Shown: positions 1-64,000 of the stretch, piece after piece
Layout of the letters: each line of letters starts with the position of its first letter
Numbering within the stretch: position 1 is the stretch's first letter
Source: Darksidea phi
Lineage: Eukaryota > Ascomycota > Dothideomycetes > Pleosporales > Lentitheciaceae
Length of the DNA: 64,000 nt
Direction of reading: 5' to 3'
Assembly (NCBI GenBank): GCA_030770425.1
Contig: JASJFT010000019.1
Span: 248,001 to 312,000, forward strand
Made by a program: the position numbers and the translations under genes
Notes under the pieces: generated by a model
What the model was told of the DNA's origin: nothing
The model's input: only the letters and a program-made list of their open reading frames with translations
Database searches by the model: none

Positions 1-291
1 GAGCTGTTCATATGAATGTCGGTTTATTCGCTTTGTGGGAAGATGTTGATGCGCGGGGTCCTGGAAAAGGACACTGCGATCCTAACTAGTTTTCCTTTGT
101 TAGACAGAGCAAGAGCGAATTCTTTTCAACCCTTCCAAAACGTTGAACGAATACCAATATCACAAGAACTTTTTTAAGAGTTCACATAATCAAATCCTAG
201 GTCGCCAGAAATGGCAAGAGCAGCAAGACCACAGCTGTGACGACGTGTGAGAGAGCATCTATCATCAGAGCAACACATACGAAACTACTAT

Positions 292-2424
292 TCACACCAA
301 GACCACATCTCCCACCTTTCCTTCAACCTCCTTCCAAAGCTCTCCTCGCATAACGCCATGAACATACGAGTCTCCAATAACTTCCCACCTTTTTTCCCTG
401 TCACCTTCCACCTCCCTCAGCACAAAAGGCACCCTTGCACCCTGCAATAACCACATCGCATCGCCAACTTCCGCACTATCGGGTACTAAGGCTAGGTACC
501 CGTTCTGTGTTCTGGCTACACGGCGCTGGTGCAATTTTTGGTTTATTGCTCCGCTAAAGTCACTAGTCCAGCCATGTTCGACAGGGACGCTGGGCGGGCT
601 TGGTGGAATGGCGTCCGGGTCGGTGGGGTCGAAGGTTGACAGGCTGATGATTTCAGAGCTGTAGAGACATGACTGGGCCTGAAAGGAGCGGGTGGTAGTT
701 GGTTGATCGGTGTCGACTTGTGCAAGATTGGCGTTGCAAGTACATGTAACGGATTCGAGGTGGCGCACTTCATCTAACGAGAGTATGAAACCACTTTCAT
801 CTGTTTCGGCGAGCTTTTTGATGTCTTGGAGTATCGGTAGAGCTGCGGCATCGTAAGATGGTCCCGTATCGGCTAGGTCCGAAAACCAACACACTTGATG
901 TAGATGACGAATAAGCGCGAAACACGTATCCCTCCTTACTATCTCCTTGAGGTTTTGGATAGCTTTGTAGTTGGCGACAGTTTTGGAATCAATCTCGTTG
1001 GCGACAAGGGTATAGATGAGTGCTTCGCCGCGCGTTTGGCCTGTCGGATAAACCAAGGGTAACTTGAGTGCCATCGACATCCATATAGGATCATACCCAA
1101 CGCCTAGCCCATGCCATCCCGATGGCTCAGCAAGCTCGACAATAGAATCCATCTCTATACCTCTTACATGTAATTCACCGAAGCTTTCAGGCTCCACGGT
1201 CACCAGCGGAGCGACCGACCCAAACGAAGCATCATGTGGGCAGGAAGTATATGCCATTTCCTGCTGTCGTCCAGTCCCAACTTCAAACTCCCCAATCCAA
1301 CTCGGAAACGTTGGATACGTTCTTTGGGCTCTATCCGCTACCCAACTCAGAATATTCAACGTACGTGTCTCGTTGATATAAAGACGTATGGCCTGGCTGA
1401 ACACTTCCTCAACACTTCTACGGTAATCTGGTTCAATACCGACCATATATGGAGGGACGATACCAAGAATAGAATAAAATTTGTCCTTGGGATCGAAGCA
1501 GCTCGAAAGTCTGGTTGACCCCAAGAGCAGTTCGAATGATGAGTAAGAAGAAAGGGCGGGGTCCTCGGCTGTTTTTCGCTTGCGTCGATGGCTGTTGATG
1601 TCTATAATTGCGCTCTCATATTGGAAACTGCGACGAGTCCTTGCTGGTAGGATTAACGCCTGTCCGATATCATCGTATACTCTAATTTGTCGAATGTAGC
1701 GAATAATTAAGGCCACTTGGTGCAGGTCATCGAGCTGGAGTTCTACGGGTCCACAGAGTATTCGCAAGGACCGAGCTAATATGATTTCTTGAAGAACCCA
1801 GCAGCGAAAGAAATAACGTCGTGCGAGAAAGCGTGTTAAGCTCGTGTACTGTACGACTGGTATCGCATCTATCTCCGCCATGTTTTCCCCGTTCAGCTGA
1901 GGATTCAGAGCGATCAATTGATGCATGAGCGGGATAGCAACCTCACTATCTTCATCCATTGGCCCTAACCACGAAATAACCAGTGAAGCTTTACCATAGA
2001 TTTGCGACATCATGGCGACCTGTGAATTTCGTTCTTCGATATCCTTTTGGTTGATACACAAAGAGTCGACCCATAGGTACTGTCTTTCTTTCTTCTCGCT
2101 CCCATTATCGAGTTGTCGTTTCAGTATAGCCCTGAGTGCAGTGTTGAGATTGGCTGTGATGCTTGCTTGTACGCCGTTGCAGATGATCGGAATAGGCGCA
2201 GCGGGTGGTGTCTTCTCATACCAGAGCCGGAAGATAGGGTCCCCCCATGTGTAAGAGAGGGCGTGGAAGTCAAAATCTTCTCCTTCCAGATTTACTGGGT
2301 GGAGCGTACATTGTATTGGCAAGTTTCCATCCAATAGTGGCTGGAAAGAAAGGACGCGTATGTGTGTTTTCGTCGGCAATGCTTGGTACATGTCTTCTAT
2401 GCTATCTGCTGACTGTAGCACCAT
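292..2424 (-). CDS. HET-domain (heterokaryon incompatibility) protein
   Basis: Single uninterrupted 710-codon frame from an ATG. The N-terminal third carries the three blocks of the fungal HET domain: ALSYTWGDP at residues 55-63, LWVDSLCINQKDIEERNSQ at 117-135 and IYGKASLVISWLGP at 142-155. HET proteins act in non-self recognition between fungal individuals and can trigger cell death on fusion; most family members have no assigned partner. The C-terminal 450 residues show no motif I recognise apart from a closing segment (about 640-700, GYLALVPDSAEVGD) that is common near the end of HET proteins and suggests the gene is complete. It has no intron and no obvious operon-like partner. Family call is firm; specific allelic role is unknown. 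Confidence 0.93.
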   Translation of the reverse strand: MVLQSADSIEDMYQALPTKTHIRVLSFQPLLDGNLPIQCTLHPVNLEGEDFDFHALSYTWGDPIFRLWYEKTPPAAPIPIICNGVQASITANLNTALRAILKRQLDNGSEKKERQYLWVDSLCINQKDIEERNSQVAMMSQIYGKASLVISWLGPMDEDSEVAIPLMHQLIALNPQLNGENMAEIDAIPVVQYTSLTRFLARRYFFRCWVLQEIILARSLRILCGPVELQLDDLHQVALIIRYIRQIRVYDDIGQALILPARTRRSFQYESAIIDINSHRRKRKTAEDPALSSYSSFELLLGSTRLSSCFDPKDKFYSILGIVPPYMVGIEPDYRRSVEEVFSQAIRLYINETRTLNILSWVADRAQRTYPTFPSWIGEFEVGTGRQQEMAYTSCPHDASFGSVAPLVTVEPESFGELHVRGIEMDSIVELAEPSGWHGLGVGYDPIWMSMALKLPLVYPTGQTRGEALIYTLVANEIDSKTVANYKAIQNLKEIVRRDTCFALIRHLHQVCWFSDLADTGPSYDAAALPILQDIKKLAETDESGFILSLDEVRHLESVTCTCNANLAQVDTDQPTTTRSFQAQSCLYSSEIISLSTFDPTDPDAIPPSPPSVPVEHGWTSDFSGAINQKLHQRRVARTQNGYLALVPDSAEVGDAMWLLQGARVPFVLREVEGDREKRWEVIGDSYVHGVMRGELWKEVEGKVGDVVLV

Positions 2425-3907
2425 CTCTATAATATGATTTAGCTACCAAGTTGCCGTTGTTGCAGTACTTGTTGGCTGAGAGAGCGTCGATATACCTGAG
2501 GTGGGATGGAGCTTTTGAGATCTCTTGAAAATGCAAGCGGGGCAAGTCGCTGCACAAGCGGGGCTGAAAAATGCTTACGTGATATTACATGTAGTTCCTC
2601 GTCATAATACAACGTAAAAGGCTAGTTCAAAAAGTACGCAACTCTCGGCCACTCATATCGAAACGGCTTAGCGTTCCCCAACCTATGCTTTACTCCGCTC
2701 CAGGCCAATGAACAATCACATTTTTCGCAACACTCTTCTTGATGCCTTCATGAAAGGACACCCGCACGTTTATGTAAACCAGTCCAAAACCGCTCCTGGA
2801 GGTCCCAATGCTAAGGAACCCAGATAGGCAGAAGCGGCGGTGTGTGAGCTCTGCCGCGCCAGCACAAGCCTCGCACTGATGCTCTTCGAAAAAGTAATGG
2901 CCGTGGAGAAGCCAGCGAGTCTCTACTAGAAAGATTCTGGCGATGGTGTTGATAACCACAGCTCTCAGCTAGTCGTTGGAGTATTGCGGCCATCCCGCTT
3001 CCTCTATGGCGATATTGAGAAACTTAGTTGTGATTCTGTCACCTTCTTTGTTTTTGTAGTCGATGTTGGGACGGTGTACTGTGGCTAAGTGTCAGAGTTA
3101 AATTCAGGTTGATGGCGTAAGAACCGAGGACGTATAGAGATAACGATGTTTTCGTAAGGACTTGAGGTGTAGATCGAACCGATGCTGTTGCGGACAGGCA
3201 CTAGAATCGATGGCACTGGTGCTGCATCTCGCTTCGGTCGTTCCGCATACTCGTCTTCAATAGGATCTAGAAGCAATCCACATCTATGCCAATTCTGCTA
3301 GAGCCACGAGGTGGATACGCGAAGCTCGAGAGGAACTGATCGCTGCGATCTGCGCTGCTAATTGCGGGGGCCGAAGCGGTGGCCACGACGAAGAGCAGAG
3401 GCAAGTGTATCAAGATGCATTGGACGGAGGAATAGTCGTATGCGTTGCATGGGAAATGAAATTCCGAAAAAGATGGTAGAAAGAAAGAGCAAGACTTGAG
3501 ACGAGCATGCGACAAGCGAGAGGATTCGTGGATATGATGCAACTGACATGTTGTGAGGAAGAACAGGTGTACACTTTATGCTTTCTTGCATCGCGAGCAG
3601 AAAGAGAGACCGCGCGGGACGAGTATGCATATAAAAGGATCATTAAGAGATACATAAAAGCCGCCAAGAACGCACATATGACTTAACTTGACGGCAAGGA
3701 AAAGGGACGTAAACACATACAATGCAAAGTAGGAAAAGGTAGCTAGAAGAAATATTCAACAACATACAAGCCTCTAGGACCCCATCGGAAATAACCCCCC
3801 CAAGCCGCTAATAACAGTAGTTGTAAATCCATACATTGGAAACCGGAACGAAGTGATGGTGAAAAGAAAAATGCAAGCAATTGAAACTCACTATATATGC
3901 ATCCACA
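2425..3907. other. Intergenic, no supported gene
   Basis: About 1.5 kb between two minus-strand genes. Only short overlapping frames of 60-90 codons occur, with no family motif. It must hold the HET promoter and the 3' flank of the next gene. Confidence 0.5.
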
Positions 3908-4777
3908 CTACCAAAACCGATGTACCCTCCCCCTCGGACTAGCACACTCCTCCATCAAAGCCTTCCTACTCCTCTCCCCAACTATCCCCCTTCCAGCCCG
4001 TCCCCAATCAAACTTCTTCATCGCCTTCTTCTCCCACGGCCTCAGCGGCATCATAGACGCTTCAATGCCTATAGGAGAAGCAGGGTGAGCGTACACTTCA
4101 CCCTCTTTATCGTTTTCACCGCCATGGTTGCGGTCGGACTTGTAGGGTGTCTGGATAGGTGAGGGTGTGGGTTTGGGCTTTTTGTTCGGGGGGAGGGAGT
4201 TGCGAGTTTCTGATCTACGTTTGCGCTTGAGGCCTTTCTCGACCGTGTAAGTAGGGTTGTTGGTGGCGGGGTTGATGAAGGGGAGGATGCCGGCCGTTGG
4301 GACAATGGGTCTGGTGGAAGTGGTACCAGCTACTTTGCTTGAAGCGGGGAAAGAGGGTATGTCTACTGGGAAGAACCCTGCGTTGACCCATGCACTTTCC
4401 AACTCGTACTCGACCTCCTCCCTCAATCCATCATATTGCTCCTCCAGCGCCGACATTCTCCTTTCAACGTCCTCTTCTCGCACACTATCCGTGAACCAAC
4501 CTCGCGCTAGAGACTCGATCTGGCGCGACACTAAGATAAGTTGCTGGATTTTGCGGGCTAGAGGGACGGAGAGGAGGTGTGTTGTGAGGGCCTTGTTGGG
4601 AGGAGATGGTGTGCACTCCGCATGCTTGTGTGGAGAGGAGATGGAGCAGGTGTCGCATGGGGGGCATTGATGGCGGACCAGGCGAGATGGTGAGGGTACG
4701 AAAGCGAGCGGCGCCGGTTTGGGTGGTGGAGTGGGTTTGAAGTTGTAGGTTTTGATCTTAGTGGGTGAGGGGAACAT
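3908..4777 (-). CDS. Hypothetical nuclear-type protein, coiled coil and basic stretch
   Basis: A 289-residue frame; the open frame extends 17 codons further upstream but 4777 is its first ATG. It starts MFPSPTKIKTYNFKPTPPPK and is proline-rich up to about residue 55, followed by a Cys/His cluster (HQCPPCDTCSISSPHKH). Residues about 73-130 are predicted helical and may form a coiled coil (VERRMSALEEQYDGLREEVE). A bipartite basic stretch (GLKRKRRSE ... NKKPKP, about 185-205) looks like a nuclear localisation signal. The rest is low complexity. I do not recognise the family. Coding potential is supported by frame length and non-random composition only. Confidence 0.6.
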   Translation of the reverse strand: MFPSPTKIKTYNFKPTPPPKPAPLAFVPSPSRLVRHQCPPCDTCSISSPHKHAECTPSPPNKALTTHLLSVPLARKIQQLILVSRQIESLARGWFTDSVREEDVERRMSALEEQYDGLREEVEYELESAWVNAGFFPVDIPSFPASSKVAGTTSTRPIVPTAGILPFINPATNNPTYTVEKGLKRKRRSETRNSLPPNKKPKPTPSPIQTPYKSDRNHGGENDKEGEVYAHPASPIGIEASMMPLRPWEKKAMKKFDWGRAGRGIVGERSRKALMEECASPRGRVHRFW

Positions 4778-5568
4778 GTTGGTTGTGAGGTTTTGAGGCA
4801 GAGACGAAGTATCGTTGCAGGTGCTCAAGACGTAGTAGAAAAACGGTTGTCCAAATGTAGATGTGAAGCGTAGCGTTCGACGAGTACGATTGAAACGTTA
4901 TCATGCGCTGCTAATCTTGACAGGGTCGCATGTTGAATCAAAGCCGGCCTGCGCGCAAAATGGCATTGTTCCAGTCAAAGAAAAAGCCTTGAACAAACAA
5001 AGGAAGAGATAAATCAAGGAAATTTTACAATGTTGCTTGCTCAGCTTTGTCTTCCCGCATGTGATGAGGCTTCTATGCTATTGCGGGATAAGCCACCGCC
5101 GGAAAGTGATGTTGTGCGTGACCTGGGGCAACATCCTTCATGAAGCTGTCAGTGATTTGCATAATTTGCTAATTCCACAAGACGAAAACTAGGGTAGACG
5201 TACCTTGTGGCCTTGGAGACCGGGTTCATGGCTTTCATGACTGCATGTGTCTTTGACGTTTGTTATCCTTGTAAACAAGCGTGATCGATAAATATAACGA
5301 CCACGTCAATGGTTTCGGGTCTAACAACAATGGGCATTTAATTTCTCAACATTGTGCAACACGAGCATTTAATCATCGCAATGAGCGGGTACAATCTGCT
5401 CCTCATCATCCCACTATCTACTGATATCGATCAGAGTAGACTGCACGAAGCGCGAGGAACTTGCTGTAGACCAGCGAGAAAGCCGAAATTTAGCGCTTCA
5501 TAGAACCAGCTCTCCGGAAGAGTTTAGGTAAGGTTTGCTCACCTTCAATCGTTGATCGATTAACTACA
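4778..5568. other. Intergenic between divergent genes
   Basis: About 790 bp separating a minus-strand and a plus-strand gene, so probably a bidirectional promoter region. No coding frame worth reporting and no clear TATA box was identified. Confidence 0.45.
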
Positions 5569-6522
5569 ATGTGTGTTAGCAGTAGGATAAGCCACCGGGA
5601 CGGACACTCCGGCTTCACGCCGTACCCACGGAGTGCGCGTGAGATTCAACGGCTTCGTGAGTCGTCTCAACGTGGTTCAAAGGTAAGTGCGCGTCCCCCT
5701 GTACAGGCAGGTCTCAAGTTCTGGGAGCTTGTGAAGACCAATCCATTCGCATTCGAGACTGAGGAGGATGCTCGCTCGGCTTTCTCGGACTTCTTCGGAG
5801 AAGAGGAGACGGCATTCTGTGCGAACCAAAGGCCGCGCTCCTCGGCTAGAGAGGTCGATGACTACATTAACCTGTTGGACCGGAATGTCGGAAAGCAGTC
5901 CAAGCTATCGAAGACTCTCCAGCTGGCGGAGGTTGTAGCTGACCAGCATAAGCGTAAGTACCATTGGGGAGTAGAGTCTGCACGTCAGTACGATCTGTCG
6001 CTGCCGTATGTCCTAGACATGCTGCGTCACATGTACGAGCGGTATGACACTGTCTCCTGCTACAGCATGGGGATGCTCGAGGTTGGGATGATCATTTATT
6101 ACCTCGAACCCTACACGCTGGGCCTAGACCAGAAGAATCAAGGGTGTGGAACCGCAACTGTGGGTGGCAGCCGCTTCGAAGCGCGCGTTCACCTCAAGGG
6201 ACGGTTCGGCATTGTAGTAGACAAGTACATACAGAGCGCCAAGGTAGCCGAAATCTTCACTTTCGGAAAGGAGGGGCTGGAGTCGAAGAACCCCAAGATC
6301 TGGCCCGAGTACGTCGGACTACGTGATGGGGAGGCCAAAGCGTTCTACAACCCGTCGCCCCGCGAGCCCTTGGAGGTGGCAAGCTCATGCTGCGAGATTG
6401 TTCCGACAAGCTCGGTGCATTTGGTGACGGACAAGGTCACGTTGAGCAACCAGATCCTGTGCGCGGGCTGGATCACCGCGGACTCCCTTAAGCGGCTACG
6501 GGCGATGATCAAGGAGATGTAG
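5569..6522 (+). CDS. Hypothetical protein, 317 aa
   Basis: Uninterrupted ATG-initiated frame of 317 codons. It has a basic, low-complexity N terminus (to about residue 45), then a mixed alpha/beta composition with a central hydrophobic segment (SMGMLEVGMIIYYLEPYTLG) that is too broken by charged neighbours to be a confident membrane span. Cysteine pairs occur near the C terminus (SSCCEIV). No signal peptide or catalytic motif is visible and I do not recognise the family. Whether an upstream exon exists cannot be decided from the sequence. Confidence 0.5.
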   Translation: MCVSSRISHRDGHSGFTPYPRSAREIQRLRESSQRGSKVSARPPVQAGLKFWELVKTNPFAFETEEDARSAFSDFFGEEETAFCANQRPRSSAREVDDYINLLDRNVGKQSKLSKTLQLAEVVADQHKRKYHWGVESARQYDLSLPYVLDMLRHMYERYDTVSCYSMGMLEVGMIIYYLEPYTLGLDQKNQGCGTATVGGSRFEARVHLKGRFGIVVDKYIQSAKVAEIFTFGKEGLESKNPKIWPEYVGLRDGEAKAFYNPSPREPLEVASSCCEIVPTSSVHLVTDKVTLSNQILCAGWITADSLKRLRAMIKEM

Positions 6523-7277
6523 AGCTGCTGAGTCGTTAAGTCGTGTTGGCACTGGTTGGCGAATTATGGCTGGACGGCTGGCGGCGATCTGTTTCTTGGT
6601 TCATGCTTGCAAGTCCCTCGGTTTAGTTAGAAATGTACGCAGCTTAGGCTGATTTCACTGTATCGCCAGCGTTGTGAAACTTTTGTGACGAGATGTCGAC
6701 GCGGAGGAATGATGGGCAATATGGCCTTGGGAGGACGTCAAGATGCGGGATCCCTGGTAGACACTAAGCCCAAAAATCGAGACGATGCGTATCTAAATAA
6801 TAAACAGAGAAGAGCCGACTCGAGGGATGCACAAAAGTGTGCAATGGACATGTGCTGCGGGAGGATGGTGAGACATGCGCAGCCGCGTTGCGCAAGCTTT
6901 CTCATCTCGGATCGCAGAAGGCTTGGACGAGGGTCGGCACATCTGGCCGCGTGCGTGTCTCGCCAACCGATGGGACCTGGGATGCACGTAATGAGTGGTG
7001 AGCAAGTGTGAGGCAGAGCTCTAGAGGACAACAAGCGGTGGTTCGCATAGCGCGCAGTGTCAGTGTGCAGTGTTCTAACAATAGCGGGGATCGGCCAGTC
7101 GTCATTGGGCATCCGTGCGCAGGAAGGTCTCAGCCTCGAAACGCGTGTTCGCAGTCGAGAGAGCAAGCAAATATCTATCTGCTCGCTGCCCAGACGCTCG
7201 CAGGCACTTATTACCCGTCGTTCCTTATTGGGGCCACTCCTCTCATTGCACACGTGGATATACCGGAATATGACACC
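6523..7277. other. Intergenic, no supported gene
   Basis: About 750 bp. Several overlapping frames of 70-170 codons run on both strands, but they lack composition or motifs typical of proteins and mostly overlap one another. It should contain the promoter of the next plus-strand gene. Confidence 0.45.
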
Positions 7278-8942
7278 ATGTTAGACGAGGCCCTACCCAG
7301 TAAGCTCCAGCCATTGCCGCCGTGAACACCAAAGATCAGCGTCCTAACGGCAGCAGCATTCTTTCTCAAGCAGGCCGCCGACAAGGTCAAGCACCACGAA
7401 TCCTTCCTCTTCACGCAGCATGGCTCCGACCCGGAGGCCGCATACGCCCTCACGTCGGTCGACCCCGCCTCCAACGATGCGAAGAACACTTACGCCGTAG
7501 CCCTGTTCGACTCACACAACCCCGCGATATTATACGGAGAGGTGCTGTCGAAGCCCGGCTGGTCACAACCTACTCTCTCGCAGGAGGAGATTCGCAGGAA
7601 TGGAGGAATCCCGCCGCCGCCGCAGCCCATCTTCCCTACCGAGTTCGCCATCCAGCTCTACAACCCGGACCAGCAGGTTCTCGTCAAGCAGCAGACGACG
7701 CGATGGAGCAGCACCGTCTCGTATGAGTTCAGCATGCCGCAGACCACATTCAGGACGCCGAGCTCGTCCAGCCTTGACCGCAGCCAGAACGACCCCGGCG
7801 CCGATGCTTCAACGCCACAGATAAACTTCGCGTGGAGGAAGGAAGGTAGGCTGGGCAAGGATATGACGTGCTATCTGACGGGCAAGTCGACGGACCCGAC
7901 AGGCAAGAAGGCAAAGAAGAGCAAGGAGCCCGACATTGCCGTCGCGCTATTTTCAGGTCTGAAGGAGGTGACCATCATGGAGTCGAACCTCTACCGCGTC
8001 GAGGTGGAGGACTACAAGGGACTGGAGGTGGTGCTGCTGCTAAGCGCGGCTGTCATCCGAGACTTGTTCTTTAGCAATCCCAGGGAGTCGTACCACATCG
8101 TCGACCCAGCCGGTCGCAAGAACAGCGGTGGCCTGAGGGGCAGAGCAGGGTCGTCTCCACTCGCGCCCGCAAGTATCACACCACCAGTCATGACACCCCA
8201 GCCTCCACCGCAAACCCAGCGACCTGCGCAACGACCTGTCCAACGACCTCCACAGCCTGTTAAAGGCGCCGCAACCAATGGACTCTACAACCAGCCCCAC
8301 AGTCCGCCCTCACGTAACGACGGCAAGCGCACATCTTTGCCTCCACTGCGTACAGCCAACCAACCTACGCAGCGACTCGATCCGCGAGCGCAATGGGAGA
8401 TTGATGCCGAGACAGCGCGGCTGAAAGCGCAGGTCGAGGCAGAAGCACGGGAGCAGAGGCGGCAGGAAGAGGTGAAGCGGAGGGCACGGCGGAAGCAGGA
8501 AGAAGAGGAGGAGAGAAAGACAAAACAGTTCCTCGAGAACGAGGAGCGCAAGCGGAAGCATGAAGAGAGCGAGCGCCGACGGAGAAGGGCCGAGGTAGAC
8601 AAAGAAACCGAACGTCTGCGCAAGCAGTTCGGAGATCAGAGCACTCTCCTTCCGCCAGCCCAACCACAGCAAAGACACTCTGCACCGCTGATCCAGGGTG
8701 CATGGACACACCCATCAGCCTCCACGGTACCCGCGCAATCCCATCGACCCAGTGCATCGTCGGGCCCGTACCTGCAGCCGCATGGCCCTCGGCCCGCAGC
8801 ATCGCAGAGTTCCTTTCTCAGCAATGGCCTCCCCAAGCTGAATGCCCAACAGAAGATGAAGAAGAAGAGCTTTTGGGGTTTGCGAAGCTCGAGCGAGGCG
8901 AATGCGAATACCCTGAAGAAAAAGCAGAGTAGCATGTTCTAG
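7278..8942 (+). CDS. Conserved fungal coiled-coil protein (one 5' intron)
   Basis: Two exons, 7278-7299 and 7354-8942, give 536 residues. The tiny first exon (MLDEALP) shares its frame with exon 2 but is cut off by a TGA at 7323. The 54-bp intron has a GTAAGC donor, a CTAAC branch site and a CAG acceptor, and removing it restores an open frame (TAFFLKQAADKVKHHE). Two CAGs in tandem (7351-7356) mean the acceptor could shift by one codon. Residues 1 to about 250 look globular (VALFDSHNPAILYGEVLSK). A Pro/Gln-rich linker follows. Residues about 352-434 form a long E/K/R-rich coiled coil, and the tail is Ser/Pro-rich. No enzyme motif is visible, so a scaffold or cytoskeletal role is only a guess. 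Confidence 0.75.
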
Positions 8943-9637
8943 TATGATATGGACCTGCATCGGCGTTGACGAAGAAAACGGATTGGGCATAGCATCTGCA
9001 TTGCTTGGCGTAGGTTTTCTGGCCTCCATCGGCTTTTCTCATTCGGTTTATTAGATATCTATGGCCTCGAATTCCCGCCTGAACATGCAAGCACATATCG
9101 CATTCATCTCCGTCTCATGTCCCATGTCTTCGTTCTTCCCCGCCGTCTCTCTCTTCGTGTAGATTCCCCGTGCGGCGCTTTTCCCACACCTCTGTCCGCC
9201 CGTCCGAAAGCAGACTAGACGCCAAGCGAAAGTGAGCACATTTGAGCAACATGGTCCTTCGTCTACCATGACGCCTACCCGCTTTCCAAACATTTTGTAT
9301 GCTGGCGTGCGGTCCGTGGGAGATGCAAACGATGGTTATTGGGCGCATTCCGGGGACAAGGAGGTCTAGATGCAATGTACCTTCCACAGCCACGGCGCTG
9401 GGAAGCGTGACAAGCGAATTGCTTGCACCGAGATGCAGTGGCCGGGGTCGATCGGCAGTAGCGTTGTGGAAGGTTCCTAGGACGTGCAGGTGGTATAAAG
9501 AGGTAGAGTTGCCGCAGGCTTAAGGAGAGAGCCTGTGACCTTTTCGCTGCGACTCAATTGTACGACCAGGACAGCTTTGGAAGCTTCGTCTTTTCATTCA
9601 AGAGCTATTTCGTGCCATTGGAGCTCAGAAGCCTATC
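8943..9637. other. Intergenic
   Basis: About 700 bp between two co-directional genes. It holds the 3' UTR of the coiled-coil gene and the promoter of the Bim1-like gene. No coding frame is supported. Confidence 0.45.
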
Positions 9638-10391
9638 ATGCTCTCCTTCATCCCGCTCGTGGCTCTTGTAGGCCTTGCGTCTGCCCACTTCAGAGTCCTC
9701 GAGCCCAAATGGCGCGGCGACTCGTTCGCTGACGATGCCTCGCAATGGGACTACCCATGTACGTCTCCTCCTCCAAACATCCCCCGCCCTATCTAATCCA
9801 CCCCCAGGCGCAAACATCTCCGAAACCACCGACCCGGCCAACCGCACCCTCTGGCCGCACACGGGCGGCTCGGTCAAGATCAACGGCTCGCACGAATGGG
9901 CCTTTACCTACGTGAACCTAGCCATCGGCACCAATGCGACCAACTTCAACATCTCGCTTGTCGAGGGCTTCAACCAGACGGGCAAGGGCATCTTCTGCAT
10001 CAAGGAAGCTGGCAGAAATGCTATTATGGAGGGCTTTGCCGCGGCGAATATTAGTATGGATAGTATGGAGGGCATGAATGCTACTGTGCAGGTCATTCAG
10101 ATTGGGCATTCGGGATCGAGTCTATATAATGTGAGTAATTTCTGTGGGTTCCTGGCGGGGGTTTCGGGTCTGGGGATGTGTTTGGAAGAAACTTGGCTGA
10201 CGTGGTGTGTGTAGTGTGCGGACATTCAGTTCAACTCTACAGCGACGCTACTTAGCGACGAGCAGTGCACGAATGGGACGGGCGTCTCCGGTGTCGCTAT
10301 CCAGAACGTTGTGGCGGGATCGGGGAGCTCGATTAGGCCTGTCGTGGGCGGTGGACTGCTTACTGGATTGATTACTTGGGTGTTATTGTAG
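9638..10391 (+). CDS. Secreted Bim1-like (X325/LPMO-like) copper protein, probable GPI anchor
   Basis: Three exons (9638-9758, 9808-10130, 10215-10391; introns 49 and 84 bp) give 206 residues. The first 16 residues are a signal peptide (MLSFIPLVALVGLASA). Cleavage would leave a histidine as residue 1 (HFRVLEPKWRGDSF), the hallmark of LPMO-like and Bim1/X325 proteins, where the N-terminal amine and His bind copper. Further support is the pattern WPHTGGSVKINGSHEWAF, four cysteines and many N-glycosylation sequons. The hydrophobic C terminus after a small-residue stretch (GSSIRPVVGGGLLTG) fits a GPI signal. Characterised relatives work in copper acquisition or on the cell surface rather than in polysaccharide cleavage. 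Intron removal is required to join the Cys codon at the first junction. Confidence 0.9.
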
Positions 10392-10570
10392 GAGTCTGGC
10401 TGTTGGATCTTGTGTTGACATGCACGGGATGAATGATAGGTAGGGCGTAAATGGACTAGAAAAGGCAGGGTTGATGGTGATGGATTGGATGTATGGAAAG
10501 ATACCACGACATGAGTTATGGATTGCTTTGATGTTATACTTGCTGAGTTAGCGAGCGTATTTCTTTTTAT

Positions 10571-11167
10571 GTGGTATATGTTGATGCTAGCCGGACCAAA
10601 CTCAGCCATCGTCCAATTGAGGACAAATCCCGCAAACATGCGGTCGCTCAAAGGCCGCCATCAAGCACTCAAAATTTCTCATCAGGACATATACGAGCGG
10701 CGAAAACATCATACCCTATCAATCAGGTTTTGGGCGCAGATAATGGGAGTTCTGCAACGGGGACTTCCCGCAAGGATGCTCACAACCCTTCGCTCCTCGC
10801 ATCTGGGGAGCAAAAAGGTTCTAAAGCATGTACAACTGAGAAATACAAGCGGACACGTCAATTGGTCCCTGAATCTAAGGTCACAGGAAACACTACGAGC
10901 TCAAATAATTCCAATCTACCATTTACCACTCCGAATGGCACAAAACCCGCCCCCGAGTCGAACCATTGGATTCACGAATTCGAGTTGAAGACGAAAGAAG
11001 GGATATTAGCAAGCTCGGTTCTAGCGAGCCCGACTAGGTGCAAACGCAAGTACGAAGATGAGGAGAGCTTCTCCGCACCCAGTCTCCAAGATCAGACATC
11101 TCGGAACATAAAACAAGCCCAATTCGATGCACCACCAAAGAAACAGGCGTGCGACATGCCATCCTAG
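10571..11167 (+). CDS. Possible hypothetical protein, 3' exon only
   Basis: A 198-codon open frame without any ATG near its 5' end. The composition is Ser/Thr/Asn-rich and ends in a basic cluster (RCKRKYEDEES ... APPKKQACDMPS) that looks like the disordered tail of a nuclear protein. The missing start means either an upstream exon that I could not place or a chance frame. An overlapping frame (10518-10988) does begin with ATG but reads as random. Confidence 0.25.
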   Translation: MVYVDASRTKLSHRPIEDKSRKHAVAQRPPSSTQNFSSGHIRAAKTSYPINQVLGADNGSSATGTSRKDAHNPSLLASGEQKGSKACTTEKYKRTRQLVPESKVTGNTTSSNNSNLPFTTPNGTKPAPESNHWIHEFELKTKEGILASSVLASPTRCKRKYEDEESFSAPSLQDQTSRNIKQAQFDAPPKKQACDMPS

Positions 11168-11501
11168 ATGGGATATATTCTCAAACATCAATTTTGTATA
11201 CCCGCAATGAGCTGGAACTAGCTGACACTGATGACTGTTTTCTAGACTCGAAAGTCCACCTCTTGTTCGATATCACAGTAATCTCGAATTGTACTGAGTG
11301 TCGAGGGGTGCGGATCACACCCTGGTTATCGGGGTTCTTTGCCAGAGAGTTCGGCATAAATACAAAATATTGAAACGCAGGGTGTGCAAACGATGAGAAG
11401 TAGAGTTAGAGAACACATAGGGAGAAGAATAGGATTCCACTACACGCACTCTCTTCCTATGTCATACAGTTTGCCAAAGCCTATCTTTCTTGTCTCCAAT
11501 G

Positions 11502-12215
11502 TCAGCCACTCGTTTTCTCAACCCAGTCCTCAATCTCCTCGCGCCTACGTTCTGAGAATTCTTCCTCGATAGACTCGGTAGTCATGTCTTCTCCATATTC
11601 TCGCGTTGGATCTACAAAGGCGTGCGGATTCTGCGCCAGTACCAGAGCTTCCCACCTTTCCTCGGCGGTTTTATACGCACTTTCAGCTTCGAAATACTTT
11701 TTCGTTATTTCCAGGTGCTTGCGGAACCAAATACGTCCAAATTCTTCCTCGCTTTCAAAGTTATCCCCATCGTTTTGGCCACAAGTCGCTGCAGTGGCCT
11801 GCTCCCGCTGCTTTTGCACGTAATCCCTTAGCTCGGTGGTATATCGAGATCTACAGGCCTCGAACGTTTCGCCAACGCGCCGCCAGCGAAGATCTGCTAC
11901 TTCGTACGCTTGGCGGGCGGATGCTACAGCTGCAGTGATAGAATCGTTGGTTTGAGGTGGAACGGTTGGTATGGAATGCATTACATGCGCATCGCAGTGC
12001 GAATTTAACATAGCAGCATTCCATCCTTGTGATTCTTCATGTTGGGCGTCTGTGTCGTCACTTTCGGAAAGTGGGTGGGCAGCAACAGTTAGTAATTGTA
12101 TGCGCTCGTCGAGCTCAGGACCGACGCTATGGAGTGAGCTCGTATCTGTTGATGGAAGACTGGACAGGTCGTGATCGCTTCCTCTGTCACTAGACTTCAT
12201 AGTTGGTCGGCTCAT
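11502..12215 (-). CDS. Hypothetical coiled-coil protein, 237 aa
   Basis: The open frame continues upstream to 12335, but the first ATG is at 12215 (MSRPTMKSSDRGSDHD); a second ATG follows five codons later. The N-terminal 80 residues are Ser/Asp-rich and disordered. Residues about 95-150 (ARQAYEVADLRWRRVGETFE) and 165-235 are strongly helical and charged, as in coiled-coil proteins. No signal peptide, membrane segment or catalytic motif is seen. I do not recognise the family. Gene-poor, AT-richer DNA lies on its 5' side. Confidence 0.55.
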   Translation of the reverse strand: MSRPTMKSSDRGSDHDLSSLPSTDTSSLHSVGPELDERIQLLTVAAHPLSESDDTDAQHEESQGWNAAMLNSHCDAHVMHSIPTVPPQTNDSITAAVASARQAYEVADLRWRRVGETFEACRSRYTTELRDYVQKQREQATAATCGQNDGDNFESEEEFGRIWFRKHLEITKKYFEAESAYKTAEERWEALVLAQNPHAFVDPTREYGEDMTTESIEEEFSERRREEIEDWVEKTSG

Positions 12216-14641
12216 CTTAGGGGAGAGTATTGTGGCAAAATTCCAAGAGGCTCCGGGAAAAACACGGATAGATATTACAGGAATTGGCGCGCATGACGCG
12301 CTTGTATAAGCACTCGTTTTGTTGTTTAGACACAACGCCTTCTGACTTCATTGTTCAGAACTAACTCCTTTGTTCCAATCCAAGTTTTGTTCTCCGGAAA
12401 GGACAGTCCTCTTTGATGTTCTTTGTTCCTAGAATAGTACTCAGGATAGTTTTCGGAATAGTGGACACGAATCATCGGTTCTGTAACAATAGGAAGCAAA
12501 AATTTCCCGCATGGAAAGAAAAGAAGCTTCATGGAAGAATAGATATCCGCCCTAGTGGCCGCATGGTCGGACGCGCAGTGATATTGATAATTAATTACAT
12601 GCTATGTTCCCATTAGGCTTTTATTAATATACAGGCATTTAGCACGTCGTATGGCACACAGTCTTTCGTTTTTGATATACATGCACAAATCACAAGTGTT
12701 GTGAGATGCTACCGGCACCCATACGATGGATGGTGATGATGAAGGTGAGCTAGATTGAGCTCAATTAGTTCGGAACGGCACAGCCTCTGCATGGTTGCGA
12801 ACCTATATCATGCAAGGCCGCGCAAGTACCGAAATCATGATCGTTTCTATTTCAAGTTTCATTCAACGGTTGTAGTCAGCCTAGAGCGCTAAACTCAGGT
12901 GCGAGGGCGACGGTTCTATTTTTCGAAGCGAATATTTTCTACATTCATCGCTTACTCTTCACAGCAACGGCTATCTTATTTGGTCATTCCTCGTTGAGGC
13001 TTGGAGATCCTAGTACTAATTCTTGTTCTAAAATCAAAGTGAACCGTGGGTGACGGCAGACTCGAAACGAAGGCTCCCATGTTCTCCAAAGCGTGCCCAC
13101 AGAGTATCCTCCTCACCTCACCAAACGTCCACTCTTTTTCTAGTAAGTGAAAATGGCTGCTGGACCTCATGACAGAAACGCGGGGAGAAGGCGGAGGAGA
13201 TGACGACAAGCCCTGGACATCTGTATGAGGCTGTCACAAGCAACGTTAGCGTCTCCCTAAGGATGGCTAACGCCAGTTCGCAAAAGTGCTTAGCCTGTAA
13301 AAGCGGACAGAAGTTCACCCGGCCTCGAGAATTTATCCGTCATTGTTCCCACGACGGCAGTAACTCAGATAATGGCAAAACCCTACAGCCCGCGACCCCA
13401 AGAATCTAAGGGAGAGAGGCCCAGGCAATCGGGACCGGAACAACTATTGTGACGAGCGACTGGAGATACACGCAGAAATACCGGAGCATGGTTAAGCAAT
13501 TTAGTTGGAAAACGGCTACGCACATGCGAGGGTGGCTAGGAGTTCAACTAAATAAAATATCGCTATTTAACCAATGTTGGGCTTTAAGCTCGCTCAGACA
13601 AACATGGTTCAACAAGCTTTATGCTCCTTTAGGATATGACAGGTTTCAACGGCTTAAAGTGACTTCCAGGAACGAAAGAGGGAATTGTTGCCCAACCTGC
13701 TACCGAGGTTTCCGCTCGCGGCGCCCTATAGCATTCGCGCCTGTGCCTACCATGGAATAAAGCTGTCAAAACAAGCTATTCGGCCCCACGCTACCTGTGG
13801 CCGTTCCGATATTTCATATTAGATAGCTTCAGGGCCTAACACTTTTTCCCTCTCTCTCTCTTTTTTTCTTCCTTTTCTTTTGTCTTTTCTCCGCGTAGAA
13901 CGATGACGCAGTAGCTCCACAATTTTGACCATAAAGACCACGTCTTGACACGAAGCTATTGCCTTCTAAAAGTACTCCTACGTTGCCATCTGCCTTCCAG
14001 GTTTTATTCGGGACCCTTAATTGCACCCGGGATCATTTCGACCCGCAGCACTCCTTTGGGTGTAGCGACCGTTGTTGGGTTACATTAAGGTAGCGTCGGT
14101 ACCACCCATCGGACCTGAGATTAATCGGGGAAGCTTGCATCATGCGTTGCAATGACCACGCCAGAACGTCACTACCCGGGATAACCCTTAAAAATAAGGC
14201 GCCTCAGCATATTAACTGCATATATTTTACACGTCCCCGCTGTATGTTGCCGTTTGCGTGACCCGTAAGTGGCGCTGTAGCACTTCATCGAGGTACCCGC
14301 CATTTGCCTCCTTTAAAGCGATGAACTTAGATAACGGGAGCTAAACTGATTCCGTAGACCAATTTATGCTTCTGTGCACTTTTTACCTGTAATTCCAAAG
14401 CGCAAGAGCGGTTGGATCGTCAGTGTCTGCTCATGTGCGGCTGGCACATGTGCACGGCAGCAAGCCGAAAAAATGTTGCCCAACGACATCGGAGGTACCA
14501 GACTTGCTATGCTCAAAATCCCGGCCTCCTCCCTATGGTCACAATATATCAGTTTTCTTGTCTGCATCTTGCTCCACTACATCTACAACGTATTTCTCTT
14601 ACTCCTGTCTTTCGCAATTCATCTCATCCATTATCAGCGCC
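12216..14641. other. Gene-poor stretch
   Basis: About 2.4 kb with no supported gene. The longest frames (103 codons at 13449-13760) lack protein-like composition. A pyrimidine-rich tract of about 40 bp lies near 13846-13885. The last few hundred bases should be the promoter and leader of the MFS gene. Confidence 0.5.
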
Positions 14642-16582
14642 ATGTCCTCATCGACTCCCACAACTCTGTGTTCTACAATTCTTCAGCGAGACAGCTCTTC
14701 ATCCGAGCAGCAGCACGAGAAACCTACTCCAATTTTCACGCCCCCGCCAACGCCCGCGCCCAGTGTCCGCTTTAGCGACACCACGAAGCCGCCAGCGGAG
14801 CGCAACCCTTTCGAAACGACTCTTGCAGCCGGTAGCGCCACCTACCCAACTCTTAACCGACAAGCACGCGAACGACGCTTCAGTCGCCCAACTCTTCCAC
14901 CTTCACTACCATCTCAGACACCAAGCCAGAAATGGACCCGCACAGAAGGCTTCTGGCGCTCATTTACAGCGATATGCATCCCGCTCCTGCTTTCAGCACT
15001 CGAGGGAAGTGTAACGAATACCGCATTGCCCACCATATCCGACGCGCTCAATCTAGGTACAAACTTCTCATGGGTCGCAACAGCCTTCCTTCTCGCCAGT
15101 ACCATCTTTCAACCGCTCTACGGCCAGCTGGGAGACATGTGGGGGCGAAAGTACCCCATGATGACGGCTGTAGCCGTCTTTGCAGCCGGCAGTGCGATAT
15201 GTGGTGCTGCAGACAGCGGCGCTGTTCTGATCTTCGGTCGGATAGTTCAGGGACTGGGCACGGGCGGCATTGATCTATTTGCCGAGATGATACTGTGCGA
15301 CATCGTGCCGTTGAGGAAACGAGGCCCTTATCTAGCTATCAAACACACCGTGTTTGCTATCGGGACGACACTCGGTCCGCTTCTTGGAGGTGTTTTCGCT
15401 GAGCGTGGGTGGCGGTGGTGCTTCCTGATCAATATCCCTGTATGCGGAATCGCCATCTTGAACATGTGCTTCTCACTACACGTTGGTGGTGGTATCAAGG
15501 CTCGGAATGGGAAGCTAAAAGAAGAGCTAAAGAAAGTCGACATCTGGGGCACGATGGTGCTGATGGGGTCAGTAATTATGCTACTCGTTGCCCTCAGTAC
15601 AGGCGGCGCCGCCCAGCCATGGACACATCCGGCCGCCCTCATACCACTAATCTTCGGTCTCATCGGCTTCGTCTCCTTTGCTTTATTCCAGCGCTCAAAA
15701 TACTGTGCGCATCCCATCATGCCGCCCCACGTCTTCTCCAACCGAACGACGAATATTGCGTATGCGCTCACGACGATCCACGGGTTTGTGACATACGGCT
15801 TCCAATTCTACCTACCACCGTTCTTCCAAGCCGTCAAAGGATCGTCACCCACACAATCCGGTCTCGAAGTCCTTCCCACCACGCTCGTTATCGTAGTGCT
15901 CGCGGCCGTAGGGGGACCACTTCTCACATACTGGGGCAAGTACAAGCCCATTCATATCATCGGTTTCAGCTCCATGACGCTCGGGTTCGGTCTCTGCACC
16001 ATGTTGGCAGAGAAAACACCGTTATACACATGGATGCTACTCCAGCTCGTCGTGGCTGCAGGCTCAGGTATTGTGATATCGAGCATGCTCCCGGCCGTGC
16101 AGGTGAAGCTCCCAGATATAACGACCGGTCAATCTTCTGCTTCATGGGCCTTTCTCCGTGGCACAGGCTCCCTATTTGGTGTCGCTATCCCTGGCGCCAT
16201 CTTTAACGTGCGCTTCACGGCACACCTCCCTTCTATCAATTCCTCCACTGCACGCTCGCAGCTCACACACGGGCAAGCCTACCAACGCGCATCCTCCTCT
16301 TTCCTCAAACAGTTTCCTGCACCCGTTCGATCCGAGATTGTGACAGGATTTACCGAAAGCTTAAAATGCGTTTGGGTTGTCTTCGCCATTGTGGCCGGAA
16401 TTGGTTTTGCGATGACGTGGTTCGAGAAGCAGCATAAGATGAGGAAAGATCTGAGCAGCGAGTTTGGGCTGAAGAGCGCAAACACGACGCCTGAAAATAG
16501 TGTGCCAGCGAGTGGTCTGAACACACCAATTGTAGAGAAAAATCTTGAGGAAGTAGAATTTGGTGCGATGACGAGGGTGTAG
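14642..16582 (+). CDS. MFS transporter, DHA2 (drug:H+ antiporter-2, 14-TM) family
   Basis: The open frame runs upstream without ATG to 14423. The start chosen is the ATG at 14642, giving 646 residues with a cytosolic, Pro/Ser-rich N terminus of about 105 residues. The classical motifs are all present: GQLGDMWGRK (motif A, 161-170), RIVQGLGTGG (motif B, 200-209), GTTLGPLLGG (motif C, 241-250) and WRWCFLINIP (258-267, typical of DHA2). About 14 hydrophobic segments follow. Family members export drugs, mycotoxins or other small molecules across the plasma membrane using the proton gradient. No biosynthetic genes lie beside it, so the substrate is unknown. No intron is needed. Confidence 0.93.
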   Translation: MSSSTPTTLCSTILQRDSSSSEQQHEKPTPIFTPPPTPAPSVRFSDTTKPPAERNPFETTLAAGSATYPTLNRQARERRFSRPTLPPSLPSQTPSQKWTRTEGFWRSFTAICIPLLLSALEGSVTNTALPTISDALNLGTNFSWVATAFLLASTIFQPLYGQLGDMWGRKYPMMTAVAVFAAGSAICGAADSGAVLIFGRIVQGLGTGGIDLFAEMILCDIVPLRKRGPYLAIKHTVFAIGTTLGPLLGGVFAERGWRWCFLINIPVCGIAILNMCFSLHVGGGIKARNGKLKEELKKVDIWGTMVLMGSVIMLLVALSTGGAAQPWTHPAALIPLIFGLIGFVSFALFQRSKYCAHPIMPPHVFSNRTTNIAYALTTIHGFVTYGFQFYLPPFFQAVKGSSPTQSGLEVLPTTLVIVVLAAVGGPLLTYWGKYKPIHIIGFSSMTLGFGLCTMLAEKTPLYTWMLLQLVVAAGSGIVISSMLPAVQVKLPDITTGQSSASWAFLRGTGSLFGVAIPGAIFNVRFTAHLPSINSSTARSQLTHGQAYQRASSSFLKQFPAPVRSEIVTGFTESLKCVWVVFAIVAGIGFAMTWFEKQHKMRKDLSSEFGLKSANTTPENSVPASGLNTPIVEKNLEEVEFGAMTRV

Positions 16583-17220
16583 AGACCTTGCAATGGGATA
16601 GTAGGTGGCGCGCTTGAGGTATGGTGGGCCTTGTTTCATCTCGCAGTAGAATTATGTTTGTTGGCCGTTGCTTTGGGTATCTATGTGGAAGGAGTCAGTA
16701 CAGTCTGGAAATGGCGCTCAATTAAACCCCCAAACGAGCAAGCATCATAGAAATTATTGAACGGATGTTTGCTCGCTTTACTGCCCTGCATTTCCCCAAG
16801 ACGATATGGCCAGCTCGAATGTCGTTGAACACACAAATTTTTCAATGCGATTAACATCCATTGAGACGATGCAGAGCGCGACCAAGGTCCCGCAGCACTC
16901 TGTATAACTAAACATATAGGCGGCGATTTCTTCTGGGACGTCTCCGGTGCAAAGAATAAATAGGTACTTTTGTTAATAGAGAACGATGTTGACCGGGGCG
17001 TGGGGTTCATGATACGCGATGAGGCGAACTGTAACGAATGCGTGCTTGCGAACTTGACGTGAACATAAGTCCCGGTGCAAAGACAGGCGTTGAATTTGAT
17101 ATCTGAGGCGCTTTCGGCTTTCTAATTTGCATGTGAATAACTTCAGGGCGCGGGCGCGTGTGGGCCTTGTTGAAAGGGTGCAGCTCATATCGCGTAGAAA
17201 GAAAGAGGTAAGAGGGGCTC
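16583..17220. other. Intergenic between convergent genes
   Basis: About 640 bp between the 3' ends of the MFS gene (plus) and the SET-like gene (minus). Nothing coding is supported. Confidence 0.45.
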
Positions 17221-17841
17221 TCACGCGCTATTCTGTGCTTTCTTCCCTCTCAGCAGCTCCTCAATGTGAGAATTAAGCCAGTATTGCGTCAAGATCTCAG
17301 GCGACATATCTTTGGCGCCAGAGATGGTGCCTCTGCACTTAGCTTCCTGGCAACGACAATTGAAAGGTTGTGCCATGCTCCACTCCGTGCTTGGGTAGAA
17401 GAACGTAAGCTCATCTCCAGCCTTAAGGCCCCCCTTCAGGTCCGGATTGACCTTGACTTCCCACCTCGCCATGTCGAAGATAAGCGTCGGCCGGCACGAG
17501 TGGTTTATGTAGACGAGATCGCAGTTCAACTCGATGTGGAGATTTCGCGAAGCCTGGACCGAAGTATACGCGCAGACAGCCGGTGTCGGGTTCGAGATAC
17601 GGGCGAAGACGGCGCCGGCTGGAAGATCTACGAGCGAGACAGAACGAGACGCAAAATCTCCTTCCATGTGTTCGACTCGGAGGAGACGCGGGAGGTCAGG
17701 TTTGACCCATGGCGGTATCGAGTTCGCAAGCTCATCAAGAATGCTCGAAGAGGCAGTTATGCCGGGTTCGGCAGATGAGATGATTTTTGTCTTCCCGTTG
17801 GTGGGCGGAGGGGCGCTGGTGTTGATGGCGGCGGGGGACAT
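17221..17841 (-). CDS. Short SET-domain-like protein
   Basis: Uninterrupted 206-residue frame from an ATG. The SET core is recognisable: DLPAGAVFARI (72-82, the position of the SAM-binding loop), INHSCRPTLIFDM (112-124, the RFxNHSCxPN pseudoknot block, with Thr in place of Asn after the Pro), and GDELTFFYPSTEW (142-154, with the Tyr that is catalytic in methyltransferases). A post-SET-like cysteine cluster CRCQEAKCRG follows (162-171). It lacks pre-SET and chromatin-reader domains and is shorter than histone methyltransferases. It may methylate a protein substrate or be a degenerate family member; no substrate is implied by context. Confidence 0.8.
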   Translation of the reverse strand: MSPAAINTSAPPPTNGKTKIISSAEPGITASSSILDELANSIPPWVKPDLPRLLRVEHMEGDFASRSVSLVDLPAGAVFARISNPTPAVCAYTSVQASRNLHIELNCDLVYINHSCRPTLIFDMARWEVKVNPDLKGGLKAGDELTFFYPSTEWSMAQPFNCRCQEAKCRGTISGAKDMSPEILTQYWLNSHIEELLRGKKAQNSA

Positions 17842-18460
17842 TGCGAGCGGGCGGTTTCATCAGTGAAGTACTGAGTGTATGGTCTATGGAGGTACCTATC
17901 CTGTATTAATAGTCAATTCCTCAAAGCAAGCAGCGGCTCAGGCGGCTCAGGCGCGAGTCTAGCTCCTGCGCACAAGGCGTGATCTCGCTGAAGTGTGGGG
18001 ATGATTAGCTCGTTCCATATGGCCGAGGCCCAACATCCAGTTAAACCAGCGTTGAGAAAGACCTCGTGAGATGTTCCGAGGTTCAACGAGCCATTGATCA
18101 TTCGGTTTGCTAAAGTGCTCCTTGCAGAGCGCGGTAAAGAGCTCGATCGATGTCATTTAGGTCGTACAATGCCGCGGTAAGGGGCATTCTTAGTCTGCAT
18201 CTCGCCACAAGTCGTTCCATAGAAGAGACGGTAGTGCCGTTGCATCTTCGTTAGTATGCAGTGTTTGAAGGCAATAAATTTGTTTGTCGTGGAAAAGAAA
18301 GGACGTCGGCTTCAGCATCATCGCTCGTGGCATTGAGAAACCGCCAACCCCTCTCATCCTAAAGAGGTTAGCTTTAGTTTGCTCGTCTGAATTACATAAT
18401 CATCAACCAGCTCCATTGAAAATGCTCTACCAAAATTATAACGTTGAACCACCGCCTTTT
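17842..18460. other. Intergenic
   Basis: About 620 bp between two minus-strand genes. Only 60-65-codon frames occur (for example 17959-18156, minus), with no motif. Confidence 0.45.
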
Positions 18461-19914
18461 CTAGTGTACCTTATTACTCGTGACACTCGTCTCATTCGTC
18501 ACCATAATACCTCCTAAATTATTCCAACCGTCCTCGCCCACAATATTACTAACACTGCTCCTCCGACTGTCCTTGCCCCTCCTTTCTCCACCCTTTCCTG
18601 CCCTCAGTGCTCTCGACCTCCCCTGGGGCCCCCCATCAAAAAGATCCTCCGCAGGTCCGGCACCTACCACTGTAATATTACCATGCCCACCCCTATCGAT
18701 ATCGGAGGTGGTACTGGTCAGAGAACCTGATCGGTTGCCAAGCTCATGTATAGATTCCGTCTCCATCTTGTCGACATTTTTGTGACTAGTAAGGGCGTCG
18801 AGTTTGTTTGTGGCGGGGAGGGAGCGGGAGGCCGATCTAGAGTGGCCGCAGGACGCTGCGTTCGAGGAGTACTTGGTAAGGGGCCGGTGGAGAACGACGA
18901 GGTAGATCGGTCGGAGCATGGGGAGGCATGCTGCAACAGTGTCAGCTTTTCCACAGTCAAAGTAGATTGGACCGTCTGTAGACGCACCAGACACAATGGC
19001 TAGATTGATCTCTGCAGTAGCCCAGATTATTAGCGGCGCGGCATGCCAGGGCATCTCGACGCTACTCGTCTCGTATCCGGCCGAGAGCACCATGACAACT
19101 ACACTGGCCACACATACAAAGATGCCAAAGCCAAACATAGCCATAATGCCCAATCGCTGGGAGAGCGGTAGTTGCAGTTTGCGAACCTCGAGGACGGGGA
19201 GAGCAAGGATCACAACGTCGATGACGAGATGGACGAAGACAGTGCCGAAGAAGAACTTGGAGTCGTCGATGGCGCAGCGACCGAGGATAGAGGGGCGCCA
19301 AAATTTCGCAATTGGTACACAGTGGAAGATTGCTAGGAAGGTCTGCGCACAATGATCAGTCATCGCCACGTATGTTACGATGATGTAGCAGAAGTCCGTA
19401 CTCGCAGGATTACCCAGATCATAGTGCATCCGACGAGGATCTGTATTGGCCTCTTGAGTTTCGAGGTCTTGAACATGCGCCAATAAAACCCAAGGATCGC
19501 AAACTTTGAAGATGCGAGTGAGAAGGCGTAGAAGAGTTCAACATTCCACATTATCAGCCGAGACCGCTCCAGTATATCTTCCCTAGGCATGTTGATATCA
19601 TTTAGAAAGAGGCCAAGGCCGGATTGAAGCCCTGATTACACGTCAATGTCTTGCTCCAACGGATTTTTCGAGACGCAGAATGCCGTACACCATATCACCA
19701 GTCCAGCGTATACTCCAGCACAAAGGAAAGCCATGATGGCGAGGTAGTCATCGAGCCATAGCGATACCTTTGTAAGTCTTCGTGCGATCAACCGCAGCGC
19801 CATAGTGAGAGTCGCTGCAATGAAGGTAATGAAAACGCAAACATAAGCGTTGGTTTGCCGAGAACGGTGGAGTGTAGGAGGTTCAGTCCCCATATTGTCA
19901 CTCCAGTAGCTCAT
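18461..19914 (-). CDS. Fungal rhodopsin-domain (SAT4/PTH11-like) integral membrane protein
   Basis: Four exons read on the minus strand: 19914-19689, 19631-19402, 19342-18988 and 18930-18461, giving 426 residues. Introns are 57, 59 and 57 bp with GTACGG, GTACGG and GTGCGT donors; the first removes an in-frame TAA. Joining restores the family's landmarks: seven hydrophobic spans, SLWLDDYLAIMA in span 2, a GLGLFLNDI segment after span 3, and AIFHCVPIAKFWRP before span 5. The C-terminal 130 residues are a soluble Ser/Arg/Gly-rich tail. The family is plasma-membrane and uncharacterised except for PTH11, a surface-sensing receptor-like protein. An alternative start is the ATG at 19893. Confidence 0.85.
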
Positions 19915-20839
19915 GCAAAAGAAGCGAAAGACAAGATGTAAGAGCAAAGTCAGGCCATCGGATTCCTTCAACGACTCTTCCGCAGATTAATAGCCGTCCC
20001 GAAGAGTTGAAGGGCCCTTGTGAACCGAAACGCCCTTTCATAAATCGTAGGCAGGACCTTCTTTATGATCAGCCCCAGGTCGGATTTAAGCGGTCTCCAT
20101 CTTTCGAGCTTGGATGACATCGGTCAGCACGACCAATGAAAGTAGGAGTGGCGGTGTCATCCAGGCAACTTTCAGCGCTGCAAAGAGACGCCCGTGGCTT
20201 CAGGTGGAGAGAGATGCGCACTGCTAGTGGGTTTTCAGGGTAGTGCGACTCGGACACTTGAAGCGGTCGGCGATTCGTCGCGGGGGGCCGACTCGCTTCG
20301 TGGAAAGTTTAAATCCACGAGGCATACGCGTACGCGTCACCTTCCCACAGACCTCTGGACACCATCTTTTTCCTGTCAGGCCTTAGTCTTCAGCTCTACC
20401 CAGTAAGCCACTCGGTCGCGATGCCGCATTCACTGACACACTAGCAGTGCAGTAGAAAATCCAAACGTCTGCCCAGGGGAAATCTTCAAGATCCAGGGCG
20501 TCTCCGGTGATGAGGAAAGACGAACCTTATTCGAGAATGTGAAAAGTTTAATATATACCGTAGCAGAATTTAGAAATGCAAAACAGCCTTCGGCAGTTGT
20601 CGAAAAAAAAAAAAAAGGTTCAAAAGAAGCAAAACGGTGAACATCGGGTAATAGATAAATCAACAGGATCCGGTGCGAAACGATAATCTCCCGCTACGGC
20701 CGCCACCACGCCACGAGGCAACCCCCCTTGATGCGGGGAAACGGGACGATCTTAAGCAGGGGACTCAAACCTATGCCGAAGGAGATTGTAGCAAGCTGGG
20801 AGGCCCTCCGCCACAGAAGCCAATATAGATGTATTGGAA
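19915..20839. other. Intergenic
   Basis: About 900 bp with no supported gene; the plus frame at 20194-20406 reads as random. A homopolymer A run lies near 20605. Confidence 0.4.
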
Positions 20840-21560
20840 TCTAGTAAGCTATTTACTTACGTACAGTATCCACAATAGGGCGATTTTATATAAGCTATTA
20901 ATAAACAACCTAAATATTCTTATTCTCTACTTCTTTAAGGGTGTATTAGTTTTCCTCTATAGAGTCCTTATTTACATAATCTGTTAGTTCACTGAGTTCC
21001 AGCATTAACCTCGCACGTTGATCACGTGCCTACGCGCGTTATTCGTGCGTACGAATTGCCTCCTTGGCAATTCGCTACGCAAGGAGCAACGCGCGATTCT
21101 TTTATATAAAAGGGGCTTCTATCTGAAGTCCCTTGAGATAAGAATGAATTGAACTTGTTTTACTTTTGCACCTTTTTTCGTACGTACCTACAACCATCTG
21201 GTCATTAACTTGATCAAACCCCTATGGTTCTATCTCGAATGGAATATAGGCCATTCAACATAATGTATATATTTATTAAATTCGTAGGCGTCGCGGAGGG
21301 AGCGGTATAAGTAGGTATAAGTAGGCTTTAGTCTACTAAGCGTTAGTAATAGTTTAGTTATTTAGTACTAAATTTACGTACGAGATAAGGGATTAAAGGA
21401 TTTATAGTATTAATAATAGGACCTTCCGAAGGTCCGTTAACGTACTTTTTTAGCTAGGTAAATATCACGTAGATAGCGTAAGAACTAGAGGTATATAGCG
21501 GAGGCTATGAGAGACTCGCAGGCGGGTTTAGGGCGGCTAAAAGCGTATATAAGTAAGAGG
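20840..21560. other. AT-rich, TA-rich decayed DNA (RIP-like)
   Basis: This stretch is visibly richer in A, T and TpA steps than its surroundings and has no frame longer than about 60 codons. That is the usual picture of repeats mutated by repeat-induced point mutation in Pezizomycotina. A probable LTR lies inside it. The assignment is by eye; no RIP index was computed. Confidence 0.55.
20982..21196 (+). mobile_element. Probable LTR of a Copia-type retrotransposon (solo or truncated)
   Basis: About 215 bp beginning TGTTAGTTCACTGAG and ending near CTACAACCA, so it has TG...CA termini. It contains a TATA box (TTTATATAAAAGG, about 21099) at the right place for an LTR promoter, then a T-rich stretch. 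Immediately downstream is TGGTCATTAACTTGATC, which looks like a tRNA-derived primer-binding site. No second LTR and no gag or pol frame are visible in the AT-rich DNA that follows, so the element is decayed. Boundaries are approximate. Confidence 0.45.
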
Positions 21561-22213
21561 CTAGGTTTTATGAGTCGAAGCGTTGAGCTCAACTAATCAG
21601 GAACCATGGTTAAGGGCAACACGACCCAAAGGAGAGGTGCGATATAGCCAGCGTCGGGCTAAGAGGGCCAGGGGATTCTATGATCGGAGGAGCGCGTAGG
21701 CCGTTCCAACCACGGGTTTAGGAGTTAGATCAGTGCTCTTACCCGATGCTGTGGATGAAAGCCGTAGGGTGCGATAATCTCTGAGCGCTAGCTGTCAGAA
21801 CACATCGGGCGCAGGCTCAACAAAGTGGGTGTTCGACGGAAGTCGTGGACAGAAACATCAAGAAGGGAGTAGTCGAAGCAAGAACAGGACATGGAAATCT
21901 GAGAGGTTGGAGATCATTGGGCATTAGCATGGCACTGTAGCCAGTAAATCTCGGGTAGTGAAGGTACAACTAGCGCCAGGCAGGTGATGACTACGAGAGA
22001 ACGACGATAGAATCCGAAATCTCGATAATTGATGCTCACAAGGCAAGAAGATCCGGACAAGCTATCACTTAGTTCTTCTTGGCTTCTATAAACTCGGCTT
22101 CGTTTCTTGGACCATGTTTCGGGCCTCCCCTGAATATATATTAGACGTAGATCTATACTACGTTCCACCAAATATCCTGTTCCAAAAATGGTATAGGAAA
22201 TAAGCCGGAAAAC
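21561..22213. other. Intergenic, no supported gene
   Basis: About 650 bp of non-coding DNA between the decayed repeat and the 3' end of the OYE gene. Frames are short and random-looking. It may include further remnants of the retroelement. Confidence 0.4.
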
Positions 22214-23577
<1,364 letters not shown>

Positions 23578-25673
23578 ACTTGCGTAAGGCGGGGTAAAGG
23601 CAATTTTGCCAAGTGCGTGTGCGTGTGCGTGTTGCTGAAGTGGAAGAAGCTCGACTGAGTCTGCGGCGAAGAGTGGAAATATCCCAGGGCAGACCCACGC
23701 TCTTTATAGCATCCAGATGTGCTAATCTTCAGAAACTTGACGGCGCTCTGGGAACGATAAAATGACAACGTACCCTTGACGAGGGGCGAAAGTGCCCCGC
23801 CTTCCCGAAGTGTTATATTTGTACGTCACTCACCACCTGTTGGTTGGTAAGGGGCGTGGGTGCATTGCAATATCCACCAACCTGCACATCACACCGAAGG
23901 TTCAGCATGCAATTGCAATGGCCATATTCGGCTGGGTTGCATGCAGAAGGCTCAGACACGTATGATGGTAGTATCCTATGGCCAATCAGCGCTGCTTACA
24001 AACGGAATGCGTGCTGTCAGACTGTACGACGAACAACTAGTAGCCTTGATTTTGCTGGTGTCGAAGAGAATTTCTAAGCAGCCAAGGCGTTGAGGTACTT
24101 TTCAGTGTGGAGATGATGGAGACAACGGGCAGACGTCGGAGTTGCTAGCGCTGCATTCCGAGGGTTAACCGAGAGGTTTGTAAGCGTGTCGGCGTCTGAT
24201 GACCGGGTATAAGCCTTCTCTGTCTGCGACGCACCACGTAACTACTATCTTCATTCCGAGGCTCCAGGTTTGGCTCCGGAAAGTGCCAAGCTTCCTCTGG
24301 TCATTGAAGACTTCAGCGAATAACACGGAACCACAGTCGCGCCCAGGAACAGTGCATTCGAGTGGTTGAATCATCCAGACGACAACAAGCAAAGCTTACA
24401 CACACCCCCAAGGCCTTGGATGTCTGCGTGGGTACAATGCCGAAGTTCGCCTGCCAACCCTTTAGTGCTGCATTCGACGTCACCGAGTCAGACAGCCAGA
24501 AGGAGTAAGTTGAGCATTAGGAACAGCCGACCTATAAAAAGCCCCGTGAAAGGACTGACTCTGACGGGTTTGCCTTGTCGCTCTGGTCGTGCGCTGAACC
24601 TCAGGCTTCTACACGGAGAAAGCAACGGACTGCTCAATGCTTCTCTGATATGAACAGCCTCTACCCCACTAGTTGGACCACGGCCATCTAAGTCGGTGAA
24701 CGAACTTGTAGCGGTGCCGCCGCGGCCCTGACAGAGCTGCCATGCGGCAACAGATGCCACGTTTGCCAATTTTTAGTGCTGCAATCAACAGTCGACAGAA
24801 GTACCGGATCAGGAAAGCAAAGACTTCCGGGGATAGGCAGATCTATGCGAAAGCGTCATTGATGAAACGCCGGGGGCCGAAGCGCCGTCGAGAGGTTGCA
24901 TGCATCTAGTGCGGGACGGGGGAAATTGAAGAACATGTCCAGAGCTAGAGAATAGGAGCACCTCGTGTTGAGGTTAGGATAAGGTTATCGATACTATCTG
25001 GGTTAATACTCGACGTTCCACATGGGGCTGTCGGATCGTAGTCTATGCAGCGCCCTGCAACCCGGTCTTGCCTCAAGGCAATTATCGAGCAACAGTATTT
25101 AGGTGGCACATGTCAACGTCGGACGGAACAGGTACACATATGCCATCTTCATGTTCCGTGGCCACGTGTTTTCGAACACCATGCTTGTTAGAAGGCGTAC
25201 TGTGTGCGACGTAGAAAGCGGGTATATGTGTTCTTATTACTGATCGCAAACAGGTTCCAACATGCTGCAACGTGTCGAAATCGAGGCTCGGTCTACGCCT
25301 TGCAAGTGAGCATGGGGTCGCCGGGGCATGATTCACTCACGAAGGCCTGCTTTTTCCAAAACGGCACACATAGAGGCGACGTTGCACCTGGAAAGGCGTA
25401 GTGAGCATTGTCAAAGCAAGCGCCGCCGGGCAATACAGTTCACCATTATAGGGTGTGGCCCCGCATAAGACTGGGTGGCAGTGCGGAAGCTTCTGGCAGC
25501 GAGAAGGGTACACGGTGGCCTGTTGGATGCATAAGGAAAATACTGGGGAACAGGGTGAAATTTTGAGGCTGGTGGGCGCAGCGGCCTGGAAGAGTGGCGC
25601 TAGCTCTCGGTGCCAAGCCGACACCTGTCCACAACTAAAGTTCAGGACCATTGAAATGTGTTAACAACGGGCA
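23578..25673. other. Gene-poor intergenic stretch
   Basis: About 2.1 kb between divergent genes (OYE minus, BiP plus). No frame above about 95 codons has protein-like composition. The OYE leader contains a short GTGCGT microsatellite. Confidence 0.5.
23613..23632. repeat. Hexanucleotide microsatellite (GTGCGT)n
   Basis: About three perfect units 36 bp upstream of the OYE start codon, so probably in its 5' leader or core promoter. Confidence 0.6.
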
Positions 25674-25858
25674 TATAAACTGCTCCTGCCGTTCCTCCCG
25701 GCCTGTCTCTTCTCCACGACACACCGGCGCAACTTTGCCTTTCCTTCATTCTCTTTTTACATTATACCCGGAGCTTGTCTTTTGCTCCACCACACACATT
25801 CAGCGAGCTCAGAGAGCACTAGCCGTCCCTCCCATTGTCCACACTTCATACATACACA
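25674..25858 (+). promoter_or_regulatory. BiP core promoter and leader
   Basis: A TATAAAC box at 25674 is followed by pyrimidine-rich DNA (CTTTCCTTCATTCTC) running to the ATG 185 bp downstream, a typical layout of highly expressed fungal genes. I did not find a convincing unfolded-protein-response element by eye, although BiP is a standard target of that pathway. Confidence 0.35.
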
Positions 25859-28102
25859 ATGGCACGGCGGTCAAGGGGCGCTCAGCGCTCAACATGGTCG
25901 ATCGCCTTCTACCTCCTCGTCGTCCTTGTCGGCGGTCTGATGCTAGCGAGGACAGCTCGCGCCGACGAGGCCCAGGAGCCGCTCAAGGACGAGGCCAACA
26001 GCATCGAAGGACCCGTTATTGGCATTGACCTAGGCACGACATACTCTTGTGTTGGTATCATGAAGGGCGGAAAGGTCGAAATCATGGTCAATGACCAGGG
26101 TAAGTGCAAAATGCGCCATGTGTGCCGGGAGCAAAAAAGTTGACAGGTGGCCTTTCCAGGTAACCGAATTACTCCATCTTGGGTCGCCTTTACCGACGAG
26201 GAACGCCTGGTCGGAGACTCTGCAAAGAATCAGTACGCCAGCAACCCCCACCGGACCATTTTCGACATTGTAAGTGGCCGCCATCCGCCGAGTGCTGGGA
26301 CGAATGCTGACCGGTGCGCAGAAACGTTTGATCGGCCGCAAATTCAACGAGAAGGAAGTGCAGAACGACGTCAAGCACTTTCCCTTCACCGTTGTCAACA
26401 AGGATGGCCAGCCCCGCGTCAAGGTCGAGGTCCACGGTGAGGAGAAAACCTTCACCCCTGAGGAGATCTCCGCCATGGTTCTCGGAAAGGTGAGAGCGCC
26501 GGCATACAGACTCTAGCGAGGCAGAGCTGACAAAGACACAGATGAAGGAAGTTGCCGAGAGCTATCTCGGCGAGCCGGTCAAGAACGCAGTCGTCACGGT
26601 CCCCGCCTACTTCAACGACGCCCAGCGTGCCGCCACCAAGGACGCTGGCACCATCGCCGGCCTCAACGTCCTCCGTGTCGTCAACGAACCTACCGCCGCC
26701 GCTCTCGCATACGGCCTTGACAAGACTGACCAGGCCGAGCGCCAGGTGCTCGTCTACGATCTCGGTGGTGGTACTTTCGATGTCTCGATCCTCACCATCG
26801 AGGAGGGCGTATTCGAGGTCCAGTCGACTGCTGGTGATACTCATCTTGGTGGCGAGGATTTTGACAACCGCGTCATCAACTACTTTACAAAGAAGTACAA
26901 CAAGGAGAAGGGTGTCGACATCAGCAAGGACGCCAAGACGATGGGTAAGCTGAAGCGCGAGGTTGAGAAGGCCAAGCGCACTCTCTCGTCGCAGAAGACC
27001 ACCAAGATCGAAATCGAATCTTTCTACAAGGGCGAGGATTTCTCCGAGACTCTCACCCGCGCCAAGTTCGAAGAGCTCAACGCCGATCTGTTCAAGAAGA
27101 CGCTCAAGCCCGTCGAGCAGGTGCTGAAGGATGCCAAGCTGAAGAAGAGCGACATTGACGACATTGTCCTGGTCGGTGGTTCCACACGTATCCCCAAGGT
27201 TCAGCAGATGCTCGAGGAGTTCTTCGGAAAGAAGGCCCGCAAGGATGTCAATCCCGATGAGGCTGTTGCTTTCGGCGCTGCTGTTCAGGGCGGTGTCCTC
27301 GCTGGCGATAAAGACACTTCGGGGATCATTCTCATGGACGTCAACCCGCTCACTCTCGGTATCGAGACCACTGGTGGCGTCATGACACACCTCATCAAGC
27401 GTGGTACCACCATCCCCACCAAGAAGAGCCAGATCTTCTCTACGGCCGCCGACAACCAGCCCGTGGTCCTCATTCAGGTCTTTGAAGGCGAACGCAGCAT
27501 GACGAAGGATAACAACAACCTCGGCAAATTTGAGCTGACCAACATTCCGTAAGTGGCTGCATTACTCGAACTCATGCGATCTTTTACTAACATATCCTAG
27601 CCCAGCGCCACGCGGTGTTCCCCAGATTGAGGTCACCTTCGAGCTCGATGCCAACGGTATCCTCAAGGTTTCGGCCGTCGACAAGGGCACCGGCAAGAGC
27701 GAGTCTATTACCATTACCAATGACAAGGGCCGTCTTACCGCCGAAGAAATCGAGCGCATGGTTGAGGAGGCCGAGAAGTACGCCGAGGAGGACAAGGCTA
27801 CTCGTGAGCGCATTGAGGCCCGCAACAAGCTTGAGAACTACGCCTATAACCTCAAGAATCAGGTTAACGACGAGGAGGGTCTTGGCGGCAAGATCGAGGA
27901 GGACGACAAGGAGACCCTTCTGGAGGCCGTCAAGGAGACCCAGGACTGGCTCGAGGAGAACGCTGCTACGGCCGCCTCTGAGGACTTTGACGAGCAGTTT
28001 GAGAAGCTGTCTGGCGTTGCCTACCCCATCACCTCCAAGCTGTATGGCGGAGGCGAGGGCGCAGGCGGTGACGATGCGGAGCCTGGTCACGATGAGTTGT
28101 AG
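25859..28102 (+). CDS. kar2: ER-luminal Hsp70 chaperone BiP/Kar2
   Basis: Five exons (25859-26099, 26160-26269, 26322-26489, 26542-27548, 27601-28102; introns 52-60 bp) give 675 residues. Residues 1 to about 35 are a signal peptide ending LMLARTARA. The nucleotide-binding domain shows [11 protein letters not shown] (56-66), [12 protein letters not shown] and [13 protein letters not shown], the three Hsp70 signatures. The linker and substrate-binding domain follow ([11 protein letters not shown]), then a helical lid and a short Gly-rich stretch. The protein ends in HDEL, the ER-retention signal, which identifies the ER isoform rather than a cytosolic or mitochondrial Hsp70. It binds unfolded secretory proteins, drives import and regulates the unfolded-protein response. 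Every intron restores conserved Hsp70 sequence (for example NDQG/NRITPS), so exon calls are firm. Confidence 0.98.
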
Positions 28103-28409
28103 ATGATTCGCGAGGCGGAAAAGTTCGTAGATTGATTTGCATTCAAGGCGCTCAGCCTGTGTGGTTTGGCTGTGTATGAGTAGCATATACTTATAGTCGT
28201 CCATGGCTTAGACGTGTTGGGGTTCCTGAGGAGTATCAAGGTTTGGGTATGAATTTTATGCCAAGTAACTTCATCCTGTGTTCTCTGAATAAATTGTGAT
28301 AATTATTATGCGCGCCGACTTGGTGGCCTGCCAGCTTGATTGCAGCGATCCTTTGAAATGGGGGATGCGCTCCCTTGCAGTTAATCAAGTGATAATTACG
28401 CCAGGCGTA

Positions 28410-28699
28410 CAAGGGGGGATCATGAACGGGCGAGCCCGCTTTTGGGTGCAAAAGGCCCGGGCATGGAAGCTGCGAGAATCAAATACCTTATTTATAAGCG
28501 TTTTACTAGTACTATTAGACTAATAAGTAGATGGAAGTGCGCTTGAAATAGGCCCTGAAGGACTATAAGGGGACTAATGAGTAGATGGAAGAGCGCTTGG
28601 AATAGGCCCTGAAGGACTACAAGGGGACTAATAGAATGTTGTTTTGTATGTAATATACACAGAAAACGCTCGGGTTCGCCCGTTCATGATCCCCCCTTG
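28410..28699. mobile_element. MITE, Tc1/mariner-like, with TA target duplication
   Basis: A 290-bp element with terminal inverted repeats of at least 29 bp. Both ends read CAAGGGGGGATCATGAACGG inward and differ at one base within 29. It is flanked on both sides by TA (28408-28409 and 28700-28701), the signature of Tc1/mariner insertion. It is too short to encode a transposase, so it is non-autonomous. The interior holds a 54-bp tandem repeat. It lies 0.3 kb downstream of BiP. Confidence 0.85.
28519..28634 (+). repeat. 54-bp tandem repeat inside the MITE (2.1 copies)
   Basis: Units start at 28519, 28573 and 28627 and differ at a few bases, mostly transitions. In one plus-strand frame each unit reads as peptide (ALKDYKGTNE) interrupted by TAG codons at fixed places, as if CAG glutamine codons had mutated. 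Confidence 0.75.
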
Positions 28700-29654
28700 T
28701 ACCTTCCCTCACAAGACCGGAATGAAACCAAGGGGTCGCCACTTCCTTTCAATCCACGGTTCACGCTAAAACTTGGGCTACACCCTCACCATCATTCCAC
28801 CTTTGCTACTCAACTTCACGCCCTGCCCTCCTCCTCTTTCGCGGACCGTACCTCAGATCGTGCTGGTGAGTAGCGCTCAGACGTCTCTGCGCGTTTCACG
28901 TTGTCGGTGAGGAAATGGTTTAAACGATGTCCGCATGGCTCAGGTGCTGTGACAAGGCGGCGCGCCCGACACCATCCTGGCATATTCGAAGCGGCACAGG
29001 ATGAGAGTCCTAAGACAAGCCGGCGGTGCACTCGGGACGCCGAACCTGGAAACGAAGAAAACACCAGGCTGTCTAACGACGCACACCTGGCACACAGTAT
29101 CCGTGAGCGTGGTTTCCTTGTCAAGCGCCTCCAGAGTCGGTGGTTTCAATCGCTGCACTGCTTCGACTGCTGGTTGGAGGCCGAATCGAGCAGGAGCAAA
29201 GGTCCCCTACCATCCGAAAGACGGGTCGGCAAACAAGCGGGTAATTATGTTTGTTCGCAATCTGCAGGCGCCTGGTCGCGACCGCAGTTACGCTCCATTG
29301 GCAACTTGGTGCCTGGATCAAATTACAGCGCCAATCTACAATCAACTGGGAGCCAACGAGGCCGACCAATCTCCATCTCCCACGAAACGAATAGTAATCT
29401 CACGAAGCGAGCAATCAGCCGTCATGATGCAGGTACGCGAGTTCATCCTCAACATCATTTCAACTATGTGCGAGTGGAATTAAACAGAATATACATTGAC
29501 TGGAAATGACAGAAATTACAGACGGACCCCGTTGTCCTTGATTTTACTTGTGCTAAGACATACCCGGGAGATTGCGCAGGGGGTATCTGGGGAAGAACAA
29601 CAAGGTACAGAAGATGGCTAGGATCATGACAGAAGAACACCATTTTCAACTAGT
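28700..29654. other. Intergenic, no supported gene
   Basis: About 950 bp. Overlapping frames at 28901-29509 and 29001-29483 (plus) exist but have no motif and random-like composition, so I do not call them genes. Confidence 0.45.
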
Positions 29655-30758
29655 CTACGAGCTGAAATCGGAAGAGGGCCAGCTTCGGTTCTTGGAGTAG
29701 GTGACCTTGAGGTGGTCGCCATCGCGGTCCAACTGACATCCACCGGAAGCCCCGCCAGTCGTCGGGTCGACACCGTTGGCCATGCAGAACTCGGAAGTCT
29801 CGGCACCAGCAACGATGTTGTAGGTTCCAGTCGCTTCGCAGTCATTTCCACCAGTCGTGCATCCAAAGGCGCAGGAGAGCTGGCCGTTCTTGACACCGGA
29901 GGTGCACTGGCGGTTACCAGTGGCCGAGATGACTATGCCCTTCATGTTGACCTCGCGGGAGATGTCGTAGGCACCAAAGTCGAACTGGCCAGGGTTTGCT
30001 GGAGCCGTGGTGAACTCGAGGATACTCTCGCTCAAGATGCCGGACAAATGCCACTCGGAATCGGCGTAGGCGGCGCCGCATCCGCCGGAAAAGCCCTCAG
30101 CGATGGAGAGGGTGAGCTGCGAGCCGGCCTTGACATCCAGTGCGATCAGGGCACTGTTCTTGGTGGAGAACATGCCGTCTTTGGTCCAACAGAGGACAGC
30201 GGAGTCCTCGTCGGCATCGTTGGTGAAGGTGACTTGGGTCTTGCTGCCGCTATCACCCTGCCAAATGCTGCCGTTGGGCGACTTGTCGTTCTTGGCATTG
30301 GTGCATCCGAGCTTCTTGAGGACGTCCGACTCGCCAGACGCGTTGCCCGATGAGGGTGCCGGAGACTTTGCAGGATCGGCCTTGTCGGTGGTGTCGTCCT
30401 TCGCGGGAGTAGACTCGGCCTTGGACGTGGCGGGGGCTTCGGGCTTCACCTCGGGAACAGATGCGGCCGGCGTCGCCGCGGGCTGGCCCTGAGAGGCGAA
30501 GATGGCGTCCCACTCCTCCTGGGTGATCTTATCGGTTGCGGCCTTGTAGTCGACGGCGTCACGAACGACGTTGTTCCAGGCGACAGTGTCAGGGCCCGCT
30601 ACGTTTCTATGAGTGTTGTTAGCACACGAAAGGATCAACTCCAGACTTGAGACGACTCACGCGCTACGGCGAGCATGGAAGCTGGCATGGCGAAGGTTGC
30701 CGGCCGCGGCCTGACCGATGGCCAAGGTGCTCAGCACCAGAGCGGACTGGTAACGCAT
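29655..30758 (-). CDS. Secreted Asp f 4-like protein
   Basis: Two exons on the minus strand, 30758-30661 and 30606-29655, with a 54-bp intron (GTGAGT donor, GCTAAC branch site, TAG acceptor), giving 349 residues. Residues 1-19 form a signal peptide (MRYQSALVLSTLAIGQAAA). A Pro/Ala/Lys/Asp-rich linker (about 70-125) precedes a cysteine-containing beta-rich domain with VLCWTKDGMFS, a Gly-rich segment and FDFGAYDISREVNMKG. The last pattern and the following cysteines resemble the secreted Aspergillus allergen Asp f 4 family, whose function is unknown. That family call rests on remembered motifs and should be checked; secretion is well supported. Confidence 0.75.
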
Positions 30759-33700
30759 GTTGGAAGAGTAGATGTGTTGTTGTTTTCACTAAGATGGGTG
30801 CAGTTTACGTATTTGCGGTCGTAAAGGTCGTCGAAGGAAGGTTTGAATTTGTTGCAGAGCAGTATTTGTGCGTGGAGATAAAAGAGTGTGGGCGGCAGTG
30901 AAGCCAAAGGAACGAATATGCACAATGTGCTGCAAAGGTATTGACGAGCAAACGACTTCAAAGGACGGACAGTGAAGGGGCAGGGAAAGCGGAGCGGCGC
31001 AACGCCCATATGAATAACACGGAAAGGCCCAGGCACGCCCGGGCCTGGTTTGTGCGGCGGCCCCCCGTTCAACGCAACGGACATGACGGCGGACTGCCTG
31101 TGTGCCTGAATCGACTAAATTGGTAAGGTAATTTCCGTCGAACCAATGGGCACACCGTGCCTGGCTGTGGGAGGATGGCCGTTGGACTCATTGGTCGTGA
31201 TCAGGGGTGGCTCCGACGTCTCACTTCCCGTTCCTGGGCACCCCGGCTCGCTGGCTAAACACAGTGGGAGGTCGCACACGCACGTGTGAGTTATCCATTT
31301 GCCCAGCTGTTGGGCTACTCTCTCGTCAGAAAAAAAGCGATGCGTTGCGATTCACCGCCAGCATGTCGGAGTCAACATTGGCGCATGCCATTTCGCTAGG
31401 ATAACAACCGCTCTTCACAAGCACCCTCCTCCTTTTGCGCCAGCTAGCGCTGCGTGCCGCGTAATTAGGATGTGCGCGACGCTCCTGTACGATTGGATGG
31501 GTACTTGGCGCTATTGTGCTCGCCGCGAAAACAATGTGGGGCTTCGAGAACGGCCAGAACGGCGCGAACGGCTCTGAGGATGGCCCTGCTCGTTCCATTG
31601 ACTTTCGAATTGTCACATCACGATTTGGGCATGACAGCGAAGGTAGTTCCGCTTCTCAACAGCGAGGCCGCAGTGCTGGGGGCAGGGGAGTGACTGAAAC
31701 GGTGGCTTTGCCGAGCCGAAGACGGCGCCGTCGATTCGCTCGCACGGCAGCTCACCGCGCAGTCACTCTGCAAGTGACGCAAGCACTTTTCGCACGTCTG
31801 CAAAAGGCGCTCAACATCTCACACACTGCTATAGACGCGTAATATGTCTCCACTGACATCCCGAGTTGATCACCGACGCACTACAGCCCGGTCACAAGGC
31901 ACTGCGGCTTATCGCCTATCAATCACAACGTGGCGGGACCCAATGACGAGACATCAGAATGCATCTAAATCATAAGTGTTGACGATGCGGCGTCGCTAGA
32001 GGATAAGGCACGGGAAGGGTGAGTAACGTGGAGCGTGGGTGTTGGTTGCTGCCCATCGTGAGTAAGACGAACGGCCCCACGGCAATACCGATGAATGTAG
32101 GGCGTCTTTAGGGCTTGCCACCACCTGCATGAAAGGGTTGTAAAAAGTCTGCTTTGTTCTCAATTTCTTTGTTACTTGGATCGTTTTTGCTCGGGGTTAC
32201 TATGCGAAACGCTAAAGCATGCCGCAGGAAAGCACTGCTCACACCACTACCTCAAAAGTCTCGCTCACCTTCACACCACCACTACTGTGTATAGTTGCTC
32301 AGCACGCAAGACTATGTCATGCCCAGAAACAGCAACATGTGCATACAATTTCCCCTCTTGCCCCTAACTTTATCGCACAAGGCTCTGCATGTCAGCTAAG
32401 CTCAGCTCAGCCGACCAGCACCCAAACATCCCCAAAGACGCCACCGACCCAACAATATCCTCCGAGACATCGCGCAATTCGATCGCGACGGCCAAGAGCC
32501 GTCGCGAGATAGGCTTATCGATACACCGTCTATCGATATGATGCTGATGTCATAATGGGTGATTGCATGTTGCTGATGAGTGTCACCAGCGTAGTGACTG
32601 AATGTGATTCATTTGGGTTTCTGGGGACGCTCAGAATCAGTGAGCCTGTGAGATGAGCCTTATACGCGAGTTGTCGACAGTCTGATATCGTTGGACTCGA
32701 AAGCTCATATTGTGGTACCGCTCTTGTATTATCTGGCTAGCATATCCGATTCAAACATCCCGTTGATTGCGAATTACAGCGGCCATTCTACGAGAAGGGG
32801 CATCGATAAGGCACGCGAAGTCGCACGACTACTGCAAGCCTTCCAAAAACAACTCCTCGCACGCTGCCGTGCCTCGCGGTTGTGATAGCGGCAGCGATAA
32901 GTGTTTCGCGTCTGCGATGCTATATTGGGCTCTGCACGAGATTTTGATTTCGTCTGTTCGTGCGACGTCGCGTGCGGTGCTGCGGAACGGCGTCTAATTG
33001 TTTATTTTGATACAGTGCCCAGAGATCTCCTTGCTGGCCTTTCAATGCGGCTCTGCAACTCTTTTCACGCACAGCCATTTTTGAGCCTCGATCCTTCAAC
33101 GACTTCATATGGAATGTTGCCACCTTCCCTCCCACCACATCAGCTCAACATCCACTTCCACATGTTTCGACCTATGCACTGCAGTTAGGCCGAACGCAAG
33201 GCCTGTTTCCGAACACTAGTTTTTGCTAGTGCGGCGGGTGATCAGCGCGTGGGAATGCCGTTTCAAATCATGCGGAGTCCGTTGCCTCACGTTATGCGGA
33301 GGCTAGGCGCGTCAGCTCGGCTCAGCTAGGATAGGGTGGGTGGAGCGTCGGCGAAAAAGGGCGGCGCATTATCTGGGTTTGGTTTTGTTGGATGCCTGAG
33401 GTGTGAGAATGTTTCGAGGTTCTCAGTGTGGAAGTGGGCGTCCGAAGGTTTTTCGGTGGCGCGCGTACTACACCACTCCGGACCAACCTTTTGATTTTGA
33501 TCCAGTGTCTCGCTTGCAACACGTTTCTCGTGTGCTTCTCCCTCGGCCATCAACTCACAAACATTCTCCATGCGCTACCCGCCTTCAAATACTCGTCTGG
33601 TCCCATACCGCGTACTTCCCCTCGGGATCACCCTGTGAACTTTTTCCGTTTGTTTCGTGTTTGTTCACAGGAATCCTTGTCACACAAAACACTAAGCCCA

Positions 33701-34251
33701 ACTCCAAAGCCAATCTTTATTCCTGCTGCATGTTTGCTTATTTTGATAGTGCTTGGTTGATTTTGAGACAGAGAGTTTATCGACTGTCGTGCAGATGTCA
33801 CTAGCTGCACCAGCAGCTTTTGGTTGAACTTCCTGTTTCCAGAACCAGCTAAGAAATACGGGTGACATTCTTATATGTGACAAGTCGCCGGACTGACAAA
33901 CATCTAGTTTCATCACGCAGAGGGTGATCTTGCGACTATAAGCAACCGCTTCAACAATGTCGTGACTTTCACGATCGATCGCCCAACCCGTATACTTAGA
34001 CTCTTGGTTCGGGGCAGATCGGTCGGAAGGTTGTCAAGTATCCCGCTTCGGCGCGTAAACATGGTACGTATCACTGATCGGCGGTGTTTACCTCCTCCGT
34101 CTCAATAAACTGCGGTTCAAACGAGCGAGGCTTACGGCTCGTTGGGGCGCTCACATGCTAAGTGCTAACCGTAATGCTTCCATGCTAATTAGATGCCAAT
34201 TTTCCTTTTCCTTAGCACGCCGTAACCAAGACGAACGACCAATTACGAATT
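30759..34251. other. Long gene-poor stretch
   Basis: About 3.5 kb without a supported gene. Frames reach 133 codons (33403-33804, plus) but overlap others on both strands and carry no motif. No terminal repeat or tRNA was recognised. Some of this may be promoter of the Asp f 4-like gene and decayed coding or repeat DNA. Confidence 0.45.
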
Positions 34252-34434
34252 CTAAGCTGTCGCCCTTTTCTGTCGCGGTAGAAGCATTCGGAATACCGTA
34301 ATTGCTACCAGCAGCGCTAGTATGAAGGGCTGCAATGTCTTTACGCCATGTGGACCCGCAATGACTTCAGCGACAAAAGGTAGGATTGAACCACCGCCAC
34401 CTGCAAAAGCAGACGCGAAGGGAAGATTGGTCAT
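34252..34434 (-). pseudogene. C-terminal relic of a FucP-type MFS sugar transporter
   Basis: A 60-residue ATG-initiated frame reading MTNLPFASAFAGGGGSILPF, then VAEVIAGPHGVKTLQP and a hydrophobic span with a basic end. This matches the last two transmembrane spans of fungal fucose/hexose permeases (the GG-S-ILPF ... G-V-x-LQP pattern), which are normally over 400 residues. No upstream portion of a transporter is present: another gene occupies the DNA 34 bp away. I therefore read it as a truncated fragment. The family assignment is by motif memory. Confidence 0.45.
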
Positions 34435-34467
34435 GTATTTTCGTGGTTCTGGTCGCTATTGTAGCAG

Positions 34468-35397
34468 TCAAGAATGCAACAGTGGCTCCGTCTCTCCATT
34501 GAAGAAGCCGCCACCCAAAACTGCTCGTCGCGATACTACCCACCATATAACTGTCTGACCGAGCGCGAAGACTCCAGTGTCAACGGCTGCCCAACCAACC
34601 AGCTCGTACCACATCTTCAGTACATACCAGTAACGCAGAGCAAACCATTCATAATTAAACTTAACTCTTCCAACCCACGAAATAGCTAAGAGTCCGAAAA
34701 CTACAGCTTGAGCTGCAAGACCCGCGCGGCTCAAAGCCGTGTCCTGCGGCCGTGAGAGAGTTTCTTTCACTTGGCAATAGATGGCTGCGATATTCAACGC
34801 GGTGATGATCCAGCTTAAATAGAGCGAGTGAATACCATAGAACAACGCCAAGATCCATCTACGAGCCTCGGGTCGTTCTGGCTCGATAGCATCATCAAAG
34901 AGCGGAACGACGGAGATGAGGAGGAAAGCGACGTATATACCGATTGCGACTACTACAGAGCAATCGCGGTGTACGGAAGGTAGCCAAAGACAGACGATAA
35001 AGCTAGAGACGTTTTAGCAGCTTGCTCGTAGGTTGAACGTATAATTAAGCGTGTGACTCTTGCTATTAGCCACAGGACAAGCACCATGCTCATCTGCACC
35101 AGGTTGATCCAGTCACCCGCATTTCGGGGGCTGTGGACGAAGAAATCGGAGCCGTCGGGATACGAGTTCACGAGGAAGAAGAATGTCAGTGTGAATTGCT
35201 CTGTCGTAGAGATGAGATTGAAGAGCACATAACGCGTCGATATACCGGTGCTGTTCCTTCGGGAGATAGTGTGGTGGAGTTGCGGCGCGAACGACAGAAC
35301 GCTGGCGAGGAGCAAAAGTCTGGATGGTATAAGCAGAGCGGTGAAAGTGGGACGAGACGAACATGCGGACCCAGTTGGGCACGTTGGAGACGCCCAT
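34468..35397 (-). CDS. PQ-loop-type membrane protein, frame apparently broken
   Basis: Three blocks in different frames make one recognisable membrane protein. Block 1 (ATG 35397) reads MGVSNVPNWVRMFVSSHFH. Block 2, one base out of frame from about 35340, contains LLLLASVLSFAPQLHHTI, the proline-glutamine (PQ) motif, followed by NSTGISTRYVLFNL. Block 3 runs to 34468, has several hydrophobic spans and ends ETEPLLHS. Blocks 2 and 3 can be joined by a 71-bp intron with a weak GTGGCT donor and CTAG acceptor, giving VLVLLFIVCLWLPS. No intron can join blocks 1 and 2: only one AG exists there and no donor has the right phase. PQ-loop proteins are small membrane transporters or trafficking proteins. 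The gene may be a pseudogene or carry a base-calling error. Confidence 0.55.
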
Positions 35398-35957
35398 TGT
35401 TGAGTGGGAGAGTAGCTGGAGAGATGCGATGGTCTTTGAGAAGGAGGATATGTAGAGGCGTCTCTGGAGCGGCGTTGCTGGGTTGTGTTAATAGTGGGGT
35501 ATTAGGCTGCCTGGAGATTCTCTGAGCGCTTAGCGGAACATGAAATGTGAGACATGCTCAGCCCCTTCAGAGCACGGGGCGGTAGGAACGGACAAGTGCC
35601 GCCTACGCCACCTTACCAATGCAGCACGGTTCAGCCCTATTCAAGAGGCACGGTTTTGCGTGCGTAACTTGCCACGATTACGCTTGGCATACGGGGTAGG
35701 TATGGTGCGGTCTGTGTTGTTGTTGTTGTAAATTGGCGGCGTCAGGCAGACGGAAATTGTCGAATTGTGGAAGCGGTAGGGCCGCGGTGTTCTGCGACTG
35801 GACTCACAACATGAAAGCTGTAGATATGCCCTTGAACGTCGCGCAGACATAATGTTGATAACGCCAACTGCTTCGATTGATTGTTTAGACGTAGCTATTC
35901 TTCGATTCGCAGATTTCTGGAAGCAACATGCATGACGCCGATCATGACAGTTGAACT
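35398..35957. other. Intergenic
   Basis: About 560 bp between two minus-strand genes. No supported frame. The reading frame of PQ-loop block 2 stays open upstream to about 35505 but contains no ATG. Confidence 0.4.
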
Positions 35958-37190
35958 TCAAGCCTTTTCCACAAAAGTGAACTCAACCACATTGGAAGGC
36001 TGCACAGCCAATCGTGGCCGACCATCATTATCTTTAGGGTCCACAACGTGTCCAAAGATCCAGCAGGGCAGTTTCACAACCGTCTCCGTATGGTCTGCCT
36101 TTGATCCCCAATCCCACCAGTCCAACGTCCAGCCGTCAAAAATATAGCGGAAAGCTTCTCCATCCTTAGCATCTCGGGGTAGTTCTATCGCCATATGGCC
36201 TATCTGTTGCGTAGTCGTCCAAGATTCCCCTGGCTGTAGGCTGGTGAAATTGCTGTCCTCACCAACTTTTATGGAGACGTCCGGGTCGTCGACAATTCGA
36301 AAGCCACCGCATACAACTCCATCGTCTTCGTAGCACATCCAGGTTCTGTTGCAAAGTCGTCCGAGTGAGTAGCTGTTCCAATCCTCGAAGATGTATGTAT
36401 GAAAGGTTATAGGTCGTGCCGTTGCGTGCGCATCGTAGGTAACTGTGACAGCAACCTCGAGGACATCATCTGCATGTATTGATAATGGGCAATCTAGTGA
36501 GACGCGGAGATTCGGTGCATCAGGGTCGCGCTCTGGGCGGTTTGCTGGAGGGAACTTAGGTTTCGGTCGATTTTGCTCATATCGCCACATTTTCTCCTCC
36601 AAGTTGGCTAGGTCAAAGCCGCGCCGAGCTTCTCGCTCTTCTCGCATAGGCCATGGCGGTGACGCCACGTGCGTGGAGAATGTGAGGTAAGGCCCGCCCG
36701 CTAGAATAAGAGGAGTAGGTTTGTCGTCTAGCTTATGGCCAATATGCTCACGTACAGTGCCATATTCCCATAATCCCACTTTGCCACCCGGCCACAGTAA
36801 GGTATAAGTCTCGCCGGCTTTAAGAAGCTTCTGATATTTGGCGCGTAAAGAATCCTGGAATGTGACGCTTCCCTCTGGGCTTAGTTCCCAGAGATTATGG
36901 TTCCACCCATTTACGAGCATAGGCCCATATCGGCTTGTATCAACTGAGCTAGAATGGTCGACAGCTATTACTTCGAGATCGGTTGCTTTGTGGCGGAGAA
37001 GTACAAAGCCTGCCTCTGAGAACCCGTGTGTATGCGAACTCCATTCAAAAATGACGCTCTTATCTGCGAGGACATCCTGATGCTCTATTGTAAATTGGAT
37101 CCTGAAGGGAAGCGTCAAGTACAAGTCTTTGTTTGCGTCTAATTTGAGGCGTAGTTGAGGCAAATCCGAGCTATGTAATTGTGAGTCCAT
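35958..37190 (-). CDS. Conserved hypothetical protein, 410 aa
   Basis: Uninterrupted frame from an ATG. It begins MDSQLHSSDLPQLRLKLDAN and reads as a soluble beta-rich protein: regular alternation of hydrophobic and polar residues, many Trp, for example YTLLWPGGKVGLWEYGT and DGWTLDWWDWGSKADH. There is no signal peptide, membrane span or catalytic motif that I recognise. The composition suggests a pair of Ig-like or jelly-roll beta domains separated by a charged linker near residues 190-225 (RYEQNRPKPKFPPANRPERD). A copy of the 130-bp dispersed repeat sits 133 bp upstream of the start, so the promoter may include it. Confidence 0.75.
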   Translation of the reverse strand: MDSQLHSSDLPQLRLKLDANKDLYLTLPFRIQFTIEHQDVLADKSVIFEWSSHTHGFSEAGFVLLRHKATDLEVIAVDHSSSVDTSRYGPMLVNGWNHNLWELSPEGSVTFQDSLRAKYQKLLKAGETYTLLWPGGKVGLWEYGTVREHIGHKLDDKPTPLILAGGPYLTFSTHVASPPWPMREEREARRGFDLANLEEKMWRYEQNRPKPKFPPANRPERDPDAPNLRVSLDCPLSIHADDVLEVAVTVTYDAHATARPITFHTYIFEDWNSYSLGRLCNRTWMCYEDDGVVCGGFRIVDDPDVSIKVGEDSNFTSLQPGESWTTTQQIGHMAIELPRDAKDGEAFRYIFDGWTLDWWDWGSKADHTETVVKLPCWIFGHVVDPKDNDGRPRLAVQPSNVVEFTFVEKA

Positions 37191-37322
37191 GGTCGAAGAA
37201 ACGTTTTCAGCATACTAACCGAGCATCCTCTTGTGAGATCTTGATATAAGGTCTCAATTTTTCCTCCATTTTCCCCTTCACAATGATGGAATGACACGGT
37301 AATGCAGAAAGCTTTCGAGAAT

Positions 37323-37452
37323 ATAAGCTTGTACCATAAAATGGTCGGCAAGCGCCCGGGGTCGGAATCAAGGATGTGTTTGAATGCTGGGCGGTCTCTG
37401 ACTGCAGCTGTCGGTAGCTGCGCGCTGTTTCAAACTCTTACAGGAGGAATTA
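37323..37452 (+). repeat. 130-bp dispersed repeat, copy 1
   Basis: From ATAAGCTTGTACC to CAGGAGGAATTA this matches 63279-63407 in the same orientation, with about seven differences, mostly C/T or G/A transitions, and one single-base gap. No clear target-site duplication flanks either copy, so it may be a fragment of a larger element. Confidence 0.9.
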
Positions 37453-38546
37453 GTGTCAGAAAAACCCATCGTTGTGGACACTACTTCGGCCTGCCACTGT
37501 ATCTGCGATGATAGATTCGATGGAGGTGTTTAGGATGCGCGGGGTGAACCGATGTTGGCACGCTGTGTGGGTCTGGTGAGCGCCAAAAGGATCTCACACC
37601 GCTCCTTATCCCTACCAATGATACGGAGCGGGCTAATCAGCAGGCACCGGGTTTCTGCAGCGAGGGATGTGTCTTACCAAGGCTAGGCTCGACACCGAAC
37701 GTCTGAACACGAATTCGACAGCATTGGTTGCTGAGGTCACAGATCCTGGCTAATAGGAGGTGACCCCGCACGTCTCACGTCATACATCCGCGGGTATTTT
37801 AATGTAGGATATGTAGCTGTGCAGATTGCGCAAGCGCTTGGGATTCGGCGCTTGTTTAGTCAGCCAACGCGTCCCAACCATCGTACAACTTCGAGGTACG
37901 GTCCAACGCTCAGCGATACGTCCAACACGAAGACACGCCATTCACGTCGCCCTCAAGCCCCGAAATCCGCCGTTGTCCTCTCCGCTGATCGCCGAACGAA
38001 AGACCTGGTCAAGCCCACCACGTCCCCATCCCTTCTCGAGCCCACCAGCGCCGCTTCCTAGACCAAGCAGCAGCCGAGATCTAGTCTCGGCTTGTTAAAG
38101 GGAATACGATGAGATAGGAGAGATACAGGATAAGGTAGAATGCGGGCGGCCCTGGAAATCGAAGCCTGCGCTTCGGCAGGTAGGTTAAGCGTCGCTGCTC
38201 TCTCGCACATGTGCAGGTCCAAGTCACCAACATGGAAAATATCGATACAGATAGATCTTTGCATCTTAGGACTACCTATATCCTCCTTCTCGGTCGTTGC
38301 TTGCAGCCGAGACGACCGGCCAGCAGATGGCGTACTCAATCTACTCATTCATCTCCCTCCTTCTGTAAGTGCGGCTGCTATAATTCACCATGAAAAAGAA
38401 TATCTAGCTATTTGAATGTTTGGTCTTTCCCTTTGGGTCACGATGCGTGGTAAGTAGGTGACAGGAGGAAGTAGTAGATAGCTATTGAAGCCTATAGTAG
38501 ATAATCATATTCTCTGGAGAGCGTATGATGTATGGAATCTCCGATG
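37453..38546. other. Intergenic, no supported gene
   Basis: About 1.1 kb downstream of the dispersed repeat. Frames of 80-96 codons near 37819-38348 overlap on both strands and have no motif. Confidence 0.4.
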
Positions 38547-39965
38547 TTATACCATATAACCATCGCTATTCTCTGCTCTGACATCCTCTTGACTATGAAC
38601 AGTCGAAATCGTAATATCTTTATCATTCTGCTGTCCGTAGACCTCCGTATCGAAAGCAAGGTTTCTCTCTGACAGTGTCTGGTGTTCTGTGACCCTTTTC
38701 GTGCGTTTGGAATACCCTTCGGATGTAGCTACTGATGACGAGTTGATTTTTGATTCGAACGTCCTCGTTCTGCTGGACCAAGATTCCGTGAGTGATGCAA
38801 ACGGTCGGGAGAACGTCCTCAGAATCCCTCGCCCCTTGGTTTCCAGAAAGCGGGGAAGGGAAAGCAAGCAAGAAACAATAACGCCGAGGCAGATGTCTAT
38901 CAGAGCCGAAAGCCCCATCCAGATGGCATTGTAGGAAACGTCAGCATCGTGGCTGGTCATGCGAATGAGAAAGTAGACCATCGAAATATCCGCACCACAC
39001 GCCCTAAGCATCCATCAGTGATACGTTCGATAGTGTGCGTCAACGTTATCGTGACTTACATCACACCCGTGGCGAACAACGCACTTATTTTCAGCTTCTT
39101 ATGAGTAGGTATGCGGAGTGACCATACAGATTTCGTTGGAAGAATGAGGATGGCAATATCTGAGACAATGTTGAAGATCCCTACGGATGTGATTATAGCG
39201 CGCTGGTCGAGACAGTGACCAACGGGTTGCTTTTTGAGGATAGGATCCCAGATTTTCTCCCGAGGGCTGCAAAGGAAGATATTGACAAAAAAGTTCAGAG
39301 AATAGAACAAGACGTTGGCAATAATAATTGTCCATGCGCCATACCACAGTGTTCTATTGACGGTTCGATTCGGAGCAAGAATACGGAGATATTGCAGCAG
39401 AATCGTCACTTTGATCAGGACGATGCAGACCGGGTAGATGACTTCGTTGACATGCATCCACTGTCTCAGGTTACTTCATACTCGACAGAGGATTGAGAAG
39501 TATGCTTACAAATAGGAGTTCCTTTAGTTCCCTGAGCGTAAGGTTCCACTGGTGGATTCCCCCTCCATGTATGATACAGAGTCGAGCAACTGCGACCGTT
39601 GTCAAGTACAGAACCTTTGCAGTCATTAGACATCCCACTCATCAACACCTCTGGTCCGCTTACAAAAACGACTATGGTAAGGCCTATGTCCGGGTTAGAA
39701 TATCTACATGTGTTGCTGGACGGTGTAGCTTACAATCAGTTACGTCGATTTTGCGAATAATGCGAAGCATCGTATACATCCGTAGGAGTAAAAATAGCCC
39801 CGCGATAGTGGTGGAGATAGTCGCGAAAGCAAAAAACCAGGGCTGGTCAGGAGGGCTGGCTGTGTATACTGGCTTGACTCCAGGTGGTGGGCGCATAGCT
39901 GGGCCATCCAGCGGATCTTTGCCTGGAGTGGGCGGCGGCCCAGTAGTCCTTGAAAACAGTGACAT
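38547..39965 (-). CDS. Fungal rhodopsin-domain (SAT4/PTH11-like) membrane protein, second copy
   Basis: Five exons on the minus strand: 39965-39734, 39683-39664 (only 20 bp), 39614-39510, 39460-39060 and 39003-38547, giving 404 residues. Introns are 50, 49, 49 and 56 bp. Joining restores the conserved family path: WFFAFATISTTIAGLFLLLR, RKIDVTDCLTIVVFVL, GGGIHQWNLTLRELKELLFW (the G-x-G-x-HxW block), YPVCIVLIKVTILLQYLRIL, then ALFATGVMACGADISMVYFL. The C-terminal 100 residues are a Ser/Thr/Arg-rich cytosolic tail. It differs from the gene at 18461-19914 in sequence and intron positions, so the two are not recent duplicates. Receptor-like sensing is suggested only by the PTH11 relationship. Confidence 0.85.
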
Positions 39966-41116
39966 AGTCACACGATTTTCCGGAGTAGTTGGGTGGCCCA
40001 GGGAGTCGACGGAACAGTCAGATGCGAAAACTGGTAAAACACAGGTGCGATGTTGTCGAACTGCCAGATAAGTGGTTATATGGAGCTGCGTAACGTTATC
40101 GCGTTGGTTCCGACACTTTGATTTGTATGGGCTGCAGAGTGCTGCGGAGACGGCACAGGATCAAACGGTTATTTAAGGCTGAGAGACATCTCATGCAGTG
40201 TAACAAACTTCTCAGATTTGCCCCTCCTTCGGCCCAAATAGGCGCTTGCACTTGGAAGGCATCCGAAAGGGACGAGCCAATCATTGTCGTGCCTATGGCA
40301 CAGATCGAGCTGTGGGAGCAGATCGCCTTGGGGCGTATGCCAGTTTGTTTATTCTCGGACTCCGATGCGGGTGTTTGAATGGAACTTTCATATAAGGGCT
40401 GGCTTCCACTTGCATAGCACGCCAAGCCCTGCCCTGGCCGACACAAGGGCTTACATGCAGGAACCTAGCGCGACATCATGCAACAGCGCTGACAAAAAAT
40501 TGGGGGCCACATTTGCAGACCGCAGATCAGTGGGGTAAACAAAACCATACTGGTCGCTACTGATAGTCACGTCTGTCAAGCCGGCATGCTTCCAGAGCGG
40601 AATGAGCATATTCTTCCCACAAAAGCTTCGTGTAGCTGGAAACGATACTCGGGTAAGAATACTTTGCTAGCTCTTCGACTCGGAAAATTAACGCGCTAGT
40701 TGGGTGGTGTGGAAAAGGATGGCTGGTTACTAGGGTGGCCGGCTTACTTGGCCCCTTAGGGCTGTTCAAGTTTTGTCTTAAAAAAAAGGCAAACTGGGAA
40801 TTAGCCGTTGGGGCCGAGCAAGCCATCCAGAACCTCCTGCAATGTAACTAATATGATATTCATGACTGACCTGCCCATTGTAGGAATTGTCATCCGAAAA
40901 CAGTGTCGAATTCTCATATTCGTGCGAATCACGTCGAGGGAAGCGCAACGCATGTGCATGCCACTGACAAGGATTCATGCACGCTCAGATTGGGTGAGGA
41001 TAAATCACAGATTTTGGCCGCCAGAATTAGGCGTCAGGAATATATACAAGTGCATAATAAGCACAAAACTCTAGTTTGAACCCATTCTACATTGTTTGTC
41101 ATACTTGTTGCTCAAT
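39966..41116. other. Intergenic between divergent genes
   Basis: About 1.15 kb. It should contain the promoters of both flanking membrane-protein genes. The 86-89-codon frames (40118-40378 plus, 40557-40826 minus) are not convincing. Confidence 0.45.
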
Positions 41117-42937
41117 ATGGAGCCTCCGGAAACAAAGTCCAAACCTTCGACTCTTCCTCCATGGGAACCAAGCTGGCAAGCTCCAGCGATGATGCTATTG
41201 GGTTTGCTAGCTGGAGTTGGGTTTGGCGTGGGCCATCACGAATACTATCGATCATTTGACAACACAGTGGTGCAGTCTACCAACCAGCAACAATGGGCGG
41301 TTCGTGTCGGTACTGGCCTAGCATTTCTCACAAAGACAGCATTTACATCTGTCGTCGCCATTGCTTTCACCCAGTACCTGTGGGTTATTGCCCGGAAGAA
41401 ATCACTCTCAATACAAAGTCTGGATGACATGTTCAGCATGACAGCGAACCCTCTTTCGTTCTTTAACTTCAGCCTGTTGGCAAGTGCTAAGCTCCTGACA
41501 ATCGTTGGGGTCGTATCTTGGTAAGTTCTACGCTGCGTCATGCTGGCTACTTTGCTCAAGTTCGGCAGGCTTATACCGCTGGTCGCTACCGTCACACCTG
41601 CAACCTTAACCGTCGAGAATCGATTGACGTCCAATATAACGAGCCGAGAAGTTCCATATCCTGACTACACCGACTATAAAACGAAGACCACTGGTGATGT
41701 CACCAGGTTTTATGGCAACGTCTGGGGCGATTACGTAGAGGAGTACAAATTGCATTCAGCGTCGCCCGCCTTAACACGCCTTTTGGCAGCTGTATCATCT
41801 GGAATGAATATCCTCCCTGTCTCAGCACCTTACCCGAACTCCTCGTACTCGATCCGGTTTTATGGCCCCTGCCTCAAATGCCAGTCTCTAGACGATGCAC
41901 TTCTTTCTAAAGACTTTGACAACTTCGCCAAACTAGCGCCTCAATCGAACAACCACACTACCCTGGAGAAAGCGGCGAGCAAATTTGTCAAACCGAAGGA
42001 AAATGAATACTACAACGCGGAAGTAGGCGACGGAGGCAACTACATGTTTGTTGCGTCTGGTTACAAAAACATGTCTGAGGTAGCAGATCTCGACCGTGAC
42101 ATTATTATTAAGAATCATACCGATGGTATCACCATGGTATGTCAACCCCGAAACGCATCATATACCGTCGACTTTACATCTTCCCAAGGTATCTTGTCTA
42201 CTACAATGTCAAGCCTCAATCTGGAGCCCGTTTTAGACTACAGCGCATCCTATAAGTTCCAGGATCTCCCGCCATATGGCCGAGCATATCTATCAATGAT
42301 GTTGGCTTTACAAAAGCAGCTAGAAGGGCGAGTCGCATCTATAGTGGGAACTGAAGACAAGGGGATGATAGGCGCTAACCTCTCCGTTGTCTCATCAGGC
42401 CTACTTGCCTGCCCCGAAATCATGGATTCCTACCATGCCAATGAAAAGGCCAAATACATGCCGCCTCTGAACGAATCTTATTCGCCATGGATGTGCCGCA
42501 ACGGCTCGCTTGCGAGGTCCATCGAGGACCTGTCGCACAATTTCACCCTGAGTTTGCTCAGCAGTGCCAGCTTTTCAACTCTTTACCCGATAAATGTCAA
42601 TGTTACCTTCCCACTGAGTTACTACTCCTACCAAGGGGAACCGCTTGCGATCTCGTATTTAACGGCGTTGGGTGTGGCTGTGATTTGCTTCGCTGTTGGG
42701 TCATGGGCGTGCCTTGTGAATGGGCACAGTGGAAACGTATCCTTCGCCACCATTATGCATACTACGAGAAATTCGGAGCTAGATGACTTGACTACAGCGG
42801 ATCGTTACGCACATGACAGCAACGTCTCTCCTTGGAAGTTATTGAGACTCAAACTTGGCTTGAGTCAATACAGCACGCCATCTCCGTGGACGTCGGTGAA
42901 ACTTAAATACGGCATCTACTATGGTACCGTGCACTAA
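41117..42937 (+). CDS. Multi-pass membrane protein with large glycosylated loop (fungal family of unknown function)
   Basis: Two exons, 41117-41520 and 41569-42937 (48-bp intron, GTAAGT donor, CAG acceptor), give 590 residues. The opening, PPWEPSWQAPAMMLLGLLAG then GHHEYYRS, is typical of a widespread Pezizomycotina membrane family that databases often label formylmethionine deformylase-like, a name with no functional support. Hydrophobic spans lie near residues 24-42, 72-95 and 120-150, and one near the C terminus (SYLTALGVAVICFAVGSW). Between them is a roughly 350-residue hydrophilic region with many N-x-S/T sequons and a few cysteines, probably extracellular. The stop codon abuts a minisatellite. 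Function unknown. Confidence 0.82.
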
Positions 42938-43075
42938 TCCATGATGAGTGCGCCTCATCCTTGATGAGGCATTGCCCGATCCTTAATAAGGGCGCCCTTA
43001 TCCTTAATAAGTGTACCTAATCCTTAATAGGACAAACCCCGATCCTTGGTAAGTATACCCCGATTCTTAATAAGG
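42938..43075. repeat. Degenerate minisatellite, about 7 copies of a 20-22-bp unit
   Basis: Units share ATCCTTAATAAGG and vary in the following 8-9 bases. The core CCTTAATAAGG is close to a palindrome. The array begins at the stop codon of the membrane-protein gene. Confidence 0.8.
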
Positions 43076-43279
43076 TAGGCGCGCGCACCAGCTATCGGGA
43101 GTATAGCTACCTGAAGAATATTTTCCCAAGGCTAGACCTCTCTTGTAAGGGTCTATGCCTTGTACTAAAACTCTTAATAATAGTATTTTACTAGTATAAG
43201 CTAATTGACTACTCTAACTTATTATAACTAAATCTCTATACTATGCTAGAGATATTCCTTGGCTCAAACGCACCGTGCC
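43076..43279. other. AT-rich spacer, RIP-like
   Basis: About 200 bp rich in TA steps (for example TTAATAATAGTATTTTACTAG), directly at the 3' end of the 1146-aa gene. Confidence 0.5.
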
Positions 43280-46200
43280 CTAACTCACCTGCTTGTATTT
43301 CAAAGTCATCACAAGATCCGGCTGCTGCGGCGACAACGGGTCCCCCTCAAATCCGACATAGTACTCCTGCACCTTGGGTACGACCATGACATCGGGAACG
43401 ACGGAGGGGTCGCTGACATTGACGACGACGCTGCTGAGCAGGAAGCTGAGCTCGGTGCACCACGCGACGGGCACCCAGCCTTTGGTGGCGCGCGGTACGA
43501 GCGATATGACGAGCGCCTGCTGATCCTGCGAGTAGTTGACGAGCGGATAGAAGCGCAGGTTGCTCAGCATCGTCGCGCCGGTTCCCGTGTATGGCACGCG
43601 CATGAGCGGACCCGGGTTCTGTGCGGGCGCCGTGATCGGATCGCCCATTGGCACTGTGATTGTAATCATCTCCAGATTCCAGTCCAGCGGCTGGTTCGTC
43701 AGCGTGATACTAAACACCAGATCCTGCGCCATGTTGTTTGAGTAGGCTGGAATGTCGCCCGGATTGCCTGGCACGCCGATGTTGTCTAGCGACCAAAAGT
43801 AGTAGTTGTATGCCGGTGCAGTCGATGGGCCGTTGGACGGAGGTTTGGGAGCGCCTACGGCTCGTGGGACACGCGGAGGTCGGACGATAGTCTTCGGGTG
43901 GTGAGGCGGTGGGTCGATTGGAACGAGTGCAGGAGAGATGTTCTGCTGTACCGCTGTAGCTGCTTTGGAGAGCAAACTCGCTGATGTTGTAGGCGCCTTT
44001 GGAGTCGGAGGCAGCTGCACCGCTTCTCTTGTCACAGTGGGGAGTTGTCTTGCTGCATGTACGCTTCCAAGCGCTGTCAGCAAGTTAAGTGACGGTGTCG
44101 CGTTCATATCCATTTCCAGCATGTAGGAGGGGTTGTTCAGGCAATAGGCCATCAGGGCTGACGTGGCTGTTTGGTCGTTGTAAATAGCTTTGTCCTCTTG
44201 GGCCAGCAGGCTGGTATGATAGTCGGATGCGAGCTGCTCCAGCAGTAAAGTACGAACCTCGAACTCGACCTTCGTGTCAGGATCGACCTGCGTCCATTGG
44301 TATACGGAGCCATGGTCCGGCAATGGCTGGCCTCTGGGCCATGTCATTGAACCTGGCTTCAAGATACCCTCATTATCAGGGTCAGTGGGCGCTTTCTTGT
44401 AGTCTCGAGTGAATGTGGTGTTGTCGATCTTTGTCGCCGCTCGGAACGACTGCTGATGCGGTCTGGCTCACAACGAGTGTTAGTCAGACTCTTGTCACGT
44501 AGTGCTAGCAATCGCCAAGGTGGGAAATTCAAACACTCACGGTTGGGTAAATTTGAGCATCGTGAATGGAAGAGGACTAGTTGATGAGGCTGTTGTAGTT
44601 TTGGCTGGGATTTCGGAAAACAAGCAGAGCATAGTCCCAGTATCCACTACCTCGTGTCGCAGAAGAATAGGAGGATCAGTTGGCTCTGGAGACACATCGA
44701 CAATCAAGTCGGGAAATTGTTTCACGACGGCAGATCGCAGATAGCATCCGTAGTGAGGGATAGGGTGCGGTTTGTTTGGGCTGTTTGGGTCTGGCGAGAT
44801 GTATCGGTTGAGCGCCTTCTTGATTGCGTCGCGCACCTGGTCATCTTTTTGGTCAATATGATTCGCCAGGCTCAGCGCTCCATCCACCATTGCGTCCATC
44901 CAGTTCTGGTCTACCTTGAAGAATCTCAGGCTTTCTGGAGGCAAAAATGATGCGTCTGGGATGAGGATGTGGGAGGGAATGCTCGAGAGGAAGAGTTTGT
45001 CCATGACCCAGCGAAGGATAATCACCCAATCGGGGGAGAATGGAGTATTCATCTCATCATACGCAATGTCGGACGGTTGAGTAGGATCAGTGGGGCCTGC
45101 AAGGAGAAACGTAAGCGCGCATTCCCAAACGTAGCAATCAAACTAGATCAATTGATCGAGCATCACGAAAAGAGCTCTCTCAAAGGTGCAACCGACGGAA
45201 CAGAGTTAGGCACATCGTGGGGGGTTATGAATAAGGCCATGCGGAGCAGGGAACACATACTTGGCGTGCTGGCCACTTCCAAAGCCGCCTGCTCGTAGAA
45301 CTGCCAGATAATATCACGAATGTTATCTCCCGTCCTGGATAAATCCACGGGTGCAACCGAAGGTTTGCGCCAGCGATGCGCCAGGGAGTCCGGTGCCGTA
45401 TGGCCTCCCGTCGTGTGCAGCTGTCCGAGTTTGTCGACCAGATCGGGCAACGACTGGAGAAGCTTGGTCTTTGTCTTGTACCGGGTCTGACTGGTCATGG
45501 TTGCCTCCTCTGCGTCTGCCGTGGCGCGGTCGATGATCTGCTTTCGCAAGCGGACGAGCGCAGCGACGAACGCAGCGTCAGCGATTGCCATGGTACGGCC
45601 AAGCTGCCAGGCTGCCGAGTATGTTATGTCCATGATCCCGAGCTCTGGATCTAAGATCTGAAAATTCTGGCCAGACATGGAGTATTTTGGCCAGAAGCTT
45701 GTCAACGGGTATGCCACGTCGCACGGGATGAAGGGCCCGCGAGTGAAGCATGCAGTCGTCTCTCCCGTCTTGGTGCGATACCTGGTAAGCGTGTAGCCCT
45801 CTGCAAGGCGCTGTAGCAGGCGTGAACCCATTGGCTTGGCCCCTATAGCGGTTTGTATGGTGGGGTCAAGGACCGGAGACATGACGGTCATGCTACTCGA
45901 AAGCGCGGCGAGAAGGTCGTGAACGTTTGGCGTTGAGGGCGGATTGCAAATATAGCTCCAGCTGAGAAGCGACGACATTGCGACGTACGGGGTGGCTGCT
46001 TTAACGGGGAACTGGGTCAACGACTCGACGGCTTCGATGTTGACTAAATGCACATAGACAGCAGTCGGTTGCATCGTCGAGAATGGGCCAGTCCGGTGTG
46101 AGAAGACGACACCGAAAGATCCCGTGTCGTCTTCCATTACGCCTCCCGAAGCGGCCATGCCTTGCGTATTGATATCCCTCCTGTGGGCTAGGTAGCGATA

Positions 46201-46962
46201 CCGATAGACATCTGCAGATTTTTGCGGGGGCTGAACGGGACTACCGTCTGCATCGTATGTTGTGAAAAGAGCGTTGAACAGCGTTCGGGGCACAAAGATG
46301 ATGTCGCTTGTGGCATCACCATCTGTGGGTGCATCGTACGGCACTGCGCTGTACGTCTGAGCAACCTGAGGGAGGCCGCTGACTTTCATGTTGACTGCAA
46401 AGGTTGGACTCTGCTTGGCACCGGCAGACATGCCGGGCACTTTGCTGAAGATGCCTGTCGGTCCAAGCTGGTCGGCGGAAAGCTGCAGCTCGTCCTTGGT
46501 GAAGACCAGCACGGCCAGCCACGGGACACGATTCCGCACAAAATAGTCGGTGGAGGGCGGCTTCATTGCGTCGGCGTTGGGACTGCCCAACCGTTCCCAT
46601 GGAAATGTCGGATCATTGAACACAACGTGTGGCAGTATCTCAAGGTCTTCCGCTTGGCCTTGGGGCGGATAGACGGAGTGGACGGCATTGTCCGGCAAGG
46701 CAAACCTCGGGCCCAGGACAGTGAAGGACTGCTTGCTCTCGAGAGCCTTCTGCTCAGTTCCAGCGGTGATGTTCTGCGTCACATCGATGGAATATGTTCT
46801 CATCTGCAGCCCAGGTACGTAGTATGAGTAGAGCTGAAGCTGGCCAGGCTTTAGCTCGGCTGGGGCATCATCCCCAAGGTCTTCTGCCTTGGCCAACCGT
46901 TGCCGATGGCGGAAAACGAGGCGACGTGCGGACGCAGCTTCTTTGTGCGGACGGGGTAACAT
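43280..46962 (-). CDS. Large protein of unknown function (cassette protein A), bacterial-like motifs
   Basis: Three exons on the minus strand: 46962-45261, 45096-44541 and 44462-43280, giving 1146 residues. Introns are 164 bp (GTATGT donor, TTGCAG acceptor) and 78 bp (GTGAGT donor, CTGACTAAC branch site); both junctions keep frame. The N-terminal part carries GPRFALPDNAVHSVYPP (84-100), LPHVVFNDPTFPWERLG (110-126) and VPWLAVLVF (146-154), phrases that I remember from large actinobacterial and other bacterial hypotheticals. The middle contains a helical segment around AAWQLGRTMAIADAAFVAAL. A Pro-rich linker (VPIDPPPHHPKTIVRPPRVPR) precedes a C-terminal beta-rich domain. There is no signal peptide or membrane span. 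The last codons run into CAG|GTGAGT, so a terminal exon may be missing. Divergent with the lectin-like gene. Confidence 0.8.
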
Positions 46963-47602
46963 GGTGACGGTGCAGAAGGGTTGTTGACAAGTCTCAGGAA
47001 GAGGGCGAGCATGCTGCTGCCGACGGCTTCAAGTTGGTAGCATGTCGGCCTGGAAGCACCATACCCAGGTGACATGACGGGAGCTGGGTCGACAGGTCGG
47101 CGCGTCGGCACCTGCATGCCCGCTTGGTCTGGCCCTCGTGCAGGCCGGGCACCTTCCCCAGCCGTGCGCCACCATGCACTTCTCCCAGCCGTGCGCCACC
47201 ATGCACTTCCCCCAGCTGTGCGCCACCATGCACATTCCCTAGCTGCACCACCGCCACCACTACCACTACCTCCACGACGACGACACGCGGCTGGCGGAAC
47301 TCTGCGCGCCGTGGCTCGAAATGGACTTGTTGCACAGTCCGATGTCGGCAGCGAGGCGTGGCTGGCTGAGAGGAGAGTTCTGTTCAGATGCATCGTGCCT
47401 TTTTGGCCGCATGCAGCGGCAATCGATAGTCCATGTCTCTCGATCCATCCAGAAGCTTGCAGGCTAGGCAATCCAGCACGACATTTCACCTCTTGAGCAC
47501 TTCGTTTCCCGTCGCAGCGCTCGAATCGACCCCATCTCCGCCTTTCCAACACCCACCACACGTTTGCATCTCAGAGCACTTGGGAGCCCGCCCCTCGAAA
47601 CA
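46963..47602. promoter_or_regulatory. Divergent promoter region of cassette genes A and B
   Basis: 640 bp between divergent start codons, so both core promoters should lie here. It is GC-rich and includes a 27-bp tandem repeat. A 236-codon minus frame across it (46851-47561) is repeat-driven and overlaps gene A, so I do not call it. No TATA box is evident. Confidence 0.5.
47161..47241. repeat. 27-bp tandem repeat, three copies
   Basis: Units at 47161, 47188 and 47215 share GTGCGCCACCATGCAC and differ at a few positions. It lies about 200 bp upstream of gene A and 360 bp upstream of gene B. Confidence 0.85.
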
Positions 47603-48687
47603 ATGTCTCTTACTACCATCGCCAACCCTCTGAAGTCGGATGAAGCTTTGCTGTTTTACAGCAACGAAAACCAAAACTTGGCCCTTGAGCATCGCGCCTT
47701 CAGCGGTGCCACACCAGAGGAGTACACCGACAATAGCTTCAGAGGGTCTATCGCGGTACCCGGAGACCTTGGTGCTGTTGTTTACGCAAACCAGGTATGC
47801 ATATTCCCGATTACAGGCCCATCTGTGGTCCAGCAGGATAACGAGTGCTGTAGATCACTGTGTACGGCATCGCCAAGTACACCGACACTGCCGGCAAAAC
47901 CCAGCAAATCTTGGCTACTCTGAGTCCCTTTTTCAACCCGGTCCAAAACATCAACAGCGTCTCCGCCGCCAGTGTCAACCCAGGCACCTATTGGTCTCTT
48001 GCAGCCACCACTGACGGCCGCACCCACTCTTACGTCTACTATTTGCAGTCAGGCTGCCACTACCCTGGATTCGAGCCTGAAGTGTGCTTACAGATGGCTT
48101 AGGAACCCCACTGGATCGCTCAAACCCGAGATCCTCGAGCTGACGCTCACGCAGCAGACACCGACTACGGTCGCCGTCGGCAATCTGGCGCCGCATACGC
48201 AGTCGCGACTGGCTGCAACGTACGATCCAGTCCGCAAGACACGTCTCGTGTTTTTTCAGGGCACCAAGGGAGCGCTTTCATGGGCCAATCTGATTGACAG
48301 AACCGGTACGCATTCCTTGCATCCACTTGGCTCCGTAAAACTGTGCGCTAACCTCTTCCTGTAGAAATGGGCGTGAAGGGTACGGTTGGGGCGGCGCCAG
48401 GCACCCCGCTTGCTGTGACAACCTATCCGTCTGGGACGGCGGGCGGATTCTGCCTCTACTTGTACTACAAGGACCAGACCGGTGCGCTTAATGTGATTGT
48501 CCACAAGGCTGGCGACATGGACGCTCCGTGGGAGGCCAACACTGTGCTAAGCGACGCCCCGCTACTCAATCCGACATCGGGTCTCAGCGTCGTGGCGAAT
48601 CCAGCCGGAAACTGCAATATCCTGCATTACATGCCCGATGACGGTAGCTCCACCTTCCAGCTCTACACTCATTCTCTTGCGAGCTAG
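47603..48687 (+). CDS. Lectin-like beta-propeller protein (cassette protein B)
   Basis: Four exons (47603-47794, 47854-48047, 48103-48305, 48365-48687; introns 59, 55 and 59 bp) give 303 residues, close to the size of six-bladed fucose-specific lectins. The sequence is a chain of similar beta blades, each with a short hydrophobic strand, a turn and a Tyr/Trp-rich strand: EALLFYSNENQNLALEH, YWSLAATTDGRTHSYVYYL, RLAATYDPVRKTRLVFFQG, GGFCLYLYYKDQTGALNVIV, CNILHYMPDDGSSTFQLYTH. This resembles the Aleuria/Aspergillus fucose-lectin fold, but I could not confirm the sugar-binding Arg/Glu/Trp triads. No signal peptide is present, as in those lectins. Intron 2 has a less common GTCAGG donor but restores frame. 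It shares a promoter region with gene A. Confidence 0.8.
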
Positions 48688-49504
48688 ATCGCCACGGGTG
48701 GAGCACCAAGTCGGCCAGTTTTGGGGAAGAGATGGAGAAGCGAAGGGCACGGCGAGCTCCAATCATGTACCGTAGTTAGCGAACGATGACGATCTTGTTG
48801 AGTTGTTCGTCTTTGCAAAATGAACTTTGACTGCCTTGGATGCACCTCTGGTCTTGGCCCATGTCGTTGAACAGGTGGCCGAGGCGACTGTGGCGGGTGT
48901 TTGTGGCTAGTGCTGCACGTGTTCCAAAGTTCGGCGCGCCATCACGTGACCGTTTCCCTCCCAAGGTCCCGAGGTCGGCAACCCTCTGGGCTTTTTGCAT
49001 CGACCACCAATATTACACCAACACTGGCCAACTTTAGAATCTATTGCAAGCTGCGTGTCGAATGCAACCCGTCGACTGGTGCCCGCATGCATTCGCTTGC
49101 TGTGCGACTCTGATACGAATGCGCAGCGCTTCGTACGCCTACTTTCTCAGCTGCTCGTCTAGCCCTGACACTGGAGGTCTGGCCTGTCGGTGCTCTCACG
49201 CTTCACACTGCAGATTTGCCAAGTATGTACGAATCTCGCATACCAGTTCGTCTCCCATCACACCGCTTGCGTCTTCCAACGTGGCTTTCCCCCAGCGCCG
49301 CCCTCCGCACCGTGGCTGGCGAAGCACCCAGCTGAGCACCGGACTGCCCCTTCTAGCACCGCGACTGCTGATGGACATGGCTCAACCCGGACGCTCGCGC
49401 CGGTGGAGCAAATGTTCCGTGGAGACGTTGCCAGACCGCGATCCCACTACGGATACGCTGCTCGCCGTCGCTCAGTGGCAGACTGTGCTCCCTAACGGCA
49501 GAAC
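48688..49504. other. Intergenic within the cassette (B to C)
   Basis: About 820 bp, GC-rich, carrying the promoter of gene C. The frame at 49044-49547 overlaps the start of gene C and is not convincing. Confidence 0.45.
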
Positions 49505-52500
49505 ATGGCAACTCCCTCGGTGCAGGCCAACTTGGCCATTCCTATGAAGCTGAATGCATTCGTCTTCAACCCCAATACCTGCGACGGCGGGGCCGACGAG
49601 GCGAAGATCGCGCCCATCACGCAGCCAAATTACACCTTCCTCCGCATTGGCGACTTTGAGCTCCGTAGCGACCTGCTCGACTATGCCGACATGCACAATT
49701 CCACCCCACGGACGAGGAATCTGCGCCTCTATGACCTCGGCACGGGCAAGATGCGCACAAATCGTTTGGGCGTGTACTTGCACTGGATGCTCCCACGGCC
49801 CTTTCGTTCTGGTGCGGCCACATCCCCCGGCGGCGTGCCCACTCCCCCGACTGCACCTTCCGATGACCCGTCGCCTGCCCCAGGCCAGAAGCTCACACCG
49901 GATGGGCGCTCACCAACGTTCCCAAACGTGCCCAACCGGTGGATGGTGATCCGGAAGCTGGACCCCACCGCAGCGACTACGCAGCCCCTGACGGCCCAGC
50001 AATATGTGCAGCCCATCACCGCGTGGATCGTGGAAAGCGACCGCGTGCGCAAAATCGAGGACCTCGACGACTCTGTCGACGTGCAAGTCGATGTCTCCCC
50101 GTTTCTTACGACTTTGAAGGGCGCCGGAGCTGGTGATGCGACAGGTATCAGCACCAATGAGCAAGCTGAGGTGTTCATCGGCCTCACCCAAACTGTGCCG
50201 GACTGGCTGGCAGATGGTGGCGAGCAGACGGACGCGGACCGCGTCGATCTGAACCTGCTCAATAGCTCCAACCAGCTTTTCGCCGACTACCAGCCGCACA
50301 ATGGCAGCGTTTTCTCCATGCTGGACAGGTTCGAGTACACATATCCGGACGCGAACGGCGTGCAGCAGACGGGCTATCTGACAGATGCGGTAGCAGACTA
50401 CTATGTGGTCGGCTGGCACTCAGATCCTAGTGACGACCTGCTGCATCAGCTGGATGGAAAAAAGACGAAGCAGCAGTTTCTTGACAGCATGAACATGACC
50501 CTCAATAACGAGGACCCGAAAACCGCACCCCTGGACGTGACAAATTGGCTGGACTCGCCCGACCCGGAGCGGACGCTCTGCCACGGCGCCCTGTACACTG
50601 TCGAATGGCACGTTGACTGGACACCGCCAGCGGGTACACCACCAGGGAAGACGTACACGCCTACCATTCCAGCGAATGAAGCGACATACAACCTCACCCA
50701 TCCAATGCCCCTGGCAGTCGGCACGACACCAATGGATGCGCTGTTGGCGTACGCGGAGGCACACCAAAGGGACAACCTGGAGTATGACCTCTATGCACTG
50801 AGCGACCTTTTGCGGGCTCAGACAGATTCGGTCCAGGCCCGCCGAGCGGGTGCAGATGAGATGCAGAACTACAACTTCAGTCGCTTTGGCGGCGGCTCCC
50901 ATTTTGTGCCGACAATCGACAGGGCGCACCCCGGCAGTCCGCCCACAAATCCGGACGGCTTCAGAGCCATCAACGAGGCCCAGACTCTGCTAGACAGCAC
51001 CGTACGCGCACAGCAGCAGGCACAGTGGGACATGTTCTCGTTGTGGTGGCAGTATGTGACAGACATCGACAACAAGCCTGTCAAGGGCGTTCCTCCGATT
51101 CAAAATAACCCGTACATTAGAAAGGTTTCCGACTTGAAAGAACGGATACAAAACATGACCAACGTTTTCGACGCTCAGGCAAAGGCCGTGTCAGGGGCGA
51201 TGCCCACGCTTGCAGCCAAGCAGACGGCACTGGATGAGTTCTTCCAGCCGCGTGACCCTACACTCTTCGTCGGCGGTGTGAAACCCGGCTGGCCAACCGA
51301 CTACCTTCAGAAGCTCAAGGTTCGGCTCGACTTCGAGATCACCGGGTCACAGATTACGCTGCCGAGCACAATCTCGGACTCCATCAGCAAGTGTCTTCCT
51401 CCAGCCATGCAGGCCTCTGCCACCAAACTCGCGCAGGAGTTTCTCTACAACGAGCCTGGAACGACATCAAGCCTGGCTCCAGCTCCCACTGACCCGACCT
51501 TCGCGCCTCTTTACCATGATGATCCCGACCATGCTGGCGTGTTGCGTGACCAGTGGGGTAAAACGCAGCCGTGGTTTCCACTGTTTCTGGAGTGGGAGGC
51601 CGAGTACTACCACATCCCCTTTGAAGATTGGCGGATGGAAGATGTGCTCGTCCGTCATGGAAAGGACTCGCAGATTCAATACGGCTTGAAGGAATCTACG
51701 ACGTTCTATCCGCCTCCACCTCCGCCATCACCTGCTCCCAAAAAGGACACACCACCTCCGTACGACGTACGAACGCTCTCTGGCAGAATCCTTATCCTGC
51801 CGCAGCCCATACTTGCCCTGTCGGCTCAGATCGACCAGCTCTTCAAGAACACGTCACCTGAGATTCTCGATAAACACCTTCCACCAGAACGCCGGAAAGA
51901 ACTACACGACGGTGTTGCAGGTCTACCTTTCCTCTCTTCGCCCCTAGACGGCTTCACCAACCACCTCTTGACACAGTACACCGGCACGCATCTCAAGCCT
52001 ACTGTAAGAGTCCCTGGAAACAAGCCGCTCCCCATAGCAGACGCTCTCAGTGCCGTTCCCAGCGCGATTGGAATCGGCGCCGCACAGCTCTCCTTCATCG
52101 ACACCGAGTCCGACCTGACGCCGTACGGCACGCTCGTGCAGCTCGGCAAGGACGCACCGGCCTTTAAGCCTGTAACGCATGGCCAGTTCCACTTCACCAA
52201 GCTGAACGTGATCGACAAATTTGGACAGGTCGCATGTGCCATTGATCCTGCTCTCCGCGACCGTAGCCAAGCTAAGCCAATCTTACCTTGCCTGGGCGAC
52301 TACTACGAGCCCGATCCCCGTACAGACGCAAAGTGGAAGAATTGGCCCAACATTGTGAAGCGGCCCGCGTCGCAGGACGCGTGCGAGTTCGTGCAGATCC
52401 CGCCGCAGATCAACCAGCCCGCGCGGTTGAACGCAGCCTTCGTTGTGCACGACGAGCTGTACGACGGCACAGACACGTCCGCGTATTGGCGCCCGGCGGC

Positions 52501-53701
52501 CGAGTGGGAGAATCCCATCTGGGGCTGGCTCGTCGTCAACTACGTCGACCGCGCCGTCCAGTTCTTCCTCCAGGACGGCACCTTTTACCGCGAGGCCAGA
52601 CTCAACGCCCCTGACGCGCCCACAGGCTCGAATCTTCCACCCAAGTGGATCCCGTATGACGATGGCATTGCGACGGCGCAGACGGCTCAGCTGGACCGGC
52701 TCTGCCAGGAGTTCGCCGACAAGGCCTATCTCGCCGCGTTCATCGACATGGCCAGCACGGCTATAGGTGTGGCTGCAACAGCGCCGAGTGCTTACGGACA
52801 GTTTCTCAACTCGGTTGTCGGCAGGCCGCTCGCACTCGTAAATACTGGCTGGTCGCTAGAGCTGTCGTTTAACGAAAAGAAGTCGCAGTCCCGCGTATCT
52901 GGCCAGGACACCATGAATCTGCCTCGCTATCTGCTGCCCCATCTGCCCGCCGAGCAGTACTCGTTCCAGCTCAAGCTGGGCGATGAGGAACGGCCGCATG
53001 ACGGGCTGGTCGGCTACTTCGCCGCAAAAGCTCGCCCGTCTCCTGGAGACGAGCTAGAGACGGGGGCGCTGTTTACGAATTTCCAGGCAGAAAAAAGCCC
53101 ACCTCAGGTGCACCCCATCGACGAGAGCACATATCCCTCGCTCGAAGCCTTTTGGGTCGACCCACAGAATTATCAGAGCATCGCCACTTCCACACCGGCA
53201 AAGCAAGCCCGCAACTTTTGCTGGGCCCGCAACAGGCAGCTGTCGGTTTTCGGCGCGATCATGGACCCCTTCCAGGCGATGACCGCCTTCTCCGCCATAC
53301 AGCCGATCCAGCAGCTCACACTGCCAAACTGGACGTGGGAGAGTGCAATGAAGCAGATCCACGCCTTCTTTGAGTTTGGCCCGCTTGTAGTTGTCGACGA
53401 CGTCCCGCTCTTCGACCCAAGCGACCGCCTGACAGCAAAAAAGCCACTAGACAAGCAGGTGCTTTCGGCGACAGTCAAGCTGCCCGCGCTCACCGCCGCC
53501 AATTGGGCCTGGTTGCAGCCGTATGTCGACGAGACCGGCAAGCCTGAGGCGTTCATGGCGCTCAGCATCGACCGGCCAGACATCCGGCCAACGTTTGCCA
53601 AAGGCCCGTACACCGCAATCGAGGGCTATCTGCAGATGAAGGCGCCGATAGTGGACAACCAGCCCGCCACCTCCAGCACGGCTAGCAGCTCGCGAGTGTA
53701 G
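49505..53701 (+). CDS. Intronless 1398-aa protein of unknown function (cassette protein C)
   Basis: A single 4.2-kb open frame from an ATG, remarkable for this intron-bearing genome. The N-terminal part holds LGVYLHWMLPRPFRSG (88-103), PNVPNRWMVIRKL (140-152) and AWIVESDR (173-180). I remember near-identical phrases (GVxLHWALPDALTRG, FPxVPNRWLVVR, WVVESD) from large bacterial proteins without assigned function. The centre is mixed, with a Pro-rich linker around residue 740 (PPPPPPSPAPKKDTPPP). The C-terminal half contains GLPFLSSPLDGFTNHLL, DKFGQVACAIDP and LPRYLLPHLPAEQYSF. It has no signal peptide, membrane span or known catalytic signature, and looks like a multi-domain structural or binding protein. 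The neighbours suggest it works with proteins A and D. Confidence 0.9.
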   Translation: MATPSVQANLAIPMKLNAFVFNPNTCDGGADEAKIAPITQPNYTFLRIGDFELRSDLLDYADMHNSTPRTRNLRLYDLGTGKMRTNRLGVYLHWMLPRPFRSGAATSPGGVPTPPTAPSDDPSPAPGQKLTPDGRSPTFPNVPNRWMVIRKLDPTAATTQPLTAQQYVQPITAWIVESDRVRKIEDLDDSVDVQVDVSPFLTTLKGAGAGDATGISTNEQAEVFIGLTQTVPDWLADGGEQTDADRVDLNLLNSSNQLFADYQPHNGSVFSMLDRFEYTYPDANGVQQTGYLTDAVADYYVVGWHSDPSDDLLHQLDGKKTKQQFLDSMNMTLNNEDPKTAPLDVTNWLDSPDPERTLCHGALYTVEWHVDWTPPAGTPPGKTYTPTIPANEATYNLTHPMPLAVGTTPMDALLAYAEAHQRDNLEYDLYALSDLLRAQTDSVQARRAGADEMQNYNFSRFGGGSHFVPTIDRAHPGSPPTNPDGFRAINEAQTLLDSTVRAQQQAQWDMFSLWWQYVTDIDNKPVKGVPPIQNNPYIRKVSDLKERIQNMTNVFDAQAKAVSGAMPTLAAKQTALDEFFQPRDPTLFVGGVKPGWPTDYLQKLKVRLDFEITGSQITLPSTISDSISKCLPPAMQASATKLAQEFLYNEPGTTSSLAPAPTDPTFAPLYHDDPDHAGVLRDQWGKTQPWFPLFLEWEAEYYHIPFEDWRMEDVLVRHGKDSQIQYGLKESTTFYPPPPPPSPAPKKDTPPPYDVRTLSGRILILPQPILALSAQIDQLFKNTSPEILDKHLPPERRKELHDGVAGLPFLSSPLDGFTNHLLTQYTGTHLKPTVRVPGNKPLPIADALSAVPSAIGIGAAQLSFIDTESDLTPYGTLVQLGKDAPAFKPVTHGQFHFTKLNVIDKFGQVACAIDPALRDRSQAKPILPCLGDYYEPDPRTDAKWKNWPNIVKRPASQDACEFVQIPPQINQPARLNAAFVVHDELYDGTDTSAYWRPAAEWENPIWGWLVVNYVDRAVQFFLQDGTFYREARLNAPDAPTGSNLPPKWIPYDDGIATAQTAQLDRLCQEFADKAYLAAFIDMASTAIGVAATAPSAYGQFLNSVVGRPLALVNTGWSLELSFNEKKSQSRVSGQDTMNLPRYLLPHLPAEQYSFQLKLGDEERPHDGLVGYFAAKARPSPGDELETGALFTNFQAEKSPPQVHPIDESTYPSLEAFWVDPQNYQSIATSTPAKQARNFCWARNRQLSVFGAIMDPFQAMTAFSAIQPIQQLTLPNWTWESAMKQIHAFFEFGPLVVVDDVPLFDPSDRLTAKKPLDKQVLSATVKLPALTAANWAWLQPYVDETGKPEAFMALSIDRPDIRPTFAKGPYTAIEGYLQMKAPIVDNQPATSSTASSSRV

Positions 53702-54566
53702 CGATGGTGGAGAGGATATACACTGTAGTAGTCGGTGACAAGCGAGGTATGCGGAGGCTGGCTGAGGGGCGTCGGGGTGGCGGCGAATGTATGTACATTC
53801 TCGTATGTAGCACAATGCCATGCGGGGTGTGTACCGTCAGAGTCGTAGTCTAGAACAATGCACAGGCCAACTGCAGCGTGACTGTTGGCACGCCTGCAGC
53901 TGCATACCACCGGTTTGGAGCCATGGAGAACGGTGCGGCTGGAGCGTCCCATCAGCCGGGACGGGCCACACGGCAGCCGCACTACGTCAAGCCACAATAT
54001 TGATCTGGCGCACGATCAGCCCCACTCCTTCATCGACTACGAAACTCGCCAGTTCGGGATGCAGCATTGTGCTAGCTGCAGGGCTTGGTAGTGGGCTACT
54101 GCAGCACGTGGTTGCCCTTGGGGAAGTCTACTCAGCGTCGGAACAGCCAGCCCCAATCCCCGTGGCAAGCTGAGCTGTCTGCGGGCGTTGTGGTGGGAAA
54201 AGTGGCGTGCGTTGTCATGCAGCGACACAGCTAGATGGGCACCAAGGCGTGTGCTCTCGTGTTGCGAACTCTGTGGGTGCTGCAGGTTTTGTTGATTTGG
54301 GAAGATGGTCTGTGAGGCTGCCTGAGTTGGCTACCACACTCTTGGATTGCTGGTAACGTCGGTGACTCTGAATTGACCTTGCCGCAAGACGCTCCGCAAC
54401 CAAGTCTTGCCGCGGCAGCGTATGCTTCTCGTCCAAAGCCACCCACACTCGTCAGGACAGCCTGGCAGAGTCGGCCTTCCCCGGAGGATAGTCCATAGGC
54501 CGCAGCAGCGACTACTCCCTCGCGTCCAAAACCACAGCGAAAGCAACGAGTTTGAACTGTCTCACT
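53702..54566. other. Intergenic within the cassette (C to D)
   Basis: About 870 bp. Small frames on both strands, none convincing. It should contain the promoter of gene D. Confidence 0.45.
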
Positions 54567-57500
54567 ATGACTTCCACCTGGCGGGTAGATTCATTCCACG
54601 CCAATGTGGCTGTCGGGGACTGTGCGATTCATCTCCAAGTCGAGTACGATGCCACTACGATGCGGGTACACGCTGCTGTTCTGATCGACGGAGGGACTGG
54701 GCACAAGTCAGACCTATCCAAGACACCTCTGAAACAGCTCATCGACCGCATCAACGGCTTCGGCTACACATTCAAGTATAAGACGCTGGTGTTCGACTCG
54801 GTAGTAGTCACGCACTGGGATGAGGACCACTATGGAGGCCTGGTCAAAACTTTTGCAGCTGACAGAGACCCATCGAATGGCAAATTGCCGTACATGAAGT
54901 ACGACACAAACAATACTCCAATGACGATCCTCTATGCGCCAAACGCAACGGGATCGGGCAAGGGCTACAATGGGATTTCCAAGGACTGGACGCTCAAAAA
55001 AGATTATCTCTGCTTTGAAGACACTTCTAAGCCCTTTGCAAGGTTCCAAGCGTTTGAAATGGTCCAGAAAAAGCCCGTAGGCGTCCTCGGGACAAACTTC
55101 TTCAACAATCAACAGCTCCAGGACATGTACGGTGCCTCGACCCCGGCTGCCCTCATTGCGAGCAATCCACCTGGGGACGGGATGCCGGGAATTTACTGTG
55201 TTGGCGTGATGCAGCAGTCATTTCCGAAGAAAGGCTTCGTTGGGGTGGTCCAGGAACCCGTAACCAAGACGAACAAGGTCTCCATTGCCGCGATGATCAT
55301 ATGGAGCTCTGGGACTGATCCACCACATATTTCGCACTACTTCGCCGGTGACATGGACCAGACGTCGGAGGAAGCTGTCCTTGCGTGGTTAGTTAATTCC
55401 AAGAAGCAATACCAAGTAGCGAGCGCCAAACTCAGCCACCATGGGTCGCGATCTTCCACCCCGTTGGATTTCTTCGGCGTTTTGAATCCGTCAAACATTA
55501 TCATGTCGAACCCAGACGGCAGATATTTTCACCCAGGTGAGCATCCCTCGAATTTCTATTATTTTCCCATACAAGAATCACTACATTCGAGTGGCTATGA
55601 TCAACATATCTTCTTAGTCCATAAGGCTTACTGACTTTTATTTTATTAGGATGGGAGACAATCATCACTGGTGCATTGTATGCGGATAGTGCAGCTGCAA
55701 AAGGCAATACAGTGCGCCTCCTGGCAACAAAGTATCCCTTCTACTTCGTGCAGGATGAGAAGGGCCTTTACCCTATTCTCACGAGAAATAAAATGTTCCT
55801 TACGAATGGACGACTGAAGACGTTTGATAAGCCGAGTAAACACGCCAAGGTCTTCATAGAATGGCTCACCAACGCGTGGAAGAGTGTATCAAACGCCAAC
55901 CACATGCCGTATGAGAATGAGTATGATCTGTACCAATATTGGGACGAAAAGAAAGGCACGGACCCCTTGGCAGCATACGCAAACCTGTTGGACAGAGTAA
56001 AGAAACGGTGGGAGCAGCACGGCTGGCCGCTTGCCGACCGCCATCCAGCTGTGTCAACGGCCTACACGGCGCCGATGATGCAGAAAGTTAGCAGCGTAAC
56101 GGGGATCCAGTTCATCCTGGTCATCTCGTCGATAAAACCTCTGGATTCCCGGTACGCCGATGGCTCAGTGTTCTACGGCGAACGGTCTGGCTCGGTTCAA
56201 CGCCTAGAACCGCCCGGCGCAACTCAAGCAACGGCGACGTCTGATGTACAAGCCAACACTGGCGCCAATTCGTTCGGCGGAAACATATCCTTGATGGGCC
56301 CGACTTTGCTGGATTTCGCCAAGATTCTGGATGCTGCGTCTTGGCAAGTGTTGGTCGACTATCTCTTTTACCTCTTAGAGGCCGGCGATAATCCTGACGA
56401 ATTGGATGACGATGGCGATGATGATAGTGGTGGTGGGATGAGCATTGAGGACGATTTTCACGCTCCCCTCGTCGCATTTAGGACACTGGAGGCGGCGTCT
56501 ACTTCTGGTGTCGCAGTGCCTTCCCCTAACACCAGCTTGGCTACTACCAGTGGAATGGCTCCAGTGCTACCCACACCCCCTGGTGACCCTGCTAACCCGT
56601 GGTACTTTTTCAGCTCTGAAGTGACTGACGCATCGATCAACCAACAACAACCTGGGATTGCGCATTCGTATGGCCGACTGAGCAATAGCAAGGCTCTCGA
56701 TGCTTTTGTTTCCTTATTACACTGCAAGGTGCTGTGTCTGGACCAAGAGCCCCCTCCAACGGCGGTCGGTACCACACTTTTTCAGCAGACCAAGGATGAA
56801 TGGGCGTGCTGGTTGCAGGATGCAGTGAATGCAAGTGAAATATCAGTGTTGAACGGTGCTGACAAAAGCATTGCGGGCTTTGCGCTTGCGCTGAACCTCG
56901 CCGGCCCCAATGATCCTCCAGTTCTGTTGCAATTTAATACCAAGGACTCCACACTTCAGAACATTTTCGCGACCATTTCTGCCACACCAGCGATGGGACT
57001 GCTTTCCAACCCGTCTGGGGTCGTTCTAGGCCTTGACTTGGACCAAAATGCCCCGCTGACACGGACAAGCCAAACCCCCGCTACGGTGCCTTTTGCCAAC
57101 ATCATCAACTTCCTAAATCTGCAGTCCATGTTTGGCTACGCCAGCATGGCGATTTTCAAGGCCCTCGAGTTCGAACTCCCAACGTTATCTGGCCAGATCA
57201 AAGGAAAACGGAATGCGGTATGGTTCCAGCCGGAGACGGCATACAGGACTACCGTCCGCTTCGAGCTGGATCTGTCGAGCAATGCAATTGCTAGCCTCAA
57301 CGGATATCTCAGCGCCATTAACCTGCAACTGCAAGAAGTATTCATGATCGCTCGGAAAACATGCACTTGGAGTCCGGGTAGCCCGCAGGTCAACGTCAAG
57401 CAAAACTCATCACTTGTTCTCGGCGCTACAGCAACGCTTGTGGAGGAGAATCTCAGCGTCATCACAGAGCTCAACCCTAACAGCATACGCCTCAGATTAA

Positions 57501-60500
57501 CGTTGGACAGTCCGACGAAGGATTTCTTCGCCGACCTGCGCCAGTGGCTCAGCAGCACGTTCCTGTCAAATGATCCCCAGGCCTTCAGCTTCACCGCCCA
57601 TGAGAACAAGTCCGCTGGTGGGAACACTTTTGGGGAGTTTGATTTCCGGCGTCTCACTCTTGATCTTAGCCATGACCCCGATACAAACAAAGCGAAATTC
57701 GTCTCCCTCTGTCTCGAGATGCAACTGACAGTTACGCCATCGGGAGCCAGCGCGCAACCACTTTTGTTTTTGGTGAACTATCAATACACTACGGGCGCGG
57801 GATCGATATTGAACGGCAGCTCCATCGAAGCTGACCTGTGGACGGGTGGGTTTTCTTACACACTCTGACCATAATTTGAATCAAAACTTACAAATCCGCA
57901 GCCCCAGTGTTCGACCCTAATAATCCATTCTTCGTCACGACACCCGACTACGAGACGTATGCACTGCTCAAACCGATTGGTACCAGTAGCTGGCCGGCGT
58001 CGCTCGATCTGAAAAGCATCGGCGGATTCGACCAAGTCCCTGACGTTGTTCCCACTCTGGTCACGCAAGCAAGGCTCTACGCGGACGCAAACGGCATCAT
58101 GTTCTCCGGAGCACTTCAAGCAGCTCCGAATAGCTCCGGCACGCTGCCCATTTTCGAAATCGACGAGATCGACCTCAAGGTAGCGTATGCTTGGGGAGCA
58201 GCAGCCTCAGGGTCGGGCAGCAGTTTCACTGCTTCCCTGTACGTCTCCTCGACTTTGAATCCGCCAGCTGGCGTTGCGGCATCGCCAGCCTACTTGACCG
58301 GCGCAATCGAATTCAGCGGAAACCAGTGGGTCTTGCAAGCTTCTGCGCAATCATTGTATGCGTCGTGCTTCACCTCGTTCTTTGAGAAAGATGTCCAGGA
58401 TACGGTCATTTCGATCATTGGAAGCATTGAGATCGAGTCTTTTAGTGTGAAGTATACGTATCCGGAGGGGAAAGGAGTGGCATCTGTCATGCAGCTTGAC
58501 GGTACGATGAACATTGGTGCGCTCCAGTTCACGCTTGATTTTCACCACGAGGAAAAAGAGGAAGAAACAGAGTGGTACTTTAGAGGCCGCCTATCCCTTC
58601 CTGAAGGCGCCAGCAGCGTGCCGACCACGATCGGAGATGTCTTGGCCAGCGTTGTGGGCCCCGATCTCGATCTGCCATCCTTCGTTGCAGACATCAATGT
58701 AAATCCGACGGCAACAGACACTATTGGTCTCGACATGGTCCGAATCACAGACGCGTCGAAAAAAGTAACCGGCTACTTTTTCACTACGTATATCATCTAC
58801 GGAGACTTCAGATTCCAGTACATCCAGTTGCGGGACCTCCCATCCGAATCGTCCTCAGCGCCTGCGCTGAAGAGGATCTTTATCGCATCGATCAACTCTC
58901 TTCCGAGTGTTGACATCCCGCTCGTAGGCGACGTGACGCAGCCGTTCGACGAGGCGTACTTTATGTGGGTTCAGCCGCAGACTGGCTCCGACGGCATTAC
59001 ATCTGCAGACACTACAGCTATCAACAAGCAAATTGACGCTCTGAACACGGCTGAAACCTTGAATCTTGAACATATCATGTTCCAGCAAGTGAAGAATCCC
59101 AAAGAACTTCAACCCGGCGATACTGTCATTCAAAATGGTATGCATCTAGCTCTCGTCCTGAAGGACGATACAGGCACACCGAAAGTCGTACTGGACTATT
59201 GTTTCGGCGGGGATAAATCAGCCGAGCCGTCCCTAGAATCGGGACATTCTGGAGGGAGTGCTTCACCACATCCTACAGGAGATGTACAACCAATTAGAGC
59301 CAGTGATCCGCCGGCCCCCGCGGCGAACGATCCACCCGCACCGCCACCGTCTGCTGCTGGCTCCAAAATGGTTGGCTACGAAAAGTCTTTCGGGCCGCTA
59401 GCGGTACGCAATCTCGGCTTCAACTACAGCAAGAGCGACGATGACCAGACCGATATTCTCTCAATCAAGGTCGATGCTACGATAACACTCGGCCCCGTTG
59501 CATTCGAGCTCATGGGCTTCCGGCTGGACCTTGAATTCCCCGTCAGTCCACCAGGAACCGATCCCTTCACCCTCCACAACTTGCCAACACCCAAGCCACA
59601 CCTGGACGGCATGGCAGTCGTCTTTGACAAACCGCCTCTCCTCATGGGCGGCATGTTCATGCACGGTACCATGGATCTCGGCAACGGCGATAAGACGGAC
59701 TTTTACGAAGGAGCCATCAGCATCGCCTACCAGCCGTGGGCATTCCAGGCCAATGGCTACTACGGCATCACCACTGGTCTCAATCCGTTCAAGACAGCGT
59801 TCGTCTACTGCATCCTTGCTGGCCCGCTCATCTCGCTTGAGTTTGCTGAGATTTCGAGCGTCACCGGCGGCTTTGGGTACAACAGCAACCTCAAGCTCCC
59901 AGACGTCAACAACGTCCAATCCTTCCCCTTCCTGCAGATCCCTTCGCCTGTTCCCGCTCCCGAAGGTACCGGCCCGTTGGCCGCCTTGAATGCGCTGCTA
60001 GACCCGACAGACCCGACAGACGGCTGGTTCGCTCAACAGGAAGGATCGTTCTGGGCCGCCGCCGGCCTGACGGTGACCGCATTCGGATTACTCACGGCAA
60101 CTGCAGTTGTCGTCGTGGAGTGGGACCCGTCGGTCAAACTTGGTATTTTCGGCCTTGTCACCGGCAACGTACCCATGTCCGCCGGCAACGGCGGCTTCAC
60201 CATGGCGCACATCCAGATGGGCATTGTCGCAACCGTGGATGTCGCTGCCGGCATCATGAAGATCGACGGCCAGCTCACGCCCGAGTCGTACATTTACGCT
60301 CCCGAGGTCCATCTCACAGGAGGCTTTGCGCTGTATAGCTGGTTCGGAGATGGCGATCCGACGCTCAAGGGCGACTGGGTCTTTACAATTGGCGGCTACC
60401 ATCCTGCGTTTGTCGTGCCTCCGCACTATCCGCAGCCGCCTCGTCTGGCGATAAGTTGGCAGTTCAATGATGACATTAGCATTTCGGGCCAGGCATACTT

Positions 60501-61892
60501 TGCTATCACGCCCAAGGTGTGCATGGGCGGCGGACGGCTCGATGTTTCGCTCTCCGTCGGAGTCTTGTATGCATGGTTCGATGCGTTTGCGGATTTCCTA
60601 ATCAACTACAAGCCCTTCCACTTCATCGCGGAAGGAGGCGTTTCGGTGGGCGTCAAGTTCACGCTCGACCTGTGGATCGTGACGATCCACATCAGCGTCG
60701 AGCTCGGTGCGACGCTCTTCATTGCGGGGCCACCTTTGTACGGAACGGTGCATGTGGACTTTTGGGTCTTTGGATTCGACATTAACTTCGGCTCCAGCGA
60801 TAATGACCTCAAGGCACTCCATCTCGCGGAGTTCATCACTCTGGTGTGCCAGGCTGACTTGAACCCGTCATCGACTACTATGCTTGCGGGAGCACAACCG
60901 GCACCCCGAGATACACCCAGAGTCGAAGAAGTCGAAGATGATGACGACAAAAACGTTCCGCACGTATTCTCCATCGAGACCGGCGTTTTCCCGCAGAATA
61001 CATCGAAGTCGAAGCCAAACACGGAGAGGTGGTACGTTCGTGCCGCGACTTTCTCCTTCAGAATCTCGTGCAAGTTTGCCATAGACAACGCCGAGATCGT
61101 AACACTCCTCGAGAACGGCGAGTCGAAGAGCGTCACCGTCCCCGGCACTAGCGTCGACATCCATGCGAAGCCGATGCAAGGCAACGCAGACAAAGTCACA
61201 TCCGAACTCGTCGTCACCATAACGCCGCAAGGCAGCACCCCAACCCACAACCTGCTCGCTGCGCCTCCAGCGCCAGACAACGACGAATTCCCCGTCTGGA
61301 ACCTCAACACCGCCGTCATCAAAGACCTTCCCACAGCAATCTGGGGCCCATGTGCGTCTCCCCCACCCCAAACCCTACTATCAGACACTAACGCGCGATC
61401 GCAGATTCCCCCACCTCCGACCCCTCCACCAACTACAACCCCAAAGACCTCATGAACGGCACAACCGACAAGACCGTCTCCCTAATGTCGGGCGTTGTTC
61501 TCACGCGCCCCGGCCCCGCACTCTCCACAGAAGATGAAACCTTGTTCCCAGCCTTCGAATTCGAAACGGCCCAGATAGATGACGACATCCCGCACCGACC
61601 GTTTCCGCCTCTGACGCCCGATCCCGGGACTTTTTCTCCGAGTCAGCCCGGCACGAAGGGAGCCGAGTGGACGGCGTTGCAGGACGCGTGGAGCACCCCG
61701 CTGCAGAAGGGGGCTCCGGGTGCGGCGGTGGAGACTTGGGTTGAGGTGGGGCTGAGCTACCTTGGGTGGGATGCAAAGAAGATGGATGATAAGCAGGGGA
61801 TGGCGCCTGTGGAGGGGGCTATTCCGTCGGAGATTGTTGGTAATTTGCCGGTGTGGTATATGTGGGCGCCGATGGTGGGTGTTGCAGCTTGA
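54567..61892 (+). CDS. Giant fusion: ComEC-type metallo-beta-lactamase domain + DUF6603-type region (cassette protein D)
   Basis: Four exons (54567-55536, 55650-57845, 57902-61351, 61405-61892; introns 113, 56 and 53 bp) give 2367 residues. Each junction restores frame and sense: FHPG/WETIITG, EADLWT/APVFDPN, AIWGP/YSPTSD. The start is the first ATG of an open frame that extends five codons upstream. Residues 1 to about 330 are a metallo-beta-lactamase fold of the ComEC/Rec2 kind: DGG near 41-43, THWDEDH (82-88, HxDxDH metal site), LSHHGSRSS (289-297). A 1200-residue middle part has acidic and Pro-rich linkers (ELDDDGDDDSGGG; NDPPAPPPSAAG). Residues about 1545-2050 match the DUF6603 pattern as I remember it: TAVVVVEWDPSVKLGIFG, GGFALYSWFGDGDP, GGYHPAFVVPPHYPQPPRL, DFWVFGFDINFGSS. 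Metal-dependent hydrolysis, perhaps of a phosphodiester, is possible; DUF6603 has no known function. Confidence 0.85.
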
Positions 61893-63278
61893 CGGAGCAG
61901 CATCTACGACGATCGCTAGTTTGTTTCCTGCTTTGAGATGCACCACTAGGATAACTATTGAATCAAATGTGCACTCCTTCACCTTTTCCAAGCTAATCCG
62001 CTGCTTCTTGATTTGAATGTTCATCCAAACGTGGCCTGATACTCTGAGCGCCTGACGGTGGGAAGGGATTCTGATTCTGAGTCTTTGGCACTCGTAAAGC
62101 TCCCTCGGCTCTTTTGAAAGACGATGGTGACTGCGGAAGCTACACATCCCAAGTCCTCAAGCTCACGCCGGCTTCTCTATGATTATCTCGATGTTTCCAC
62201 GCCTCTGGGCGGATTTTGTCTACGCGATCAAATACGAACCTTCGTATTCTGCTCCATTTGCCATAGGTCCGAGATGGCCAGCGCCATACCGATTCTCGAG
62301 CCCAATCATCCAAAACTCGGCATTCGGGTGAGAGCGCCCGTCGTCACTCCAGAGACCGACAGTATCATACCTTCTAGGGTGCCCATGCCCCAGAGAGGCG
62401 CACGACTGACCGGTCCCATGCCGGGAGAATTCGCATTGACGTCGCGTTTTGCCAAAGCACGCCCAGAAACCACGGACACTTGCGCCAGCTCCCCTTGCCC
62501 GACCCTCGGAAGAAGACCAGGCCTCCGTGCGTGACCACACTCCCGCTACTACGAACCCACGCACGGATGGGACATTGGAGCCTCGATTCTGACACCTCTA
62601 ATCGACGGACAGCGAAAGGAGTGCCTATGCCAAGTATCTATAGAGCACACATAGGCCTGCACCGGCTGTGGCCCAGGGTTAGAGATAAGTTCACAGCAGC
62701 AGCGGTGGATGGTTGCTCTACAGTCAGGGATTTCACACGAACGTCCTTTGTTAGCTGTTGAGGCGTAGCTGGCGCCAGGATGGTGTGGAACGACGGGTGC
62801 TCTGGTCTTGCATGTACGTGCCTTGCAAGGGTACGACTCTCACGCGGGCAGTATGGGCTGGTTGTTGCAGTGACTTGCATATCAACTATGATGATGCTTC
62901 GTTATTTCGGGCCATGCCGAGGTAAGCCCTATTCATAGGTTAATGTTAGTGGTCCTCACTGTCTTTGGGCTTCAGCGCTGTGAAGGATAGAACCGTGGCA
63001 AGCAGCAGTCGGGCGGGGACGACTTCTCTTTAGAAGCGTGAAGTGTCTTAAATGTAAATAGTTTCTCTGATTGGCTATTGTAAAAGGTAATATTATATAT
63101 CTAATATAGATTGGCAGCCTACGGTTATCCTACAGTGTATTTGCCCAGAGGTTTTGTACCGAAGAAGTTTCCCCTGGATATGCAACCAAAGCTGGGTTCG
63201 TTCAACCCCCTACTGTGTTTCGTGCGTGCTATAGAGTAGCTACTGTATAGATACCACAATGGAAATCCTTACAAACAA
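61893..63278. other. Intergenic, right flank of the cassette
   Basis: About 1.4 kb with no supported gene; frames at 62124-62534 (plus) and 62220-62564 (minus) overlap and lack motifs. An AT-rich patch of about 60 bp lies near 63050-63110. Confidence 0.45.
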
Positions 63279-63407
63279 ATAAGCTTGTACCGTAAAATGG
63301 TCGGCAAGCGTCCGGGTCGGAATCAAGGATGTGTTTGAATGCTGGGCGGGCTCTGACTGCAGCTGTCGGTAGCCGCGCGCTGCTTCAGACTCTTACAGGA
63401 GGAATTA
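63279..63407 (+). repeat. 130-bp dispersed repeat, copy 2
   Basis: Direct copy of 37323-37452, about 94-95 percent identical by eye. Most differences are transitions. Confidence 0.9.
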
Positions 63408-63421
63408 CGCGCCGCAACTAG

Positions 63422-63460
63422 GGCTGACTCACAAGGCTGACTCCCAAGGCTGACTCCCAA
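63422..63460. repeat. 13-bp tandem repeat with TGACTC cores
   Basis: Three units of GGCTGACTCMCAA starting at 63422, 63435 and 63448, followed by AGCTGAGTCA. TGACTC/GAGTCA is the half-to-full site of Gcn4/AP-1-type bZIP factors, but no gene start lies close enough to make regulation likely. Confidence 0.75.
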
Positions 63461-63680
63461 AGCTGAGTCACATGCTTGAGGCTGTCACGAGACTGTGCTA
63501 GAATTGAGTGTTTCGCACCGCGAACTCTCATTTCAGTCAAAAACGTGGTCTAATGAGATTTATATATTTAAATGATGCGTTGGTGTATGTACTTCGTACA
63601 GCGTGCGAAGAAAATTATTAGAATCGCGTAAAGCCGTAATGGACTAGGGAAAGTTCTTCGCGGTTGTGCGTTTTTGCAAC

Positions 63681-63740
63681 ACAGCATCTCGTGACGCGGC
63701 ACAGCATCTCGTGACGCGGCACAGCATCTCATGATGCGGC
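63681..63740. repeat. 20-bp tandem repeat, three copies
   Basis: Two identical units (ACAGCATCTCGTGACGCGGC) and a third with two transitions, G to A and C to T. Confidence 0.9.
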
Positions 63741-64000
63741 ACTTGCAGGTTGTTGGCCCAACTCCGATATCCGCCTTACTCTGTTTTCGATTTCTTTTCA
63801 CACTCAACCCCTATCTCGAGCTACAGAGTTGCAAGACCATACCGGATTTTTATCTTGTTTAACTACGCCTTGGATCCTTACCTCGTTGGGTACTGTTGGA
63901 TCATGGCGAGTACATCACATCAGTACGTGAATTTCTGGCTACGCTACGCCCCGCCTCACTAGATACTGATATCAGTATACTCGTGTCACTTTGAATCCCT

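What the first reader, a model, noticed from the sequence alone, without database searches (positions are those of the whole stretch)
43280..61892. Four-gene cassette of giant uncharacterised proteins, possibly a horizontally acquired system
Seen: two very large proteins (A, 1146 aa; C, 1398 aa), a lectin-like propeller (B) and a 2367-aa metallo-beta-lactamase/DUF6603 fusion (D) lie together over 18.6 kb with no unrelated gene between them. A and B are divergent; B, C and D are co-directional. No member has an obvious signal peptide. Family knowledge: HxDxDH plus SHHGS marks ComEC-type MBL domains, and DUF6603 occurs in bacteria and fungi. Inference: motifs in A and C recall bacterial hypothetical proteins, so the set may be a transferred functional unit combining recognition (B), a hydrolase (D) and large scaffold or delivery proteins (A, C). 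Roles in competition or self/non-self recognition are speculation.
Basis: partly seen in the sequence, partly recalled or inferred. Interest (0 to 1): 0.88.

Follow-up and report, generated by a model that had tools for sequence, protein, structure and literature searches.

The report
Bacterial operon kept together in fungi
Three of the four unknown proteins encoded side by side in this mould genome belong to a set that also occurs as an operon in distant bacteria, so this looks like a whole unknown protein machine that fungi took over from bacteria.

Summary
The four genes are real: A 1146, B 303, C 1398, D 2367 aa. In bacteria the homologues form an operon, DUF6603-A-C, followed by a variable gene; in five of 15 DUF6603 loci a separate metallo-beta-lactamase (MBL) gene lies upstream, and fungal D is the fusion of those two genes. 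Searches of the same 398 Pseudomonadota genomes with DUF6603, C and A return the same 9; plasmid searches with C and A return the same 8 records, DUF6603 in 7. Fungal C and DUF6603 each form one clade. A and C have no significant Pfam, NCBIfam or PDB match. DUF6603 is modelled as a long beta-meander, partly amphipathic, locally like porins and apolipoprotein B; C has no significant PDB fold match. Best reading: a bacterially derived multi-protein machine with a membrane- or lipid-engaging part and an MBL hydrolase; its task is inferred, not shown. B as a lectin is unsupported.

The parts
43280..46962 (-). Gene A, 1146 aa, exons 46962-45261, 45096-44541, 44462-43280; homologue of the gene after DUF6603 in the bacterial operon (in two frames in several bacterial loci)
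   Evidence: gene model; homologues; bacterial neighbours; no significant Pfam or NCBIfam match of its exons
47603..48687 (+). Gene B, 303 aa, exons 47603-47794, 47854-48047, 48103-48305, 48365-48687 (chosen among several stop-free models); identity unknown; sits where one unidentified gene lies between C and A in seven other fungi
   Evidence: no Pfam family, no clear PDB match, no kin among bacterial operon neighbours; locus-tag gaps
49505..53701 (+). Gene C, 1398 aa, single exon; homologue of the gene after A in the bacterial operon
   Evidence: AlphaFold model of residues 1-1200 pLDDT 77, pTM 0.78; 0 PDB Foldseek matches at E <= 0.001
54567..61892 (+). Gene D, 2367 aa, exons 54567-55536, 55650-57845, 57902-61351, 61405-61892; N-terminal MBL-fold hydrolase fused to a DUF6603 region
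   Evidence: MBL and DUF6603 are separate genes in five bacterial loci
54567..55536 (+). MBL-fold hydrolase exon of D (HWDEDH, AGDMD, SHHGS motifs)
   Evidence: motif alignment; NCBIfam Avs1a 5.8e-7 and ComEC_Rec2 5.1e-5, both far under curated cut-offs; PADLOC LmuA 1.5e-14
59380..61062 (+). DUF6603 (PF20248) domain of D, predicted long beta-meander
   Evidence: model; strand pattern; fold comparison

Best explanation
SHOWN: A, C and a DUF6603 protein form an old, rarely separated three-protein set. Bacteria of three phyla carry it as a tight operon (DUF6603, A, C, then a variable gene), in five of 15 loci with an MBL hydrolase gene upstream. Pezizomycotina carry one clade of it, in which MBL and DUF6603 are commonly fused (gene D), introns are present and the gene order differs; this window is one such copy. 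INFERRED: one transfer from bacteria to an ancestor of, or early within, Pezizomycotina, then duplication and fungus-to-fungus spread. INFERRED MECHANISM: the proteins assemble, without signal peptides, into a large cytosol-made complex. The DUF6603 part, a long beta-meander with a strongly hydrophobic face in about half of its strands, engages a membrane or lipid as a pore or lipid-binding sheet; A and C are its specific scaffold (C projecting a coiled-coil hairpin); the MBL domain is a ComEC/Avs1a-like hydrolase, probably acting on nucleic acid, which DUF6603 positions or carries; the variable gene downstream in bacteria (PLAT, F5/8 type C or unclassified ends) supplies target specificity, a part perhaps taken by B in the fungus. 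The most likely use is biological conflict (attack on, or defence against, other microbes or genetic parasites).
For: Unit: fungal A, C, D profiles hit neighbouring genes in Desulfosporosinus and Rhodobacteraceae MAGs, in 6 plasmid loci (A and C in 6, DUF6603 in 5) and in 8 of 8 further Pseudomonadota genomes picked only for having DUF6603. Same 9 of 398 genomes, the starting genome included, by DUF6603, C and A. Same 8 of 72,556 plasmid records by C and by A, DUF6603 in 7; three of the 8 are Streptomyces clavuligerus strains. Fusion: separate MBL gene upstream of DUF6603 in L005, L009, L010, G192, G263; in L010 a 354-aa frame, itself grouped with DUF6603 proteins, lies between. Fungal linkage: 21 of 24 (hand count); D next to C by locus tag in Orbilia ellipsospora and Glutinoglossum, two tags away in Bathelium. 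A and C distances in 22 fungi (window plus the 21 linked) correlate r = 0.958, 0 of 10,000 permutations as high. One fungal clade for C and DUF6603. Membrane or lipid: the two faces differ by 3 or more hydropathy units in 13 of 25 strands of residues 496-971; local matches to porins, LptD, ushers and ApoB100. Specificity: two neighbouring X genes of Streptomyces NBC_01276 are 78% identical over 273 aa with no BLAST alignment beyond; PLAT and F5/8 C domains in others.
Against: Nothing here tests function. DUF6603 model pTM is 0.57, TM-scores by query length are 0.06-0.15 in the 50 rows listed, and in 6 of 25 strands the faces differ by under 1 unit, so neither a closed barrel nor a lipid belt is shown. 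MBL was not detected in 10 of 15 bacterial DUF6603 loci (in L004 only 0.9 kb upstream was in view) and its motif is absent in 5 of 17 fungal D rows (one more is a partial record), so the hydrolase is not essential to the core. Profiles A3 and A4 contain rows from 5 and 4 of the 9 genomes. In the Desulfosporosinus phylum only the starting genome itself matched, of 299. Paenibacillus sonchi has A and C on a plasmid without DUF6603 (its chromosome was not searched). Three fungal genomes have A and C on different contigs. Bacterial A and C are about 20-24% identical to fungal ones and bacterial branches are long, so the direction of transfer rests on distribution and diversity. Fold matches of C centre on a generic coiled coil. 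B has only its position.
Confidence: 0.4

Rival explanations
1. Intracellular lipid or metabolite handling: DUF6603 is an ApoB-like amphipathic beta sheet that wraps or carries a hydrophobic cargo, A and C shape the particle, and the MBL domain hydrolyses a small molecule or lipid ester rather than nucleic acid.
Against: Patchy distribution (9 of 398 Pseudomonadota; plasmids) and swapped C-terminal ends of X fit conflict genes better than housekeeping. The MBL matches are to ComEC and anti-phage MBL proteins.
Confidence: 0.2
2. Anti-virus or anti-plasmid defence: an MBL nuclease effector of the Avs1a/LmuA kind activated by sensor proteins A and C, with DUF6603 as a membrane-damaging second effector.
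For: The MBL frame of D matches PADLOC LmuA 1.5e-14, RTasMBL 4.7e-8, Avs1a 9.7e-6. In the published nuclease-protease module the MBL gene sits immediately upstream of its partner gene (PMC12799240, passages seen), as it does here in five bacterial loci (one with a frame between).
Against: No trypsin-like protease, STAND NTPase, SMC or helicase domain in the A, C or D frames scanned. MBL was not detected in most bacterial loci. A and C show no NTPase or nucleic-acid domain in those scans.
Confidence: 0.2
3. Vertical inheritance of an old eukaryotic gene set, with bacteria as the later recipients.
For: Fungal sequences are numerous (the named C hits listed are nearly all fungal); the trees carry no independent root.
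Against: Named hosts of the listed C and A hits are Pezizomycotina (classes recalled) apart from one plant assembly; bacteria of three phyla hold deep branches and separate MBL and DUF6603 genes, and the fungi are one clade beside several bacterial lineages in the DUF6603 tree. Absence from other eukaryotes was not tested beyond these lists.
Confidence: 0.06
4. Chance neighbourhood of unrelated large genes in one fungal genome.
For: Only B, whose membership is unproven.
Against: A and C linked in 21 of 24 fungal genomes and in 16 of 16 bacterial loci examined.
Confidence: 0.01

Closest known systems
DUF6603 (Pfam PF20248)
   Same: D carries a nearly full-length domain at 506 bits; the same domain starts the core of the bacterial operons
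   Different: Pfam gives it no function; no paper in the library names DUF6603 or PF20248; its partnership with A and C is what is added here
MBL-type nucleases of ComEC, AVAST type 1 (Avs1a), Lamassu (LmuA) and DRT (RTasMBL)
   Same: HxDxDH and SHHG motifs and significant profile matches; MBL gene upstream of a partner gene in five bacterial loci
   Different: scores far below NCBIfam's curated cut-offs (28.6 of 420 for Avs1a); no trypsin-like protease or other subunits; fused to DUF6603 in fungi
Large outer-membrane beta-barrels (Occ/OprD porins, LptD, FimD/PapC ushers)
   Different: rmsd about 12-14 A for porins and low TM-scores; no signal peptide seen in D; present in Gram-positive bacteria and fungi
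Apolipoprotein B100 beta belt
   Different: no sequence kinship seen; no lipid transport domain found by Pfam
Polymorphic or tail-fibre-like proteins with a shared N-terminus and swapped C-terminal binding domains
   Same: the X genes after C in Actinomycetota behave this way
   Different: no phage structural gene among the operon genes scanned; no match in phage records for the Desulfosporosinus DUF6603 protein

Membership tests
DUF6603 family (PF20248) | profile match over the curated cut-off | tested here: met
   506.3 bits against 27; one match in the genome
MBL-fold hydrolase superfamily | metal-binding motifs | tested here: met
   HWDEDH, GDMD, SHHGS in D; HWxxDH and SHHG in 11 of 17 fungal D rows and HxxxDH and HHG in 4 of 4 aligned bacterial upstream genes; Pfam Lactamase_B itself only 13.6 bits, under its 22.7 cut-off
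AVAST / Lamassu / Hachiman trypsin-MBL defence modules | MBL protein at the family's curated score | tested here: not met
   Avs1a 28.6 bits against 420
AVAST / Lamassu / Hachiman trypsin-MBL defence modules | partner with trypsin-like protease fused to a defence enzyme | tested here: not met
   no such domain in the frames of A, C or D scanned
ComEC DNA-uptake protein | match over the whole ComEC model | tested here: not met
   only model positions 576-640 of 663 match, 21.6 bits against 190
Outer-membrane beta-barrel proteins | closed barrel fold | tested here: inconclusive
   local strand arrangement fits, global superposition does not; model pTM 0.57
Outer-membrane beta-barrel proteins | signal peptide | tested here: inconclusive
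   none at the N-terminus of D (hydropathy only); true starts of the bacterial DUF6603 frames were not resolved
Extracellular contractile injection systems | sheath, tube and baseplate genes in the locus | tested here: inconclusive
   none among operon genes scanned; ten neighbours of three genomes scanned; a baseplate V gene lies about 9 kb upstream in P. polymyxa p-YT9A
Fungal lectin beta-propellers (gene B) | sequence match to a lectin family | tested here: not met
   no Pfam family at E <= 1; no convincing PDB sequence match; fold not predicted
Fungal secondary-metabolite cluster | backbone synthase or tailoring enzyme in the cassette or next to it | tested here: not met
   A, B, C, D match no such family; nearest large flanking frame 41540-42934 matches none; the far side beyond the window could not be fetched

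The most novel reading that the evidence does not exclude
A previously undescribed class of protein machine, built from a DUF6603 membrane-engaging giant, two partner proteins A and C of unknown fold and exchangeable binding modules, that bacteria use against other cells and that an ascomycete ancestor captured as a complete operon; in fungi its hydrolase became fused to the translocating part, making a self-contained 2300-aa effector.
Probability: 0.25. Interest if true: 0.95.

Novelty: categorically new. Interest (0 to 1): 0.82.

Why it matters
Operon-sized transfers from bacteria to fungi that stay together are rare (recalled), and this one is spread over several classes of Pezizomycotina although its proteins A and C match no described family in the libraries searched. 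The bacterial operon gives a testable complex (DUF6603-A-C) in culturable Streptomyces and Paenibacillus, and the fungal fusion tells which parts work together. Finding its function would put a name to a few hundred giant proteins now labelled hypothetical.

Tried and rejected
Pfam, NCBIfam, PADLOC and PHROGs on the exons of A and on C: no significant match (the lowest, PADLOC VakA 0.053 on the third exon of A, is chance level). PDB sequence searches for C, the large exon of A, B and the MBL exon, and profile searches for C and A: nothing convincing. A against C by profile comparison: no relation. IMG/VR scans with bacterial C and with the fungal C alignment: no relatives. Phage records with one bacterial DUF6603 protein: none. 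Paper searches for DUF6603 and PF20248 found none; two searches by combined terms gave listings with nothing on this system by title and start of abstract; the statement that it is not in print rests on these four. One search concerned MBL defence. eCIS, Tc-like and trypsin-MBL readings were considered and not adopted for want of their other genes (Tc-like by recall of its repeats, no Pfam match of that kind). Foldseek against viral structures for C was not run. Structures of A and B were not predicted (two jobs only). Gene order in other fungi comes from locus tags and contig lengths, not DNA. The gene between C and A in seven fungi could not be identified.
Full report
WHAT IS THERE. The window lies at 248001-312000 of contig C101 of a 51.4-Mb assembly of 477 contigs, a fungus by its introns and neighbours. 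C, the large exon of A and DUF6603 each match once in the genome. Of ten other large frames scanned, five match clear families such as HET, MFS, flavin oxidoreductase and fungal rhodopsin domain, one a weak one and four none; one of the five, NAD-GH, is the shadow of an Hsp70.

FUNGAL DISTRIBUTION. C has 374 and A 218 homologues at E <= 0.001 (best 120 of each listed), D has 34. Two species with A and C from different assemblies (Neoarthrinium moseri, Aspergillus arachidicola) were set aside. Talaromyces proteolyticus and Sphaerosporella have further A copies, some on other contigs. Locus tags leave exactly one number between C and A in 7 genomes (Orbilia ellipsospora, Glutinoglossum, Xylographa pallens, Bathelium, Bacidia, Aspergillus brasiliensis, Ciborinia) and none in Fonsecaea. 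D precedes C in Orbilia (5834, 5835, -, 5837) and Glutinoglossum (4950, 4951, -, 4953), the linear order of this window. Of 16 fungal D rows (P0241-P0256), 6 share a contig length with a listed A or C; the other 10 have no listed A or C from the same genome.

BACTERIAL OPERON. A scan of bacterial genomes with the fungal C alignment gave two loci. Profiles of fungal A, C and D hit their neighbouring genes: DUF6603 - A - C, with an MBL gene first in the Rhodobacteraceae locus. In Desulfosporosinus a HINT-like gene and a DUF6765 gene sit between A and C. tblastn of plasmids with bacterial C gave 8 of 72,556 records, with A the same 8, with DUF6603 7 of them: Streptomyces (three of four S. clavuligerus), Embleya, Paenibacillus. 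The Paenibacillus sonchi plasmid has A and C but no DUF6603. DUF6603 was found in 9 of 398 Pseudomonadota genomes, the starting genome among them, and in the Desulfosporosinus phylum only in the starting genome, of 299. The 8 new Pseudomonadota genomes all have A and C downstream. Searching the same 398 with C and A profiles gave the same 9 and no others; those profiles hold rows from 5 and 4 of the 9, so the test is fair for extra hits and less so for finding the nine. Over 16 bacterial loci A and C are in 16, DUF6603 in 15, a detected MBL gene in 5. Frames mostly abut or overlap; exceptions are gaps of 153 bp (L004) and 470 bp (L006, C to X). Two more Embleya DUF6603 copies are also followed by A matches.

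FUSION. A separate MBL gene lies upstream of DUF6603 in L005, L009, L010, G192 and G263, next to it in four; in L010 a 354-aa frame that groups with DUF6603 proteins lies between. The frame upstream of DUF6603 in L011 matches no MBL, and L004 shows only 0.9 kb upstream. D is this pair fused. HWxxDH and SHHG are present in 11 of 17 fungal D rows (first 420-520 aa aligned); five lack them and one is a partial record with only the HHG motif.

TREES. C: 13 bacterial and 49 other rows (window, three unnamed, one from the plant assembly, the rest named fungi) split on one branch; fungal classes mix, with starred joins such as Varicellaria with Apodospora and Xylographa with Orbilia (quick method, long bacterial branches flagged). 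DUF6603: 17 fungal rows are one side of a branch at 100, beside several bacterial and unassigned lineages (quick method, outgroup not one clade). A and C distances agree (r = 0.958, n = 22), as expected if they travel together, though vertical descent of both would do the same.

VARIABLE GENE. After C, Actinomycetota have X genes with a common N-terminus and differing ends: PLAT, F5/8 type C, others unknown; the two X of Streptomyces NBC_01276 are 78% identical over 273 aa with no BLAST alignment beyond. In plasmids the X of that strain finds only records that hold the operon, 3 of 3. Four Pseudomonadota loci have a kindred X of 1188-1313 aa, no Pfam match in the two scanned; its repeats look to me like a propeller (recalled, untested). 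B shows no kinship to X.

MECHANISM. Shown: partnership, operon, fusion, a beta-meander in a model. Inferred: complex formation, membrane or lipid engagement, MBL acting on nucleic acid, X or B as recognition, conflict role. The MBL reading leans on matches to ComEC, Avs1a and LmuA and on PMC12799240, of which I saw passages only, where such MBL proteins are nucleases encoded upstream of their partner.

VERDICT. Confidence that A-C-DUF6603 is one conserved unit of bacterial origin about 0.9; that it is a conflict machine about 0.3-0.4.

Noticed in passing
L004:6132-9766: In Desulfosporosinus a HINT/intein-like gene (matches under cut-off, PT-HINT among them) and a DUF6765 gene are inserted between A and C of the operon.
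   Followed up: partly
P0012/P0121 and P0013/P0124: The A and C of the lichen fungus Xylographa pallens are about 75% identical to those of Orbilia and Arthrobotrys, of another class (recalled), while most of the 22 genomes have nearest relatives near 50%: recent transfer between fungi, or contamination.
   Followed up: partly
W05 (Embleya NBC_00896 plasmid) 1202263, 2955168, 3051856: Three DUF6603 copies on one plasmid, each followed by an A match; X-like genes occur at four places on it.
   Followed up: partly
L008: Paenibacillus sonchi plasmid carries A and C without DUF6603 on the plasmid.
   Followed up: partly
L006:1-2554: In Paenibacillus polymyxa p-YT9A a baseplate V-like gene and small toxin-like genes (GH-E nuclease, ankyrin) lie upstream of the operon.
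   Followed up: no
G263 (L029, L030): The MBL gene and the end of C each lie in two frames, unlike the near-identical locus of G192.
   Followed up: no
P0008: A C homologue is recorded in the Carpinus fangiana plant assembly, probably a fungal contaminant.
   Followed up: no
window 295-2439 (-): HET-domain (heterokaryon incompatibility) gene, about 41 kb from the cassette.
   Followed up: no
window 26452-27561: Minus-strand frame matches Pfam NAD-GH, but the plus strand is an Hsp70 (547 bits), so the minus frame is a shadow of Hsp70.
   Followed up: yes
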